From contig JACDNX010000003.1 in assembly GCA_017656385.1 (NCBI GenBank), positions 62,001 through 126,000 on the forward strand: a DNA stretch of 64,000 nucleotides. Reading direction: 5' to 3'. Below are positions 1-64,000 of this stretch, piece after piece (position 1 is the first letter of the stretch; every line of letters begins with the position of its first letter). The translations under genes were made by a program, and so were the position numbers. Below the pieces are notes generated by a model that made no database searches, was not told where the DNA came from, and was given only the letters and a program-made list of their open reading frames with translations. The DNA comes from Thermodesulfobacterium sp. GTDB lineage: Bacteria > Desulfobacterota > Thermodesulfobacteria > Thermodesulfobacteriales > Thermodesulfobacteriaceae.

Positions 1-3000
1 GGATTTACAGGTGGATTTACAGGGGTATTTTATCAGCAATTTGCCATTACCATAGCTTTTTCTATGATCCTTTCAGGGATTGTTGCTCTGACTTTAACTC
101 CTGCTCTCTGTGCAATATTCTTAGAAGAAAAAGAAAAGAAAATTATTTTACCTGTAAAAGTATTTCAAAGGTTTATTTTAAAAACAAGGGAAGGCTTTGT
201 AAAAATTGCAGAGTTAGTTATTAAGGGATTTCCTTTAGGAATTTTGATTTTTTTACTGATTATATTTTTTAGTATAATTTTAATTAAAAGACTTCCGACC
301 TCCCTTGTTCCTATGGAAGATCAAGGCATTTTTATTCTTTTTTCCAATCTTCCTCCTGGTGCATCCCTTAAAAGAACTACTGAATATGTAAATAATAAAA
401 TAGAAGAGAGGCTCTTTAAAATACCAGAAGTAAGAGATTGGGTTGCTATTGCAGGACTTGATTTGCAGAGTTTTGGATATAAAACTGATTCAGCAACAGC
501 TTTTGTTATGCTCAAAGACTGGAAAGAAAGAAAAGGGAAAGAGGATTCAGTTTTTAATCTGGTTCAAAGACTCAATCAAGAATTTTTTAAAGACAGAGAA
601 GCTCTTACCTTTGTGGTTAATCCTCCTCCCATAAGAGGAATGAGTATTACAGGAGGGTTTGAACTTTATGTCCAAGATAGGACAGGAGGCACGGTTTATA
701 GTCTTTACAGATATGTTCAGGAATTGATAAACGAAGCCAATCAAAGGCCAGAACTTACAGCAGTAAGAACCACCTTTATTCCCAATGTTCCCACTTACAA
801 AATTGTTGTGGATAGAGAAAAAGCCAAAGCTTACAATGTAGAGATAGATGATATTTATAAAACCTTGGCTATGGTGTTTGGAAAGTATTATGTAAACGAT
901 TTTAATCTTTATGGACGCGTTTTTCACGTAAACATAGAGGCTGAGGGAGAATTCAGAGACGAGCTGAGTGACTATAGATTTGTTTATGTGCGTTCAAAAA
1001 CAGGAGCCCTTATACCTGTTAGCAGTCTTATTAAGGTGGAAAGGGTTTCTGATGCTTCAATTCTTGAAAAGTTTAATATGTTTCCTGCAGCAAAAGTTCT
1101 TGGACAACCCCAACCAGGATATTCTTCTGGTGAAGCTATAAAAGCAATTTCTGAGGTAGCTAAAAAGGTTTTACCCTCTGGTTACACTATTGCCTGGTCT
1201 GGGACTTCTTATCAGGAAATAAAAGTAAAAGGTAAGACAGGTAAGGTTCTATTTTATGCTATTATTTTTGTTTATCTTATTTTGGTTGCTCTTTATGAGA
1301 GCTGGAGTGCCCCATTTGCCATTATGCTCTCAGTTCCTTTTGCTATATTTGGAGCAAGCTTAGGAATGCATTTATTTGGTTTAGAAAATGATATTTATTT
1401 TCAGGCAGGTCTTTTAGTTCTTATTGGACTTTCTGCAAAGAATGCCATATTAATTGTGGAGTTTGCAGAAGAAGGATTGAAAAAGGGAAAGGGAGTTCTT
1501 GAAGCAACTCTTGAAGCAGCAAGACTTAGATATAGACCTATTATAATGACTTCCTTTGCATTTATTGTAGGTGCTCTACCATTGATGTTTGCTAATGGAG
1601 CAGGAGCAAGTAGCAGAGAAGTAATAGGAACAACAGTTGTTACTGGGATGCTTTTTGCTACATTATTTGGAATATTTTTTATACCTCTTTTTTATTATTT
1701 AATTGCTATCTTAAGAGAAAAAATAAAACCTTCTAAAACTTCCAAACTTTTAACCATTGTGTTAGCCTTATTGTTTTTACATGGTTGCAGTTTAGCTCCT
1801 GAGTATAAAAAACCGGAGATACCCCTTCCTGAAAATTTCAAAATTGAAGAAAAATTTTTAAATAATTCCACTAAAGTAAACTCTATACATGCGGAATGGT
1901 GGAAGGGATTTGGAGATCCTTTTTTGAATAAGTTGATTGATGAAGCTCTCAGAAATAACGATGATCTCAAAATATATACTTCAAGGGTAGAACAGGCTTT
2001 GTCTAACCTTAAATTTAGCAGAGCAGAACTTTATCCTAAATTTACCTATTCAGCCTCTGCTGAAAGAAGTAGATTCTCTGAAGAAATGTATGAATTTATG
2101 GCTGGAATAGAAAATGTTTTTAATCTTTCTGCATCAGTGTCTTATGAGCTTGATTTATGGAGTAGACTGAGAAATGAAGAAAAAGCTTCTTTTTCTCGTT
2201 TTTTGGCAACTAAAGCTGAAAGAGATGCTTTTCAAATAAGTCTTATCTCTAATGTTGTTACACTTTATTTTAATCTTATTGCAGTTGAGAAACAAGTAAG
2301 GATTGCTGAAGATTTTCTTAAAGTCCAGCAGAAAATTTATGAATTTAGAAAAAAGCAATTTTCAAATGGACTGGTTGATGAACTTGTAGTTGAACAAGCT
2401 AAAGCTGAATACGAAGCAGCTAAGTTGAGAGTGGAAGAATTAAAAAATCAAAGAAAACACCTGAAAACAGCTCTTGCTATACTTGTTGGAAGAAGCCCTA
2501 AGGAACTTTTTGAAAAAGAAATTACTATAGGAAAGGATTTACCTAAACCATTACCTATTCCTGAAGCTTTGCCATCATCTCTTTTGCAAAAAAGACCTGA
2601 TATTGTAGCTGCTGAGGAGAGACTTAAGGCTTTAAATTTTGAAATTGGTGTTGCAAGATCGGCTTATTTTCCTTTAATTAGCTTAACAGGAGCCTATGGA
2701 TTTGAAAGTATGGAACTTTCAAATCTTATGAAACATTCAGCCTCTGTTTGGAATCTGGGTGCACTTATTACAGGAACTATTTTTGATTTTGGAAGAACTA
2801 AAAGTATGGTAGAGCTTAAAGAAGCTGAAAAAAAAGAAGCGCTTTATAATTATGTTAAAACTGTTAAGAATGCATTTAAAGAGGTTTATGATGCACTGGT
2901 TAATATTTCATCAACTTATAAAAAACTTTCTTATCAGCAAGACCAGCTTGAGACACTGAAAAGGTTGATTTATCTTTCAGAAAAAAAATTTGAAAAAGGT

Positions 3001-3141
3001 TTGGTTGATTACTTAACGGTGCTTGATGCACAGAGAACCTATCTTAATTCCCAGCTAAATTTTATTTCACTAAAAGCAAAGCTTCTTAATAATTATGTTT
3101 ATCTTTACAAAGCACTTGGTGGAGGTTGGGAGGGATACTAA
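1..3141 (+). CDS. RND efflux permease (3' part) fused in frame to NodT-type outer-membrane factor lipoprotein
   Basis: The frame is open from base 1, so the gene is truncated by the window edge. Bases 1-1740 encode the C-terminal half of an HAE1/AcrB-type proton-driven efflux pump: the segment ending in LTLTPALCA, a periplasmic porter domain and the last membrane helices. No stop follows. The frame continues into KLLTIVLALLFLHGC (Cys codon 1786-1788), a lipoprotein signal peptide, and then about 450 residues of a NodT/OprM-like outer-membrane factor with the usual two-fold helical repeat. These are normally separate genes of one operon. GTG at 1759 is the only canonical internal start near the junction and has no clear SD; AAGAGA before ATA at 1723 might allow non-canonical initiation. 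The domain assignments are secure. Whether one polypeptide, a processed polypeptide or two proteins are made is open. Confidence 0.85.
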   Translation, partial: GFTGGFTGVFYQQFAITIAFSMILSGIVALTLTPALCAIFLEEKEKKIILPVKVFQRFILKTREGFVKIAELVIKGFPLGILIFLLIIFFSIILIKRLPTSLVPMEDQGIFILFSNLPPGASLKRTTEYVNNKIEERLFKIPEVRDWVAIAGLDLQSFGYKTDSATAFVMLKDWKERKGKEDSVFNLVQRLNQEFFKDREALTFVVNPPPIRGMSITGGFELYVQDRTGGTVYSLYRYVQELINEANQRPELTAVRTTFIPNVPTYKIVVDREKAKAYNVEIDDIYKTLAMVFGKYYVNDFNLYGRVFHVNIEAEGEFRDELSDYRFVYVRSKTGALIPVSSLIKVERVSDASILEKFNMFPAAKVLGQPQPGYSSGEAIKAISEVAKKVLPSGYTIAWSGTSYQEIKVKGKTGKVLFYAIIFVYLILVALYESWSAPFAIMLSVPFAIFGASLGMHLFGLENDIYFQAGLLVLIGLSAKNAILIVEFAEEGLKKGKGVLEATLEAARLRYRPIIMTSFAFIVGALPLMFANGAGASSREVIGTTVVTGMLFATLFGIFFIPLFYYLIAILREKIKPSKTSKLLTIVLALLFLHGCSLAPEYKKPEIPLPENFKIEEKFLNNSTKVNSIHAEWWKGFGDPFLNKLIDEALRNNDDLKIYTSRVEQALSNLKFSRAELYPKFTYSASAERSRFSEEMYEFMAGIENVFNLSASVSYELDLWSRLRNEEKASFSRFLATKAERDAFQISLISNVVTLYFNLIAVEKQVRIAEDFLKVQQKIYEFRKKQFSNGLVDELVVEQAKAEYEAAKLRVEELKNQRKHLKTALAILVGRSPKELFEKEITIGKDLPKPLPIPEALPSSLLQKRPDIVAAEERLKALNFEIGVARSAYFPLISLTGAYGFESMELSNLMKHSASVWNLGALITGTIFDFGRTKSMVELKEAEKKEALYNYVKTVKNAFKEVYDALVNISSTYKKLSYQQDQLETLKRLIYLSEKKFEKGLVDYLTVLDAQRTYLNSQLNFISLKAKLLNNYVYLYKALGGGWEGY

Positions 3142-3162
3142 ACTCTTACAAAAGATATAAGT

Positions 3163-3705
3163 CTAAATAAGATAAGGGATTAATCTTTTAGGGACTTTTT
3201 GCATATAGTTTTTATAAGTTTCTCCGTATTTTTCAATTAGCTTTTCTTCTTCAAGCATCGCAAGGGAATATCTTAGAAAAAACCATAAGAAAGTAAGAAT
3301 TAGTCCGTATAAAGCGTTAAATATAATACTCCATCCTAAAGCCCATAATATATCTCCTAAGTACATAGGATGTCTTACCACTCCATAAATCCCAGAAGTT
3401 CTTAATTTCCAACTTTCTTTTTTAGCTTTCATAATTTGAAAAAATGCACCCCCTATTATAAGTAAACCAGAGAGGAATATTAATCCTCCTAAAATTTTAG
3501 CTATATTTAAATTTAGTCCAATAGATGGCTGAGGAAGTAAAGGAATAATAAGACGAGGAATTTCAAAAAATATTAATGCTGAAATCCCCGCTAAGACATA
3601 AACAATTTTTTTATATTTTCTTCTTGATAAAAATACGACAAATTCTAATACAATAGTGGCTGTTGCAATAGTTGTCCAGAAGAATACGTTTTTTAAAAGT
3701 TCCAT
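3163..3705 (-). CDS. Isoprenylcysteine carboxyl methyltransferase-like membrane methyltransferase
   Basis: A 180-residue protein with about five hydrophobic segments. The C-terminal half carries the ICMT/PEMT signature: GIYGVVRHPMYLGD followed by an amphipathic end with EEEKLIEKYGETYKNYM. These are the SAM-binding and active-site parts of the family, in which RHPMY and a paired Glu are conserved. Bacterial members methylate small lipophilic or membrane substrates, and no substrate can be deduced here. The gene is convergent with the efflux fusion, with 21 bases between the two stops, and looks monocistronic. Confidence 0.8.
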   Translation of the reverse strand: MELLKNVFFWTTIATATIVLEFVVFLSRRKYKKIVYVLAGISALIFFEIPRLIIPLLPQPSIGLNLNIAKILGGLIFLSGLLIIGGAFFQIMKAKKESWKLRTSGIYGVVRHPMYLGDILWALGWSIIFNALYGLILTFLWFFLRYSLAMLEEEKLIEKYGETYKNYMQKVPKRLIPYLI

Positions 3706-3772
3706 TTTAAAATAAATTTAAACATGGTTTTAAAAATTATTTTAATAAATAATTTCCTAATTTAAAAGAGTA

Positions 3773-3800
3773 TTGATAATGTGTTTACTTGTGTTATATT
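3773..3800 (+). promoter_or_regulatory. Candidate sigma-70 promoter of tRNA-Leu
   Basis: TTGATA (3773-3778), a 16-base spacer and TATATT (3795-3800) lie just ahead of tRNA-Leu. Transcription would start near 3807, leaving a short leader before the tRNA at 3826. Found by eye only. Confidence 0.5.
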
Positions 3801-3825
3801 AGTGACTAAATCCAACTGAAAACAA

Positions 3826-3913
3826 GCCCGGGTGGCGGAATTTGGTAGACGCTGTGGACTTAAAATCCACTGGAGGTAAACCCTCCGTGCCGGTTCGAGT
3901 CCGGCCCCGGGCA
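3826..3913 (+). tRNA. tRNA-Leu (anticodon UAA)
   Basis: A class II tRNA. The 7-bp acceptor stem pairs GCCCGGG (3826-3832) with CCCGGGC (3906-3912), followed by discriminator A at 3913. The anticodon stem GTGGA/TCCAC encloses loop CTTAAAA with anticodon TAA at 3861-3863. A long variable arm (TGGAGGTAAACCCTCCG) and T arm GCCGG-TTCGAGT-CCGGC follow. The 3' CCA is not encoded. Confidence 0.97.
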
Positions 3914-3922
3914 CTCTTTTCC

Positions 3923-3970
3923 TGTCCTTTTCAGCACAGAAAAATTCTTTAAATTGTTCTGTAAAGGACA
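3923..3970 (+). other. Multi-tier inverted repeat downstream of tRNA-Leu
   Basis: TGTCCTTT (3923-3930) pairs with AAAGGACA (3963-3970), and ACAGAA (3936-3941) pairs with TTCTGT (3957-3962). A 5-base bulge interrupts the left arm, and a short AATT/AATT pairing lies in the loop. An A/T-rich stretch follows. It may terminate the tRNA transcript. Its right arm also resembles the enhancer-like motif between the divergent promoters near 12.8 kb. Confidence 0.5.
3954..3970 (+). promoter_or_regulatory. Candidate upstream activator site for the linked NtrC-type regulator
   Basis: TTGTTC-N6-GGACA matches exactly the same pattern at 12798-12814, where it lies between two candidate sigma-54 promoters. 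Here it lies about 85-100 bases upstream of the candidate -24/-12 element of the porin, a usual distance for an NtrC-family enhancer. It overlaps the right arm of the hairpin, so either role could explain it. Confidence 0.35.
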
Positions 3971-4054
3971 ATTTTATTCGTTTTAGTTCCTTTAAGTCTA
4001 TTGAAATTTTCAAAAATTCTAAGGTTTTAGATTAAAAATTTCTATGATAAAATT

Positions 4055-4070
4055 GGGCATGTTTTTTGTG
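4055..4070 (+). promoter_or_regulatory. Candidate sigma-54 (-24/-12) promoter of the porin gene
   Basis: GGGCATG-TTTT-TTGTG compared with consensus TGGCACG-N4-TTGCW. GG is at 4056-4057 and the -12 element has GT in place of GC at 4068-4069, with the required 10-base separation. Predicted transcription start is near 4081, 28 bases before the ATG. The linked NtrC-type activator gives the call context. Confidence 0.45.
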
Positions 4071-4108
4071 TATAAAAGGCTCAAAAAATTTTGAGGGAGG
4101 TGAAATAG

Positions 4109-5419
4109 ATGAATTTAAAAAAGTGGGGAATTTTAGGCTTGGCAGGAGCTTTAGTACTAAGTTCTGCAGTTTCTGCAAAGGCTTTTCAGGTTAAAGTTGA
4201 TGAAGATACCTTTGCTGATATAGGTTTTCAAGTAAGAGTTAACTATTTAAACCAACCCGAAGATAAAGATCATGATTACAGATGGAATAGATTTCAGGTA
4301 ACTAAATATAGAATATTTTCTATTGGTCAGATTAATAAACTTGTTCAGTATTATGCAATGGTTGATGCAAATTATAATTCACAAACATATCAAAATGAAG
4401 CTAAATTATGGGAAGGAGGGGTACAATTAACCTTTGCTCCTGAATTTATTTTGAAGATGGGCAAACTTAGAGTTCCTTTTAGCAGAAACAACTTGAGAGC
4501 TCGTTTTGTAAGTCCTGTTATGTCAAGTAGTGGAAATTTTTTTATTCCTAATCAATTTAAAGAAGCACTAAAAGCTGTAAATCCCTATCCAGGAGGTTAT
4601 AAGGACTCTGATCCTTTTAAAAGAACTGATTTTGGAGTGGTTTTAGCTGGTTACATTAAAAATGGCCTCTTTAAATATTATGTTAGTCTTTTTAATGAAG
4701 ACAGGTCAAATGCAACCAAGGTCTGGAAGCTTTCTAAGGGATGGGTTGATGCAAATACTATCAAAACTTCAGAAGATAAGAAAAGTTTTGAGTATGATAT
4801 AAGGATAGAATTTACTCCTACCTTCTGGGGTTTTAATTCTGAAAAAACTGTTTTTAAACCTCATCAAAGAGAAGCTGAGACTTATCTTGGAAAATTGGAT
4901 TTTATGACCATTGGACTGGGATATCATCATGAAAAACACTTAGATGGTCTTGACAAAGCAACTTATGGAACTTCGGATCTTGAAAGAGATGCTTGGGCTG
5001 CTGATATTGCCTTTGAAAAGACTTTTAGCAAAAAATATATTATAGGTGGAGAAACAGGTTATATGTACTTTGATGATACTCATTTATATGAAACCTCTAA
5101 TGGTCAATATAAAAAAGGTGATGTCTGGACTTGGTATATAAGTGGTCATTTCACTTACGGAGAAAAGATAGGAATGGGTTACCCCGGAATTGGTTTTAGA
5201 TATGAATATATTAACATAGATGGAAAATATAATAACGAAGATGATCTTGTTTATGATCGTTATGGATTGTGCTTTAATTACTGGTTTACAAGAAGCACAA
5301 GAATTGCAGTAGGGGTTGATTTTATGAAGGCAAAAGATGCCTTAGAGAAATATTTTGAAGATAATAATTGGGACGATTCCACTACAAACTGGTATGTAGG
5401 TGTTTATGCACAGTTTTAA
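4109..5419 (+). CDS. Outer-membrane porin, OprO/OprP-like (phosphate-selective porin superfamily)
   Basis: A 436-residue beta-barrel protein with a clear Sec signal peptide (MNLKKWGILGLAGALVLSS, cleavage after the SAKA region). Alternating amphipathic strands run throughout, and the chain ends in an aromatic residue (VGVYAQF), typical of BamA-assembled porins. The stretch FAPEFILKMGKLRVPFSR is typical of OprO/OprP-type porins. A strong SD (GGGAGGTG) precedes the ATG. The gene is monocistronic, with a hairpin terminator behind it and a candidate sigma-54 promoter in front. Next to a binding-protein/two-component system, it is a likely route for an anionic substrate across the outer membrane; the substrate itself is not evident. 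Confidence 0.75.
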   Translation: MNLKKWGILGLAGALVLSSAVSAKAFQVKVDEDTFADIGFQVRVNYLNQPEDKDHDYRWNRFQVTKYRIFSIGQINKLVQYYAMVDANYNSQTYQNEAKLWEGGVQLTFAPEFILKMGKLRVPFSRNNLRARFVSPVMSSSGNFFIPNQFKEALKAVNPYPGGYKDSDPFKRTDFGVVLAGYIKNGLFKYYVSLFNEDRSNATKVWKLSKGWVDANTIKTSEDKKSFEYDIRIEFTPTFWGFNSEKTVFKPHQREAETYLGKLDFMTIGLGYHHEKHLDGLDKATYGTSDLERDAWAADIAFEKTFSKKYIIGGETGYMYFDDTHLYETSNGQYKKGDVWTWYISGHFTYGEKIGMGYPGIGFRYEYINIDGKYNNEDDLVYDRYGLCFNYWFTRSTRIAVGVDFMKAKDALEKYFEDNNWDDSTTNWYVGVYAQF

Positions 5420-5427
5420 TAAATCTT

Positions 5428-5450
5428 AAAAGGGGGGATACCCCCCTTTT
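5428..5450 (+). terminator. Rho-independent terminator after the porin gene
   Basis: AAAAGGGGGG (5428-5437), loop ATA, CCCCCCTTTT (5441-5450): a perfect 10-bp stem ending in a T run, 9 bases after the porin stop. Confidence 0.9.
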
Positions 5451-5517
5451 CCTATAGTCTCTAAAGAACTTTTTCTGATGTTGAAACTTTTGTGAAAGAT
5501 TATAAACTTAAAGTTAA

Positions 5518-7170
5518 ATGCACAATTTTTTTAAGAAAAATTTTTGGATTTTACTTTTTCTTAGTTTATTCTTAATCAGCTGTAAAAACAGTTCAAAAAA
5601 TTTTAAAGAAGTCCAGTTTAAAGATTTAAAAGGTCCTCCTCTTGTTATAGGAATCCTATCTCAAGATTCTCCCAAGAATGTCTTAGATACTTTTTATCCT
5701 CTTAAAGCTTTTTTAGAAAACAAATTACAAAAACCTATAAGGATTTATATATTTAAAAATTTTGACAAATATTATCAGAAAATCCAAGGAAAAGAAATAG
5801 ATATTTTAATTTTAGATCCAGCTTCTTACTGTGAAATAAGATGGAAAACACAAAAGTATATTATTCCTTTAGTTAAACCAGAGGGAGGAGAAGGAGAAAT
5901 AAGAAGTGTTTTTGTAGCTAAGGAAGGTGGATCCATAGAAAAAATTTTTGATGCTATAAATAAAAGACTTGCGCTTGGAGATGAAAGATCATCTTTTAGT
6001 TATTTAATCCCTGTTTCTATGTTAAAAGATGTGGGACTATCTTTAAAAGATTTTAAAAGAGTTGATAGGATAGAAAATGAACATAATATTGCTCTTTTTG
6101 TGCTTATAGGAGAGTATGAAGTAGGGGCTTTAAGCGAATCTGTAGCTAACAAATATTTGAAAGATGGTCTAAAGATTATAAAAAGATCAGAAATTACTCC
6201 GAAGTTTATTGTTGCCACAAGAGTAGATTTTCAGGAAAAAGATAAAATAAAAAAACTTTTATTGAATCAAGTTGATAAAAAAATTTTGCAAATTCTTAAT
6301 ATAAAAAGTTTTGCGCCTGCCGAAGATAGGGATTTTGATTATATAAGAGTTTTAATCCGCAATTTTAAAGGAAAAGATTATATAGAATACTCAAAAGATA
6401 CTATAAAAGTTGCTATTCTTCCTCTTTACAGTCCCTTAACTATTTATAAGAAATTTGATCCTCTTATGAGGTATCTTTCAAAAAAGACTGGTTATGAGTT
6501 TAAACTGGTAATCCCTAAGGACTTTGAGGAATTTATTAAAATTGTTAGTGAAGGAAAGGTGCATTTTTCTTACCAAAATCCTTATGTATATGCTCTTATT
6601 GCTAAAAAATATCCCTTGAAAGTTTTAGTTATAACTGTGGGAGAGGAATGTGAGGTTAATAATGTAAAAAAAGTTTGTGGTGGAAAAGCTTTTAGAGGGG
6701 TTATTATTGTAAGAAAAGATAGTAGTATAGGTTCTGTAAAGGATTTAAGAGGAAAAAAGATTTTTATTGTTTCTCCATATTCTGCAGGAGGATTTTTATC
6801 TCAAAGGTTGTTCTTAGAAAAGAAAGGTTTCAATGTATATAAAGATTTTAGGCTTGTTGATGCTAAAAGACAGGAAAAAGTGATAATAGGAGTATACAGA
6901 AAAGAAGCGGATGCTGGGTTTGTAAGAGAAGCGGCTCTTTCAGTCTTTTCTCAGGAAGTTGATATGACAAAAATAAAAGTCCTTGCCTTTACAGAGTATC
7001 TTCCCAATTGGCCTTTTTGTGCAGTAAATGTAGATCCTGCACTGGCTAATAAGGTGAAAGATCTGTTAATTCAAATAAAAAACAAAGAAATTTTAAAAAA
7101 TCTTTATATTAAAGGTTTCAGTCCGGTATCAGATGAAGATTATAGAATTCTTAAAAAATTGGCAGAATAA
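5518..7170 (+). CDS. Lipoprotein with two tandem PhnD-type periplasmic binding domains (sensor component)
   Basis: A 550-residue lipoprotein: hydrophobic signal then LISC, Cys22 being the lipidation site. Residues 41-265 and 296-550 each form a PhnD/AioX-like substrate-binding domain. Domain 2 is the more typical, with VRKDSSIGSVKDLRGK and SPYSAGG. Domain 2 also has two cysteines (C378, C387) before the DLRGK segment. No ABC permease or ATPase gene is nearby. Instead the kinase gene overlaps by 38 bases, so the protein probably presents ligand to that kinase, as AioX does with AioS. The family is known to bind phosphonate, phosphite, arsenite, thiosulfate and tetrathionate, so the ligand is open. 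Two binding domains in one chain is unusual for such sensors. The ATG lacks a strong SD. Confidence 0.82.
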   Translation: MHNFFKKNFWILLFLSLFLISCKNSSKNFKEVQFKDLKGPPLVIGILSQDSPKNVLDTFYPLKAFLENKLQKPIRIYIFKNFDKYYQKIQGKEIDILILDPASYCEIRWKTQKYIIPLVKPEGGEGEIRSVFVAKEGGSIEKIFDAINKRLALGDERSSFSYLIPVSMLKDVGLSLKDFKRVDRIENEHNIALFVLIGEYEVGALSESVANKYLKDGLKIIKRSEITPKFIVATRVDFQEKDKIKKLLLNQVDKKILQILNIKSFAPAEDRDFDYIRVLIRNFKGKDYIEYSKDTIKVAILPLYSPLTIYKKFDPLMRYLSKKTGYEFKLVIPKDFEEFIKIVSEGKVHFSYQNPYVYALIAKKYPLKVLVITVGEECEVNNVKKVCGGKAFRGVIIVRKDSSIGSVKDLRGKKIFIVSPYSAGGFLSQRLFLEKKGFNVYKDFRLVDAKRQEKVIIGVYRKEADAGFVREAALSVFSQEVDMTKIKVLAFTEYLPNWPFCAVNVDPALANKVKDLLIQIKNKEILKNLYIKGFSPVSDEDYRILKKLAE

Positions 7171-8755
7171 GATTTTTAATTTTCGAAAAAAAGTTTTATT
7201 TGTTTGGAACCGTTTCAGTATAAGAAAAAAAATTTTTGTTTCTTTCTTGGTTATTGTGTTTATTATAACTTTTTTAACTGATTTTCTTATCCTGGATTAT
7301 CAGAAAAGATCTTTCAAAACTGAGATTCATAAAAAATTAAAGTCAGATTTGGATGCCTTAAATTATGAAATTATAGACTATGTTATATTTTTGAATCCCT
7401 TAAAACTGGATAAAAAGGTGTCTTTGTTGATGCAAAATCCTGGCATTAAATATGTAATGATTGTGGATCAGAATGGTAGAATTATTGCTCACAGTAATCG
7501 TAAAAAACTGGGAACTTACATTAAAATTTTACCTGATAGTTTTACTTATTGGGAGAAAGAGGATTCTGGAATAAAAATTATTAATATTCCTATTTTTAAA
7601 ACTTCTTACCCTCTGGGGATTATAAGAGTAGGTATTTCAGAGGAAGAAGTAAATAACTACATAGAAATGTCTTCTCAAAATCTTAGAAATTATGTTTTCG
7701 TAATCTCTGTGTTTATAATACTTTTAACTCTACTGATTTCTTATTTTCTTGCTAATACTTTAACTAACCCCCTTTCCAGACTTAAAGAGAAGATGGCTAA
7801 TTTAAGAACTGATAGGCTTGAGTTGTGTGAAAACGAAAATTTAATAAGGTGTAAAGATTTTTATAGATGTAATCAAATTGATTGTCCAGCCTATGGAAAA
7901 ACAAGATGCTGGTTAATTTATGAAGCCTCTGAAATATGTAAAAAAATACATAATATAGAGTGTCATGAATGTTTTGTTTATAAAATCTCTTGTGGAGATG
8001 AAATAGGATATCTTATTGAAACATTTAACGAAATGATTATAAAATTAAAAAAGTCATTAGAAGAACTTGAAAGAACCAATTTAGAAAGGATTAAGTTAGA
8101 AAAAACTTCAGCAGTAGCCGAAATGTCAATGATAGTAGCTCATGAAATAAAAAATCCTTTGAATGCAATAAAGGCTGCTTCAAACTATTTGAAAAACAAT
8201 TTTAAGGGTAAAATTCTTAATGAGTTTTTGTGTATAATTGATAAAGAGGTAAACAGGTTAAATGAGCTTATAAACAGTTTTCTTTCTTATGCTAGACCTT
8301 TATCTTTGAGACTCGAAAAGAATAATATTAATGAAGTTTTGAAAGAGGTGATAAAATTAGTTAGACCAGAAATTGAAGAAGAAGGCAAAGTTTTAAAAAC
8401 TAAATTTGATTGGGAAATTCCTGATTTTTATTTTGATGCTCCACAAATAAAGCAGGCTATATTAAATTTATTGATCAATGCTCAAGAAGCTACAAAAGAA
8501 GGTGATATTATTTTGATTTTAACTGAGAAAAAAGATAATTTTGTTAAAATAGTGGTTAAAGATACAGGAGTTGGAATTTCAGAAGATAAACTTGATAAAA
8601 TTTTTGAGCCGTTTTATACTACTAAAACTACTGGATCAGGCCTTGGGCTTGCTTGTGTAGAAAGAATTGTTAAAGAACATGAGGGAAAGATTGAAGTAAA
8701 AAGTATAGTAGGTAAAGGTACCGAATTTATAATTAAATTGCCTTTAAAGGTATGA
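7133..8755 (+). CDS. Membrane histidine kinase with Cys-rich HAMP-distal insert
   Basis: A 540-residue kinase. TM1 (about 33-54) and TM2 (about 187-208) flank a small periplasmic sensor domain. A HAMP-like region follows, then a Cys-rich segment (residues 232-287; C232, 240, 246, 251, 259, 269, 277, 280, 287, including CPAYG and RCW). The HisKA domain has the phospho-acceptor His337 in AHEIKNPLNAIKAASNYL. The HATPase_c domain has the N box (NLLINAQEAT), DTGVGIS and GSGLGLA. The gene overlaps the binding-lipoprotein gene by 38 bases and the regulator gene by 4 (ATGA), so the three are translationally coupled. The cysteines could hold an iron-sulfur cluster or metal and add a cytoplasmic redox input; that is inference. 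Confidence 0.92.
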   Translation: MKIIEFLKNWQNKIFNFRKKVLFVWNRFSIRKKIFVSFLVIVFIITFLTDFLILDYQKRSFKTEIHKKLKSDLDALNYEIIDYVIFLNPLKLDKKVSLLMQNPGIKYVMIVDQNGRIIAHSNRKKLGTYIKILPDSFTYWEKEDSGIKIINIPIFKTSYPLGIIRVGISEEEVNNYIEMSSQNLRNYVFVISVFIILLTLLISYFLANTLTNPLSRLKEKMANLRTDRLELCENENLIRCKDFYRCNQIDCPAYGKTRCWLIYEASEICKKIHNIECHECFVYKISCGDEIGYLIETFNEMIIKLKKSLEELERTNLERIKLEKTSAVAEMSMIVAHEIKNPLNAIKAASNYLKNNFKGKILNEFLCIIDKEVNRLNELINSFLSYARPLSLRLEKNNINEVLKEVIKLVRPEIEEEGKVLKTKFDWEIPDFYFDAPQIKQAILNLLINAQEATKEGDIILILTEKKDNFVKIVVKDTGVGISEDKLDKIFEPFYTTKTTGSGLGLACVERIVKEHEGKIEVKSIVGKGTEFIIKLPLKV

Positions 8756-10089
8756 AACCCAAAATACTCTTTGTTGATGATGAAACAAGCAGTTTAAGAA
8801 CCATTTCTGCAGTTTTGGAGAAGTCCGGTTTTAAAGTTATTACTGCAAAAACTGCAGAAGAGGGAATTGCTAAGCTTCAAAATTTGACTCCAGATTGTAT
8901 TCTTCTTGATTATCTTCTTCCTAATATGAGTGGAATTGAGATGTTAAAATACTTAAAGAAAGAAAATTATCATATTCCTGTAATTATTCTTACGGCTTTT
9001 GGTACAATTGAAAAAGCAGTTGAAGCTATAAAATTAGGAGCTTTTCATTATCTGGTTAAACCTGTTGATCCAGAACTTTTAGTAAATGTTTTAAAAGAAG
9101 CGGTAACTAAATATGCTGTTTCTGCAGATGAGGATTATTATGTAAAAAAGTTTCCAGAGATAATTGGTAAAAGTGAAGCCATTAAAGAGATTTTTCATAT
9201 TATTGAGATGGTAGCAGAAAGTAATGCTAATGTACTTATTACAGGAGAGTCTGGCACAGGTAAAGAGTTGATAGCAAAAGCCATCCATAAAAATTCTCTC
9301 CGCAGAGCCAATCCATTTTTAGTAGTTGATTGTACAACTATTCCTGAGAACCTTTTAGAGAGTGAGCTTTTTGGATATGAAAAAGGAGCTTTTACAGGTG
9401 CAACAGAAGCCAAAAAAGGACTTATTGAGTTAGCAAACAGAGGAACTTTATTTCTGGATGAGATAGGAGATTTACCTTTATCTTTACAAGGAAAGCTTTT
9501 AAGATTTTTGCAAGAAAAAGAGATCAGAAGACTTGGAAATACAAATAGAATTAAAGTAGATGTAAGGATTATAGCCTCTACCAATAGAGATCTTGAAAAA
9601 GCGGTTAAAGAAGGTTCTTTCAGAGAGGACTTATACTGGAGACTTAATGTAGTTAGAATTCATCTGCCACCTTTAAGAGAAAGAAAAGAAGATATTCCAC
9701 TTTTAGTTAATTATTTTTTAAATAAATATGCTAAGGAAAATAATAAACCTGTTCCTTATTTAGAACCAGAGGTGATGGATGCATTAATAAGTTATGAATG
9801 GCCTGGGAATATAAGAGAACTGGCACATGTAATTGAGAGAGCAGTTGTGCTTTCTCCTGCTGGAAGAATTTCTCTTAAACACTTACCTAAAAGAATTATA
9901 GAGAAACCAGATAAAGAGGAAAAGATAGAAGGAGAAACTTTAAATTTAGTGGAAATGGAAAAGAAATTGATAATTAAAGCCTTGAATGAAACAGGATGGA
10001 ATCAAACCAAAGCTGCTAAGATTCTTGGTATTTCCCGTAAACAACTAAGAACTAAAATGAAAAATTATGGATTATTGCCTTCTAAATAG
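8752..10089 (+). CDS. NtrC-type sigma-54-dependent response regulator
   Basis: A 445-residue regulator with three domains. The receiver (1-120) has phospho-acceptor Asp53 in LLDYLLPNMSG and Lys103 in LVKPVDP. The AAA+ domain has Walker A GESGTGKE (165-172), the sigma-54 contact loop GAFTGA (212-217) and LFLDEIGDLPL. A C-terminal Fis-type HTH ends with AAKILGISRKQLRTKMKNYGL. The intact GAFTGA loop means it should activate sigma-54 promoters. Candidate -24/-12 elements precede the porin, the molybdoenzyme and the TSUP gene around it. Its stop lies 3 bases from the stop of the convergent iron-sulfur gene. Confidence 0.95.
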   Translation: MKPKILFVDDETSSLRTISAVLEKSGFKVITAKTAEEGIAKLQNLTPDCILLDYLLPNMSGIEMLKYLKKENYHIPVIILTAFGTIEKAVEAIKLGAFHYLVKPVDPELLVNVLKEAVTKYAVSADEDYYVKKFPEIIGKSEAIKEIFHIIEMVAESNANVLITGESGTGKELIAKAIHKNSLRRANPFLVVDCTTIPENLLESELFGYEKGAFTGATEAKKGLIELANRGTLFLDEIGDLPLSLQGKLLRFLQEKEIRRLGNTNRIKVDVRIIASTNRDLEKAVKEGSFREDLYWRLNVVRIHLPPLRERKEDIPLLVNYFLNKYAKENNKPVPYLEPEVMDALISYEWPGNIRELAHVIERAVVLSPAGRISLKHLPKRIIEKPDKEEKIEGETLNLVEMEKKLIIKALNETGWNQTKAAKILGISRKQLRTKMKNYGLLPSK

Positions 10090-10092
10090 CTT

Positions 10093-10578
10093 TTATTTCA
10101 AAAGTTCTTTCTTTTTAAGTCTTGACAACTCATTTACTGATAATAATTTTAGAGCATGGGTAGTACATTTGGTGACACAGGCTGGCATAAGCCCTTGGTC
10201 AAGTCTATCCATACAAAGGTCACATTTTATAACGGTTCCATCTTCTGGATTATATTGAGGTATGCCCCAAGGACAGGCTTCAATACAGTTTTTACATCCT
10301 ATACATAAAGATTTATCAACAAAAACTATTCCGTCTTTTTTTCTTTTTTGCATAGCTCCGGTGGGACAAGCTTCTACACAGAGCGGACGACCGCAATGAA
10401 AACAGGGAACAAATACAAATTTTTGAAAAACTTTATTCTCAGAGAGCTTTATATCAGAAGGAAGTATTTCACAGATTTTAATCCCTGAGCTCAAGTTTTT
10501 ATTAATTATACAATGCACTTCACAGGCACGACAACCTATGCATTTATCAAAATCCTGAACAATACGATATGCACTCAA
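10093..10578 (-). CDS. Four-cluster [4Fe-4S] electron-transfer subunit of the molybdoenzyme
   Basis: A 161-residue protein of the DmsB/PhsB/NrfC type. Sixteen cysteines form four cluster sites: C13/16/19/23, C59/62/67/71, C92/95/98/102 and C119/122/134/138, with the usual CxxCxxCxxxC and CxxC-x11-CxxxC spacings. There is no signal peptide or membrane helix. It is the second gene after the catalytic subunit, 14 bases downstream, and must pass electrons between that enzyme and a soluble carrier or an anchor encoded elsewhere, since no NrfD/PsrC-type membrane subunit is present here. Confidence 0.93.
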   Translation of the reverse strand: MSAYRIVQDFDKCIGCRACEVHCIINKNLSSGIKICEILPSDIKLSENKVFQKFVFVPCFHCGRPLCVEACPTGAMQKRKKDGIVFVDKSLCIGCKNCIEACPWGIPQYNPEDGTVIKCDLCMDRLDQGLMPACVTKCTTHALKLLSVNELSRLKKKELLK

Positions 10579-10592
10579 CTTTTCCCTCCTTT

Positions 10593-12680
10593 CTAAATTT
10601 TTCTTATTTTTACAAAGTTTTCAAATAAAACTCCTGTGTGAGTTCCTTTTCCAAATTTATCAAAAGCTCCTCTTAACAAACGACCTTCGTTAAGTCCCTT
10701 ACCATAGCTTCTACTAAGCCAGGGAACATCATTTTGAAATCCTCTATACATAAAAACACATTCTGGATGTATAAAAGGGGTAACCTTAGTCTTTATTTTC
10801 CCTGAATAGTCTTCAGAAGAAACTTCTACATAATCTCCATCCTTTATTCCAAGTTTTTTTGCCACTTCTTCGTTAATCCATAATTCGTTTTCAGAAAGTA
10901 TTTTATTTAATACTGGATTATTTTGCGTTCTTACATGTGTATGAACAGCACATCTCCCAAATATGAGCCTGAATTCACCTTTTTCAGTGCTTGGTTTAGG
11001 TTTTTCTTCATAGTCAATAAAATAGGGGACTTCTCTTTCATCCATTTTTTGAGAGGTAATTTCAATTTTCCCAGAAGGAGTTTTAAATTTCAACTCTTCT
11101 CTGCTGTAGATAAGAGGTTCTTTACATAAAGGCACAAATCCCTTTTTGTCAAAATCTTCTATTTTTATTCCTGTACCTTGAAGCTGATAATTCCAAATCT
11201 CTTTTATACTTTCGTAGGGAACATACTGAGCTAATCCCATTTTTTTACAAAGTTTTGTAAAAATCCACCATCTTGGTTTGGTATCATAAATAGGTTCCAC
11301 AGCCTTTTTCCTTACAATGAAAGCAGGTTTAGCTCCTCTCTGAAGTCCTATTATGTCATCTCTTTCTAAGTAAGTAGATTCAGGTAAAATAACATCTGCA
11401 AACCAGCTGGTAGTTCCATAATCCACAGGGATGTGAACCAGAAGCTCAAGTCCTTTTAAAATTTCCTTAATATCTGACAAAGGCATTCCTGCAAAAGGAT
11501 CGTATCTGTAAATGATAATGGCTTTTACAGGATAGGGATCTCCTGTTTTGATGGCTTTAAAAAGGTGCAAAATATGTCCGGCTCCATCATATAGAAATCC
11601 TTTGCCCAATTCAGCTTCTATACGTTTTTCCTTAGGTTGAGGAATTGGTTCGAGAAGGCTTTTTAATGGTTTTGCTCCCACTTCCTTGGGAGATTTAGCT
11701 AAAATCAGTCCACCTTTCTGTTCTATATTTCCAAGAAGTGCATTTAAAATGTATACCGCTCTTGCGTAATAAAAAGAATCTACATATCTTGCACCAAACC
11801 AGTAAGGATAAATTATGACTTGGGGTTTAGCTTCACTTAATTCTCTTGCTAATTTAATAATTTCTTCTTCTGGAACTTCAGAAACACTTTCTGCCCATTT
11901 AGGAGAATATGGTTTAACAAAATTTTCAAGTTCTTCCATCCCAAGGAAAAACTTATCTACAAAGTCTTTATCATAAAGATTTTCCTTAATAATTTGGTGA
12001 ATTAGGGCAAGAACTATGGCGTAGTCTGAACCAGGACGAATTCTGAAATATTTGGTAGCTTTAGTAGCAGTTATATTAACTATGGGGTCAAAATAGGTGA
12101 GTTTTGCTCCTCTTTCTAAGGCTTTAAGGACATTGTTAGCTTCTTTTACTGCTACAGCGTCAAAAAAGGCTCTACCAAAGGAAACTATATGTCTGGCATT
12201 GCTGAAGTCATAACTTATCTGATTTCTCGGTATTCCAAAAAGGGTTTGTGCTGCCAGGTCTACATTTTTTCTGCAAAGATCGTCATGATTGAAATAGTTA
12301 GGAGAACCTATGGCACGGATAAAAACTCTTTGCATTTCTCCAAATAGACCGCCTCCCCTGTCAAGAAGAGCTATAGCCTTTGCTCCGTATTTATCTTTTA
12401 TTGCAGTTAATTTTTCTGCTATATAATTTAAAGCTTCATCCCAAGTAACTCTTTTCCATCCTCCAGATCCCCTTTCACCTTTTCTTATCATTGGATATTG
12501 TGGTCTTTCTTTGTCATAAAGGTGAACCATTCCTGCAGATCCTCTGGCACAAAGAGCTCTTTCTATACCAGCCATATAGGGATTACCCTCTATCCAGGTT
12601 ATCTTCCCATCGGTTACCTCAACCCTTATGGGACATCTTGCAGAACACATTCCACATACCGAAAACACTTCTTTTTTCAT
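10593..12680 (-). CDS. Molybdopterin (bis-MGD) oxidoreductase, PsrA/PhsA-like catalytic subunit, no Tat signal
   Basis: A 695-residue protein from the ATG at 12680, chosen because AGGAGG lies 9 bases upstream; an in-frame start at 12707 would sit upstream of that SD. A [4Fe-4S] motif is formed by C9, C12, C16 and C44. In GSPNYFNHDDLC, Cys136 sits where Psr/Phs/Fdh-type enzymes carry the Mo/W ligand. The C-terminal cofactor domain contains HTHVRTQNNP, typical of thiosulfate/polysulfide reductase-like members. There is no twin-arginine signal, so it should be cytoplasmic, unlike PhsA and PsrA. Substrate cannot be read from sequence. A sulfur oxyanion would fit the neighbouring TSUP exporter and PhnD-type sensor, but this is inference. 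A candidate sigma-54 promoter lies just upstream. Confidence 0.88.
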   Translation of the reverse strand: MKKEVFSVCGMCSARCPIRVEVTDGKITWIEGNPYMAGIERALCARGSAGMVHLYDKERPQYPMIRKGERGSGGWKRVTWDEALNYIAEKLTAIKDKYGAKAIALLDRGGGLFGEMQRVFIRAIGSPNYFNHDDLCRKNVDLAAQTLFGIPRNQISYDFSNARHIVSFGRAFFDAVAVKEANNVLKALERGAKLTYFDPIVNITATKATKYFRIRPGSDYAIVLALIHQIIKENLYDKDFVDKFFLGMEELENFVKPYSPKWAESVSEVPEEEIIKLARELSEAKPQVIIYPYWFGARYVDSFYYARAVYILNALLGNIEQKGGLILAKSPKEVGAKPLKSLLEPIPQPKEKRIEAELGKGFLYDGAGHILHLFKAIKTGDPYPVKAIIIYRYDPFAGMPLSDIKEILKGLELLVHIPVDYGTTSWFADVILPESTYLERDDIIGLQRGAKPAFIVRKKAVEPIYDTKPRWWIFTKLCKKMGLAQYVPYESIKEIWNYQLQGTGIKIEDFDKKGFVPLCKEPLIYSREELKFKTPSGKIEITSQKMDEREVPYFIDYEEKPKPSTEKGEFRLIFGRCAVHTHVRTQNNPVLNKILSENELWINEEVAKKLGIKDGDYVEVSSEDYSGKIKTKVTPFIHPECVFMYRGFQNDVPWLSRSYGKGLNEGRLLRGAFDKFGKGTHTGVLFENFVKIRKI

Positions 12681-12728
12681 TCTGTTACCTCCTGCTGAGA
12701 GCAGCAACAGTTTTTATCTTTTATTAAA

Positions 12729-12744
12729 TGCAAAATTGATACCT
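12729..12744 (-). promoter_or_regulatory. Candidate sigma-54 promoter of the molybdoenzyme operon
   Basis: Read on the minus strand: AGGTATC-AATT-TTGCA. GG (12743-12742) and GC (12731-12730) are separated by exactly 10 bases. The -12 half is a full match to TTGCW; the -24 half is weak apart from GG. Predicted start is near 12718, about 38 bases before the ATG. Confidence 0.4.
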
Positions 12745-12798
12745 AAATTATAAATTTTTGGGGAAATTTAACAAAGATTAGTTTGAATATCTTAGAAT

Positions 12799-12836
12799 TG
12801 TTCCAATTGGGACAGAATATAGTTCCAAAAGGGCAA
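12799..12836. promoter_or_regulatory. Paired dyad sites between divergent sigma-54 promoters (candidate enhancer)
   Basis: Two related dyads occur: TGTTCC-AATT-GGGACA (12799-12814) and AGTTCC-AAAA-GGGCAA (12821-12836). Their starts are 22 bases apart, two helical turns. They lie about 55-95 bases upstream of the -24 region of the molybdoenzyme promoter and about 65-100 bases upstream of that of the TSUP promoter. This is where a dimeric NtrC-type activator would bind cooperatively to serve both directions. Confidence 0.5.
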
Positions 12837-12898
12837 ATTTTTTGTTTTTTAACAACTTCTTTTTACACAATATAAAGAAAAAGTAGAGCATCTATTTA

Positions 12899-12914
12899 TG
12901 GTATTTTTTTTGCT
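12899..12914 (+). promoter_or_regulatory. Candidate sigma-54 promoter of the TSUP exporter gene
   Basis: TGGTATT-TTTT-TTGCT compared with TGGCACG-N4-TTGCW. GG is at 12900-12901 and GC at 12912-12913, with the required 10-base gap and a full -12 match. Predicted start is near 12925, followed by SD AGGAGGTGG and ATG at 12956. Confidence 0.5.
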
Positions 12915-12955
12915 TCAGCTTTTCTTAGAAAAAACATTATACAGGAGGTGGTTTT

Positions 12956-14209
12956 ATGAATGTAGATTTAAAGTTTTTAAAAAAACTTAAAACTTTATCA
13001 ATGATATTTTTTCTTGTTTTTTCAATTTTATGGATTTATTGGTTAGGCACAGCCTCACTTTCAGCTAAAGAATCCGCTACTTTCAAACCAGCAAATGTCA
13101 CATCAATCACATCTTCTCAGGAAATAGCTGATATTGGGTTGTCTGGGAAATTAGGTGAAATTATTTCTAAAACTCCTGTATGTAGTGAAACCGTAAAAAC
13201 AGGATGTATAGATGAAAAAGCCCCTAAGGGCTATTTGGGAATTCCTGGAGCGCCTAAACCTAATTTAATTCTTGCTTTTATATGGGCTATCTGGGTAGGA
13301 TGGATATTTTCTACAGTAGGAGCTTTTGGTGGAATTATGGCTGGGGTAGGGCATATTACTATTTATGGATTAGGTAACTATGCCAGCTCATTTAAAAAGA
13401 TCAATCCAGCTTTAAATAAATTTCTCACAGATACAATTCGTGTATCAAATATGTTTTTGGTTGGATTGAGTGCTTTGATATCTTCTTTTAATTACTGGCG
13501 TATGAAAAGAATTGTTGCTCCACTTGCTATAGCAATGACTATTGGAGCTGTTGGAGGGGCAATCTTAATAGCCTATCTTACAGCTGGAAAAGTGAGTTTT
13601 AAACAGTATATAGGATATTTTGGTTTAGCTGTTTTCGTAATAGCAGGTTTTATGTGGTATGGAACCACCGAAAGAGCGAGAGCAAAGAGAAAAGCGGCAA
13701 GAGAAGCAGCTAAGAGGTTTGAAGAATCTGTGAAAAAAGGAGAAGCTGTAGAAGGAGTTAAACTCGTAAAATTTGGTTTAACTGAGTGTGTGTTTACTTT
13801 TGCAGGTGTTGAGTTTAAATTCAATCCTTTACTTGCTGTCTTTGGAGGTTTAGCTATTGCCATTATTTCAGTATTTTTGGGTATAGGAGGAGGATTTTTA
13901 TTGGTGCCCTTTATGACAGATATTGTTAAACTACCTATGTTTATCGTGGCAGGAACTTCTGCTTTCGTGGTTATGGTTCAAATGATAGTAGGGATTTTAA
14001 CCTATTTAGCAAAAGGAGTAATAGTGTGGTGGCCACTTATTGGGGTTGAACTCATAGGTATTTTTATAGGCTCTATGATAGGTCCTCGCACTCAAAAATA
14101 CATTCCTGATATATGGTTGAAGCGCTTGTTTGTTTTACTTGCTATCTATGTGGGACTGCGTTATACTACCAAGGGCTTTCTTGGGAAAAGCATAGTTCCT
14201 CCTTATTAA
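12956..14209 (+). CDS. TSUP (TauE/SafE) family anion exporter with large periplasmic loop
   Basis: A 417-residue membrane protein with about 8-9 helices. It shows the TSUP repeat twice: GWIFSTVGAFGGIMAGVGH in the first half and ISVFLGIGGGFLLVPFM in the second. A first helix (about 14-33) is followed by a roughly 70-residue hydrophilic loop with two cysteines (C76, C84), longer than in typical 250-residue members. A basic and acidic cytoplasmic segment links the halves. Family members move sulfite, sulfoacetate, thiosulfate or other organosulfur anions. Placed next to the molybdoenzyme and under a candidate sigma-54 promoter, it may export the enzyme's product or import its substrate. A hairpin terminator follows. 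Confidence 0.87.
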   Translation: MNVDLKFLKKLKTLSMIFFLVFSILWIYWLGTASLSAKESATFKPANVTSITSSQEIADIGLSGKLGEIISKTPVCSETVKTGCIDEKAPKGYLGIPGAPKPNLILAFIWAIWVGWIFSTVGAFGGIMAGVGHITIYGLGNYASSFKKINPALNKFLTDTIRVSNMFLVGLSALISSFNYWRMKRIVAPLAIAMTIGAVGGAILIAYLTAGKVSFKQYIGYFGLAVFVIAGFMWYGTTERARAKRKAAREAAKRFEESVKKGEAVEGVKLVKFGLTECVFTFAGVEFKFNPLLAVFGGLAIAIISVFLGIGGGFLLVPFMTDIVKLPMFIVAGTSAFVVMVQMIVGILTYLAKGVIVWWPLIGVELIGIFIGSMIGPRTQKYIPDIWLKRLFVLLAIYVGLRYTTKGFLGKSIVPPY

Positions 14210-14225
14210 AAAATTAATTCGAGAA

Positions 14226-14255
14226 AAAGCCCTGAGGGCTTAACCTCAGGGCTTT
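14226..14255 (+). terminator. Terminator after the TSUP gene
   Basis: AAAGCCCTGAGG (14226-14237), loop GCTTAA, CCTCAGGGCTTT (14244-14255): a perfect 12-bp stem immediately downstream of the exporter stop. It separates that gene from the unknown membrane gene at 14276. Confidence 0.9.
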
Positions 14256-14275
14256 AATATCTTTGAGAGGTAAAG

Positions 14276-14941
14276 ATGTCTGAAAAATTTGAGATTTACT
14301 ATTATAAGTTTCTGCTTATCATTGATAGAATATTTATTCTTCCATATAAGTTTTTCTATTTTATTTTTAAAAATCCTGTTTTCGCTTATTTTTTAGGAAC
14401 TTTTACTCTGGGCTTTTTAGCCGTATTAATAGGCAAGCTGTTCTTAGGTTCTATTTTTTACCTAAATCGCAAATATATAAAGATCTTAAACGAAGAACTT
14501 ATAAAATGGTATAATCTATCAGTTGAAGCTTTGGAAAAAGAGGATTCAGAAAAGTTCCAGCTTTTTAATAAAGAAGCCAATGAATATTTTGGAAAACTTT
14601 TCTTTTTAAATATAGCTCAATCTATAAGTTTACTTATTCCTCTACCTTTTGTGCTTGCTTGGTTGCAATTTAAATTTGGAGAAATTAAATTTTTTCTACC
14701 TTTTTCAATTCCTTTTGTAGGAAATCAGGTAAATTATATTTTTACATTTTTGGTATGTTATTTGTTAGCCTGTATGCTTTATAAAAAGATATGCAAGTTT
14801 TTACCAATTTTTAGAAAAATTGAAGAATTTATAGCAATTTGTGGAGATGTGCAAAAAGAGATAAAAAGCATGGCAGAAGTTTTAAAAAAGAAAAAAATTT
14901 TAAACTGTTGCAAGATAGAGAAACATAAGAGTATTTATTAA
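14276..14941 (+). CDS. Unknown membrane protein with central helical hairpin
   Basis: A 221-residue protein I do not recognise with confidence. Hydrophobic stretches lie at about 20-70 (two helices), 112-130 and 148-168. A charged segment (about 75-105, LNEELIKWYNLSVEALEKED) likely forms a coiled coil between helices. The C-terminus is basic and has a CC pair. A coiled-coil hairpin between membrane helices is reminiscent of Oxa1/DUF106-type proteins, but no signature residue confirms that. SD GAGAGG precedes the ATG. A terminator lies upstream, so it is probably transcribed separately from the exporter and together with the interrupted gene that follows. Confidence 0.65.
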   Translation: MSEKFEIYYYKFLLIIDRIFILPYKFFYFIFKNPVFAYFLGTFTLGFLAVLIGKLFLGSIFYLNRKYIKILNEELIKWYNLSVEALEKEDSEKFQLFNKEANEYFGKLFFLNIAQSISLLIPLPFVLAWLQFKFGEIKFFLPFSIPFVGNQVNYIFTFLVCYLLACMLYKKICKFLPIFRKIEEFIAICGDVQKEIKSMAEVLKKKKILNCCKIEKHKSIY

Positions 14942-14954
14942 TATAAAAATTTCT

Positions 14955-15455
14955 ATGCAGGAAATTTTTCATTTCTTTTTGACAAAAGCGGAAAATCCTT
15001 TTCAGGCTGGAGAAAATGTTAAAAAATTTCTTGATAAATACGAGCTTGTTAGATACGATCTTTTTGAAATAAAGGATTTTTTTATTCACAAACCAACTTC
15101 TGAAAGGTTCTGGGAGATTTTGGAATATAGTATTGAGAAAAACAAGGAGACTTTATTAAATTTTCTTAAAGAATTAAAAAGAGAAGGATTTTCAAAAATT
15201 GAAGATATTTTAGAAATCTCCTAGGGTTATCTGAGCAAAGTATTTCATATAATAGTTCATCTTGTATATGGCTTTTTTAGCATTGATTCAACTTTCTACA
15301 ATTTAATAGAAGATTCGCACTCTTTAAGTAAAGCTCTAAGAAAAGAAATAAAGGAAAGTCCGGAAAATTTTTATATTGTTAAAGTCAATGCTTACATAAA
15401 AGAACCTCTCTACAAATTTGAGCTTTTGAGTCCAAAAAAGTTTCTCAAAAGATAA
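14955..15455 (+). pseudogene. Unknown small protein gene interrupted by an in-frame TAG
   Basis: From ATG 14955 the frame codes 89 residues and meets TAG at 15222-15224. The same frame then continues without another stop for 76 codons to TAA at 15453-15455, with protein-like composition (GYLSKVFHIIVHLVYGFFSI at the start, FYNLIEDSH, ENFYIVKVNAYIKEP later). The two parts together look like one gene of about 166 residues broken by a nonsense codon, or a sequencing error. The family is not recognised. It lies 13 bases after the unknown membrane gene, likely in one transcript. Confidence 0.6.
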
Positions 15456-15547
15456 TTTTTTTCCTTATTTATAGTTTTAAAGTATTTTAAAAGAGAGAAT
15501 GTAATGCTATATTTGTTTTTTAAAATCCATTCTAAAGGGGTGTTTTT

Positions 15548-17098
15548 ATGGAAAGAGTGCTTATGCTGGGCACTGATGCTATAGCAAGAGGAGCTATAGA
15601 AGCAGGTATATCTTATGTAACTTCCTATCCAGGAACACCAGCCACTCAGATTTTGGAATACATTGCAAAAAATAGTAACATCCCTTGCGAATGGTCTTTA
15701 AATGAAAAAGTAGCTTTTGAAGTAGCTTATGGAGTTAGCTTAACGGGAAGAAGGGTTCTCTGCTCTATGAAACATGTAGGGCTGAATGTTGCAGCAGATC
15801 CCTTTATGACCTCAAGTTATCTTGGTGTTAGAGGAGGATTTGTGCTTGCAGTAGGTGATGATCCTGGTGCTTATTCCTCTCAGAATGAACAAGATTCACG
15901 TTTCTATGCCTATTTTGCTAAAATTCCATGCCTTGAACCTTATGATGGAGAAACTGCAAAATTTTATACCAAAATAGCCTTTGAAATTTCAGAAGAACTT
16001 GGATTGCCAGTTATGGTGCGCAGTCAGACCAGGCTTCTTCACTGTTATAGCCCTGTAACTCTCGGAGAGATTGAAAAAGAAAAAGAAGTAAATTTGACCA
16101 AAGATCCTCAGCATCTTATCGCTATTCCTAAGCATGTTATTCCGCTTCATAAAGAACTAAATGCCAAACAATCAAAAATATTAGAAATACTGAAGAGATA
16201 TAATTTTAATGAAATAATAGCTGGGAAAGGGAAAACAGGTATCATTGCCTGTGGTCTCACATTTACTTATGCTTTAGAGCTGGCTAAGGATTTACCTATT
16301 CTTAAAATTACAGCCTATCCCATAGATGAAATACTCCTTAAAGAATTTCTGAATGGTCTTGAAGAAGTTATTGTTCTGGAAGAAGGATATCCTTTAATAG
16401 AAAAGTTGGTTAGATGCTTTCATTCAAGAGTTAGAGGAAAGCTCTCTGGAGATTTGCCATTAGAAGGTGAACTTGGTCCTGAACCTCTCTTGAGACTTTT
16501 TGGAAGGGACACAAAAAAGCCCCTTGAAAAGGTTCCACCAAGACCTCCTTTTCTGTGTCCTGGGTGTCCTCACAGGGAGTTTTATAAGGCGCTTTTAGAA
16601 GCTAAGCCAAACTTTGTTACAGGAGATATTGGTTGTTATACTTTGGGATGTTTACCTCCTCTTTCTGCTCTTGATACCTGTCTTTGTATGGGGGCAAGTA
16701 TTGGTAAAGCCATAGGTATTGCTAAACAGGGTGTAAAAAGAGTAGCTGCAGTAATAGGTGATTCTACTTTTCTGCATTCAGGCATTCCAGCTCTTATAGA
16801 TGCAGTTTACAATAAAGCTGATATACTTGTTTGCATACTTGACAATTCTGTGGTAGCAATGACAGGACATCAGCCAACTCCTCACTTTGGTTTAACAGCA
16901 AAATTGGAGGAAACCAAAAAAGTAAATCTTAGTGAAATCTGTAAAGCTTGCGGAGTAGATTCTGTAACTAAAATAGACCCTTATAAAAAGGATGAAATGG
17001 TATCTGCTCTAAGAAAAGGACTTGAAAACCCCGGAGTTCATGTGGTGATCTCAAGAAGACCCTGTATATTTGTAGCAAAAAAGTTTAAAAAAGTCTAA
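15548..17098 (+). CDS. iorA: Indolepyruvate:ferredoxin oxidoreductase alpha subunit without the C-terminal ferredoxin domain
   Basis: A 516-residue TPP enzyme that oxidatively decarboxylates arylpyruvates to aryl-acetyl-CoA using ferredoxin. The N-terminal pyrimidine-binding half has [14 protein letters not shown]. The C-terminal TPP half has [28 protein letters not shown] and the GDSTFLHSG...DNSVVAMTG region. Typical IorA proteins are around 600 residues because they end in a two-cluster ferredoxin domain. This one stops right after [14 protein letters not shown], and the following DNA belongs to an opposite-strand ACT gene. Its beta partner is in the minus-strand cluster at 20591-21190, so the usual iorAB pair is split and convergent. 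SD AAAGGGG precedes the ATG. Confidence 0.93.
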
Positions 17099-17526
17099 AG
17101 ATTTTCAACAGTTTTACTATCCAAAAGTTTTACTCCCTTTTCTTGAAGGAGGGTTATGGTTTTATCAAGATTATTTGTTCTTAAAACTACCAGAGCTTCT
17201 TCTCCGCTTTTTTCAACAAAGGCATAGATATATTCTACATTGATATCTTCTTCATATAGAATTTTTAAAACTTCAGCAAGACCTCCTGGTCTATCTTTAA
17301 CTCCCACGGCAAGAACATGAGTAATTTTGGTAGTAAATCCTTCATTTTCCAGGGCTTTTTTAGCTTTTTCAGGATCATTTACGATCATGCGCAGGATACC
17401 AAAATCAGAAGTATCAGCAATAGAGAGTGCTCTGATATTTATTCCTGCTTTTGATAATACATTGAGAGCTTCAAAGAGTCTTCCTCTTTTATTTTCTAAA
17501 AAAACAGAAATTTGTTTTATTTTCAT
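17095..17526 (-). CDS. Tandem ACT-domain protein
   Basis: A 143-residue protein made of two ACT folds (about 1-68 and 70-143; [20 protein letters not shown] and [20 protein letters not shown]). ACT domains bind amino acids and give allosteric control. It is the last gene of the iorB-paaK-ACT-paaK-ACT cluster, so it probably senses an aromatic or branched amino acid for that pathway. It overlaps the convergent iorA stop by 4 bases. A second protein of the same design follows the other PaaK copy. Confidence 0.9.
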
Positions 17527-17539
17527 GGTTTACCCCCTT

Positions 17540-18844
17540 TTATTTTAAACCTCTTTTATCAATAACCCTTTTTGCCTTCCCTTCACTTCTCGGTAAACTC
17601 TTGGATTCAACTAAGGTTACTTTAACTCTTACTCCAATTGTTTCTTCAATTCTTTTTTCAAGTCTCTTTTTCAATTCCTCAATTTTTCTTACTTCATCTG
17701 AAAAAATTTCCTTAGACATTTCCACCTGAATTTCTATTTCATCTAAATAATGGGGGCGAGTAAGAATGATTTGATAGTGTGGTTCTACTCCCTGAACTTC
17801 AAGAATAGCTTTTTCAATTTGGTATGGAAATATCATAACTCCTCTTACTTTGATCATGTCATCAGTTCTTCCTCTAATTCTTTCAATTCTTCGTGAAGTT
17901 CTTCCGCAAGAACATTTACCAGAAATAAAAGCAGTAATATCTCTTGTTCTGAACCTGATCATTGGCACACCTTTTTTGGTTAAAGTGGTAAGAACAAGCT
18001 CTCCCCTTTCTCCTTCAGGTAACGGCTCTCCTGTTTCCGGATCAATAATTTCTGGTAAAAAGTGATCTTCCCATATATGGAGACCTTCCTGAGCTTCACA
18101 TTCGTGAGCTACTCCAGGACCAATTATTTCGGTTAAGCCATATACATTGTAAGCCTTAATTCCAAATCTTTTTTCTATTTCTCTTCTCATTTCTTCAGTC
18201 CACATTTCTGCTCCAAAACTACCAGCTTTTAATTTAAGAGTTCTCGGATCTATCCCCATTTCATCTTTGGCATATTCTGCCAAATATAAAGCATAAGAAG
18301 GGGTGCAGGCAAGAACAGTTGTTCCAAAGTCTCGCATAAGTTCAATCTGTCTGCGAGTATTTCCAGCAGAGGAAGGAACAATAGTTGCTCCAATAGTTAA
18401 AGCACCATAATGAAAACCAAGCCCTCCTGTAAATACTCCATAACCATAGGCTATTTGAATTATATCTTCTTTAGTTACTCCCATCATGGTGAGAGACCTT
18501 GCCATTACCTCTTTCCAGACTTCTATGTCTTCCCTTGTATATCCCATTACAACAGGTTTTCCAGTGGTTCCACTTGAAGAGTGAATTTCTACAATCTCCG
18601 ATAAAGGCACTGCAAACATTCCAAAAGGATAAACTTCTCTTAAATCGGCTTTACTTGTAAAAGGTATATACTTTATGTCTTCTAAGGTTTTTATATCTTC
18701 GGGTTTTATACCTGCTTCTTCAAACTTTTTGCGGTAATAAGGCACTCTTTCATAAGCATATTGCACCACCTTTTTGAGCCTTTCAAGCTGTATGTCTTTT
18801 AGTTTTTCCTCAGGTATGGTTTCTATTTCTTTGTTCCAGAACAT
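17540..18844 (-). CDS. paaK: Phenylacetate-CoA ligase family protein (second copy)
   Basis: A 434-residue AMP-forming ligase of the PaaK family, interconverting arylacetate, ATP and CoA with arylacetyl-CoA, AMP and PPi. Motifs seen: the phosphate-binding loop [32 protein letters not shown], and a C-terminal [17 protein letters not shown] segment is typical of PaaK. It shares its overall order with the copy at 19321-20622. Together with Ior this allows arylpyruvate to be converted to arylacetate via the CoA ester. An ACT protein gene follows 13 bases downstream. Confidence 0.93.
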
Positions 18845-18867
18845 GACTTCCTCCTCTACGGAAATGT

Positions 18868-19302
18868 TTATTCATTAACAAAATTAGAGGATTTTAAAAA
18901 CTTAACTTTTTCATTTTTTAATAATTCCCAGGCTTTTTCCAGCTCGTCTACTTCAAAAACAAAGTATGCTTTTTTTCTTGTTTCAGCAACATAAACTAAA
19001 GCACTTTCTATATTTACACCCTTAGAGCTTATTAGCTTTACTACTTCATAGAGTCCACCTGGTCTATCTTCAAGCTCAATTCCTATGGCAGGAATTTTGG
19101 CAACTGTAAACCCTTTTTCTTTAAATTTTTGATAAGCCTTTTCTGGCATATCAACCAGAAACTTTATCACTCCAAAGTCCTTTACACTTATAATAGAAAA
19201 ACCAAGAATATTTATATTCTCCTTTGCCAGAACTTCTGTGATTTTTTCAAGTTTTCCTGGTTTATTTTCTGCAAAAATACTTATGATTTCTACATAATCC
19301 AT
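18868..19302 (-). CDS. Tandem ACT-domain protein (second copy)
   Basis: A 144-residue protein with two ACT domains ([40 protein letters not shown]), clearly paralogous to the one at 17095-17526. The ATG at 19302 is preferred over an in-frame GTG at 19314, because the GTG overlaps the SD (AAGGAGG) itself. It sits between the two paaK copies and likely gives amino-acid feedback control to the ligase or Ior step. Confidence 0.88.
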
Positions 19303-19320
19303 ATAAATAACCACCTCCTT

Positions 19321-20622
19321 TTAGAGGGTTCTTTTATCAATAACCCTCTTTGCTTTTCCTTCACTTACAGGAAGTTCTCCGGGTTCAACAAGCTCTACTT
19401 TGGGACGCACCTGTATAGCCTGTCTCAATTTTTCTGTAATCTCTTCTTTAAGCTTAAGAAGTCTTTCAATTCTTCCATCAAAGAAATCTCTATCTATTTC
19501 TACTTTAACAATCATTTCATCGTATCCTTCCAGTATTATCTGATAATTTTGAGCAACACCCTTTATTCCCATAATAACATTTTCAATCTGCTGTGGAAAG
19601 ATATTTACACCTCTTACAATGAACATATCATCAGCTCTTCCAAGAGGTCTGTCTATACGAATGTGAGTTCTTCCACAAGGACAGGGTTCAGAGATAAATC
19701 TTGTTAAATCTCTTGTGCGATAACGGATGATGGGCATAGCAGTTCTATCAAGAGTGGTGAGAACAAGTTCACCTATTTCTCCTTCTTTTACTGGTTCCCC
19801 TGTCTCTGGATTGATTATTTCTACATAAAAAGCATCTTCCCAAATATGAAGTCCCTTTTTTGCAGGGCATTCAAAACCAACTCCAGGACCACCCATTTCA
19901 GAGAGACCATAGCAATTAAAGACATCAACTTTTAACATCTTTTCAATCTTTTTGCGGGTTTCTTCACTATAAGGTTCGGCTCCTAAATAGACTCTTTTTA
20001 GTTTAATATCTTTTCCTGGTTCCAGCCTTTTTTCCTGAATTACAGTTGCCACATAAAGTGCATAGCTCGGAGTCATATGAATACAGGTTGTGCCAAAGGT
20101 TCTCATCAACTCTATCTGTCTTTCTGTATTTCCTGGTCCAGCTGGTATAACAAGCATACCCAGAAGCTCAGCTCCATAGTGCATTACAAGTGCCCCTGTG
20201 AAAAGACCATAAGTCATAGAGTTTTGCAGAATATCTTGAGAACGAGCTCCACTCATAAAAAGAGATCTGGCTATGAGCTTAGCCTGAGACCAGATGTCTT
20301 TTTCACTAAAAAATATAGCTTTTGGTTTTCCGGTTGTTCCACTTGAAGTGTGAAGACGAACCGCCTTTTCCAATGGTTCAGCAAGCAATCCAAATGGATA
20401 ATCTACAAAAAGATCTTCTTTAGTAGTGAAGGGAAAATTTTTAAAATCTTCTAAACTTTTTAAATCTTTGGGTTTTACTCCTGCATTTTTAAATTTTTCC
20501 TTATAATGTGGAACCTTTTGATAAACTTTCCGAACCACTCTCTGTAATTTTTGTAGTTGAAGTTTTTTTAACTCCTTGCGAGGTAATAGTTCAATTTGAG
20601 GATTGTAGTATTTTCTCTCCAA
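19321..20622 (-). CDS. paaK: Phenylacetate-CoA ligase family protein (first copy)
   Basis: A 433-residue PaaK-type ligase with [39 protein letters not shown] and a C-terminal [12 protein letters not shown]. The TTG at 20622 is proposed as start because GAGGAGGG lies 8 bases upstream and the length then matches the paralogue (434). An upstream in-frame ATG at 20661 has no SD and would deepen the overlap with iorB. It overlaps the iorB 3' end by 32 bases, implying translational coupling. Two diverged copies may separate phenylacetate from indole- or hydroxyphenylacetate. Confidence 0.92.
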   Translation of the reverse strand: MERKYYNPQIELLPRKELKKLQLQKLQRVVRKVYQKVPHYKEKFKNAGVKPKDLKSLEDFKNFPFTTKEDLFVDYPFGLLAEPLEKAVRLHTSSGTTGKPKAIFFSEKDIWSQAKLIARSLFMSGARSQDILQNSMTYGLFTGALVMHYGAELLGMLVIPAGPGNTERQIELMRTFGTTCIHMTPSYALYVATVIQEKRLEPGKDIKLKRVYLGAEPYSEETRKKIEKMLKVDVFNCYGLSEMGGPGVGFECPAKKGLHIWEDAFYVEIINPETGEPVKEGEIGELVLTTLDRTAMPIIRYRTRDLTRFISEPCPCGRTHIRIDRPLGRADDMFIVRGVNIFPQQIENVIMGIKGVAQNYQIILEGYDEMIVKVEIDRDFFDGRIERLLKLKEEITEKLRQAIQVRPKVELVEPGELPVSEGKAKRVIDKRTL

Positions 20623-21190
20623 CTTTTTTTCCCTCCTCAAAAGCTTTGAGATTAAGATCAACCATTTTAGATGGAACAGAATTAGTTAACACTTCCTTCC
20701 AGATTTCAGTGGAAAAGGGCAGTAAAAGAGATAATACTCCAAGAAGAACAGTATTTTCAATTTTTACACTTCCAAGAGTTTTAGCAATCTCTTCAGCTTT
20801 TACTGGAAATACTTTATATCCTTTTTCTCTTAACTGTTCGGAAACATTTTCAGGATAGAGAGAAGGTTCAAGGGAAGCTGGGAGAATTTGTTTGAGATTT
20901 AGTATAATTTTCCCACCATTTTTAAGAAAATGAAGATACCTCAAAGCTTCCAGTTCTTCAAGAGCAAGCATAATGTGGGCTCCACCTGTGGGAATGGAAG
21001 GTGAGTGAACTTTTTTACCGAAACGAATCTGCCCTATTACAGAACCACCTCTTTGAGCCATTCCGTGAATTTCACTTTCTTTAACATCAAAACCACTTTT
21101 AAAAGCACACCAGGCTAAGATTCGGCTGGCAAGAACAATGCCCTGCCCACCAGTGCCTACAAGAACTAAATTGGTTACTTCTTTATTCAT
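20591..21190 (-). CDS. iorB: Indolepyruvate:ferredoxin oxidoreductase beta subunit
   Basis: A 199-residue gamma-type domain protein of the 2-oxoacid:ferredoxin oxidoreductases, with VGTGGQGIVLASRILAWCA and SEIHGMAQRGGSV, which contact CoA and the interdomain interface. It pairs with the alpha subunit at 15548-17098, which is on the other strand at the far end of the cluster. It leads the minus-strand operon iorB-paaK-ACT-paaK-ACT. Confidence 0.93.
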   Translation of the reverse strand: MNKEVTNLVLVGTGGQGIVLASRILAWCAFKSGFDVKESEIHGMAQRGGSVIGQIRFGKKVHSPSIPTGGAHIMLALEELEALRYLHFLKNGGKIILNLKQILPASLEPSLYPENVSEQLREKGYKVFPVKAEEIAKTLGSVKIENTVLLGVLSLLLPFSTEIWKEVLTNSVPSKMVDLNLKAFEEGKKVGEKILQSSN

Positions 21191-21424
21191 AATTTTATGT
21201 CCTCTTAAGATCTTTTTAGATGTAAAAATTTTAAAATTAAAATAACATAAATAAATCTATTTAACAAGATATTTTTATTAATCAAGGGTTTTGAAATGAA
21301 AAAATTTAGAGTAAAAATAAATCAAAAACTTGAAAAACTAAGAAAATTTATTTATAATCCACCATTTAAATTTATAAAAAACTAAAAAATTAAAAACTAA
21401 TAAAGAGTATTAAGGAGGGCAAAA

Positions 21425-23020
21425 ATGAAATTTCTTTTAGCTATTTTGCCCATGTTGATAGCTCTTATAGGTATGATCAACTTTTATCGTTCAGGAGCAT
21501 TTGTTTCTGTGATTGGCTGGATTTTTGCATTAATTTTATCGGTTTACTATTTTCACACTCCTTGGAAGGTTGCCTTGGGTGCAAGTTTGGTTGGTATTAT
21601 TAAAGCCTTTGGTATTACTCTGGCAATAGCTTTTACCATGTTCTTAATCTTTCTGATGAAAGAAACTGGGGCTTTAAGTAAAATTATTGAGTACATAAAA
21701 GGAATTGCAAAAGATAAGGAAGAACAGACACTTTTTCTGGGAATGGGCTTTGGTTCTTTATCTACATCCTTAGGGATGGTTACTCCAGCTATGTTTCCTC
21801 CAATATTTAGACTTCTTGGGTTTACTCCTGTAGCAGCTATAGCTATAAGTATTCTCTGTTATGATCCTTTAACATCTTTTGCTTTGTTTTCTATACCTAT
21901 AACACTACCCGCTGAGGTAGCTTTCAAAGTGTTTCATATTCATCCTCCAGGAATAGAAACTCTTCAAGAATTTATCTGGGATTTTACTTTTAAGATTACT
22001 GCTTTTCTACCTCCTATATCTATTTCATTTGCGTTTTTGATGCTATGGAGTGTTGGAGGTAAAGAAGCTTTAATCAAGCACTGGAAGCCAGCCTTTTTCT
22101 CAGGTCTTGTCCTTTCCCTTACCTCTTTAATTATAGCTTGGTTAAGGATTTTGCCTGTTGAAGTTATTGGTATTTTTGCTGGTCTTTCTACCATGCTTTT
22201 TGTAAACATATATTATCGTAGGAAAAATAAATCCAGTGCACATAAAACCCTTACCTTTAATAAAGAACTTTTTAGAGCTTTTTCTCCCTTTTTTCTGCTG
22301 ATAATATTTTCTCTCGTTGTTAATTTACCCTTTATTAAAGCTTTTCTTGCTAATTTACCTGGAAAATGTGAAGTTATAAGAGTTTTTGCAGATAAGAAAG
22401 AAGATTTGAATATAATGGCACATGTGTGGTTCTGGATTTTTGTAGTATCAGTTATTTCAATTCCCATACTTAAACCATCTTCAAATGATTTGAAAAAGGT
22501 TTTTAAACTATGGATTACCAGAATTATAGGTCCTTTTACCGCACATTCTTTATTTTTTGCTGTTGCTTTTATTATGGCTTGGTCAGGAATGGAAATAGTT
22601 AACAATAAACTTACACTTGGTCCTTATTTTAAAGAGTACAATATGAATATAGTAATAGCTTCTACCTTAGCTGGAATTTTTGGCAAGGCTTATCCTCTTG
22701 TAGTTCCATTTATAGGTTTAATAGGAGCTTTTGTTGGTGGAAGTGAGGCTGCTTCAAATGTTTTATTTGCTAAAATTCAATGGGAGACAACATTGGCAAC
22801 TGTAGGAGCTCCAGCTTTTATGTGGATTTTTGCAGTTCATGCTGTAGGAGGTGGTATTGCTTCTGCTATAACACCTGCTAAAATTACAAATGCTGCCGCA
22901 ACTATAGGAGTTAGTGGAAAAGAGGAAGGAAAGTTTATAAAAGCTGTGTTACTTCCTGTTTTATTTCTTACTCTCATTACTGGATTACTTCTTATGTTTT
23001 ATTTAAGGCTATTTAGTTAA
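21425..23020 (+). CDS. lldP: L-lactate permease (LctP/LldP family)
   Basis: A 531-residue polytopic membrane protein with about 12-14 helices. Family-typical segments include LGMGFGSLSTSLGMVTPAMF, AGIFGKAYPLVVPFIGLIGAF and FVGGSEAASNVLF, the last close to the signature of lactate/glycolate proton symporters. SD AAGGAGGG lies 6 bases before the ATG. It is followed by an acyl-CoA synthetase gene 36 bases away, so the pair may supply lactate or a related short acid and activate carboxylates. No lactate dehydrogenase gene is in the window. Confidence 0.9.
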   Translation: MKFLLAILPMLIALIGMINFYRSGAFVSVIGWIFALILSVYYFHTPWKVALGASLVGIIKAFGITLAIAFTMFLIFLMKETGALSKIIEYIKGIAKDKEEQTLFLGMGFGSLSTSLGMVTPAMFPPIFRLLGFTPVAAIAISILCYDPLTSFALFSIPITLPAEVAFKVFHIHPPGIETLQEFIWDFTFKITAFLPPISISFAFLMLWSVGGKEALIKHWKPAFFSGLVLSLTSLIIAWLRILPVEVIGIFAGLSTMLFVNIYYRRKNKSSAHKTLTFNKELFRAFSPFFLLIIFSLVVNLPFIKAFLANLPGKCEVIRVFADKKEDLNIMAHVWFWIFVVSVISIPILKPSSNDLKKVFKLWITRIIGPFTAHSLFFAVAFIMAWSGMEIVNNKLTLGPYFKEYNMNIVIASTLAGIFGKAYPLVVPFIGLIGAFVGGSEAASNVLFAKIQWETTLATVGAPAFMWIFAVHAVGGGIASAITPAKITNAAATIGVSGKEEGKFIKAVLLPVLFLTLITGLLLMFYLRLFS

Positions 23021-23056
23021 AAATTTGGTAAAATTATAAAAAGGAGAGGTTTATAA

Positions 23057-24676
23057 ATGGAAGGGAAGGAAGAATTAGCTTATTATCGAGAAATTGTAAA
23101 AAAATTCAGACTTGAAGTGCCTAAAAAGTTCTCTTTTGTTTTAGATGTATTTGATAAGTGGGGGAAAAGACCTGCTCTTATATGGACAGATGGAAAAGAA
23201 ATAAAAAGGTTTACTTTTGAGGAACTGACAAAACTTTCCAGTAAACTTGCTGGAGGATTTAAAGAAAAAGGTATAAATAAAGGAGATAAAGTATTAATAC
23301 TTTTGCCCAATATAGTAGAATGGTGGATTTCTGTACTCGCTTTAATGAGATTAGGAGCAATAATTATCCCTGCAACCGTTTTACTAACATCTAAGGATCT
23401 GGAATACAGGCTATCAGTAGCTGATATAAAAGCAATAATATCCGATAACGAGAATGCTCCCAAAGTAGAAGATGCGGTAAACAATACAGGAAAAGATGTA
23501 TTACTTGTTAATGTGGATGAAAGAAAAGGATGGGAAAATTTTTATAAACTAATTCAAAAAGATACTTTTTTAGGAGAAAGATTTAATTCTGATGATCCGA
23601 GTTTTATATTTTTTACCTCTGGCACTACAGGTCCTCCAAAAATGGTTCTTCATACTCAGGTTTCCTATCCCTTGGCGCATTTAATTACAGGAAAATTCTG
23701 GTTAAACCTAAAGCCAGGAGATATTCACTGGACAATAACAGATACAGGTTGGGGTAAATGTGCTTGGTCAAGTCTTTTTGCTCCGTGGAATATGGGTGCT
23801 ACAGTTTTTGTAAGAAAAAGAGAAAAAAATTTTTCCCCTCAGATCTTGATTGATACTTTAAAAAATTTTGAAGTAACCAGTTTTTGTGCTCCCCCTACTG
23901 TATACAGAATGCTGATTAAAGAAGTTCCTCCAAAAGAATTGAGCTTTCCTTTTGTAAAGCATTTTGTTTCCGCAGGAGAGCCTTTAAACCCTGAAGTTAT
24001 TGACTTATGGAAAGAACTCACAGGGGAATACATTTATAACGGATATGGACAAACTGAAACAGTAAATACTATTGCTATGTTTAGATTTATACCTATGAGG
24101 CAGGGAGCAATGGGTCTTCCCACTCCTGGTTTTACGATTGAGATTGTAGATGAAGAAGGAAGACTTGTAAAACCTTATGAAGACGGAGAAATCGCCATAA
24201 AAATTAAACCTGAGCGTCCTGTAGGACTTTTTAAAGAATATATAAATGATGAAAAAGAAATGAAAGAAGCTTTTAGAGGAGATTGGTATTTTACCAGAGA
24301 TAGAGGATATAAAGACGAAGATGGTTATTTCTGGTTTCTCGGAAGAACAGATGATATAATCATAAGTTCTGGATATAGAATTTCTCCTTTTGAAGTGGAA
24401 AGCGCTTTGATTAAGCATCCAGCAGTAAAAGAGTCTGCAGTAGTTGCCAGTCCTGATGAAGTAAGGGGTGAGGTGGTAAAAGCTTTCATTGTTCTTAAGA
24501 GGGGATATAAACCTACTGAAGAGCTCAAAAAAGAACTTCAGGAGTTTGTTAAAAAGGAAACAGCTCCTTATAAGTATCCCAGAAAGATTGAATTTGTAAA
24601 AGATTTACCAAAAACCATCAGCGGTAAAATCAAACGTAAAGAGCTTAAATTAAAAGAATTTGGTTACAAGATATAA
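23057..24676 (+). CDS. AMP-forming acyl-CoA synthetase (acetyl/medium-chain type)
   Basis: A 539-residue ANL-superfamily ligase. Motifs: P-loop FFTSGTTGPPKM, NGYGQTETVNT, WYFTRDRGYKDEDGYFWFLG with the adenosine-binding Asp, GRTDDIIISSGYRISPFEVE, and the catalytic Lys in PKTISGKIKRKEL. It activates a carboxylic acid to its CoA ester with ATP and CoA. The family covers acetate, propionate and medium-chain acids, and the substrate is not clear from sequence. SD AAGGAGAGG. Likely co-transcribed with the lactate permease. Confidence 0.92.
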   Translation: MEGKEELAYYREIVKKFRLEVPKKFSFVLDVFDKWGKRPALIWTDGKEIKRFTFEELTKLSSKLAGGFKEKGINKGDKVLILLPNIVEWWISVLALMRLGAIIIPATVLLTSKDLEYRLSVADIKAIISDNENAPKVEDAVNNTGKDVLLVNVDERKGWENFYKLIQKDTFLGERFNSDDPSFIFFTSGTTGPPKMVLHTQVSYPLAHLITGKFWLNLKPGDIHWTITDTGWGKCAWSSLFAPWNMGATVFVRKREKNFSPQILIDTLKNFEVTSFCAPPTVYRMLIKEVPPKELSFPFVKHFVSAGEPLNPEVIDLWKELTGEYIYNGYGQTETVNTIAMFRFIPMRQGAMGLPTPGFTIEIVDEEGRLVKPYEDGEIAIKIKPERPVGLFKEYINDEKEMKEAFRGDWYFTRDRGYKDEDGYFWFLGRTDDIIISSGYRISPFEVESALIKHPAVKESAVVASPDEVRGEVVKAFIVLKRGYKPTEELKKELQEFVKKETAPYKYPRKIEFVKDLPKTISGKIKRKELKLKEFGYKI

Positions 24677-24746
24677 TTTATTGTTGAATTTTTAGCCTTT
24701 TTGTGTTAGAATTTAATCAAAATTTATTTAAGATAGAGTGTGGAAG

Positions 24747-24995
24747 ATGCCTATATATGAATTTAAGTGTCAGGATTGTGGGACTGAGTTTGAAGTATTT
24801 TTGAAAAATAAAGAAGAACTTTCAGAAGTAAAATGTAAGGCCTGTGGAAGTAAGAATATTAAAAGACTCATGAGTGTGGTAAATTCCATAATAGGTGATT
24901 CTGGCTCTTCTTCAGATAAACCAAGAATTACAGAAACTCACTCCTGCCCAACAGGGACTTGCGCCCATTTAGAACTCCCTGGTTATAGCAAATAA
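24747..24995 (+). CDS. FmdB-family zinc ribbon protein
   Basis: An 82-residue protein starting MPIYEFKCQDCG, the hallmark of FmdB-type regulatory zinc ribbons (CxxC...CKACGS). The C-terminal SCPTGTC adds two more cysteines. The ATG at 24747 is preferred to the in-frame GTG at 24738 because MPIYEF is the invariant family start. The function of the family is poorly defined (proposed regulator of amidase and formamidase genes). Its stop overlaps the next gene's start (TAATG). Confidence 0.9.
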   Translation: MPIYEFKCQDCGTEFEVFLKNKEELSEVKCKACGSKNIKRLMSVVNSIIGDSGSSSDKPRITETHSCPTGTCAHLELPGYSK

Positions 24996-25219
24996 TGTCT
25001 CGTTTTCTAATTTGGATTTTATTTTTACTTTCCCCCTTTTTATTTGTACTTTTCTTTTTATTTTTCGGATTAGCGGTAGGAAGTTTTCTATTTTTCTTCT
25101 TTACACTTCTGGGCATTTACATAGCTTTTCTAATAATAAAACTTATAGTTTTTTATCTTAGAACGAAAAGAAAAAAAGGAAGAAAAACTTACAAAATTCG
25201 GATAATTAAAATAAGCTGA
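24995..25219 (+). CDS. Small two-helix membrane protein of unknown function
   Basis: 74 residues: two hydrophobic segments (about 4-28 and 30-55, very rich in Phe and Leu) and a basic tail (RTKRKKGRKTYKIR) likely on the cytoplasmic side. The start overlaps the FmdB stop, which supports translation. No family recognised. Confidence 0.6.
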   Translation: MSRFLIWILFLLSPFLFVLFFLFFGLAVGSFLFFFFTLLGIYIAFLIIKLIVFYLRTKRKKGRKTYKIRIIKIS

Positions 25220-25232
25220 TTGTTATTCGAAA

Positions 25233-25841
25233 TTAAGTTAAATTCATTTCCTCTTCAAGTTCTTTAAGTGCATTTTCTACAATTTCAGCAAGTTCTTTTG
25301 CTCCCAATCCTCTATAGATTTTTAAAGCTATCTCATAAGCTTCTTTAGCTGTTTGATATTCTTTTTTATTGCGATGAACATCCCCAATTCCAACCATTGC
25401 TCTTGCAGCTCTATGGGCATCTCTGTATTTTTCTGCAATTTCCAGAATTCTGTATAAATAGGGAATCATTTTTTCATAGTCTCTTTTTTCTCTGTAAATT
25501 TGAACAATTTTTTCTGCAATAATAGCAGTACTAAATTCGTCTTCAAAGTCTTCACAAATGTCTAAACATGCTTTGTATGACCTTAAAGCTTTTTCTAAAT
25601 TCCCTCTCATGCTATAAAGATCACCCAAGAAATCCAGAATATTAGCCATTTCTTTATAGGCATTATTTTTTTGAAATATTTCTAAAGCTTCTTCTAAAAG
25701 AGATATAGTATCAAGAACGCGTCCTTCTTTCCAGTGGTGATAACTTTTTATACAGAGCTCATAAGCTGGTTTTAGGCTTTCTGGAATTCCTGCAAGATTA
25801 AAAAAATTTTCTTTGTCTTTCTCAAGAATATTTTTGTTCAT
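25233..25841 (-). CDS. TPR-repeat protein
   Basis: 202 residues with about four tetratricopeptide helical hairpins (AYKEMANILDFLGDLYSMRG, ARAMVGIGDVHRNKKEYQTA and others). There is no signal peptide, so a cytoplasmic scaffold is likely. It is the last gene of a three-gene unit with the DVU0298-like protein (adjacent stop and start) and another TPR protein. Specific role unknown. Confidence 0.8.
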   Translation of the reverse strand: MNKNILEKDKENFFNLAGIPESLKPAYELCIKSYHHWKEGRVLDTISLLEEALEIFQKNNAYKEMANILDFLGDLYSMRGNLEKALRSYKACLDICEDFEDEFSTAIIAEKIVQIYREKRDYEKMIPYLYRILEIAEKYRDAHRAARAMVGIGDVHRNKKEYQTAKEAYEIALKIYRGLGAKELAEIVENALKELEEEMNLT

Positions 25842-26894
25842 CTAAGTCTCCTTTTGCAGATTTTTTACTAAATCTTTGAGAAAAACTTTTTCTAAAGAAA
25901 AGGTTTCGTAGTTAAAGAGTTCAAAATGTTGATTTAAATCAAATTTATTTAGATAGGACAAAACTTCCTTGGTTTTTAAGTTTTCAAAAATTTTAAGAAT
26001 GAGTCCCTGAACTTCTGGGGTGCTATTTTCAATATAGTTAAGAAGTTTTAAGTATCCGTGTTTTTTCAATACCTGAGGGTTTTTTTCAGCAATTCGGTAA
26101 AGTCCATAAAGCACATAAGGACGGTATTCAGGGTAGCTCATAAAAGCTAAAAGATTTCTAACAAAGATGGAATATCTCTCCTCGGTATTTCTTATGATTT
26201 CACCTACGGCTTCCAGAGCTCCCCAGGCAGAAGCTGCTGAATCTGCAGAAGCATACAATAATCTTTTTATAAGATCAAGCACTTTCTCTGGATAGATGCC
26301 AGCAAGAACTTGAGCAACTTTGCCCAGAACTACTATAGTTTTTTTCCTGGAAACGATATCAGGATGATAAAGAAGTTTTTGTAAAATATTTAAATTAAGG
26401 GGTTCAGCCATATGATAGGCAATTAACAAAGAAATTTCGTTTTTTTCTATAAGTTCTTCTATCTCCTTTTTGGTTAATTTTCTTTTTTCAACTTTGGGTA
26501 TATTGTTTGGAGCTGTTTTGTTAAGCAATTTTTTTAACTTGGGGGTCTGCAATTCTCTTATTTCGTCAGCAAGTTTTAAAAAACAAAGCACGCCTCTTAT
26601 TTTTTTTGAGGATGGGTCCACTAAATGAGAAGAGATGTCATAGTTTTCAATCCAGATTTCTTTATAGTCTTCATTTGGTTCTAACTCCCAGGCTAAATCC
26701 CAGTCTCCTCCGCAGGCAATAAGCAGTGCTTCAACAAAAGCAGCTCCTCTGTTATAACCTGTTACATCACAAACATATACACTTCCACATTCACATATTC
26801 CTGCTTCTAAATCTGAAAAACCAATAGGTAAATAATCAGGCTTTGCAATTATTCTTCCGCAAAAAGGACAGGTAGGTGGTTTAGAGATTTTCAT
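25842..26894 (-). CDS. DVU0298-like HEAT-repeat protein with N-terminal zinc site
   Basis: 350 residues. The N-terminus has CPFCGR and CECGS, a zinc-ribbon-like arrangement, followed by GAAFVEALLIACGGDWDLAW, which I associate with the DVU0298 family of sulfate reducers. Residues about 150-330 are HEAT/PBS-lyase-like helical repeats. Function is not established. It overlaps the upstream TPR gene by 14 bases. Confidence 0.7.
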   Translation of the reverse strand: MKISKPPTCPFCGRIIAKPDYLPIGFSDLEAGICECGSVYVCDVTGYNRGAAFVEALLIACGGDWDLAWELEPNEDYKEIWIENYDISSHLVDPSSKKIRGVLCFLKLADEIRELQTPKLKKLLNKTAPNNIPKVEKRKLTKKEIEELIEKNEISLLIAYHMAEPLNLNILQKLLYHPDIVSRKKTIVVLGKVAQVLAGIYPEKVLDLIKRLLYASADSAASAWGALEAVGEIIRNTEERYSIFVRNLLAFMSYPEYRPYVLYGLYRIAEKNPQVLKKHGYLKLLNYIENSTPEVQGLILKIFENLKTKEVLSYLNKFDLNQHFELFNYETFSLEKVFLKDLVKNLQKET

Positions 26895-27489
26895 TTACCA
26901 TCCTTTCAAATTCAGGACTAACAGGGTATCCCTTTTCTTTTGCCAGATTTAGATTTTTTATAGCAGATTCCTTATCTTTTAGATAATAATAGGCTACAGC
27001 AAGATTGTTATAAATAATTCCTGCTTCAGGTGCATAAGTTTTGGCTTTTTCTAAAGCAGATATAGCCTCTTCAAATAGCTCTTTCTCAATCAATACAGTA
27101 GAAAGGTTTATCCAAGCTTCTGCAAATGTTTCGTCTATTTCAAGAGCCTTTTTGTAACACTTTTCAGCTTCATCAAGGTTTCCAAGTTCAAATTCAATCA
27201 AGCCGAGGTTGTTCCAGGCTTCTAAGGATTTTGGATAATACTTTAGAGTAAAGGTAAAAGCCTTTTTAGCTTCTTCTAAATCTCCCTCCTGAGCCAGCAA
27301 AATTCCCAAGTTAACCATAGCTTCAAAATGAAAAGGATCAAGTTTAAGCACTTTCTTGAAGGCTTCCTTAGCCTCTTGAAATTTTCCCAAATTAAAGTAA
27401 GCTATAGCCAATCTATGTTGGGCAAAAACTGAATGAGGATTTTCCATGGCTTCTTTTTCTAAAATTTTTAAAGCTTCTTCTGTAATCAT
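26881..27489 (-). CDS. TPR-repeat protein
   Basis: 202 residues of at least five consecutive canonical 34-residue TPR units with the W/L/G/Y/A/F/A/P pattern (AWNNLGLIEFELGNLDEAEK, YNNLAVAYYYLKDKESAIKN). No signal peptide. First gene of the TPR-DVU0298-TPR unit, with SD GGAGG upstream. Likely a protein-interaction scaffold. Confidence 0.85.
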   Translation of the reverse strand: MITEEALKILEKEAMENPHSVFAQHRLAIAYFNLGKFQEAKEAFKKVLKLDPFHFEAMVNLGILLAQEGDLEEAKKAFTFTLKYYPKSLEAWNNLGLIEFELGNLDEAEKCYKKALEIDETFAEAWINLSTVLIEKELFEEAISALEKAKTYAPEAGIIYNNLAVAYYYLKDKESAIKNLNLAKEKGYPVSPEFERMVNENL

Positions 27490-27530
27490 ATCTTACCTCC
27501 TTAAAAGCAATTAAAAGAATACCATTAAAT

Positions 27531-28595
27531 ATGAAGTTCTCAAGACATTATAAGAAAAAAACCTTGATATTTATACTTCTTGGTATCTTTGTTTTAATTT
27601 TAATATTTTTTTATTTTGAAAGCAGATCTCCTCTTTTTAAGCCTCAAAACTTGGAACCTTTAATAATAGAAATAGAAAGAGGAGAGAGTGTAGTTAACAT
27701 TGCCAGAAAGTTAAAAAAAAGGGGTATTATCAAAAGCGAACTTATTTTTATTTTTGAAGCCTTAAGAACAGGCACTTACAACAAAATTAAAGCTGGAGAA
27801 TATGCCTTTTATCCATACCAGAGCATAAGTGAGATTCTTACCTATCTCAGGGAAGGGAGAGTTTATCTTCGTAAAATTACAATTCCAGAGGGAGCTACAC
27901 TTTGGCAGATAGCAGATATCTTAGAAAAAAACAAAATATGTAAAAGGGAAGAATTTTTATCTTTTGCAGAAGATCCTTTAATAGCTGAAAGTTTTGAATT
28001 GCCTGGTCCTACCTTAGAAGGATATCTATATCCAGATACTTATTTCTTTCACAAAGACACACCACCAGAAGTGGTTATTCAAACCATGGTGGAAAATTTT
28101 TGGAAACACTGGAAGAAATTTAAAGATATTGCTAAAAAGAAAAAAAAATCACTCAAAGAGGTTATTACTTTAGCTTCTATAGTGGAAAAAGAAGCCTTGT
28201 ATTCTGAAGAGAAGCCCCTTATTGCTGCTGTGTATTTAAACAGACTAAAAAAAGGTATGCCTCTTCAAGCAGATCCGACTATAAATTATGCTTTAAAAAA
28301 GTTTAGAAGACTGACCTATAGAGACTACTATTCAGTCAAAAGCCCTTATAACACTTATTTAAATAGTGGGTTGCCTCCTACCCCTATATGTAATCCAGGA
28401 GAAGATAGCATAAGAGCCGTGCTTTTCCCTGCAAGGGTCTCCTATCTTTATTTTGTAGCTAAAGGTGATGGAACTCATTATTTTTCAAGAACTTATAAAG
28501 AACACTTAAGAGCTATTAAAAGAATTAGGAGTGAGAATTTTAATCAAACTTCAGACCTTTCTCTGATTTCTGAAAAGCAAAGTATAAGGAAATAA
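27531..28595 (+). CDS. mltG: Endolytic peptidoglycan transglycosylase MltG
   Basis: 354 residues. One N-terminal membrane helix (about 12-29), then a LysM-like subdomain (IEIERGESVVNIARKLKKRG) and the YceG catalytic domain with TLEGYLYPDTYFF, the catalytic Glu in TLASIVEKEA, and LQADPTINYAL. It cleaves nascent glycan strands at the inner membrane and helps set strand length. It converges on rsmA with a 56-base coding overlap. Confidence 0.95.
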   Translation: MKFSRHYKKKTLIFILLGIFVLILIFFYFESRSPLFKPQNLEPLIIEIERGESVVNIARKLKKRGIIKSELIFIFEALRTGTYNKIKAGEYAFYPYQSISEILTYLREGRVYLRKITIPEGATLWQIADILEKNKICKREEFLSFAEDPLIAESFELPGPTLEGYLYPDTYFFHKDTPPEVVIQTMVENFWKHWKKFKDIAKKKKKSLKEVITLASIVEKEALYSEEKPLIAAVYLNRLKKGMPLQADPTINYALKKFRRLTYRDYYSVKSPYNTYLNSGLPPTPICNPGEDSIRAVLFPARVSYLYFVAKGDGTHYFSRTYKEHLRAIKRIRSENFNQTSDLSLISEKQSIRK

Positions 28596-29295
28596 AGTCT
28601 TTAAGCTCAAGTTCTTCCACTCTTTTTTCTTCTGAAATCCCAGCATTCTTTAAACAGGTTTGGCTGATTTTGTGCTTCAGCATTTTTCTCTTTTGAGAAA
28701 AGAGTTTTGTCAGAAAGTTTTTGTAATCTTTAAGGTCAAAAATATATTTAATGTCCTTTCTTTCTAATCTTATAAAAGCAGAGACAACTTTTGGAGGAGG
28801 AACAAAAAATCTTGCAGGGATGCTCATAAGATATTTAACCTCATAAAAGGTTTTTACAAAAATGGAAAGCCAGGATTTTTCGTTTATAATTCTTTCTGCT
28901 ACCTCTTTTTGAACCATATAAAAACTATAAGGGATGTATTCGCTATGCTTTACTGTATTTTCTATAATCAAACTTGCTACATTGTAAGGTAAGTTTCCTA
29001 TCAACTTTAAGTTTTTTTCTCCTAAGGAAGAAAAGTCAAAATTTGTAGCGTCTGCATTGATAAAAACTACTCTCTCATCTTTTATGATATTTTTAAGATG
29101 CTCTATCATTTCGGGATCTATTTCGATGAGAAAAAGCCTTTTTAAAGGAGTGTTTAACAGTTTTTTTGTCAAGTTTCCTGTGCCGGGGCCGATTTCTACA
29201 ACCGTTTCTTTGGGTTTAATTTCTGCCAAATCTACTAATTTCTGTAAAATCCCTGACCCAATGAGTAGATGTTGAGCAAATTGTCTTTTTAGCAT
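28540..29295 (-). CDS. rsmA: 16S rRNA dimethyladenosine transferase RsmA (KsgA)
   Basis: 251 residues. Rossmann methyltransferase with the SAM motif VVEIGPGTGNLTKKLL, the acidic LIEIDPEM and the catalytic NLPYNVAS. The C-terminal helical domain is as expected. It dimethylates A1518/A1519 of 16S rRNA during small-subunit assembly. The 3' end overlaps mltG tail to tail. Confidence 0.95.
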   Translation of the reverse strand: MLKRQFAQHLLIGSGILQKLVDLAEIKPKETVVEIGPGTGNLTKKLLNTPLKRLFLIEIDPEMIEHLKNIIKDERVVFINADATNFDFSSLGEKNLKLIGNLPYNVASLIIENTVKHSEYIPYSFYMVQKEVAERIINEKSWLSIFVKTFYEVKYLMSIPARFFVPPPKVVSAFIRLERKDIKYIFDLKDYKNFLTKLFSQKRKMLKHKISQTCLKNAGISEEKRVEELELKDFISLYFAFQKSEKGLKFD

Positions 29296-29346
29296 AAAAG
29301 TAATTTTAACTTAATTTCTAAGAAATCATGTATTAAAATTTAATAA

Positions 29347-31683
29347 ATGATGCAAGATTATCCAGAAGAAATTTTAATATCTGTTAAAAAACCTTCTCGT
29401 TATTTAGGAAAAGAACCTTTCTTTCCTTACAAAGATTGGGAAGTCGCAAAACTTAAAGTTTGTTTGGGATATCCAGACTTATACGAGGTAGGAAGATCTC
29501 ATCTCGGAATTAACATTCTTGCAGGAATTATCAATGAAAAACCTGATTATCTTTGCGATCTCATTTATGCTGTTGCTCCAGATATGGAAATAGAGCTTAA
29601 AAAAAGAAAATTTCCTTTGCTAAGCTACAATTACAGGAAGCCTTTAAAAGAGTTTGATGTTGTAGGGCTGAGTTATGCATACGAACTTTTAATAACAGGA
29701 TTATTTCAAATTCTTGAGCTTTCTTACATACCTTTTAAAGCAGAAGAAAGAAAAATTTCGGATCCTGTTATTCTGGGAGGAGGTCCCTGTTGCGGAAATC
29801 CTGAGCCAGTATCAAATCTTTTTGATGCGATAGTGATAGGAGATGCAGAAGAAGCTATTCTTGAAGTGCTAAAAATAATAGAAAATTGGAAAAAAGAAAA
29901 GATTAAAAGGGAAATACTTTGGAATATGCTTAAAGATGTTGAGGGTGTTTATGTTCCTGTTTTGAAAAATAAACCCAGGAGGAGGATTTTTCTTTTTGGG
30001 AAATCTTTTTCTTTTCTGAATTCTATTCCTTTAATACCTCTTTCTCATGATAGAGTATCTCTTGAAATTTCAAGAGGATGCACAAGATCCTGCCGTTTCT
30101 GTGAAGCAGGAATTTATTATCGTCCAGTTAGAGAGAAAAGCCCGGAAGAACTGGTTGAAGAAGCGAAGAAAGCCTTTTCACTAACAGGATATAGAGAGGC
30201 ATCTCTTATGAGCCTTTCTGCTGGAGATTATACCTCACTTGAAAAGCTTATAGCTCGTCTTGAAAAGGAGTTTTATTCTTTGCCTCAAAAAGAATACGTT
30301 TTTTCTTTACCCTCTTTAAGAGTTGGAAGTTTAACTTCTAAAATTCTTGATTTTCTTAAAAAAGGAAGAACTTCAACCATTACCTTGGCAATTGAAGCTG
30401 CCTCAGAAAGACTTAGAAGGGTGATTAACAAAAAAATAGAAATAGAAGCCCTTTTTAAAGACTTGGAACTGGCTTTGAAATTCGGTTTTAGAAAAATAAA
30501 ACTCTATTTTATGATCGGACTTCCTACAGAAAAAAAGGAAGATCTGGAAGAGATTGTTAAACTTTATAAAGAATTAAGGAAAGCTTTTAAAAAACTTCAT
30601 ATAAGCATCTCAGCCTCAATTTTTGTTCCCAAACCACATACCCCTTTTCAGTGGGAAAGGCAGATAACCATAGAAGAAGCTTTTGAAAAAATAAATTACT
30701 TAAAGAAAGAGCTGGGAAAAAATTTTAAATATCATCAACCTGAGCAGAGTTTTCTTGAAGGAGTTATTGCAAGAAGTGGGAGGGAGCTTTTTCCATATTT
30801 AAAGGAAGTTTTTAAAAAAGGAGCTCGCTTAGATTCTTGGAAGGAGTATTTTGATTTTTCTTTGTGGAAAGCTACAAGCTGTGAACTGGGATTGGACCTT
30901 AAACAATATTTGAGAGAAAGAAATATAGAAGAAAGACTACCATGGGAACATATAAATCTCGGCATTAAAAAAGAATTTCTCCTTGAGGAAAGAAAAAAAG
31001 CTTATCAGGAAATCTATACAGAGGATTGTAGGTGGAATACCTGTGTTAAGTGCGGAGTTTGCAGAGGGAAAATTAAAAATTATTTAAGTAAAAAAGAGAT
31101 TGATAAAGAAGAAAATCAAGACAAAAATTTCTCAACTTTTATTATTAAAAAGTTCTCTGAAAATTACTGGTATGTAATTTATTACGATAAACTGGGGTCT
31201 TCCAAATTTTTGTCTCAGCTTGAAATACTCAGATTAATAGAACTTGTATTAAGAAGAAAAGAGATTCTTCTTTCTTATACTCAAGGGTTTAATCCGAGAC
31301 CTAAATTTGTATGCGATGAAGCCCTTTCAGTGGGTATTGAAGTAGAGGGAGAATTTTTAGGGATTGCTTTAAAGGAAAAAGTACCTGAAGAAAAAATAAG
31401 AGGGTTAAAAATTTATGAAGGGCTTATCTTTAAAGATGTTAAATTTTGTGAAAAAGGCAAGCCCTCTCCTCCGGAAAGAAGAGCTGTTTATCTTCTGTAT
31501 CCTTTCAAAGAGAACCCCTTTCAGATAAATTCTACAGAAAACTTTGAAGTTTCTTTTAACGGATCTTTTTATACAGTAATTCCTTTAAAGAAGGGAGTTT
31601 CCGTTGTCAAATTTCTTAAAGAAAATTTTAAAATAGATAATCCTTTAAAATATTATCGGATAATTAAGGTTTATAAAAAATAA
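29347..31683 (+). CDS. TIGR03960-type B12-binding-like radical SAM protein fused to DUF2344 domain
   Basis: 778 residues. The N-terminal region resembles a cobalamin-binding-like domain (GLSYAYELLITGLFQILEL, ILGGGPCC). The radical SAM core has C245, C249 and C252 (CTRSCRFC). Then comes a Cys cluster (WNTCVKCGVC) and, from about residue 610, a DUF2344/TIGR03936 domain (KFLSQLEILRLIELVLRR, GFNPRPK). The fusion is standard in many anaerobes. Its substrate is unknown; a role in RNA or ribosome-related modification has been suggested. Monocistronic. Confidence 0.88.
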   Translation: MMQDYPEEILISVKKPSRYLGKEPFFPYKDWEVAKLKVCLGYPDLYEVGRSHLGINILAGIINEKPDYLCDLIYAVAPDMEIELKKRKFPLLSYNYRKPLKEFDVVGLSYAYELLITGLFQILELSYIPFKAEERKISDPVILGGGPCCGNPEPVSNLFDAIVIGDAEEAILEVLKIIENWKKEKIKREILWNMLKDVEGVYVPVLKNKPRRRIFLFGKSFSFLNSIPLIPLSHDRVSLEISRGCTRSCRFCEAGIYYRPVREKSPEELVEEAKKAFSLTGYREASLMSLSAGDYTSLEKLIARLEKEFYSLPQKEYVFSLPSLRVGSLTSKILDFLKKGRTSTITLAIEAASERLRRVINKKIEIEALFKDLELALKFGFRKIKLYFMIGLPTEKKEDLEEIVKLYKELRKAFKKLHISISASIFVPKPHTPFQWERQITIEEAFEKINYLKKELGKNFKYHQPEQSFLEGVIARSGRELFPYLKEVFKKGARLDSWKEYFDFSLWKATSCELGLDLKQYLRERNIEERLPWEHINLGIKKEFLLEERKKAYQEIYTEDCRWNTCVKCGVCRGKIKNYLSKKEIDKEENQDKNFSTFIIKKFSENYWYVIYYDKLGSSKFLSQLEILRLIELVLRRKEILLSYTQGFNPRPKFVCDEALSVGIEVEGEFLGIALKEKVPEEKIRGLKIYEGLIFKDVKFCEKGKPSPPERRAVYLLYPFKENPFQINSTENFEVSFNGSFYTVIPLKKGVSVVKFLKENFKIDNPLKYYRIIKVYKK

Positions 31684-31961
31684 AATATGACTTCATAGAA
31701 GTTCTAATTTTAAATTTTTCTAATCTTTATTGAAATCGTAAGAAATATTTTATCTAAATATGTGAAAAAATTCTTTAATCTATTTTAACCTGATGAAGTT
31801 ATGATATGGAATAATTATATATGCAAAATGAAAAAAGGAATTTTAGAGAGGACTAACAAAAATGTTTTTAAGAATGTGAAAAAAATCTCTAAATATTTAA
31901 AGAATTAAAAAAATGGTTTCAAGTTTAAAGATAACTATAGTGTTATTAAAGGAGGTGTGTT

Positions 31962-34040
31962 ATGCAGGAAGAAAGAGCTCATTTTAAAGATGTTTTACCT
32001 GTTGCTATAGTTGCTTGGACTGGGGCATTATTAGAATGGCTTGATTTTTACACTTATGCTATTCTTGCCAAGATTTTAGCGAACATTTACTTTCCGAGTC
32101 ACGACCCTGTAGCGAGTTTGTTAGCTTCCTTTGCTGCTCTTGCCGTAGGTTTCCTTTTTAGGCCCCTTGGAGCTCTTATGTTTGGTAAAATAGGGGATCA
32201 GTTTGGTCGTAAAGTTGCTTTTCTAACAGCTGTTAGCATGATGATGGTTGGAACTCTTGGAATCGCGGCTCTTCCTGGTTATGCTACTCTTGGAATTGTT
32301 GCTTCTATAGGAATTTTTGTGTTAAGAATTATTCAGGGTTTGGCTTTAGGAGGAGGTTATGGTGCAGCTATAACCTATCTTGGAGAATTTACCCCTGACC
32401 ATCGGAGAGGTCTAATCACTGGTTTTCTTTTTACTACACCGGCTTTTGGTATGGCAATAGCTGCCAACTTGGCCTCAGCTTTGCAAAGCCATTTTGGTAT
32501 AGAAGCTTTTAATGCCTATGGATGGAGATGGTGTTTTGTTATTGCAGGTATTATAGTGTTTTTAGTTGCACTTATCATTCACTTCCTTTACAAAGAGACT
32601 CCTGTTTTTACTGCTTTAAAGCAGATAAGAAGAGTTACCAGTGCACCAATTAAGGAACTTTTTACTAACAAACATTATCTCTGGCTTTTCGTTCTTGCTT
32701 GGATTGGAGTAATTGGAGCACACGGACCCATCTGGTACACCAACCAGCTTTATATAAAGTTCTATGCAAATGACTTAGGAGTTCCAGCTAAACTCAGTAA
32801 TCAACTTCTTGCTTATGCTACTTATGCAGTTCTCTGGACCTACCTCTTTTTTGGATGGCTTTCTGATAAAATCGGAAGAAGACCTGTTCTTCTCTTTGGA
32901 ATTTACGGAAATGCCCTTCTTTTTCCTATAACATTTTATCTCATGAAAAACTATGTAAATCCTCCTGAAATTACTGCGCTCTTTTTGCTTTTTGCAGCTG
33001 GAACTTTTATGAATGGTATTGGTTACAGTGGTGCTATGTCAGCTATGCTTCTTGAACTTTTTCCTGCAAAGATCAGAACTACGGCCATTGGTTTTACCTA
33101 CAATATGGGATATGGTGTCTTTGGAGGACTTACTCCCTTTATGATTACGCTTCTTTTTAAGGTAACAGATAATCATTACTTTTCTGTTATTGTTTGGTCA
33201 ACCATTATTCCTATGATTATGGGACTTCTTTATCTTTTCAAGGGTTGGGAGACCAAAGGAGAAAGACTCTGGGAAGAACTTTCAGCTGGAAAATTTGCTC
33301 ACAAAGCCCTTATTTTACCTGCTAATATGAGTATTGGTGAAGCTATGAAAGAAATGCAAAAAGAAGGGCAACGTATTGCTATTGTTAGTGAAAATAGAAA
33401 GTATCTTGGAATTGTAGAAGAAAGGTCACTTCTTAAAGCTCTGGTTTCAGGGCATACTATAAAAACTCCTCTAAAAGAGGCAAAACTTGAAGTTGATGCA
33501 GTATTAGATTCAGCAAGAATTATTGATGCAATTGTATTGATTCAAGAAACCGGGGTCAAAGGAATTGCAGTAGTAGATAAAAATGAAAACATTTTGGGTT
33601 ATGTAGATCCTCGTTATGTCTTTAATGAGGTAGCACTTATAACTGCAGGAATTAAAAAGCCTTTTACCGAGCGTGTAAGAGTAGAAGAATTTATGAATCG
33701 TCCATTCACTGTAAATGATAATGTATCTGTTATAGAAGTTGCTAAACTTATGAGTGAAAAAGAGATAGGATTTTTGCCTGTTGTAAGTGCAGATACAGGC
33801 AAACTTGTTGGCGTTATTTCTGAAAAAGATCTTATGAGTGTTCTTTGCTGTGATATATCTAATAAAGACAAACCTATAAAAGAGTTTATGATCAAAGATG
33901 TGATAACTGTCTCACCTGATAGCACACTTAAAGAGACTTTGGAGAAGTTTATTGATAATAAGATAAGACATCTTCCAGTAGTTAGAGACAACAGAGTTGT
34001 TGGAGTAGTTTCTGTTAAAGATGTCCTGAAACTTATCTAA
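31962..34040 (+). CDS. MFS (metabolite:H+ symporter) permease fused to four CBS domains
   Basis: 692 residues. Residues 1-430 are a 12-helix MFS permease of the MHS group: WLDFYTY in helix 1, GKIGDQFGRKVAF as loop 2-3 motif, EFTPDHRRGLITG, and FGWLSDKIGRRPVLLF as the repeat motif. MHS members import organic acids, betaine, proline or shikimate. From about 440 to the end come two CBS pairs (RVRVEEFMNRPFTVNDN, VGVISEKDLMSVL, IKDVITVSPDSTL, VVGVVSVKDVLKL). CBS pairs usually bind adenine nucleotides and would gate transport by energy charge. Such a cytoplasmic regulatory tail is uncommon on MFS carriers. Strong SD AAAGGAGGTG. Confidence 0.9.
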   Translation: MQEERAHFKDVLPVAIVAWTGALLEWLDFYTYAILAKILANIYFPSHDPVASLLASFAALAVGFLFRPLGALMFGKIGDQFGRKVAFLTAVSMMMVGTLGIAALPGYATLGIVASIGIFVLRIIQGLALGGGYGAAITYLGEFTPDHRRGLITGFLFTTPAFGMAIAANLASALQSHFGIEAFNAYGWRWCFVIAGIIVFLVALIIHFLYKETPVFTALKQIRRVTSAPIKELFTNKHYLWLFVLAWIGVIGAHGPIWYTNQLYIKFYANDLGVPAKLSNQLLAYATYAVLWTYLFFGWLSDKIGRRPVLLFGIYGNALLFPITFYLMKNYVNPPEITALFLLFAAGTFMNGIGYSGAMSAMLLELFPAKIRTTAIGFTYNMGYGVFGGLTPFMITLLFKVTDNHYFSVIVWSTIIPMIMGLLYLFKGWETKGERLWEELSAGKFAHKALILPANMSIGEAMKEMQKEGQRIAIVSENRKYLGIVEERSLLKALVSGHTIKTPLKEAKLEVDAVLDSARIIDAIVLIQETGVKGIAVVDKNENILGYVDPRYVFNEVALITAGIKKPFTERVRVEEFMNRPFTVNDNVSVIEVAKLMSEKEIGFLPVVSADTGKLVGVISEKDLMSVLCCDISNKDKPIKEFMIKDVITVSPDSTLKETLEKFIDNKIRHLPVVRDNRVVGVVSVKDVLKLI

Positions 34041-34082
34041 AGTGAGGATAATCAATTTGATAATCAATTTCCTATAACAAAG

Positions 34083-34108
34083 AAGGGGACCTAAGAACAG
34101 GTCCCCTT
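34083..34108 (+). terminator. Terminator after the MFS-CBS gene
   Basis: AAGGGGACCT (34083-34092), loop AAGAAC, AGGTCCCCTT (34099-34108), then TCTTTATTT: a perfect 10-bp stem. Confidence 0.9.
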
Positions 34109-34190
34109 TCTTTATTTAATACTTAAATTTTCCTTGCGAATTTACATTTTTTTGGTATTTTTAGGGAAAATTTTTTGTTTAGAGATAAAC

Positions 34191-35447
34191 ATGCCTGAGT
34201 GTTTGCCCTTTTGTGCTTGGAGATACAACCCAGAAAAAGTAAAAATAGAAGAAGTTGTTGCTCCACCTTATGATATTGTTTCAGAAGAAGAGATAAGAAA
34301 ATTTAAAATTAAAAGCCCTTACAACATATTTCATTTGGAACTTCCAGAAGATTACAAAAAAGCAAAAGACTTGTTGGAAAGCTGGATAAATTCTGAGATA
34401 CTCATTAAGGATAAAACCCCAAGTATTTACTTTTACGAGTTGAAATTTTCGTATCAAAACAAAAGCTTTGTAAGAAAAGGATTTATTCTTTTGGTAAAAC
34501 TTAGTTCTTTTGAAGAAGGAAAAATTTTTCCTCATGAACGAACTTATTCTAAAATTACCGATGACAGATTTGAATTGCTAAAAACTACTCGTTTTCAGTT
34601 TAGCCAAGTTTTTGCCCTTTATGAAGATCCTTTTCTTGAAACCCTTAAAGCTGTTGATAAAAACAAGGAGTTTTTGTATAGAATACAGTTCGGAGACGAG
34701 GATCACAGACTTTATAAAATTTCTGAAAAAAAACTTATAAGAAATCTTTTAGAAATTTTTAAGAATAAAAAGTTTTATATTGCTGATGGACATCATCGTT
34801 ATAAAACAGCTTTAAGATTTAAGGAATATATGGAAAGTATTTACGGAAAAAGTTCCTCAAAAGATTACAACTATATATCTATGTATATTTCACCCTTAGA
34901 AGATGAAAACTTACTTATGCTTCCCACTTATAGAGCCTATTATTTTGAAAAGGCAGAAGGCTTAATAAAAGAAATGTATAGATTCGCAACTCAAAAAGAA
35001 ACTTTGAAAATAAATGAAGGTATAGAACTAAATCATTGTTTTGAAGATAATTCTAAGGAATGGGGTATTCTTTTTGGAGAGGAGATAAAAATTTTTTCCT
35101 TAAAAGATGAAGTTTTTGAAGATATTAAAAATAGGGATTCTATTTTTTCAGAAATACCACTTTATAATTTTTTATGGGTTTTTGAAAAAATTTTAAAAGT
35201 AAAAGAGGAAGCTCTAAAAGAGAAGGGGAAAGTAAAATTTATTTCAGATATAAGGGAATTGCTGAAAGAAGTGAGTAAAGGTGCTTTGGGTGTTGTATTT
35301 CCTTTCATCTCGTCTGAAATTTTAAAAAAAGTAGCCCTTGCCCAAAAACTTATGCCTCATAAATGCACATATTTTTATCCTAAAATTTTAACAGGTCTTG
35401 TATTGAATGAAATAAATGGTAACGATTTAAAATACAACACTTTGTAA
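34191..35447 (+). CDS. DUF1015 family protein
   Basis: 418 residues from the ATG at 34191 (MPECLPFCAWRYNPEKVK). An in-frame ATG at 34134 would add 19 hydrophobic residues lacking in the family. Motifs typical of DUF1015: VVAPPYDIVSEEE, PYNIFHLELPED, GKIFPHERTYS, FYIADGHHRYKTAL. The biochemical role is unknown; it is often linked to serine or cell-envelope metabolism in annotations without proof. It overlaps the next start (TAATG). Confidence 0.88.
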   Translation: MPECLPFCAWRYNPEKVKIEEVVAPPYDIVSEEEIRKFKIKSPYNIFHLELPEDYKKAKDLLESWINSEILIKDKTPSIYFYELKFSYQNKSFVRKGFILLVKLSSFEEGKIFPHERTYSKITDDRFELLKTTRFQFSQVFALYEDPFLETLKAVDKNKEFLYRIQFGDEDHRLYKISEKKLIRNLLEIFKNKKFYIADGHHRYKTALRFKEYMESIYGKSSSKDYNYISMYISPLEDENLLMLPTYRAYYFEKAEGLIKEMYRFATQKETLKINEGIELNHCFEDNSKEWGILFGEEIKIFSLKDEVFEDIKNRDSIFSEIPLYNFLWVFEKILKVKEEALKEKGKVKFISDIRELLKEVSKGALGVVFPFISSEILKKVALAQKLMPHKCTYFYPKILTGLVLNEINGNDLKYNTL

Positions 35448-35968
35448 TGCTTGATGATAGTATTAAGTATTTCAAAAATTTAGAAGAACTTTATAGAAAT
35501 TTTTTTAGAAAAAAGCTTAAGGAGGATATTTTTATAAGAGAAAAACTTGACAGCCTTTTACAGGCTATTAATAATTCAAGAAAAGCTTTTATAGAAACAG
35601 GCTCTTTTGAGTTTTGTGCTAAGTGTGCAAGAGCAGGTGAGAAGTGCTGTCAGGCTGGTCTGGAATGGAAACTTAATAGATCTGAATTTTTTATAAATCT
35701 CTTATTAGCAGAAAAGACAGGTTTTTCTATAAAGTTAAATCTGGAAAGACCTGATGATTGTTTGTTTTTGGGAGAAAAAGGTTGCAGTCTTATATTAACT
35801 CCTCTTTTTTGCAGGAATTTTTTTTGTGATAAACTTTCAAAATTCTTGGGACACAAAAAACTTATAAAAATCCAACACGCTATGGAAGATGAAGCAATTA
35901 TTAGTTTCCAACTTGCAGACTACATAAATAAAAAGTATATAATTCCGTATTTAAGCATGGTAAGATAA
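35447..35968 (+). CDS. Cys-rich protein of unknown function
   Basis: 173 residues. Cysteines cluster as FCAKCARAGEKCC, then DDCLFLGEKGC and PLFCRNFFC: at least eight, a likely metal or iron-sulfur site similar in layout to YkgJ-type cluster proteins, though I cannot assign it firmly. Start codon overlaps the DUF1015 stop; the epimerase gene follows after 1 base, so all are likely one operon. Confidence 0.7.
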   Translation: MLDDSIKYFKNLEELYRNFFRKKLKEDIFIREKLDSLLQAINNSRKAFIETGSFEFCAKCARAGEKCCQAGLEWKLNRSEFFINLLLAEKTGFSIKLNLERPDDCLFLGEKGCSLILTPLFCRNFFCDKLSKFLGHKKLIKIQHAMEDEAIISFQLADYINKKYIIPYLSMVR

Positions 35969-35969
35969 A

Positions 35970-36941
35970 ATGAAATACTATTTGATTACAGGAGTAGCGG
36001 GTTTTATAGGATGGAAAGTAGCGGAGTTTTTATTGAAAGATGGAAAAGCAGTTTTAGGTGTTGACAATATTAATGATGCATATGATATAAAACTCAAAGA
36101 GTGGAGACTAAATGAGCTAAGAAAATTTGAAAATTTTAAATTTCATCAAGTTGATTTAGTTGATTTTCAGGCAATAAGACTTCTTTTTGAAATTTATCCT
36201 ATTTCAGCTGTAATACATTTAGCAGCAAGGGCGGGAGTTAGAAAAAGTTTAGAAAATCCTTGGATTTATGTAGAGTCTAATATAACATCTACTCTCAATC
36301 TTCTTGAAATCATGAAAGAGTTTGGTATAAGAAAAATGGTTCTTGCTTCTACATCTTCTGTTTATGCAGGGCAAAAATCTCCTTTTCATGAGGATTTAAA
36401 GGTTGATACTCCTCTTTCTCCTTATGCAGCAACCAAAAAAAGTGCTGAGCTTCTGGCTTATACTTATCATTACCTTTATGAGCTTGACATTTCAGTAGTC
36501 AGATACTTTACAGTTTATGGTCCTGCTGGAAGACCAGATATGAGTATTTTCCGATTTATAAAGTGGATTTATGAGGATCTTCCAATAAGGATTTATGGAG
36601 ACGGAACACAGGCAAGAGATTTTACTTATATAGATGACATTGCAAGAGGAACAATTCTTGCCTTAAAGCCTCTGGGATATGAGATTATTAATTTAGGAGG
36701 TGGGAAAAATCCTGTTTCTATAAATGAGATAATTGATATTCTGGAAAGGCTGATCGGTAAAAAGGCAAAAAGAGAGTATTTGAACTTTCACAAAGCAGAT
36801 GTTAAAATCACCTGGGCTGAAATTAAAAAAGCAAAGGAAATTCTCGGCTGGGAGCCAGAAATTAACATAGAAGAGGGACTTAAAAGAACTGTTTCATGGG
36901 CTCGGGAAAATATTGAACTTGTTAAAAGCATAAAAGTATAA
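35970..36941 (+). CDS. NAD-dependent sugar epimerase/dehydratase (UDP-glucuronate 4-epimerase-like)
   Basis: 323-residue extended SDR. Cofactor motif TGVAGFIGWKVAEFLL, DNINDAYD, HLAARAGVRKSLENP, the catalytic Ser/Tyr/Lys triad in STSSVY and SPYAATKKSAE, and VRYFTVYGPAGRPDMS. The HLAARAGVRKS and YGPAGRPDM segments are typical of UDP-glucuronate 4-epimerases, which make UDP-galacturonate for polysaccharides. Other nucleotide sugars are possible. Start overlaps nothing but sits 1 base after the preceding stop. Confidence 0.87.
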   Translation: MKYYLITGVAGFIGWKVAEFLLKDGKAVLGVDNINDAYDIKLKEWRLNELRKFENFKFHQVDLVDFQAIRLLFEIYPISAVIHLAARAGVRKSLENPWIYVESNITSTLNLLEIMKEFGIRKMVLASTSSVYAGQKSPFHEDLKVDTPLSPYAATKKSAELLAYTYHYLYELDISVVRYFTVYGPAGRPDMSIFRFIKWIYEDLPIRIYGDGTQARDFTYIDDIARGTILALKPLGYEIINLGGGKNPVSINEIIDILERLIGKKAKREYLNFHKADVKITWAEIKKAKEILGWEPEINIEEGLKRTVSWARENIELVKSIKV

Positions 36942-37516
36942 TGGAAAAACCAAGAGAACTTTGCTTTTTTACAAAATATCTTTCAGAAAAAGGCCTTATT
37001 TCAGGATCTGAGGGAAATGTTTCTGTAAGAGATAAAGAAGGTTTCTGGATTACTCCTTCTGGTAAAATAAAAGAAATTTTAAAACCAGAGGATTTAAGTT
37101 TTGTTGATTGGAATGGACAGTTTATAAAAGGGAAGCCTTCTTCTGAATGGGGTATGCATTATAGAATTTACCTAAGTAATTCATTGGCTCAAGCAATTGT
37201 TCACACTCACCCAGTTTTTACCCTTGTTCTTAACTATTGTGGATTTGATTTCAAATCTTTTTCTCATTTTGAAGGAAAGTATCTTTTAAAAGATATAAAG
37301 GTGTTACCTTATTTAGAACCAGGTTCTTCAGAACTCTGGGAATTTGCATCTAACCTTGCAAAAAATTCCAAAGTGATAATATTAAGTAATCACGGTGCTT
37401 TAACTTGGGGTGAAAGTCTGGAAGAGGCTGTTAATCTTACTTTAATTCTTGAAAAATTATGTAAAATAGAATATTTAAAGATGAAGTTGGAGGTTGGTTA
37501 TGAAAGTAAGATCTAA
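36941..37516 (+). CDS. Class II aldolase/adducin family protein
   Basis: 191 residues with SEGNVSVRDKEGFWITPSGK, the zinc-ligand motif HTHPVFTLVLNY, and SNHGALTWGESLEEA. The family includes L-fuculose-phosphate and related aldolases and methylthioribulose-phosphate dehydratase. The substrate is not clear. Its start overlaps the epimerase stop (TAATG) and its 3' end overlaps hemL by 17 bases. Confidence 0.87.
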   Translation: MEKPRELCFFTKYLSEKGLISGSEGNVSVRDKEGFWITPSGKIKEILKPEDLSFVDWNGQFIKGKPSSEWGMHYRIYLSNSLAQAIVHTHPVFTLVLNYCGFDFKSFSHFEGKYLLKDIKVLPYLEPGSSELWEFASNLAKNSKVIILSNHGALTWGESLEEAVNLTLILEKLCKIEYLKMKLEVGYESKI

Positions 37517-38783
37517 GCTTTTTTATGAAAGGGCTTTAAGATCCATTCCTGGTGGTGTTAACAGTCCTGTTAGAGCCTGTAAAGCAGTAAAAGGGGACCC
37601 GATTTTTTTTGAAAGAGGAGAAGGGGCTTATTTAATTGATGTTGATGGAAATAGATATATTGATTATGTATGCTCCTGGGGACCTCTTATTTTGGGACAT
37701 TCTCATCCAGAGGTTATAGCAAGTGTTTATTTTGCTTCAAAAAGAGGAACGAGTTTTGGTGCTCCTACTTGGCAGGAGGTGGAATTAGCAGAGCTTATAA
37801 AAAATTGTTTTCCTTCTATAGATAAAATCCGTTTGGTTAACTCCGGAACTGAAGCCACAATGAGTGCTATAAGACTTGCAAGAGCATATACAAAAAGAGA
37901 TAAGATTATTAAATTTGAAGGATGTTATCATGGACATGTAGATTCTCTTCTTGTTAAAGCTGGTTCAGGACTTGCTACCTTTGGAATTCCTGCAAGTCCT
38001 GGAATACCAGAAGAACTTACAGCCCACACCCTTAATCTGCCTTTTAACGATTTTGAAGCAGTGGAAAAGGCTTTCAAAGAATATGGAAAAGAAATTGCTG
38101 GTGTAATAGTTGAGCCTATTGCAGGAAATATGGGAGTGGTTTTGCCTAAGGAGGGTTTTTTAGAATTTTTAAGAGATATTACAACCAGATATGAAGCTCT
38201 TCTTATTTTTGATGAAGTTATAACTGGCTTTAGAATTGGACTCTCTGGAGCACAGGGCAAATTTGGAGTTACTCCTGATTTAACTTGTCTTGGAAAGATC
38301 ATAGGAGGGGGTCTTCCTGTAGGAGCTTATGGTGGAAAAAGTGAAATTATGAGTCTTGTTGCTCCAGAAGGTCCTGTTTATCAAGCTGGAACACTTTCAG
38401 GAAATCCTATTGCAATTTCAGCAGGTCTTGCCACTCTGAAAGAACTTATGAAACCAGGAACTTATGAAAAACTGGAAGCTATATCTCAAAAACTTGAAGA
38501 AGGTATTAAAGAAGTTCTCAAAAAATTGGGGCTTTTCTATAGAGTTAATAGAGCTGGTTCTATGCTCACTTTATTTTTTACCGAAAAGGAAGTCATAGAT
38601 TTTCAAACAGCTCTGAGTTCAGATACACAAAAATTTGCTATTTTCTGGCAAAAAATGCTTGATAAAGGAATTTATTTGCCTCCTTCTCAATTTGAAGCTT
38701 GGTTTGTTTCTCTTGCTCATGGAGAAAAAGAAATAGAGGAAACTGTTGAAAAGGTTTATGAATCTTTAAAAGAAATGAGTTAA
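37500..38783 (+). CDS. hemL: Glutamate-1-semialdehyde 2,1-aminomutase
   Basis: 427-residue PLP enzyme making 5-aminolevulinate from glutamate-1-semialdehyde for haem, sirohaem and cobalamin. Motifs: IPGGVNSPVRACK, VNSGTEATMSAIRLARA, FDEVITGFR, and the PLP lysine in LGKIIGGGLPVGAYGG. ATG at 37500 has SD TTGGAGG upstream and matches the family start MKVRSKLFYERA better than TTG at 37494. A shared bidirectional terminator separates it from ilvC. Confidence 0.96.
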   Translation: MKVRSKLFYERALRSIPGGVNSPVRACKAVKGDPIFFERGEGAYLIDVDGNRYIDYVCSWGPLILGHSHPEVIASVYFASKRGTSFGAPTWQEVELAELIKNCFPSIDKIRLVNSGTEATMSAIRLARAYTKRDKIIKFEGCYHGHVDSLLVKAGSGLATFGIPASPGIPEELTAHTLNLPFNDFEAVEKAFKEYGKEIAGVIVEPIAGNMGVVLPKEGFLEFLRDITTRYEALLIFDEVITGFRIGLSGAQGKFGVTPDLTCLGKIIGGGLPVGAYGGKSEIMSLVAPEGPVYQAGTLSGNPIAISAGLATLKELMKPGTYEKLEAISQKLEEGIKEVLKKLGLFYRVNRAGSMLTLFFTEKEVIDFQTALSSDTQKFAIFWQKMLDKGIYLPPSQFEAWFVSLAHGEKEIEETVEKVYESLKEMS

Positions 38784-38815
38784 TAAATAAGGGAGGGAAA
38801 CACCTCCCTTATTTA

Positions 38816-38817
<2 letters not shown>
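38782..38817. terminator. Bidirectional terminator between convergent hemL and ilvC
   Basis: A perfect 15-bp inverted repeat: AATAAATAAGGGAGG (38782-38796), loop GAAACA, CCTCCCTTATTTATT (38803-38817). Each flank is A/T rich, and the arms overlap the stop codons of both genes, so it can serve transcription from both sides. Confidence 0.92.
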
Positions 38818-39817
<1,000 letters not shown>

Positions 39818-39932
39818 CTACCTCCTGCAATTTTAAAATTTTCTAAATCTTATCTGAATTATAGCACTCTACAAAAAACCTTTCAACTTTTAAAAGATTA
39901 AATTTAAATTTTTATGGTATATTTAAACAGTT

Positions 39933-40541
39933 ATGAAATTCTCTCTGGAACACCTTTCAAAATATAGAAAATGGATTTTATTTCTTCTTATTTTATTTTT
40001 ATTTTTTGTATATTTTGATAAAGGAATTATGCTTTTTATTAAGAATGTGCGTTTAGCTTATCCTGAAGAGTTTGCTTATCTGAAAATTTTTAATAATTTC
40101 ATAGAAAGAGCTTACCGGGTCTTTATAGCAATCTCAGTTATTCTGGGTTTTTATAACCTTTTTTCTAAAATTCAGAAAGAAAAAGGGATAAAGATAATTT
40201 TAGGAATGGTGATTGTAGGAATTCTTTCTCAGGTAAAGTATCTTTTAGGAAGAGCGAGACCAAAGATAACTTACGAGACAATTTTTACAGGTCCTTCTAA
40301 AGAATATGTTTATGCTTCGTTTCCCTCCGGGCATACTTTCTTTATATTTGCAATGGCAAGGATTTACTCCCATATTTATCCAAAATACAGAATTTTTTTT
40401 TACGCTTTTGCAATTCTTGTGGCATTGGAAAGATTGTTAAATTTTGCCCATTTCCCTTCAGACCTAATAGCAGGAGCATTTTTAGGAGTTTGTTTAGGTA
40501 ATATTATAATTTCAAAAACCTCTAAGAAACTCAAGGATTAA
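39933..40541 (+). CDS. PAP2-family lipid phosphatase
   Basis: 202-residue membrane protein with about five helices and the three phosphatase motifs KYLLGRARPK, FPSGHTFF and the HFPSDLIAGAFLG region. Members dephosphorylate phosphatidate, PGP or undecaprenyl pyrophosphate at the membrane. The substrate is undetermined. It converges on the unknown gene at 40531 with an 11-base overlap. Confidence 0.88.
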   Translation: MKFSLEHLSKYRKWILFLLILFLFFVYFDKGIMLFIKNVRLAYPEEFAYLKIFNNFIERAYRVFIAISVILGFYNLFSKIQKEKGIKIILGMVIVGILSQVKYLLGRARPKITYETIFTGPSKEYVYASFPSGHTFFIFAMARIYSHIYPKYRIFFYAFAILVALERLLNFAHFPSDLIAGAFLGVCLGNIIISKTSKKLKD

Positions 40542-41505
40542 TTTTTTGGTGTTTTAAAAAATTTTTTACCACCTTTTTGGCTTTATCTGGATCTTTTATG
40601 AAAAATAGTTCTTTATAAAGTGTTGCACATTCATTAAAAGAAAGTTTGTTTACCATCTGAATGGCTTTTAATTCTTTATTAGCGTGAGGAAATAATTCTT
40701 TCTCAGAAGGTACAAGCTCTTCTTTTGGAATGATTTTTATGTAAATTAAGGATCTTGCAGCAAGTAAGTTTTCTGTTTGAGGATCCTCTTTTCTTTTTAG
40801 AATATACCTTAAAGTTAAAAGTTCTCCAGGAGGAAAAATCCAGGACTTACCAGTAAGAGGTTTAAAATAATCTTCTAATAGAAATTTATGCCGAATCTTC
40901 CACTGTTTTCCAAGATAGATATGTAAAAGTTTTTTAAGATAGATATGTATAGTTCCAGCCTCTACATAAACTTTTCCTCTTTCTGGCAGTATCTTTAGAA
41001 TAGCTTTAGCTCTTAGTTTATCCCTTAAACGAAACCTTTCAGCATCAGCTTTTGAGAAAACTTTTACAGCTTCTATAATTTTTGAAAAATCGTTTTCCAG
41101 CGAAGTTTTGTAATAATCCAGTAATTTTCCTATAGCTCTATTTTCTATATGATAAACTTCTTTTAATTTGGAATCTTGAAGAATTTCTTCTGGTGTTTGC
41201 CCTTCTGCTAATTTATTCTGAATTAAAAGTATTCTTTCCAGATAAGGTTCTATCTGGAATATTTTTTTTCCCTGATTATAGAGATTTTTTAAAATTAAGG
41301 AGGTACTTTTTACAAAATTGGGGAACCAGAAATCGTTATTTTCTACATATGTTTCAAGGGAAATTTTATTTTCAAGAAAAGAAAAGAACAATTCATTATA
41401 GGGTTCTTCAAGAATGATAATGTCGTGTTCTTTCATTAATTTTTCTGCAAGGGGAAGAGTTTCTATTCTGTGAGGGGAAAATCCTAAAGTTATCAACCTT
41501 TCCAT
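40531..41505 (-). CDS. Unknown conserved-looking cytoplasmic protein
   Basis: 324 residues, mostly helical, charged, without signal or membrane segment. No family recognised. Features: an N-terminal FSPHRIETLPLAEKLMKEHD, a RERLRDKLRAK-like basic stretch and a central YVEAGTIHIYLKKLLH reminiscent of, but not diagnostic for, TraB/EreA-type folds. It is the last gene of the compact operon from the GcvH-like protein through dtd, 13 bases downstream of dtd. Confidence 0.6.
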   Translation of the reverse strand: MERLITLGFSPHRIETLPLAEKLMKEHDIIILEEPYNELFFSFLENKISLETYVENNDFWFPNFVKSTSLILKNLYNQGKKIFQIEPYLERILLIQNKLAEGQTPEEILQDSKLKEVYHIENRAIGKLLDYYKTSLENDFSKIIEAVKVFSKADAERFRLRDKLRAKAILKILPERGKVYVEAGTIHIYLKKLLHIYLGKQWKIRHKFLLEDYFKPLTGKSWIFPPGELLTLRYILKRKEDPQTENLLAARSLIYIKIIPKEELVPSEKELFPHANKELKAIQMVNKLSFNECATLYKELFFIKDPDKAKKVVKNFLKHQKINP

Positions 41506-41518
41506 AAAAAATTATTAA

Positions 41519-41965
41519 TTACTTACGAGGATATTCTAAAAAAAGGGTAACAGGACCGTCATTGACAAGTTTTATTTGCATATATGCTCCGAAGACCCCC
41601 TCTTTCACAGAGACTTCTTTTTCTCTTATTTTTTGAGCAAGTTTTGAGAGTAAATCTTTGGCTACTTCAGGAGATTCAGCAAGATGAAAGGTTGGTCTGG
41701 TCCCTTTTTTAAGGAATCCACAAACCGTAAAATTTGAAATTAGCAAAATTTCTCCGTTTACATCTTTTATATTTAAACTGAACTTTCCTTTTTCATCAGA
41801 AAAAATTCTCAAGTTCACAAGCTTTTCTGCTATCCAGTCTAAAACTTTTTCATTATCTCCTTTTTCAACACAGGCAAGCACAAGAAGACCATGATTTATC
41901 TTTGAAATTGTTTGGTCATCTACTATAACAGATGCTTTTTTGACTCTCTGTATAGCGACCTTCAT
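41519..41965 (-). CDS. dtd: D-aminoacyl-tRNA deacylase
   Basis: 148 residues, the usual DTD length. N-terminal MKVAIQRVKKASVIVDDQ, the active-site strand LISNFTVCG (SQFTL in most species) and the C-terminal cross-subunit NDGPVT motif. It removes D-amino acids and Gly misloaded on tRNAs. Its ATG overlaps the preceding gamma-subunit stop by 4 bases. Confidence 0.95.
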   Translation of the reverse strand: MKVAIQRVKKASVIVDDQTISKINHGLLVLACVEKGDNEKVLDWIAEKLVNLRIFSDEKGKFSLNIKDVNGEILLISNFTVCGFLKKGTRPTFHLAESPEVAKDLLSKLAQKIREKEVSVKEGVFGAYMQIKLVNDGPVTLFLEYPRK

Positions 41966-42528
41966 TTGTAATTGTTTTTGATGTAATTTGCTCCCAGTTC
42001 AAAAGCCTTTAAATTTGGTTCAAAAAGATGTGCTTTTGTATTACTCAGCATTTCTTTTAAGGCCTTCTTAAAATTTTTTTTATTAAAAATTTTAGTTATT
42101 TCATAAAAAGCTCCTACTACACACAAATTTGCAAGAAGAGGGGTATTTAGACTTTCAGCTAAGGAAGTAACAGGAACAAAATAGAGTTTATATTTTTTTT
42201 TCAAGATATCTAGATTTTTAATTTCTTCAGATTTTATCAGATCGGAGTTAATAATCGCTGTTCCTCCTTTTTTAAGAGCAGGAACAAATTTTACAAAAGA
42301 GGGGTAATTCATAATAATTAAAAAAGAAGGGCTTGAAATCAAAGGAGATGCTATTTCGTTTTCAGAAATAATTACTGTGCAATTGCAAGTTCCTCCTCTC
42401 ATTTCAGGTCCATAAACTGGCAAATAGGTAACCTGATAACCTTCTCTCATCGCAGAAAGGGCAATAAGATTGCCTGCAAAAAGAACACCCTGTCCTCCAA
42501 ATCCCGATATTATCAGTTCCACTCTCAA
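41962..42528 (-). CDS. 2-oxoacid:ferredoxin oxidoreductase gamma subunit
   Basis: 188 residues with SGFGGQGVLFAGNLIALSAM and PVYGPEMRGGTCNCTVI, diagnostic of the gamma (CoA-contacting) subunit of KorC/VorC-type enzymes. It is the third of four overlapping subunit genes (delta, alpha, beta, gamma on the minus strand) of an enzyme that oxidises 2-oxoglutarate or branched 2-oxoacids, or carboxylates their CoA esters, with ferredoxin. Confidence 0.93.
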   Translation of the reverse strand: MRVELIISGFGGQGVLFAGNLIALSAMREGYQVTYLPVYGPEMRGGTCNCTVIISENEIASPLISSPSFLIIMNYPSFVKFVPALKKGGTAIINSDLIKSEEIKNLDILKKKYKLYFVPVTSLAESLNTPLLANLCVVGAFYEITKIFNKKNFKKALKEMLSNTKAHLFEPNLKAFELGANYIKNNYK

Positions 42529-43298
42529 GGTTTTTCTCCTTTCTTTTCAGAATTTAAAATGTTCTTAACTTTGTCTTTAAAAGTTCCAAGTGGGAAAACT
42601 TTTGTTAATTTATCTACCTCTTTGTTAGCACTTACTGGGTCAAGTTTCCAGTTAACTGGACATGCTGATAAGATTTCTATGTACCCAAATCCCAAATTAT
42701 TAATTTGAGCAAGAAATGCTTTTTTAAGGGCTTTTTTGGTTTCCAAGACCCTTTTTGGAGTATTTACAGCAAATCTTCCTGAAAAAGCAACACCTTCAAG
42801 CTCTGCAAAAATTTCTGCGATTCTGGGAGGGTATCCGTAAAAATTAGGGTCTCTGCCTTCTGGTGTCGTAGTTGTTTTTTGTCCAGGAAGTGTGGTGGGA
42901 GATAGTTGTCCTCCAGTCATTCCGTAAACTGTATTGTTTATCATAATAGCAGTTATCTTTTCTCCTCTTAAAGCAGAATGAAAGCTTTCGTTAAATCCTA
43001 TAGCTGCAAAATCTCCATCTCCTTGGTAGGTAAACACAATCAATTCAGGTTTTGCTCTTTTTATTCCTGTTGCGGCAGCACAGGCTCTTCCATGAGGTGC
43101 CTCCAAAATATCCACATCTATATAAAAATACAAAAAGCAAGAACATCCTATTGAAGCAATACCTACACTTTTTTCTTGTATATTTAATTCATCTATAACT
43201 TCACATAATAATCTGTGCACTATGCTGTGATGACAACCAGGGCAATAATGAAAAAGAGTTTTTTTTAGGCTTTTTGGAAACTTGAAGAGCTCAGGCAT
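42525..43298 (-). CDS. 2-oxoacid:ferredoxin oxidoreductase beta (TPP) subunit
   Basis: 257 residues: FHYCPGCHHSIVHRLL, GIASIGCSCFLYFYIDVD, HGRACAAATGIKRA, and the TPP-binding YQGDGDFAAIGFNES...INNTVYGMTGGQ region. Cys residues in CPGC and GCSC match the cluster-binding beta subunit. It overlaps the alpha gene by 34 bases and the gamma gene by 4. Confidence 0.94.
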   Translation of the reverse strand: MPELFKFPKSLKKTLFHYCPGCHHSIVHRLLCEVIDELNIQEKSVGIASIGCSCFLYFYIDVDILEAPHGRACAAATGIKRAKPELIVFTYQGDGDFAAIGFNESFHSALRGEKITAIMINNTVYGMTGGQLSPTTLPGQKTTTTPEGRDPNFYGYPPRIAEIFAELEGVAFSGRFAVNTPKRVLETKKALKKAFLAQINNLGFGYIEILSACPVNWKLDPVSANKEVDKLTKVFPLGTFKDKVKNILNSEKKGEKP

Positions 43299-44347
43299 TT
43301 TTTTATCTCCTTTTCCAATTCCTCTGGAAATGGTATAACACTTGGAGGGTAGGGCAGGGAAATAACCGAAGCTTCTCCATTAACAGCCAGCTTTACATCT
43401 TCAACCATTTGTCCACAATTAAGCTCTGGAACAACAAATTTAAGCGGATTTTTAGCCTTTTTGATTAATTCCTGAATTGGTTTTACAGGAAAGGGGAAAA
43501 GGGTTACTGGTCTAAAAAAACCTACTGGATATCCTTTTTTTCTTAAGTTCAAACAGGCATCCTTAGCTATACGTGCCATTGATCCAAAAGCAACCACTAT
43601 AACTCTGTCTTCATCATTTACCAAGTTTTCATAAATAATATCTTTTTTCATCTTTTTATACTTTTTTGCAAGCTTAAGATTTCTTTCCTTTAGTTCTTGA
43701 GAACTTAGGAAGAGACTTCTAATAATTCTGCTGGGTCTATTTTTTGCTCCGGTAAGAGCCCAATCATTTTTGTTATATTCTTTTATTCTTAACTTTTTTA
43801 GGATCAGTGGTTCTTTCATTTGTCCTAAAATAGCATCTGAAAGTATCATAACTGGATTTCGATATTTCTCTGCAAATTCAAAGGCTTTTGCAGTAAGTTC
43901 GTAAGCCTCTTGAGCATTATGGGGAGCAAGCACCATAAAATGAAAATCTCCGTGTCCAGAGCCCTTTACAGCCTGGAAGTAATCTCCTTGAGAAGCTTCT
44001 ATCCCTCCCAAGCCAGGACCTCCTCTCATTACATTTGCCACGACTGCAGGAAGCTCTAAAGCTGCAATATATGAGAAGGCTTCACACATTAGAGAGATTC
44101 CTGGACTTGACGAGCTTGTCATGGCTCTTACTCCCACTGCACAGGCTCCCAGAACCATGTTTATAGCAGCCAGTTCACTTTCTGCTTGCAAAAACACCCC
44201 TCCTCTTTTTGGAAGCTCTCTTGCCATAAGTTCTGGTATTTCATTCTGGGGAGTAATGGGATATCCAAAGTAACATTTGCAGCCAGCTTCTAAGGCACCA
44301 AAAGCAATTGCTTCAATTCCCTTTGCTAAAACCTTCTTTGCTTTCAT
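43265..44347 (-). CDS. vorB: 2-oxoacid:ferredoxin oxidoreductase alpha subunit (VorB/KorA-like)
   Basis: 360 residues with KGIEAIAFGALEAGCKCYFG, YPITPQNEIPELM, SSSSPGISLMCEA and MRGGPGLGGIEASQGDYFQ. This combination is the one commonly called VorB (3-methyl-2-oxobutanoate oxidoreductase), but KorA-type 2-oxoglutarate enzymes are very close, so the true 2-oxoacid is undecided. It overlaps the ferredoxin subunit gene by 35 bases. Confidence 0.88.
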   Translation of the reverse strand: MKAKKVLAKGIEAIAFGALEAGCKCYFGYPITPQNEIPELMARELPKRGGVFLQAESELAAINMVLGACAVGVRAMTSSSSPGISLMCEAFSYIAALELPAVVANVMRGGPGLGGIEASQGDYFQAVKGSGHGDFHFMVLAPHNAQEAYELTAKAFEFAEKYRNPVMILSDAILGQMKEPLILKKLRIKEYNKNDWALTGAKNRPSRIIRSLFLSSQELKERNLKLAKKYKKMKKDIIYENLVNDEDRVIVVAFGSMARIAKDACLNLRKKGYPVGFFRPVTLFPFPVKPIQELIKKAKNPLKFVVPELNCGQMVEDVKLAVNGEASVISLPYPPSVIPFPEELEKEIKKCLSSSSFQKA

Positions 44348-44552
44348 AATCCTCCTCTCTTACAAAAACCACATCCGGACACATAAGATAACATATACCA
44401 CAACTATTACACTTTTCTGGATTTTTAGCGTAAACTACTCTATAGCCATGAGTATTTCTATTAGAAGAAAGTTCTAAAACCTTTTTGGGACAGAAATGCA
44501 CACAAAGACCACAGGATTTACAGCGTTCTTCAAGAATTTTTATTTTAAAAAT
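44313..44552 (-). CDS. Two-cluster ferredoxin (delta) subunit of the 2-oxoacid oxidoreductase, non-canonical start
   Basis: The first ATG in frame (44501) would cut off the first iron-sulfur motif. Reading upstream in the same frame gives ILEERCKSCGLCVHFCPKK, a complete CxxCxxCxxxCP site, and the second site is CNSCGICYLMCP. The next in-frame stop is the fabD TAA at 44570-44568, and no ATG, GTG or TTG lies before the first cysteine. GGGGGG (44564-44559) is followed 6 bases later by ATT at 44552, my proposed start, giving 79 residues. ATA one codon earlier is an alternative. The length and both motifs match KorD/VorD-type subunits. Sequence error is not excluded. Confidence 0.75.
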   Translation of the reverse strand: MFKIKILEERCKSCGLCVHFCPKKVLELSSNRNTHGYRVVYAKNPEKCNSCGICYLMCPDVVFVREEDYESKEGFSKGN

Positions 44553-44567
44553 TATATTCCCCCCTTT

Positions 44568-45503
44568 TTAAAGATTTTCCAGAAAATTTTTTAGGGTTTC
44601 AGAGTTCTCTATATTATAACACTTAAATTCCTTTTTTTCTAATATCTGAGAGACAAGTCCAGAAAGCACTTTTTTAGGACCAACTTCTACAAATACCCTA
44701 ACCCCTTTGTTATACATGTATTCTACACAGTCAATCCATCTTACAGAAGATGTTATCTGTTTTTTCATAAGTTCTTTAATATTTTTACTGAATATTTCTT
44801 CTTTTCCAGTTACATTGCTGACAAAAGGAATTACCGGGTCGTTCCATGTAAGAGAATCCAGTATTTTACTAAATTTTTCTTCAGCTTCTTTCATCAAAGG
44901 GCTGTGAAAACCAGCACTAACTTTCAGCTTAACCACTCTCTTTGCTCCTAAATTTTTAACTTTTTCTGCTATCTCATCAATAGCTGGTATTTTTCCACTT
45001 ATTACGAATTGCTTTGGTGAGTTGTAATTGGAAATTACTACCACATCTTTGGCTTTTTTTATCAGATTTTCAAGTTCATTTAGCGGAAACCCTATTATAG
45101 CATACATAGCTGAAGTGCTTTTCTTACCTTCCTTCTCCATCAATTTTCCACGTTCTTTAACAGCAGTTAATACATCTTCTAAAGAAAGAACCTGAGCTGC
45201 ATAAAGAGCACTGTATTCTCCCAAGCTATGCCCTGCAACAAAGGAAATGTTAATATTTCTTTTTTCAAGCTCGGACCTTAAAACTTCATAACAGGAAATA
45301 TTAACCATAGTGAGACAGGCTTGAAGATTTATGGTCTGGGTTAATCCTTCAAAAGGACCTTCAAAACAGAGTTTTCTCAAGGGAAGTTTAGTTATTATTT
45401 CTCCCTTTGTAAAAAGATCCTTAATGAAATCAAACCTTTCAAAAAAATCTTTTGCCATCCCTATGTATTGAGAACCCTGACCCGGAAAGATGAGAGCAAT
45501 CAC
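44568..45503 (-). CDS. fabD: Malonyl-CoA:ACP transacylase
   Basis: 311 residues. LIFPGQGSQYIGMAKDF at the N-terminus, nucleophile Ser in AGHSLGEYSALYAA, catalytic His in SAGFHSPLMKEAEEKF, and ending with VEVGPKKVLSGLV. It loads malonate on ACP for type II fatty acid synthesis. It lies between the GcvH-like gene (4-base overlap) and the ferredoxin subunit gene; no other fab gene is present, so the context is unusual. Confidence 0.96.
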   Translation of the reverse strand: MIALIFPGQGSQYIGMAKDFFERFDFIKDLFTKGEIITKLPLRKLCFEGPFEGLTQTINLQACLTMVNISCYEVLRSELEKRNINISFVAGHSLGEYSALYAAQVLSLEDVLTAVKERGKLMEKEGKKSTSAMYAIIGFPLNELENLIKKAKDVVVISNYNSPKQFVISGKIPAIDEIAEKVKNLGAKRVVKLKVSAGFHSPLMKEAEEKFSKILDSLTWNDPVIPFVSNVTGKEEIFSKNIKELMKKQITSSVRWIDCVEYMYNKGVRVFVEVGPKKVLSGLVSQILEKKEFKCYNIENSETLKNFLENL

Positions 45504-45937
45504 TCTTCTTCCTCCTCTTCTATCAATTTTTCCTCGGTTATTTCTTCTGCTTCTTCTAAAAATTTTATTTCATAATCTTCCGGAGGAAGAAGTTCATCAA
45601 GTTCAGATGGATTTAGAAGTTTAACTTCTACAAGCCATCCTTCAATATAAGGATCTTCATTTAAGATATCTACATCCTCTAAGACTTTTTCATTTACTGC
45701 TACAATTTTTCCAGAAACAGGCATAATAAGATCAAATACTTCTTCTACTGTTTCTATACTTCCGAAAATTTCATCTTTCTCAAAAACTTCTTCTTCCTCT
45801 GGTAAGTCAATTTCTATAACTTCCAGATTTTTTAGACTAAAGTAATCTGTAACGCCGATTCTTGCTAACTTTTGTCTTTTTTTCTTCACCCACAGATGAT
45901 TATCAGAATAAAGTCTATCCTCTGGAAGTTTAAACAT
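45500..45937 (-). CDS. GcvH-like protein lacking the lipoyl lysine
   Basis: 145 residues with the H-protein fold: HLWVKKKRQKLARIGVTDYF, FGSIETVEEVFDLIMPVSG, and IEGWLVEVKL. In glycine-cleavage H proteins the lipoylated Lys lies in ES-V-K; here residues 62-65 read E-T-V-E, so Glu65 replaces it and the arm cannot be lipoylated at that site. A very acidic tail (about 128-145) is extra. No glycine cleavage genes are near. The gene leads the operon with fabD and the 2-oxoacid oxidoreductase. It may be a structural or regulatory derivative. Confidence 0.82.
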   Translation of the reverse strand: MFKLPEDRLYSDNHLWVKKKRQKLARIGVTDYFSLKNLEVIEIDLPEEEEVFEKDEIFGSIETVEEVFDLIMPVSGKIVAVNEKVLEDVDILNEDPYIEGWLVEVKLLNPSELDELLPPEDYEIKFLEEAEEITEEKLIEEEEEE

Positions 45938-46002
45938 TTACCTACCTCCTACAAAAATAATATTTCTATGTTTTTATAACCAGATTTTTAAAATGGCAAG
46001 AG

Positions 46003-46293
46003 TTAAGAAGAAAAATTTTTTAAAATTTTTTCTTTGAATTTTTTATTGAGATTATAAGCCCAAGCCAGCACTACAGCTACTGCTCTGTAGAGTTCTGGTG
46101 GAATAGGTTTGTCAAGTTCTAATTTGTAGAGCTCTTTTACTAACTTGGAGTCTTTTTTAATAGGTATATTATGATTTTTGGCAATTTTGAGAATAAGTTC
46201 AGCAAGATACCCTTTACCCTTAGCAACAACCTTAGGAGCCTCTTCTTGTGGATTGTATTTAACTGCAACTGTTAGTTTTTCTTTCTTTTCCAT
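46003..46293 (-). CDS. Stand-alone FlhB C-terminal domain-like protein
   Basis: 96 residues resembling only the cytoplasmic export-gate part of FlhB/Ysc[62 protein letters not shown]. The autocleavage NPTH sequence is not present (the fragment starts after it). Such orphans (FlhX type) occur in many flagellated and non-flagellated bacteria. No other flagellar gene is in the window. Confidence 0.85.
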
Positions 46294-46303
46294 TTTTATT
46301 AAG

Positions 46304-46332
46304 TTTACATTTTTGTGGGAATGTGCTATAAT
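46304..46332 (+). promoter_or_regulatory. Sigma-70-type promoter upstream of fbp
   Basis: TTTACA (46304-46309), a 17-base spacer, and a perfect TATAAT (46327-46332). Start is predicted near 46339, giving a leader of about 75 bases that is very A/T-rich before the SD GAAGGAGGTG. Confidence 0.65.
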
Positions 46333-46413
46333 CTTATTAAATTTTGTTTTATAATTAATTATATTTATAATAATTTTTTCGGCAAAAATTGAAAATTGTG
46401 AAGGAGGTGTTTT

Positions 46414-47520
46414 ATGAAGTTAACTCTATCTGTAATAAAAGCAGATATAGGAGGTTTTGTTGGGCACTCTTCAGTCCATAAAGAAGTGGTTGAAAAGGTA
46501 AGAGAGGTTGCGGAAGATGGAAAAGATAGAGGGATTATCAGAGATGTATCAATTCTTGTTTGTGGAGATGATATTGCTCTGGTAATGACCCATACTAAAG
46601 GAGTGGATTCTTCAGATGTTCATGAACTTGCTTGGAATGCCTTTAAAGAAGGAACGGAAGTCTCCAAAAAAATGAAAATGTATGGAGCAGGTCAGGACCT
46701 TCTGGCAGATGCTTTCTCTGGCAATGTTAAAGGTATGGGACCTGGTGTTGCTGAGATGGAATTTGAAGAAAGAAAAAGTGAACCTGTGGTTATATTTTTT
46801 GCTGATAAAACTGCTCCAAGTGCTTGGAATCTTCCTTTGTATGAAATTTTTGCTGATCCCATGAATACAGCAGGACTTGTAATAGATCCTTCTATGCACG
46901 AAGGTTTTATTTTTGATGTTATGGATGTTTATACAGGAATGGGAATAAGACTTAAAGCTCCTGAAGAATTATATGATTTATTAGTTTTTATCGGAGCAAC
47001 AAGTAGATATGTAATAAGGGCTGTTTATAGAAAATCAGACGAGGAAATTGCAGCTTCTGCTTCAACTCAAAGGTTGTCACTTATGGCGGGAAGATATGTA
47101 GGGAAGGATGATCCAGTTCTTATAGTTAGAGCTCAAAGTGGTTTTCCAGCAGTAGGTGAAATTTTAGAGCCTTTTGCTCGTCCTTGGTTGGTTGAAGGAT
47201 GGATGAGAGGTTCTCATACTGGGCCACTTATGCCTGTTTCTTTTAAAAATGCTAAACCTACAAGATTTGATGGCCCTCCTCGTGTGATTGCTGCAGGATA
47301 TCAAATAACCGATGGATATCTTATTGGACCTTCTGATCTTTTTGATGATCCAGCTTTTGATGAAGCCCGTAGGCAGTGCAATAATATGGCTGATATCCTT
47401 AGAAGACAGGGTATCTTTGAACCACACAGATTACCTCCTGAGGAAATGGAATATACCACACTTCCTAAGGTTTTAGAAAAATTAAAAGATAGATTTAAAT
47501 TAGTAGAAGCTAAAAAATGA
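46414..47520 (+). CDS. fbp: Fructose-1,6-bisphosphate aldolase/phosphatase (archaeal type V)
   Basis: 368 residues. The N-terminus [20 protein letters not shown] carries metal ligands, with [15 protein letters not shown], the Schiff-base and loop region, and [34 protein letters not shown] characteristic of the bifunctional enzyme. It converts triose phosphates straight to fructose 6-phosphate, making gluconeogenesis unidirectional. It is common in archaea and deep-branching thermophilic bacteria, suggesting growth on small carbon sources or CO2. Strong SD and a good promoter. Its TGA overlaps the next ATG. Confidence 0.96.
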
Positions 47521-48248
47521 TTCAACCCTATGTTTTTGATCCTAAAGAATACAGTTTAGAAGACGAAATTAAGTTTCGCTGTTATAAAGGAATAGTTTGT
47601 TTCAACAAGTGTTGCTACGATGTTAAACTTGTTCTTTCTCCTTATGAATTTTTAAGATTGAGAAAAGCTCTTAACCTTGGCGTAGAAGAATTTATTGAAA
47701 AGTATGGAGAGTTTTATCTGGGAGAGGTAACCCAACTTCCTGTTATCTCCATAAATATGGATTCCTACTCCTTTGCCTGTCCATTTTTAGATGAAAAAGA
47801 AGGATGTAAAGTATATAAAGATAGACCTGCTTCCTGTCGTCTTTATCCACTTGCACGCTATCTTATTAAAAATGAAAAAGGAGAAAAAGAAGAGGTATTT
47901 AAAATAATAAGAGAAACGCACTGTAAGGGACATTATGAAGATCGTCCAATTAAGATAAAAGACTATCTCAAAGAGCAAGAATTGGAGCCTTATCTTTATT
48001 TTAATGACCTCTGGGGAGAAGTTGTTATAAAGAGACAAAAATTTTCTGATACACCTTTAACAGGAGATATACTGGATACCATATTTTTGATAGCTTACAA
48101 CCTTCCAGAACTAAGAAAAAGTATAAAAGAGGAGGAAATAGAAGGTTTCCCTAAGGAATTTGCAGATTTGTCAGATGAAGAACTTTTAGAAAAGGGATTA
48201 ATTTTTATAAGAGATAATATATTAACCGAGGAAAATCTAAACTGGTAA
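47517..48248 (+). CDS. YkgJ-family cysteine cluster protein
   Basis: 243 residues. KFRCYKGIVCFNKCCYDVKL near the start, then CPFLDEKEGCKVYKDRPASCRLYPLAR, typical of the YkgJ (CxxxCxxCC) family, presumed to bind zinc or an iron-sulfur cluster. Role unknown. ATGA overlap with fbp implies coupled translation. Confidence 0.88.
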   Translation: MIQPYVFDPKEYSLEDEIKFRCYKGIVCFNKCCYDVKLVLSPYEFLRLRKALNLGVEEFIEKYGEFYLGEVTQLPVISINMDSYSFACPFLDEKEGCKVYKDRPASCRLYPLARYLIKNEKGEKEEVFKIIRETHCKGHYEDRPIKIKDYLKEQELEPYLYFNDLWGEVVIKRQKFSDTPLTGDILDTIFLIAYNLPELRKSIKEEEIEGFPKEFADLSDEELLEKGLIFIRDNILTEENLNW

Positions 48249-48260
48249 ATTTTTAAATTT

Positions 48261-48659
48261 ATGAAAATTGGGAAAGATTTGCAGGGGGAAATTAATATTA
48301 TTCCCCTTGTGGATATAGTCCTTGTCATTCTTATAATTTTTATGATAACAGCACCTCTTTTGACTTCAGGCATTGAGGTAGAGCTTCCCAAAACTAAAGA
48401 TACTCCTCTTACTCAAAAAGAAGAAAAGCCCTTAAAAATAACCATTACTAAGGAAGGCAAAATAAAGGTGTATGGAGAGGAAGTGAGTTTGAATAGTTTG
48501 GTTTCTTGGATTGCAGAGGCAAAAAGGAATAATTTAGTAAGAGAAGTTCAAATTGAAGCAGATAAAAGTTGTCCTTATGGAATTGTAGCCAAAGTTCTTT
48601 CTGAATTGAAAAGAGCTGGGATTGAAGAACTGGGATTGTTAACACAACCAGAAAGCTAA
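48261..48659 (+). CDS. ExbD/TolR biopolymer transport protein
   Basis: 132 residues with one N-terminal helix carrying the conserved Asp (INIIPLVDIVLVILIIFMIT) and a periplasmic domain. With an ExbB/TolQ partner it forms the proton channel that energises TonB or TolA. No ExbB/TolQ gene is adjacent; the partner must be elsewhere. It is followed after 5 bases by the TonB-like gene. Confidence 0.92.
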   Translation: MKIGKDLQGEINIIPLVDIVLVILIIFMITAPLLTSGIEVELPKTKDTPLTQKEEKPLKITITKEGKIKVYGEEVSLNSLVSWIAEAKRNNLVREVQIEADKSCPYGIVAKVLSELKRAGIEELGLLTQPES

Positions 48660-48664
48660 ATTTT

Positions 48665-49393
48665 ATGTTTACTAAGTATGACGCATTTTCCTATTTTTTG
48701 TCAGTTTTGGTCAATTTTTTGTTTTTATTGATATTTTTTTCAACGCTTAATTTTAAAATATCTAAGAAAGATATTGTAAAGATAAAACTTATTTCTCAGG
48801 AAAAAATTTTTTCACCTCCTCCTTCCTTATCTGTTGAAAAGCCTAAACCAAAACCTGTACTGACAGAAAAAAAGACAAAAAAACTAAATGCTAACAAAAG
48901 AAAAAAAGGAGTTATAAAAGAAGATAAAATTTCGGAAGATGAGATCTTAAAAGAAAAACTGGCAAAAATAGAAAGTAAAATGTCTGAAAAGGGTGCTGAA
49001 CCTGATTATTCTCTTTCTAAGGAGGAAATAAAGGAACTTGAAAAAAAACTACTGGCATTCCAAAAGAGAACACATTTAAATAATACTCGGACTGGAGATC
49101 ACTTTGGCGAAGCCTTAGGTGTGGAATATCTTTTTTTAATAAAAAGAAAACTTCAAAACAACTTTGAAGTTCCTATTTATTTAAGGTCTCAAAAAGATCT
49201 CTATGCAGTAGTGAATATAGAATTGTCTTCAGAGGGAAAGATTTTACACTATAAATTTTTAAAAAAATCAAGTAATTCTGAGTTTAATAAGGCAGTTGAG
49301 AAATGCTTAAAAGTTTCATCGCCTTTACCAGTTAACAGAAGCCTCAAGTTAATAGTTGAATTTAAAAGTGAAGGTATAGGAAAAATAAAATAA
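48665..49393 (+). CDS. TonB/TolA-like energy transducer
   Basis: 242 residues: one N-terminal membrane helix, a Pro/Lys-rich stretch (PPPSLSVEKPKPKPVLTEKK), a charged helical linker and a C-terminal TonB/TolA-like beta domain (VVNIELSSEGKILHYKFLKK, FNKAVEKCLKVSSPLPVN). The last part resembles the TolA C-terminal domain. With the preceding TolR-like protein it likely forms a Tol-type envelope machine linking inner and outer membranes. Confidence 0.82.
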   Translation: MFTKYDAFSYFLSVLVNFLFLLIFFSTLNFKISKKDIVKIKLISQEKIFSPPPSLSVEKPKPKPVLTEKKTKKLNANKRKKGVIKEDKISEDEILKEKLAKIESKMSEKGAEPDYSLSKEEIKELEKKLLAFQKRTHLNNTRTGDHFGEALGVEYLFLIKRKLQNNFEVPIYLRSQKDLYAVVNIELSSEGKILHYKFLKKSSNSEFNKAVEKCLKVSSPLPVNRSLKLIVEFKSEGIGKIK

Positions 49394-49407
49394 AAGCGGA
49401 GGGAAAA

Positions 49408-50607
49408 ATGTTCAAATTGGCAGAAAGAGTAAAAAATCTTAAGCCTTCTGCTACTCTTGCAGTTGATGCAAAGGCAAAAGCACTAAAAGAAGCTGGAGTA
49501 AATGTAATAAATCTTTCCGCAGGAGAACCAGATTTTGACACCCCTGCACACATAAAAGAGGCCTGTAAAAAAGCTCTTGATAACGGTTTCACTAAATATA
49601 TAGCTACCCCTGGTCTTTTAAGTTTAAGGAAGGCTATTTGTGAAAGACTTAAAATAGATTATGGCTTTGAATACAGTCCTGAAGAAATACTTGTAACCAC
49701 AGGAGCAAAACAGGCAATATTTAATTTTCTTTTAGCAACAGTAGATAGAGGAGATGAAGTTTTAATTTTGTCTCCTTACTGGGTGTCTTATCCTGCAATG
49801 ATTGAAATAGCTGAAGGGATTCCCAAAATAGTTTCTTCATCTATAGAAAAATCTTTTGAACCAGATATTTCAGAAATAGAAAAAAGCATCTCTTCAAAAA
49901 CCGTTGGAATAATACTTAATAGTCCTTCCAATCCCACAGGACTTATTTATTCTGATGAATTTTTAAAGGGTGTTGCAGAACTTGTGAAAAAATATAACCT
50001 CTGGGTTTTAAGCGATGATATCTATGATAAGTTAAGATTTGATTTTAAATCACCTAAAAACATTCTTTCTATTGCTCCAGACCTAAGAGATAGGGTTGTT
50101 ATGGTAAACGGAGTCTCAAAGACTTATGCTATGACAGGCTGGAGAATAGGATGGTTGATAGGTCCTAAGGAAATAATTAAAGTTTGTTCTAATATTCAGG
50201 GGCAGAGCACTTCTCATGCTACAAGTTTTGCTCAAAAAGGAGCAGAAATAGCACTTACATCTTCCCAAGATGAAGTTGAAAGTATGTGTAAAATTTTTGC
50301 TCAAAGAGCTAAACTTCTATCTCAACTTTTAAAGGAAATACCAGGAATTGAGTTTATACCTCCTCAGGGAGCTTTTTACTTATTTGCTAAGGTTTCAGCC
50401 TATTATGGTAAGGAAACTCAAGAAGGAAAAGAGATAAAAGACTCTGTTAGTTTTTCAGAGTATTTATTGGATTCAGCAAAGGTTGCAGTAGTTCCAGGTG
50501 TAGCTTTCGGAAATGATGAATTTGTAAGAATATCTTTTGCCAATTCAGAGGAAAACTTAAAAAAAGCAGTTTTAAATATAAAAAAAGCCTTGGAAAACTT
50601 AAAGTAG
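49408..50607 (+). CDS. Class I/II aspartate aminotransferase-like PLP enzyme
   Basis: 399 residues, fold-type I. INLSAGEPDFDTPAHIKEA, YWVSYPAMIEIAEG, NSPSNPTGLIYS, DDIYDKL and the PLP lysine in VNGVSKTYAMTGWRIGW. This is the thermophile-type AspAT-Ib group, transferring amino groups between aspartate and 2-oxoglutarate, sometimes with prephenate or aromatic substrates as well. SD GGAGGG. Confidence 0.92.
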   Translation: MFKLAERVKNLKPSATLAVDAKAKALKEAGVNVINLSAGEPDFDTPAHIKEACKKALDNGFTKYIATPGLLSLRKAICERLKIDYGFEYSPEEILVTTGAKQAIFNFLLATVDRGDEVLILSPYWVSYPAMIEIAEGIPKIVSSSIEKSFEPDISEIEKSISSKTVGIILNSPSNPTGLIYSDEFLKGVAELVKKYNLWVLSDDIYDKLRFDFKSPKNILSIAPDLRDRVVMVNGVSKTYAMTGWRIGWLIGPKEIIKVCSNIQGQSTSHATSFAQKGAEIALTSSQDEVESMCKIFAQRAKLLSQLLKEIPGIEFIPPQGAFYLFAKVSAYYGKETQEGKEIKDSVSFSEYLLDSAKVAVVPGVAFGNDEFVRISFANSEENLKKAVLNIKKALENLK

Positions 50608-50608
50608 T

Positions 50609-51019
50609 TTAATTTGGGCAAATCAGCTTTTTTTCTTCTTTGACGAGTTTTCCATACTCATAATATTGAACTGTAATCCATTCACAGCTACCTTCAGATT
50701 TTACAGGTTTAGCATAAACTTTCTGAATTCCGTCTTCACTTACATAGGTGACAGGTTTTTTTGTTGTAGCAGCCTCTTTTGCAGCTTTGTCCATAATATA
50801 GCCAGCTGTGCCGCCAATTAGAGTTCCTACAGCAGCACCTATCACTGCTCCTCTCCAGCGATTATTTTTATCTATAAGAGCTCCCAGAACAGCTCCTGTA
50901 ACTGCTCCAATTGCAGCTCCTTCCTTGGTCTTCTGACTTGTTTCAGGAACACAACCTGTAAATAAAAACAAAGAGAAGAGAAAAATTAATACTACAGCAA
51001 AACATCTGTTTTTAATCAT
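50609..51019 (-). CDS. Glycine-zipper lipoprotein
   Basis: 136 residues from the ATG at 51019 (SD GGGGGGAG upstream; the longer frame to 51046 lacks an SD). The lipobox is FLFTGC. A glycine zipper follows: EGAAIGAVTGAVLGALID and GAVIGAAVGTLIGGTAGYI, two membrane-spanning-like GxxxG arrays as in SlyB/YMGG-type outer-membrane lipoproteins. A small C-terminal domain has a Cys pair. Probably an envelope-integrity factor. Confidence 0.85.
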   Translation of the reverse strand: MIKNRCFAVVLIFLFSLFLFTGCVPETSQKTKEGAAIGAVTGAVLGALIDKNNRWRGAVIGAAVGTLIGGTAGYIMDKAAKEAATTKKPVTYVSEDGIQKVYAKPVKSEGSCEWITVQYYEYGKLVKEEKKLICPN

Positions 51020-51062
51020 CTTTTTACTCCCCCCCTTCCTATACAAGTATTATTTTTTAACT

Positions 51063-51476
51063 TTACTTACACTTCCCAATTAATTTCCCTTTCATCTTTT
51101 GGGTTATTTTCATTCCTTCCTGCTCAATCTTTACAACACCATCAAAGGTAGTTCCTTTATATGTTACTTTGCCTTTGCTTATTACAGAACCTTCAGGAGT
51201 TTTGCACTTTACAATCCATGTTACAGTATCTCCTACTATGTCATGTTTTATTATTTTACAATCTTTATTAGGTTTTTCTTTTAAAGGAATATAATCTGTC
51301 TTTGTCAGACAATGGGTAAAGGTATGTGGAGGCATTTGTATAGACATTCCTGGTATTTCCATTGTAACAGTAATCTGCCAGAGCCCTTCTTTCATATTAA
51401 GACCTTCAGCCATAACATTAAATGCTACAAAAAAGCAAGAGAACATTAATACTAACACTAAAAATTTTTTATTCAT
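51063..51476 (-). CDS. DUF3617 periplasmic protein
   Basis: 137 residues with a Sec signal peptide (MNKKFLVLVLMFSCFFVAFN, cleavage after VMA). The mature part begins MKEGLWQITVTMEIPG and includes HCLTKTD and DCKIIKHDIVGDTVTWIVKC, typical of DUF3617. Four Cys could form two disulfides. Function unknown. Confidence 0.85.
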   Translation of the reverse strand: MNKKFLVLVLMFSCFFVAFNVMAEGLNMKEGLWQITVTMEIPGMSIQMPPHTFTHCLTKTDYIPLKEKPNKDCKIIKHDIVGDTVTWIVKCKTPEGSVISKGKVTYKGTTFDGVVKIEQEGMKITQKMKGKLIGKCK

Positions 51477-51662
51477 TTTTACTATCTTCTTTTTCTAAGT
51501 TTTAATTAATAACTTACAAAGGTAAGTTTATTAGTAAAAAGTTTAAAAGTCAAGAACATAATTTGTTATACCCAAGCTAAGCAGACTTTTAAAAATATAG
51601 ATTATAGTTATAATTTCAAAACTTAAACTAAAAAACACAAAATACATAATTGAGGGTATAAA

Positions 51663-52277
51663 ATGGAAATAATTTATTCTTTAATTAATCAGACACTTTT
51701 CTTTTTTGAAAAGAGTGGGTATCTGGGAATATTTTTTTTGATGGCATTAGAGTCTACTCTGATTCCTATACCGAGTGAGCTTATTATCCCTCCTGCAGCT
51801 TATTTAGCTTATAAAGGGAAAATGTCTGTTTCTGGAGTTATTATTTTTGGAACCTTGGGGAGTTTAGCAGGCTCATTGTTTAACTACTTTATGGCTTTAA
51901 GAGTTGGAAGACCTTTTATTCTTTATCTTATCAAAAGATACGGAAAAATTTTTTTATTAACAGAAAAAGGTTTTTATAAAATAGAAAGATTTTGGGAAAA
52001 TCACGGACACATAAGTATCTTTATAGGAAGACTCTTACCAGGTTTTAGGCATGTAATTTCTATCCCAGCTGGTCTTGCCAGAATGGATTTATTATTGTTT
52101 TCTTTTTTTACTACATTTGGCGCAGGAATATGGTGTGCCTTTCTTGCCTTTTGTGGATATTTTTTTGGTAAAAATGAGGTTTTACTAAAAGAATATCTTC
52201 ATAAGGGTTCTTACGGAATTATAATTTTCTGTATTATTTTAGTTGCTTTCTATATAAAGTTTAAGCTTAAGAAATGA
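51663..52277 (+). CDS. DedA family (VTT domain) membrane protein
   Basis: 204 residues with the VTT/DedA signature: FFLMALESTLIPIPSELIIPPAAYLA, GSLAGSLFNYFMALRVGRPF, and FIGRLLPGFRHVISIPAGLARM containing the re-entrant-loop motif. About five helices. Members are lipid-transport proteins (undecaprenyl phosphate or phospholipid flippase) and affect envelope homeostasis. Monocistronic. Confidence 0.93.
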   Translation: MEIIYSLINQTLFFFEKSGYLGIFFLMALESTLIPIPSELIIPPAAYLAYKGKMSVSGVIIFGTLGSLAGSLFNYFMALRVGRPFILYLIKRYGKIFLLTEKGFYKIERFWENHGHISIFIGRLLPGFRHVISIPAGLARMDLLLFSFFTTFGAGIWCAFLAFCGYFFGKNEVLLKEYLHKGSYGIIIFCIILVAFYIKFKLKK

Positions 52278-52278
52278 G

Positions 52279-52941
52279 TTAATTTTCTGGCAAAGCTTTG
52301 AATAATTTTGAATTTTTGGGAGGAATAAAGGTAAAAAGATTATTTCCTAAATCAAGGTTGTATCTCAAGTTTTTAAATACTATTCTTATCTTTTCCCCAA
52401 CAGTGTTTATAAAGTAAAGTTCTTTTACTTCTCCTGTATCAAGATTTACCATTAAAATTATCTTTTCTATATAGGTATCTTTAGAAATAGGAATAAAAGA
52501 TATTTTCCATTCCTTCTTATTCAAGATCTCAAAGCTTTCAAGTTTTAAGTCTTTTTTTATGTTTCCTCTACCACTCATAAAACCTAAAGCAAGTTGAGAG
52601 GATATTATCTTTCCAGATGGATAAATCAGAACCTCTTTTTCTTCTGGATAATAAATAAAAATCTGAACTCCGTCTGAGACGATCAGAAATTTTTCTGGGC
52701 TTTCGTATTCCCAGCGAAATTTTCCAGGTTTTTTAATCCATACTTTCCCAGTTCTTATTTCTTTACTTCCGTCTAAGAAGGTAGTTTCTTGTAAGAAATC
52801 AGCTCTCAAGTTTTTAATGTTTTCATAAAAGTATTGAATTTTTTCTAAAACCTCGTTTATATTCTGGGCATTTAAAGAACTAAAATTGTTTGCGAGGACC
52901 CAGAACAGGACGAGGACGAACACCATCACTCGGACCAACAA
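52279..52941 (-). CDS. lolA: Outer-membrane lipoprotein carrier LolA
   Basis: About 215-220 residues. Signal peptide VFVLVLFWVLANNFSSLNAQ, then INEVLEKIQYFYENIKNLRADFLQ and VWIKKPGKFRWEYESPEKFLIVSDG, the classic LolA sequence for carrying lipoproteins across the periplasm. Start is uncertain: TTG at 52941 has GGAGGAAGG right before it, while ATG at 52926 has none. It overlaps the ftsK 3' end by 62 bases. Confidence 0.93.
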   Translation of the reverse strand: MLVRVMVFVLVLFWVLANNFSSLNAQNINEVLEKIQYFYENIKNLRADFLQETTFLDGSKEIRTGKVWIKKPGKFRWEYESPEKFLIVSDGVQIFIYYPEEKEVLIYPSGKIISSQLALGFMSGRGNIKKDLKLESFEILNKKEWKISFIPISKDTYIEKIILMVNLDTGEVKELYFINTVGEKIRIVFKNLRYNLDLGNNLFTFIPPKNSKLFKALPEN

Positions 52942-54925
52942 TTCCTTCCTCCTCCATTTTTTCTACCAGCCTTGCAGCTCTATTATAACCTATTCTAAGT
53001 TTTCTTTGAAGCATAGAAACAGAAATTTTTCCGTATTGGTAGGCAATTTTTAGAGCCTCTTCATAAAGCTCATCATCATAATCTTCGGTTTTCTCTAAAA
53101 TCCCTTCCTCATTATCATAATTTTTAAAATCTGCCAGATATTCAGGCTCACCTAAGGTTTTTAAATATTCCACTATGTTTTTTACTTCTTTTTCAGAAAC
53201 ATAGGGAGCATGAATTCTTTCTAAATAGGAAGAACCAGGAGGCATAAAAAGCATATCACCTGCTCCAAGCAGTCTTTCAGCTCCCTGTGTATCAAGTATA
53301 GTTCTTGAATCAACCTTTGAGGTTACCTGAAAGGATATGCGAGCAGGAAAATTAACTTTTATGGTTCCTGTTATTATATCTACCGATGGTCTCTGGGTGG
53401 CAACTAAGAGATGTATCCCTGCTGCTCTTGCCATTTGAGCAAGTCTGGTTAGCAATGTTTCAACTTCTCTTGAAGACACTACCATAAGGTCTGCTAATTC
53501 ATCTATAATAACGATAATGTAAGGTAACTTTTCTTCAAAATTTTCATTATAAGAGTCTAAATTTCTCGCTCCTACTTCCTCAAAAATGGCATATCTCCTA
53601 TCCATTTCATCTACCAGCCATCTTAAGGCCTTAGTTGCAGTTTTTGGATCTAAAACCACAGGATGAAGCAAATAAGGAATTTTTTCATATACTGAGAGTT
53701 CAATCCTTTTGGGATCTATCATTAAAAATTTTATAGTATCTGGAGGACTTTTGTAGATAAGACTTAGAATTACACTATGTAAGAAAATACTCTTTCCAGA
53801 ACCTGTGCTTCCTGCAATCAAAAGGTGGGGAAGCTTTCTCAGATCTGTTACTACCGGATTTCCCGAAACATCTTTTCCAAGAGCAATGGTTAAAGGTGAG
53901 TCTGAATTTTTAAAAACCGAACTTTCAAGTATCTCTTTTAGATAAACCAGCTCTCTTTTAGGATTGGAAATTTCAATTCCTACTACATCTTTTCCAGGAA
54001 TAGGAGCTATGATTCTTACACTTTTTGCTGAAAGCCCAAGGGCAAGATCATCAACCAGAGTTAAAATTTTACTTAACTTTATACCAGGAGCAGGTTTAAA
54101 TTCAAAAACTGTGATTACAGGACCAGGATTAATTCCTACAACCTCACCCTCTATGCCAAACTCTTTTAATTTTGAGACAAGAAGAGATGCTCTCTCCTTT
54201 AATTCCTCAGGTTTTATACGATAGGAAACTTCAGGAATATTATTTAAAAGTTTTAAAGGGGGAGGAAATTGTTTTTTCTCAGGAAAAGAAATTTCAACTT
54301 CCTGTTTTTCTGCTTCAGAGGTCTTTGGTTTGGAATTTTTAGAAATTGCTTCGGCTTTTTCATAACTCTCAACTTTTTTTATTTCAGATTTTTCTTCAGA
54401 TTTAAAAATTTTTTTTACTTTACTAAATAAATCTTTGGGATTTTCAAAACTTAAAAATAGAATAAAAGTGAGAATAAAAATAAGAAAAAGGAAAAATCCA
54501 AACAATCCAAATAAATGGATTATTACAGAAGATAGCTCTCCTATAAGTCCTCCATTTAAAGGATATTTTCCGAAGAGATAGGCGTTTTTAATGTTCATAT
54601 TCTGAAAGAAGAAAGATAGGATTAAGGAGAACCATGTGAGAGAAAGCAGAAAAATGCCTGTTAATCGTTTAATAGAAACTCCCATAAAATATGCAAAAAT
54701 ACCTAAAAGAAAGAAAGGAGGAATAAAAAGAGCAGTAAATCCGAATAAAAAAATTGCAAGAGAGGATATATAGGCACCTAAAAAACCACCAAAGTTTTTA
54801 ACCTCATAAGCTCCAGAAACTCCAATTCCAGGATCATAAGGATTAAAAGAATAGATTGATAGGGTAAGAAAAAATACAAGTAGAAACAGAGATATATGAA
54901 TTAAAATTTTTTTTAGATAATCCAT
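52880..54925 (-). CDS. ftsK: FtsK/SpoIIIE DNA translocase
   Basis: 681 residues: four N-terminal membrane helices (about 10-26, 47-80, 88-107, 132-160), a charged linker (165-240), and the alpha/beta motor with Walker A AGSTGSGKS (371-379), LMIDPKRIELSVY and IIVIDELADLM. A C-terminal winged-helix gamma domain (YGKISVSMLQRKLRIGYNRAARLVEKMEEEGIVG in part) reads KOPS orientation. It pumps chromosome termini through the septum and hands over to XerCD. Shorter linker than E. coli FtsK. Confidence 0.96.
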   Translation of the reverse strand: MDYLKKILIHISLFLLVFFLTLSIYSFNPYDPGIGVSGAYEVKNFGGFLGAYISSLAIFLFGFTALFIPPFFLLGIFAYFMGVSIKRLTGIFLLSLTWFSLILSFFFQNMNIKNAYLFGKYPLNGGLIGELSSVIIHLFGLFGFFLFLIFILTFILFLSFENPKDLFSKVKKIFKSEEKSEIKKVESYEKAEAISKNSKPKTSEAEKQEVEISFPEKKQFPPPLKLLNNIPEVSYRIKPEELKERASLLVSKLKEFGIEGEVVGINPGPVITVFEFKPAPGIKLSKILTLVDDLALGLSAKSVRIIAPIPGKDVVGIEISNPKRELVYLKEILESSVFKNSDSPLTIALGKDVSGNPVVTDLRKLPHLLIAGSTGSGKSIFLHSVILSLIYKSPPDTIKFLMIDPKRIELSVYEKIPYLLHPVVLDPKTATKALRWLVDEMDRRYAIFEEVGARNLDSYNENFEEKLPYIIVIIDELADLMVVSSREVETLLTRLAQMARAAGIHLLVATQRPSVDIITGTIKVNFPARISFQVTSKVDSRTILDTQGAERLLGAGDMLFMPPGSSYLERIHAPYVSEKEVKNIVEYLKTLGEPEYLADFKNYDNEEGILEKTEDYDDELYEEALKIAYQYGKISVSMLQRKLRIGYNRAARLVEKMEEEGIVGPSDGVRPRPVLGPRKQF

Positions 54926-54999
54926 TTTACTTTCTGTTTTAATTCTTATATTTTATTATGTATAACAAAAAATCAAAGATAAGGGAGAAGTAAAAAATA

Positions 55000-56694
55000 A
55001 TGGATCTTTCAGAATGGAAGGAATTAGCCTCAGGAATTAAAAAAATAGATGAACAACACAGAAGACTTTCTGAGTTATTAGACTTGTTCTATTCTGGACA
55101 AAAAATAGGCTATTCAAAAGAAAAACTGGATAAAGTTTTAGATGAACTTATTAAGTTAAACGTAGAACATATGTTCACAGAAGAAGCTTTGATGGAGAGA
55201 ACTGGATATCCAGGGTTTGAAAAACACAAAAGAGAGCATGAGTTTATGAAAAGAAAAATAGCAGAAATTTTAATGAAAAGAAAAAAGGGTAAAGAGTATT
55301 TAGTTGATACTTTGGAATTTTTTGAAGAGGCTATTTATGAGCATTTTAAAAATGTCGATAGAGATTTTATCAATTTTTTAAACGACAAGCTTAAAGAATA
55401 TCAACCTTTTCAAAGAGATATTTTGGAAAGTGTTGGTGAGCGTATCCTTTCAAAGGATGAATTTTTAAAACTTTTAAGCAAATATACAACATTTTTAAAA
55501 GAAGCTAACCTCATTGCTGTTATTTTGCTTGATATAGATGATTTTATAGAAATAAACTTTGAATACGGTTTTGAGATAGGAGACACGATACTTGAGAATT
55601 TTGGTGTTTATTTAAAAAACAAATTAGTCCATCCTAAGATATTCTTAGGAAAAGCAGAAAAAGATGAGTTTTTAATCGCTTTTTACGATTGTACATTTGT
55701 TGAAGCTTTAGACCTAATAGAAAATATAATGGATTTGGTTAGGAAATATGAATTTAAATATAAAGGTGAGGTTATAAAATTTTCTGCCTCTTTGGGAGTT
55801 GCCTTTTATCCTCAAGATGGTGAAACAGTTTCTGAACTTCTTGGAGCCTGTGAAATGGCGTTAAAGATAGCTAAAAACAAAGGCAAAAATACTTGGGAGA
55901 TTTTTAATAGAGAGTTTATTAAAGAATCTAAAGAAATTGTTAGGATTAAGAAATTGCTGGAAAAGGCAATTTCAGAAAAAAAAGTTCTTCCTTATGTTCA
56001 GCCAATTTTTGATTCAGAAAAGAGAAAGATAGCAGGATTTGAAGTCCTTTTAAGAATCGTTGATGAAAATGGAAAAGTAATTAAAGCAGGAGAAATTATA
56101 GAAATTGCTAATGAAAAAGGCTACATTGATAAACTTGAGGAGATAGTTTTAGAGAAAATCAATAATGAAAAAATTTTAAAATTATTTAGAAATAGATACT
56201 TATTTATAAACAAAACTTTGAGAGGAGCAAAAAAGATAAATATACTTATAGAGGAGGTTGAGATTTTAAAAGAAATGGTTGAAAAGTATGAAGTTTATCC
56301 AGTCATTGAAATTACTGAATATTCATTTATTGAGCACATAGAATTGTTGCCCCCTTTAACCCAAGCTATAAAAAAAGAAAAAATATATCTTGCCATAGAT
56401 GACTTTGGAGTGGGTTATGCCTCTTTTTCTTACTTATTAAATGCTGAAACTGATTTTTTAAAAATAGATGGCTCCATTGTTAAAGAAATTTTAAAATCAA
56501 AGAAACATGTAAGCTTGATAAAGGCAATAAATTTTATGGCTAAAGAGCTTGGAATTAAAACTGTAGCTGAGTTTGTAGAAGAAGAAAAACTTGCAGATTT
56601 GTTATACATTCTTGGAATGGATTATTTACAAGGATTTTATTTAGCTAAACCTATGCCTTTAGAGGAACTTGAAAGATTAATTAAGAAATCTTAA
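55000..56694 (+). CDS. Hemerythrin-degenerate GGDEF-EAL c-di-GMP phosphodiesterase
   Basis: 564 residues. Residues 1-125 form a bacteriohemerythrin domain with all seven diiron ligands: H20, H57, E61, H76, H80, H115, D120. Residues about 140-305 are a GGDEF domain whose signature is EKDEF (220-224), so cyclase activity is unlikely. Residues about 315-564 are an EAL domain with EVLLR (348-352), INKT, EITE, IDDFGVGYAS, LKIDG, AEFVEEE and LQGFY, all keeping the metal and catalytic residues, so phosphodiesterase activity is expected. It most likely couples oxygen or redox state of the diiron site to c-di-GMP breakdown, useful to an anaerobe. Soluble. SD GGGAGAAG. Confidence 0.93.
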   Translation: MDLSEWKELASGIKKIDEQHRRLSELLDLFYSGQKIGYSKEKLDKVLDELIKLNVEHMFTEEALMERTGYPGFEKHKREHEFMKRKIAEILMKRKKGKEYLVDTLEFFEEAIYEHFKNVDRDFINFLNDKLKEYQPFQRDILESVGERILSKDEFLKLLSKYTTFLKEANLIAVILLDIDDFIEINFEYGFEIGDTILENFGVYLKNKLVHPKIFLGKAEKDEFLIAFYDCTFVEALDLIENIMDLVRKYEFKYKGEVIKFSASLGVAFYPQDGETVSELLGACEMALKIAKNKGKNTWEIFNREFIKESKEIVRIKKLLEKAISEKKVLPYVQPIFDSEKRKIAGFEVLLRIVDENGKVIKAGEIIEIANEKGYIDKLEEIVLEKINNEKILKLFRNRYLFINKTLRGAKKINILIEEVEILKEMVEKYEVYPVIEITEYSFIEHIELLPPLTQAIKKEKIYLAIDDFGVGYASFSYLLNAETDFLKIDGSIVKEILKSKKHVSLIKAINFMAKELGIKTVAEFVEEEKLADLLYILGMDYLQGFYLAKPMPLEELERLIKKS

Positions 56695-58001
56695 AACTTG
56701 AAGAGTATTTGTAAAAAACCGTAATTAAGATTACTGGCTTTTCCTGTTTTTTTAATAAATTTTCCAGGAATAAAAATTGAATATCCTATAAATGCATTTA
56801 TTCTTTTATTGAAAATTTTTTTCCATATAAAATCTATTTCATGTCCCAACTCTGTTCCTGCATCACCTGTTTTATCTCTTCTCCAGACTCCACCAGGAGA
56901 ATACCATGCATCCTTATCTTTATCCAGAGTAAAATAGTGATATTCAATTCTTAAACTTTGTTTTTTTGAAGGGTGCAAGACCAGATCTACTCTGTGTTCT
57001 CTTAAATTTCTCCAAAAACAGAGATTCATCCATCCATAAAGAATTGTATCTGCACCGCTAAATATAGCATCAAAGGTTTCGTGTTTGCCATCTTCAGGAT
57101 TTTTATCTCCAGAACCCACTACATACTGAGCAATAAGTTGTGGTTTCCAGGGTAGATCTAGAAACGTATAGCCAAGAATAAAAACTAAACCATAAGCGGA
57201 AATTTTATCTCCAGCGTATGTGCCAAGTTCTTTCACTAAAATTATATCATAATTCCAGGGACTTTCTTTACCTGTAAATCTTAATCCAATAAAATGAGTA
57301 TAGCTATTACCTGTTTTTTTCTCTCCTTTTGCTTTTCCTGAGGTATCAGCTTTGTAAATCCAGAAAAATTCAAGAGGTGTATTTTTAAAACTATTATATA
57401 AAGCTATAGCAGTAACTCCATTATAAGTTTTATTAGGCCATATATGTGGATTGTGATGTATGTGGCGTCCTATTATAAAGTTGGTTTCAGCTATTTTAGT
57501 ATTATAAATAATTCTTAGAGCATCCCATCTGTATCTGCCAGTGTTTCCCCAATCTCCAGGACCAAAAATTCTTTTATTTCCAAAAAGTAAATGCTGTCTT
57601 CCTAATCTAATTTCTAAATTTTTATTCATTTTGTATTTTAAATAAAATTCATTTATATCAAAAGGATCGTGATAGGGATTATTTTTTTCTTTATAATGTG
57701 TGTCAGAAACTGGAGAATCTATAATTTCTGAATCTTGAAGCTGAAAGCGGAAAGAAAGATTTTTAGAAAAATCTAAGTTAAAGTTAACTCTAAGTCTTGA
57801 TAAAAGAAAACTTTGCTGTGATTTGTAATTTGGATTTAAAATGTTATAGTTATCATAAAATTCATAGCGAAGACGATAATTTCCATCTATATTTAAATTA
57901 GCTCCAAAGGAAACATTTTTTAAAATGCTAAAATTTATGCCCCAAATTATCCACAAAAGAAGGAAAACATTTATAACTCGCAATTTCTTTTGTAAGATCA
58001 A
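56691..58001 (-). CDS. Alginate-export-family (AlgE-like) outer-membrane beta-barrel
   Basis: 436 residues with an N-terminal signal, then alternating strands. LEIRLGRQHLLFGNKRIFGP, DWGNTGRYRWDALRIIY and a large ending with a C-terminal Phe (GFLQILFKF) are typical of the alginate_exp porin family, which forms small-molecule or anion channels in many anaerobes. It follows the TSUP gene in the same direction (11 bases apart), so the pair may move the same anion across both membranes. Tail-to-tail overlap of 4 bases with the hemerythrin gene. Confidence 0.82.
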   Translation of the reverse strand: MILQKKLRVINVFLLLWIIWGINFSILKNVSFGANLNIDGNYRLRYEFYDNYNILNPNYKSQQSFLLSRLRVNFNLDFSKNLSFRFQLQDSEIIDSPVSDTHYKEKNNPYHDPFDINEFYLKYKMNKNLEIRLGRQHLLFGNKRIFGPGDWGNTGRYRWDALRIIYNTKIAETNFIIGRHIHHNPHIWPNKTYNGVTAIALYNSFKNTPLEFFWIYKADTSGKAKGEKKTGNSYTHFIGLRFTGKESPWNYDIILVKELGTYAGDKISAYGLVFILGYTFLDLPWKPQLIAQYVVGSGDKNPEDGKHETFDAIFSGADTILYGWMNLCFWRNLREHRVDLVLHPSKKQSLRIEYHYFTLDKDKDAWYSPGGVWRRDKTGDAGTELGHEIDFIWKKIFNKRINAFIGYSIFIPGKFIKKTGKASNLNYGFLQILFKF

Positions 58002-58012
58002 GTTTTATTTTT

Positions 58013-58789
58013 TTAAAACAAGTTTTTAATAATATTCAAATAATATGGAAGGTTTTTCCATAAAAGTTTAATTCCTACTCCGATAAGTATGATTCCGAAC
58101 ATTTGTTTTATCCACTGAGATTTCATTTTTTCTTTCATCACTCTTGCTCCTATTTGAGAGCCTATTATCACTGCAATAGTGGTAAAAATCATCAAAGGCA
58201 CATTAAAGTGTCCTGTGGTTATATGTCCCAGAAACCCTGAAAAGGATGAAAAAATAACAATAAAACTATTTGTTGCAGCTGCTATTTTGGTCTCATAACC
58301 GATAACAATCATTAAAGGAACAAATAAAAATCCACCTCCGATACCGAGCATACCTGCTATAAGTCCTATAAAAGCCCCACCAATAATCATTAAAATCAGT
58401 TTCAATTTATAGGAATAAAATTTTTTCTGTTCCTTTGACGAAGAAAATAACATTTTTAGTCCTGCAAACCATATAGCTATTATAAAAAATAGCATTAACA
58501 ATTTTACAGGAATAAATTCTGTTAAATAAGCACCTATCGGGGCACTTAAAGAGGAAGAAATTAGGAGAGGCAAAGCTCCTTTTATATCCACCATCTTTGC
58601 TCTTAAGTAATATATAGCAGCTGAGAGAGCAGTAATCCCATTTAAAAGTAATCCTGTTGGAATAGCAACAGTTTTAAAATCATATCCCAGCCAGTAAAAT
58701 ACAGGTACATAAAGAAGTGCCCCTCCTAATCCAAGCATAGAAAATATAAAAGAGAGAACCAAAACAGAAAAAGTAGCTAGAATCAACAT
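58013..58789 (-). CDS. TSUP (TauE/SafE) family transporter
   Basis: 258 residues, about 8 helices and both family repeats: FSMLGLGGALLYVPVFYWLG and IAGMLGIGGGFLFVPLMIVIG. Standard length, unlike the 417-residue relative at 12956. Located between the ArsR-FmdE gene and a porin, all on the minus strand, so probably controlled by the ArsR-type regulator. The anion is not known. Confidence 0.9.
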   Translation of the reverse strand: MLILATFSVLVLSFIFSMLGLGGALLYVPVFYWLGYDFKTVAIPTGLLLNGITALSAAIYYLRAKMVDIKGALPLLISSSLSAPIGAYLTEFIPVKLLMLFFIIAIWFAGLKMLFSSSKEQKKFYSYKLKLILMIIGGAFIGLIAGMLGIGGGFLFVPLMIVIGYETKIAAATNSFIVIFSSFSGFLGHITTGHFNVPLMIFTTIAVIIGSQIGARVMKEKMKSQWIKQMFGIILIGVGIKLLWKNLPYYLNIIKNLF

Positions 58790-58803
58790 AAACAGTCTCT
58801 TTT

Positions 58804-59742
58804 TTACCTTTCAAATCCCTCGGTATAGCCTGCACAATCAATGCAGACTTTTTTCTCTCCAAGAATTCTTACATAAGGCATAGAAACCCATTCTCCACAA
58901 ATATCACAGACAATAGAACCGAGAATTTCTTCTGGTGGTTCAAAATTTGTATCTTTTACAGGACTTATGAAAAATATTTCATCTTCAGGTGCTTCAAGCA
59001 CTATATTGATAGCTTCCATAGCTTCTTCATCTGGAATTTCTGTAGGAGGAATCCCAGCTGCTCTCTTCTTCATAAAAGCAGTATTAGCAATTTTATCTTT
59101 TAGCTTTCCATTATAGGCTATACGAATTTCTTTCCAATTTTTAATGTCTATAAGAGTAAAAGCAAGCTTTCCTTTTAAGGTTTTTATTAGATTTCCTTTT
59201 CCTATAGAACAACCAGTTGCTACCTGAACACCATCAGCAAAACATACAGCACCATGGGCATGTCCAACTTCAATGAGACAATAAAGAGAGCGAGTTCCTG
59301 TCCTTTGTGTTTTAAGTTCTCTTAAGGCAATAAGACCTGCTCTTAATCCCAAAGCAGAGGCCCAGCACTTATGTCCGTGAAAATCAAACAACAATTTTAG
59401 AAGATCTTTTTTTATTTCCATAATGACACCTCCTTCTTTTTGATTAGAGCCAAAGGCAAAAGTTTTACCTTTTGTGTTTTCAATGACTGATAAGATTAAA
59501 AACCTTTTAAAAAGGTTAGAGTCATCAAGACTGTAAAAAATTCGAGTGCCTTCCTTTCTCATTTTAACTAATCCAGCATCTTTCAAAATATTTAGGTGAA
59601 AAGACACCTTTGGCTGGCTCATTTTTAAAATAGAAACAATTTCACAGACACAAAGTTCCCCATTTTCAAGAAGTGCTAATAATTTTAATCTTGTTTCATC
59701 AGAGAGAGCTTTAAAAATTTTCACTAAATCACTTGTATTCAT
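58804..59742 (-). CDS. ArsR-type HTH regulator fused to FmdE-type metal-binding domain
   Basis: 312 residues. Residues 1-95 are an ArsR winged helix (LSDETRLKLLALLENGELCV, MSQPKVSFHLNILKDAGLV) with a CVC pair near the second helix. Residues 108-312 are an FmdE domain (FDFHGHKCWASALGLRAG, VGHAHGAVCFADGVQVATGC, ending in a CDICGEW...CIDC zinc ribbon). FmdE is linked to Mo/W formylmethanofuran dehydrogenase operons. An SD AAGGAGGTG stands 7 bases before an internal ATG at 59421, so a free FmdE chain (about 204 residues) may be made as well as the fusion. It lies divergent from a tungsten-type enzyme gene, suggesting metal- or substrate-controlled expression; this is inference. Confidence 0.85.
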   Translation of the reverse strand: MNTSDLVKIFKALSDETRLKLLALLENGELCVCEIVSILKMSQPKVSFHLNILKDAGLVKMRKEGTRIFYSLDDSNLFKRFLILSVIENTKGKTFAFGSNQKEGGVIMEIKKDLLKLLFDFHGHKCWASALGLRAGLIALRELKTQRTGTRSLYCLIEVGHAHGAVCFADGVQVATGCSIGKGNLIKTLKGKLAFTLIDIKNWKEIRIAYNGKLKDKIANTAFMKKRAAGIPPTEIPDEEAMEAINIVLEAPEDEIFFISPVKDTNFEPPEEILGSIVCDICGEWVSMPYVRILGEKKVCIDCAGYTEGFER

Positions 59743-59754
59743 AAAAAATATAAA

Positions 59755-59776
59755 AAATTTTTGATATAATTTTGAT
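59755..59776. promoter_or_regulatory. 11-bp tandem repeat upstream of the ArsR-FmdE gene (possible operator)
   Basis: AAATTTTTGAT (59755-59765) is repeated as ATAATTTTGAT (59766-59776), two mismatches, one helical turn apart, 13 bases upstream of the regulator ATG. It includes TATAAT. It could be an autoregulatory operator, but A/T-rich chance repeats are likely here. Confidence 0.2.
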
Positions 59777-59923
59777 CTATTTTAAGATTAAATTTAAAAA
59801 AATCAAGCGAATTAATAAAAAAATTTTAATAAACTTGTTAGTTCTAATTTTAGTGGAAGAATAGCAAAATTGTGATAAAGTAATAAAAATTTAGATAAAT
59901 ACTTAGATTAAAAGGTGCGTAAA

Positions 59924-61885
59924 ATGCTCAATTATAAAGTTCTTTTCATAGATGTAGGTGCATTAAAGTGGGAGATAAGAGAATATAAAATTCCTCTACA
60001 TTTAGGTCCTGTTGATATTGGAATTAAAATTCATTTAGAGGAAGTAGAGAGTTGGAAATATGATGTTTTTAGTCCACAAAATGTTTTATTTCTTGGAACG
60101 GGTCCTTTTGCTGGAAGCAAAATTTTTGGAACTCACAGATTGGTGGCAGTTTTTAGAAGTTCAGAAAGTTTGGGGCTTCATGTTTCTGAAGCTGGTGGGG
60201 CAGGGTATAAATTTATAGGTTCTGGTATAAACGGATTTGCTATTTTTGGTAAAAGCGAAATTCCTCTTCTTATTTTTGTAGAAGGAAGAGAAAAAACTAA
60301 TGTCAGGTTTGAGAAAATTAGTATGGATAACTTAAATAGAATATATGAGGGTTATGAAAACTATTTTGGAGCTTATGCTTTAACTAAGTGGTTGTTAGAT
60401 ATCTACAGTGATTTCTTTGTTAAAAACAATGCCAGAGCAGTTGTAGTGGGCCCTGGTGCATGGCAGACAAGATTTGGTTCTCTTGTTTCTATAGATGTAA
60501 ATCCTCAATTAAAAAATTTAATTATCGGAAGTGAAGATTTTTCAGGAAGAGGGGGTGCAGGCTCAGTTTTAGCTCAGGCGCATAATGTAGCAGGGATAAT
60601 TGCAGGTGGAAAAATAAAACCAGAACTTCCAGAAATATTTACCAACATTAAAAATTTTAATGAGTATTTTAAAAAGATTACAGGAAGGGAATTTTTTAAC
60701 GCAGTTAATATGGCAACTACTAAATATAGATTTGATCCTAAAACAGGAGCAGGAGGAACTTTTGGCTCTAACTATCCCTATTATAAAGAATGGCTTCCTA
60801 CTTTTTGTTATAATAGTATTTATTTAAAAAAAGAAATAAGAAGGAAAATTTCAGATATAATTTTAAAAAATTACTGGGGACCTTTTAAAGAAGAAACTTT
60901 TGTAAAAACCAGAAGCTGGAAAACCTGCGGAGAGCCCTGTCCAGTTGCTTGTAAAAAAATTTGGAAGAGAAAAAAAGTGGATTATGAGCCATTTCAGGGA
61001 GTTGGTCCCTTAATAGGAGTTTTTGATCTTAAAGAAGTCTCAAAAATTGTAGATATCATAGACAATGCAGGGCTTGATGCCATTACTACAGGACATATAG
61101 TTGCCTTTCTCTTAGAGGCTGTAAATAAAGGCTTGCTGACCTGTGAAGAAGTAGGTATATCTACACACCCCAATCTTGATCCTTTAACCTTAAATCCTGA
61201 AAAATGGCACATAAATGGAGTTTTAGCTGTGGAAATTGTTCAAAATTTACTTAATAAAAAAACTCAAGTTTTAAAAGATGTTGCAGAAAAAGGCTTAAGA
61301 AAAGCAATTAAAAAATTAGATGAGAAATATGAAACAAGGATTGGAAAAGTTGGGATGTCTTTTAAAGATATAGCTCTTTATCAACCTTATGGAGAAGAAG
61401 GATATATGACTCCTAATTTTTACTGGACTCTTGGTTTTTTTGTGCCTATTTTTGTGTCTGGAAAGTACTGGACGGAATACAGGTTAGTTTTTACAGAACC
61501 TGAGGAATTTGTAAAACTTGTTTACGAAAGGGCAATTAAAGAACTTGCTATATCAAACGCAGGTTTTTGCAGATTTCATAGAGGATGGGCTGAAAATCTA
61601 CTTGACAGATTTTATGAAAAATTAGGAATAGAAGGATTTGAAGACAAAATTAAAAATATTTATAAAAATATAGCTATATATAACATTAAAGCGGGTGCTA
61701 TTCCTAAACCTTTAGAGGGAGAGAAAGCTATAGATATTTTTAGCACTTTAGCAGAGGAGTTGCAGGTTCAGAGATGGGCTATGAAGTTTTCTAAAAACAA
61801 AAGAAGAGCTTATCAAGAGTGGTTTGATAGGTTTTTTCTTACATATATTTATTATTTAGGACTGGATCTTTCTATAATCCGTTAA
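59924..61885 (+). CDS. GAPOR-like tungsten aldehyde:ferredoxin oxidoreductase family enzyme
   Basis: 653 residues from the ATG at 59924 (AAAAGGTG 8 bases upstream); an in-frame GTG at 59915 overlaps that SD. It is an AOR-superfamily W-bispterin enzyme. Closest by memory to archaeal glyceraldehyde-3-phosphate:ferredoxin oxidoreductase: same 653-residue length as the Pyrococcus enzyme, GTGPFAGSKIFGTHRL, GGTFGSNYP, WKTCGEPCPVACKK and GFCRFHRGW. Cluster cysteines C335, C339, C343 and C549 show the CxxxCxxxC spacing of GAPOR rather than the CxxCxxxC of other AORs. It would oxidise GAP to 3-phosphoglycerate without making ATP and reduce ferredoxin. Divergent from the ArsR-FmdE gene. Other aldehydes are possible. 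Confidence 0.8.
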   Translation: MLNYKVLFIDVGALKWEIREYKIPLHLGPVDIGIKIHLEEVESWKYDVFSPQNVLFLGTGPFAGSKIFGTHRLVAVFRSSESLGLHVSEAGGAGYKFIGSGINGFAIFGKSEIPLLIFVEGREKTNVRFEKISMDNLNRIYEGYENYFGAYALTKWLLDIYSDFFVKNNARAVVVGPGAWQTRFGSLVSIDVNPQLKNLIIGSEDFSGRGGAGSVLAQAHNVAGIIAGGKIKPELPEIFTNIKNFNEYFKKITGREFFNAVNMATTKYRFDPKTGAGGTFGSNYPYYKEWLPTFCYNSIYLKKEIRRKISDIILKNYWGPFKEETFVKTRSWKTCGEPCPVACKKIWKRKKVDYEPFQGVGPLIGVFDLKEVSKIVDIIDNAGLDAITTGHIVAFLLEAVNKGLLTCEEVGISTHPNLDPLTLNPEKWHINGVLAVEIVQNLLNKKTQVLKDVAEKGLRKAIKKLDEKYETRIGKVGMSFKDIALYQPYGEEGYMTPNFYWTLGFFVPIFVSGKYWTEYRLVFTEPEEFVKLVYERAIKELAISNAGFCRFHRGWAENLLDRFYEKLGIEGFEDKIKNIYKNIAIYNIKAGAIPKPLEGEKAIDIFSTLAEELQVQRWAMKFSKNKRRAYQEWFDRFFLTYIYYLGLDLSIIR

Positions 61886-61987
61886 TAATTTATAAGAATT
61901 TTCAAAAAAAATTAAAAAAAAGACAAAAAAAAATCATAAAATTCGTAATAAACTGAAAATATTTCTAAAATTCTTTTATAGTTATTC

Positions 61988-62016
61988 TTGCTTTTTTTCT
62001 TAAACTTAAATAAGAT
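61988..62016 (+). promoter_or_regulatory. Possible sigma-70 promoter of the hydrogenase operon
   Basis: TTGCTT (61988-61993), a 17-base spacer and TAAGAT (62011-62016), 35 bases before the small-subunit ATG. Only partial matches, in A/T-rich sequence. The rest of the gap since 61886 shows nothing else. Confidence 0.3.
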
Positions 62017-62050
62017 AAATATTACAAAATATAACTAAAGGAGGTTAGCT

Positions 62051-62968
62051 ATGCTTAATTTGAAAGAATTGAGTAGACGTGATTTTCTTAAGATATGCAC
62101 CATTGTAACAGCTACAATGGGATTACCTCATACAATGGTAGAGAAAGTAGAAGCAGCAATGAAAAAAGGTCCTAAGCCTACAGTAATTTGGTTGCACTTT
62201 ATGGAATGCACAGGTTGCACAGAAGCACTTTTAAGAGCCTCCCATCCCCCAATTGGTAGGCTTCTTCTTGATATTATAAATTTAGAATATCACGAAACCC
62301 TTATGCCAGCTGCAGGAAAACAGGCAGAAGAAGTTCTTCATCAAACTAAGGAAAAGTATAAAGGAAAGTATATCTGTGTAGTAGAGGGAGCTGTTTCTAC
62401 AAAGGATGGAGGTATTTATTGTAAAATAGCTGGAAAGCCTGCTATTGAAATTTTAAAAGAAGTTACTAAAGATGCTATGTTAGTTATTGCCTATGGAACT
62501 TGTGCTGCATTTGGTGGACTTCAGGCAGCAAGGCCTAATCCAACAGGTGCAGTAGGAGTTAAAGATGTAATTGGAACAGATAAACTTGTAAATATATCTG
62601 GATGTCCACCTAATCCTTATAATTTCCTTGCTACAGTGAGTTACATTTTAACTTTTGGTAAGCTTCCTGAACTTGATGAATTAAGAAGACCAAAATTTGC
62701 ATACGGAACACTTATTCATGATCACTGTGAAAGAAGAGGTCATTTTGATGAAGGAAGATTTGCAGAAAGATTTGGAGATGAAGGACATAGAAAGGGATAT
62801 TGCTTGTATAAACTTGGATGTAAGGGACCAGTTACTTACTCCAATTGTCCTGCTATAAGATTCTGTGATGTTGGAGTATGGCCTGTTTCTGCAGGTCATC
62901 CATGTATTGGTTGTACAGAGCCTAATTTCTGGGATGATATGGCACCATTTTATGAATCCTTAGGATAA
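62051..62968 (+). CDS. Periplasmic [NiFe] hydrogenase small subunit
   Basis: 305 residues with a Tat signal (SRRDFLKICTIVTA). Proximal cluster ligands: C53 and C56 (MECTGC), C151 and C185. Distal: H223, C226, C251, C257. Medial 3Fe-type: C266, C285, C288 (GHPCIGC). It carries electrons from the Ni-Fe site to a cytochrome acceptor. There is no C-terminal membrane helix, so it is soluble or attached through another subunit. C272, near the medial cluster, is an extra Cys. SD AAAGGAGG; the large subunit gene follows 50 bases on. Confidence 0.95.
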   Translation: MLNLKELSRRDFLKICTIVTATMGLPHTMVEKVEAAMKKGPKPTVIWLHFMECTGCTEALLRASHPPIGRLLLDIINLEYHETLMPAAGKQAEEVLHQTKEKYKGKYICVVEGAVSTKDGGIYCKIAGKPAIEILKEVTKDAMLVIAYGTCAAFGGLQAARPNPTGAVGVKDVIGTDKLVNISGCPPNPYNFLATVSYILTFGKLPELDELRRPKFAYGTLIHDHCERRGHFDEGRFAERFGDEGHRKGYCLYKLGCKGPVTYSNCPAIRFCDVGVWPVSAGHPCIGCTEPNFWDDMAPFYESLG

Positions 62969-63018
62969 TTAGATAATAATAAATTTAAGAAAAATTTTAA
63001 AAATAAAGGAGGATAACT

Positions 63019-64000
63019 ATGGGTAGGAAGATTACAGTTGATCCTATAACAAGGATTGAGGGGCACCTTAGAATTGATGTAGAAGTTGATGGTGGAAGAA
63101 TAGTAAATGCTTGGGCTTCTGCTCAGATGTGGAGAGGAGTTGAAGTTATTTTAAGGGGAAGAGATCCAAGAGATGCTTGTCTTATTACTCAAAGAATTTG
63201 TGGAGTTTGTACTACAGTCCATAATATCGCATCTGTAAGGGCAGTAGAAAATGCCTTAGGAATGGAAATTCCTCTTAATGCTCAGTTAGTAAGAAATATT
63301 ATACTTGCAGCTCATGGTATGCATGACCATATAGTGCATTTCTATCATCTTTCTGCTCTTGACTGGGTTGATATTATTTCTGCTTTAAAAGCAGATCCTA
63401 AGAAAACTGCAGAACTTGCGCAAACCTTATCTGATTGGAAAGGGAATAGTGTAACTTATTTTAAAGCTGTGCAAGAGAAACTTAAAGCTTTGGTAGATAG
63501 TGGTCAAATTGGTCCTTTTACCAATGGTTACTGGGGACATCCTCAAATGAAACTTTCTCCAGAAGTTAATTTGCTTGCAGTAGGACACTACCTTGCTGCT
63601 CTTGAATATCAGTTTATACCTAATAAGGTAGTTGCTATATTGGGAGGAAAAAATCCTCATATTCAGACTGTTACAGTTGGAGGAGTTGGTTTAGCTATTG
63701 ATCCTGATAGTGATTCAGCACTTAATAGAGAGAGACTCGATTATATTCGTGAATTGTTGATGCAAGCAAAGGAATTTGTCCAGAAGGTTTATCTTAACGA
63801 TGTTATAGCTGTTGGTTGTCTCTATGCAGACTGGACAAAGATTGGAGGAGGTGTGCCCAATTACTTAGCTGTTCCAGATATGCCTCTTGATACAAAAGGA
63901 ACTAAGTTTGATCTACCTGGAGGAACGATATTCAATAGAGATCTTGGAACCTTTACACCGATTAAGAGCTTTAATGATCCATACTTCAGAGACAATGTTG
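63019..64000 (+). CDS. [NiFe] hydrogenase large subunit (3' end beyond the window)
   Basis: The frame opens at ATG 63019 after SD AAAGGAGG and runs to the last base; 327 complete codons are visible. MGRKITVDPITRIEGHLRID is the family N-terminus. The Ni ligands of the first pair are C61 and C64 in QRICGVCTTVH. The C-terminal DPCxxC motif and the maturation peptide lie outside. With the Tat-type small subunit it forms a periplasmic group 1 uptake hydrogenase supplying electrons for sulfur respiration. Confidence 0.95.
   Translation, partial: MGRKITVDPITRIEGHLRIDVEVDGGRIVNAWASAQMWRGVEVILRGRDPRDACLITQRICGVCTTVHNIASVRAVENALGMEIPLNAQLVRNIILAAHGMHDHIVHFYHLSALDWVDIISALKADPKKTAELAQTLSDWKGNSVTYFKAVQEKLKALVDSGQIGPFTNGYWGHPQMKLSPEVNLLAVGHYLAALEYQFIPNKVVAILGGKNPHIQTVTVGGVGLAIDPDSDSALNRERLDYIRELLMQAKEFVQKVYLNDVIAVGCLYADWTKIGGGVPNYLAVPDMPLDTKGTKFDLPGGTIFNRDLGTFTPIKSFNDPYFRDNV

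Follow-up and report, generated by a model that had tools for sequence, protein, structure and literature searches.

Candidate paired enhancers of a sigma-54 activator before a PhsA-like molybdoenzyme and its partner genes in Thermodesulfobacterium

Activators of the NtrC type bind as dimers to dyads upstream of their targets, oligomerise and reach the sigma-54 polymerase through a DNA loop, and sigma-54 promoters require such an activator. In the AioXSR and ArxXSR systems a PhnD-like sensor, a kinase and an AtoC-type regulator are joined to an RpoN promoter and a molybdoenzyme (PMC5908839, PMC6011840), and the footprint of AioR corresponds to GTTCGGATTTCCGAAC (PMC5335332). The ThsSR and TtrSR systems use a PhnD-like sensing domain to control the neighbouring PhsA or tetrathionate reductase operon (PMC5408782). 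In Desulfovibrio vulgaris, sigma-54 regulons mostly comprise one to four operons, with palindromic sites of 4-6 base arms and the activator gene beside its targets (PMC4641369, PMC3333781), with the largest share of promoters having their closest activator site no more than 100 bp away (PMC4641369). The locus described here resembles these regulons in all of these respects, although no motif of its sequence appears in the text, figures aside, of the two D. vulgaris papers (PMC4641369, PMC3333781), among open-access literature that leaves an earlier description possible.

The locus lies in a stretch of 64,000 nucleotides (hereafter the window, C3:62001-126000) of a Thermodesulfobacterium genome of 1.67 Mb in 44 contigs. 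The genes for a porin, a sensor, a kinase and a regulator are placed between two intergenic regions that carry candidate enhancer sites, and the second of these regions is flanked by the molybdoenzyme and Fe-S genes on one side and by the divergent TauE gene on the other (Table 1). As in AioXSR and ArxXSR, a separate PhnD-like periplasmic sensor, a kinase and an AtoC-type regulator are clustered with a molybdoenzyme, whose operon is predicted from sequence to be turned on through a palindromic site that precedes an RpoN promoter. However, the sensor here is longer, a lipoprotein in which two stretches match PhnD, and the target is PhsA-like instead of an arsenite oxidase (AioBA or ArxA). The molybdoenzyme matches thiosulfate reductase best (PhsA, 560.7 bits) and reaches only 40.8 with TIGR02693, the model of AioA-type arsenite oxidases; no twin-arginine signal was found in it. 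The PhnD-like domain and the neighbouring PhsA-like operon are shared with ThsSR and TtrSR, but there the domain is part of the kinase, whereas here the PhnD domains and the kinase are encoded by separate overlapping genes and the regulator is of the NtrC/AtoC type, expected to work with sigma-54. The sensor also gives a weak NCBIfam match to TtrS. The three domains of the regulator (PF00072, PF00158 and PF02954) all score far above cut-off, and the genome encodes one rpoN (PF04552 at G000:C4, 3.1e-61). The porin-like protein has no Pfam match of its own; an ortholog of 67% identity is found in T. hydrogeniphilum, where a site lies upstream as well.

Table 1. Sites, promoter candidates and genes of the locus, in window positions.
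Feature	Position	Strand	Basis
Second porin-side site TGTCCTTTTCAGCACA	3923..3938	.	9/10; 32 bp (three turns) upstream of 3955..3970
Porin-side enhancer site TGTTCTGTAAAGGACA	3955..3970	.	10/10
Weaker -24/-12 candidate GGGCATGTTTTTTGTG, porin	4055..4070	+	GG-N10-GT; score 8.7, shuffle p 0.012
Porin-like outer-membrane protein gene, proposed target	4109..5419	+	signal peptide, composition, context
Sensor lipoprotein (phnD2), PhnD-type (Phosphonate-bd) domains	5518..7170	+	Pfam PF12974 1.1e-92, two stretches
Membrane histidine kinase	7133..8755	+	sCache, HisKA, HATPase_c
NtrC/AtoC-type response regulator, proposed binder of the sites	8752..10089	+	receiver, sigma-54 AAA+, Fis-type HTH
4Fe-4S (DmsB/PhsB-like) subunit, proposed target	10093..10578	-	domain matches
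PhsA/PsrA-like molybdopterin oxidoreductase, proposed target	10593..12680	-	PRK15488 (PhsA) 4e-168, below curated cut-off
-24/-12 candidate AGGTATCAATTTTGCA, molybdoenzyme genes	12729..12744	-	GG-N10-GC; score 10.2, shuffle p 0.012
Primary enhancer site TGTTCCAATTGGGACA	12799..12814	.	10/10 to TGTYC-N6-GRACA
Secondary weak site AGTTCCAAAAGGGCAA	12821..12836	.	7/10; starts 22 bp past primary start
-24/-12 sigma-54-type candidate TGGTATTTTTTTTGCT, TauE gene	12899..12914	+	GG-N10-GC; score 10.4, shuffle p 0.009
TauE/SafE-type permease, proposed target	12956..14209	+	PF01925 2.9e-22

Other genes of the window were noted in passing. The membrane protein encoded at 14276-14941 (221 aa) belongs to no known family, lies beside TauE in T. 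hydrogeniphilum too (80% identity) and was not found in the other loci compared. At 58013-61885 a second TauE-family gene is accompanied by an apparent fusion of an ArsR-type regulator with another domain and by an aldehyde:ferredoxin oxidoreductase-like gene (named by eye), and similar genes lie directly upstream of the sensor gene in the genome G010 (L096:4460-9774). Positions 1-3141 belong to a single frame of 1504 aa (L002:4628-9142) that joins an RND efflux pump (AcrB family) and an outer-membrane efflux protein (OEP) in one polypeptide, an unusual inner-to-outer membrane fusion.

An earlier note on this DNA had proposed two dyads between divergent candidate sigma-54 promoters as enhancers. 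Both elements, TGTTCCAATTGGGACA and AGTTCCAAAAGGGCAA, lie where it had placed them and at the spacing it gave. In the second, two of six arm positions are complementary; it is barely a dyad and would not stand alone. The recurrence of TTGTTC-N6-GGACA at 3954-3970, about 85 bp ahead of the porin promoter candidate, was recovered as well, and so were both divergent -24/-12 candidates around the sites, each with a shuffle p of about 0.01. The "three promoter regions" of the earlier note turned out to be two intergenic regions, and the 9/10 site at 3923-3938 had escaped it.

Pattern searches with reversed-pattern controls were used for the genome-wide statistics. The exact pattern TTGTTC-N6-GGACA occurs four times in 1.67 Mb, where a dinucleotide model expects about 0.6 and the reversed pattern gives none. 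Such a search had been suggested as a check of specificity. Two copies are the intergenic ones of this locus, and the other two fall in unrelated coding sequence, one in a GGDEF-EAL-like gene (55084) and one in a paaK-like gene (C6:50364). Four copies are nonetheless not the many that were said to speak against the idea, which argues weakly in its favour. No genome-wide excess of sites with one mismatch was detected (13 matches, 34 for the reversed control); of three such sites near another activator (C2:53-57 kb), two are inside coding ORFs and they were set aside. Evidence within this single genome is thin, and the strength of the case rests on related genomes, given that the statistics are modest and one-mismatch sites are not enriched. 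Taken by itself, the window would even allow the sites to be chance palindromes without function in AT-rich intergenic DNA, since its matches with up to two mismatches equal the shuffled expectation and half of the four exact copies in the genome are coding. Against this, perfect sites recur before the same genes, with phasing and promoters, in eight Thermodesulfobacterium genomes and six of a second clade. This comparison already refutes the chance reading unless the gene correspondences are wrong, and we regard it as exceedingly improbable.

Comparison with relatives refined the motif to TGTYC-N6-GRACA. It stands before the same targets, namely the PhsA-like molybdoenzyme, the TauE permease and the porin, in eight Thermodesulfobacterium genomes (that of the window and seven others), relatives that are not statistically independent; in the other genomes of the genus the cluster was located and all strict sites were scanned for their context. 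The motif of the primary site thus recurs upstream of orthologous genes: an intergenic 10/10 site precedes the molybdoenzyme in G009, G011, G012 and G021, and a 9/10 site, accompanied by the promoter AGGCACAATTTTTGCT, does so in G015. A perfect 10/10 site precedes each of the molybdoenzyme and TauE genes in G009, G012 and G021, although the former is separated from the regulator by 14-16 kb or placed on another contig and TauE is far away. The divergent layout of G010 is that of the window, in a stronger form: two perfect sites 21 bp apart separate a leftward lipoprotein-porin-molybdoenzyme-FeS operon from a rightward TauE gene, with an excellent GG-N10-GC promoter on either side (TGGCATCAACTTTGCT and AGGCACATTCTTTGCT). 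In T. hydrogeniphilum (G013) a perfect site, TGTCCCTAAGGGAACA, lies upstream of the porin ortholog. T. geofontis (G011) has a perfect site before the molybdoenzyme and another just past what looks like the end of the tRNA-Leu gene, the spot that precedes the porin in the window. Some further intergenic strict sites were treated as chance, specifically those in short gaps beside unrelated genes (G019:C41, G011:C103) and one between the apparent two pieces of a broken gene (G013:C5). A combined tmc/hmc electron-transfer cluster on one side and nuo genes on the other enclose the genes for the molybdoenzyme and its Fe-S subunit in G021 and G015 (L161:6557-16423, L186:6520-16402), and in UBA2600, whose family makes up the second clade, the kinase-regulator pair is near tmc/hmc-like genes; no enhancer was found before the tmc/hmc genes of G015 and G021 or in the tmcD region of UBA2600.

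The UBA2600 MAG, classed in the Nitrospirota, encodes orthologs of the kinase and the regulator (71% for the latter), and its molybdoenzyme ortholog (68%) belongs to a uspA-TauE-TauE-Mo-FeS-nuo operon. The strict TTGTYC pattern had seemed to fail there, all four of its matches being coding; the true sites begin CTGTCC. They came to light in the promoter region of the TauE-Mo operon, where two 10/10 sites, TGTCCCATTTGGGACA and TGTCCCTAATGGGACA, lie 31 bp apart with TGGCAAGTCTTTTGCA downstream of them. The regulator is present in all 16 genomes of the family, and in each of the six in which the uspA-TauE-Mo operon was examined there are tandem sites 30-31 bp apart, the pairs of the five further genomes with a readable operon scoring 10+10, 10+9 or 9+8. 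The -24/-12 promoters of all six operons are near-perfect and of the TGGCA type (scores 14.0-16.5). Across about 376 kb of sequence from this family, six of seven perfect sites fall in the uspA-TauE-Mo promoter region.

When the mean score of a second site was followed around the best site of nine Thermodesulfobacterium regulatory regions, it peaked at 21-22 bp, a height that none of 2000 shuffles reached at any adjacent pair of offsets, and a second peak was seen at 32 bp (p ~0.01). The 21-22 bp phasing persists without G010 (p 0.009 at any offset) and loses its significance when both G010 and the window (G000) are removed (p 0.116 at any offset; 0.008 at a fixed offset). It is this excess that backs the secondary site at 12821-12836. 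With the pairs of the second clade, at 30-31 bp, taken into account, the spacing of these putative paired sites corresponds to two or three helical turns.

At the promoter level, candidates were scored with a sigma-54 matrix hand-set from the published consensus. The distance of AGGTATCAATTTTGCA from the molybdoenzyme start is the one seen in G009, G012, G015 and G021, and the porin promoters are weak, being GG-N10-GT in the window and having lost the GG in G013. The sites might enhance only one of the divergent genes or act as operators for repression, an unlikely alternative to which the imperfection of both divergent promoters in the window, and the fact that binding between divergent promoters can also repress, lend some weight. 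However, separate sites serve the molybdoenzyme and TauE in G009, G012 and G021, both divergent promoters around the G010 pair are excellent, and the regulator carries a full sigma-54 AAA+ domain, suited to promoters that need an activator. Autoregulation of the regulator operon was considered too and is unsupported, because no sigma-54 promoter of phnD2 itself was found and a terminator-like hairpin occupies the porin-phnD2 gap. This hairpin (5428-5450) is a perfect G6/C6 one with flanking A and T runs, terminator-like on both strands, and it suggests that the regulator operon has its own promoter.

Natural losses link the sites to the regulator. G017 keeps the molybdoenzyme (76% identity), and in its assembly, which is 93% complete so that absence calls are not absolute, there is no match for the regulator, no strict site anywhere and no good -24/-12 match before the molybdoenzyme, which is preceded instead by TTGACA...TATATA, a sigma-70-like promoter. 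The sites thus appear to vanish where the regulator gene is absent, within the limits set by genomes and MAGs that may be incomplete. G013 has broken sensor and kinase genes and a regulator without its HTH, and the -24 GG of its porin promoter has changed to GA; G011 has a fragmented regulator, and AC replaces the -12 GC of its molybdoenzyme promoter. The T. hydrogeniphilum locus (L093:10000-15700) shows the extent of the damage: stops or frameshifts interrupt the sensor and kinase, and a deletion has brought TauE directly against the truncated regulator, with loss of the regulator's HTH, the enhancer and the genes for the molybdoenzyme and the Fe-S subunit. All intact orthologs of the regulator share one recognition helix, GISRKQLRTKM, and every paralog examined has a different one. 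The protein that binds a palindrome cannot be read from the palindrome by itself, and a different factor, be it a one-component regulator or another of the roughly eight true sigma-54 activators encoded in this genome, could in principle bind the sites and control the same genes. The invariance of this helix in intact orthologs and its divergence in genus paralogs, the joint absence of regulator and sites from G017 and the pairing of the same regulator with the same motif in the second clade argue otherwise, and we judge this alternative unlikely. We are highly confident that the regulator encoded at 8752-10089 binds the enhancers and activates the flanking sigma-54 promoters.

The enhancer reading of the earlier note is in this way supported by the same motif before the same targets in relatives, by sigma-54-type promoters at most of them and by phased pairs, and it is very probably on these sites that the neighbouring sensor-regulator lands to switch the genes on. 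In the proposed mechanism, the PhnD-type periplasmic sensor lipoprotein and the membrane histidine kinase would sense an oxyanion and phosphorylate the regulator, dimers of which would bind TGTYC-N6-GRACA as an upstream activating sequence. A pair of dimers spaced by two or three turns, facing the same side of the helix, would favour assembly of the AAA+ oligomer, which would contact sigma-54 RNA polymerase at -24/-12 promoters some 40-95 bp away and drive expression of the PhsA-like molybdoenzyme with its Fe-S subunit, the TauE permease and the porin. In the window, a single enhancer between divergent promoters would serve both the molybdoenzyme and the TauE genes. That the regulator binds, that the adjacent kinase phosphorylates it and that one enhancer activates both divergent genes are steps that we infer. 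Our best guess for the signal is a sulfur oxyanion such as thiosulfate, based on the PhsA-like enzyme, on its partnership with TauE, of the sulfite exporter family, and on the PhnD-like domains of known sensors of thiosulfate and tetrathionate (PMC5408782).

By analogy, the system works like AioXSR, and its half-sites are alike in letters (GTYC-N6-GRAC here, GTTCGGATTTCCGAAC for AioR). It differs in that the half-sites are two bases closer (N6 versus N8; GTY-N8-RAC against GTTN10AAC), that the sites come in helically phased pairs and that TauE and porin genes are proposed to be co-regulated; it is not filed as AioXSR because the enzyme and the site spacing differ. An NtrC-family domain set, RpoN in the genome and a conserved dyad upstream of -24/-12 promoters (weak at the porin) make a new regulon of an ordinary kind well supported. 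More tentatively, and with somewhat less than even confidence, it could be a so far undescribed three-component sulfur-oxyanion switch of thermophiles of two phyla, in which a sensor with a double PhnD domain would act with a kinase and a sigma-54 activator to control a cytoplasmic PhsA-like molybdoenzyme and a TauE exporter (with a porin in one lineage) through paired enhancers whose spacing is three turns in one lineage and two in the other, with the phase kept.

For an uncharacterised molybdoenzyme common to Thermodesulfobacterium and a Nitrospirota-classed family, the locus provides a testable regulon with an exact candidate binding motif. It also offers a natural experiment on the geometry of sigma-54 enhancers, with phased pairs at two versus three turns, which extends to the decay of promoters upon breakage of the regulator and, in the absence of the regulator, to a promoter that looks sigma-70-like. 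The motif can also guide the search for the signal and for further targets.
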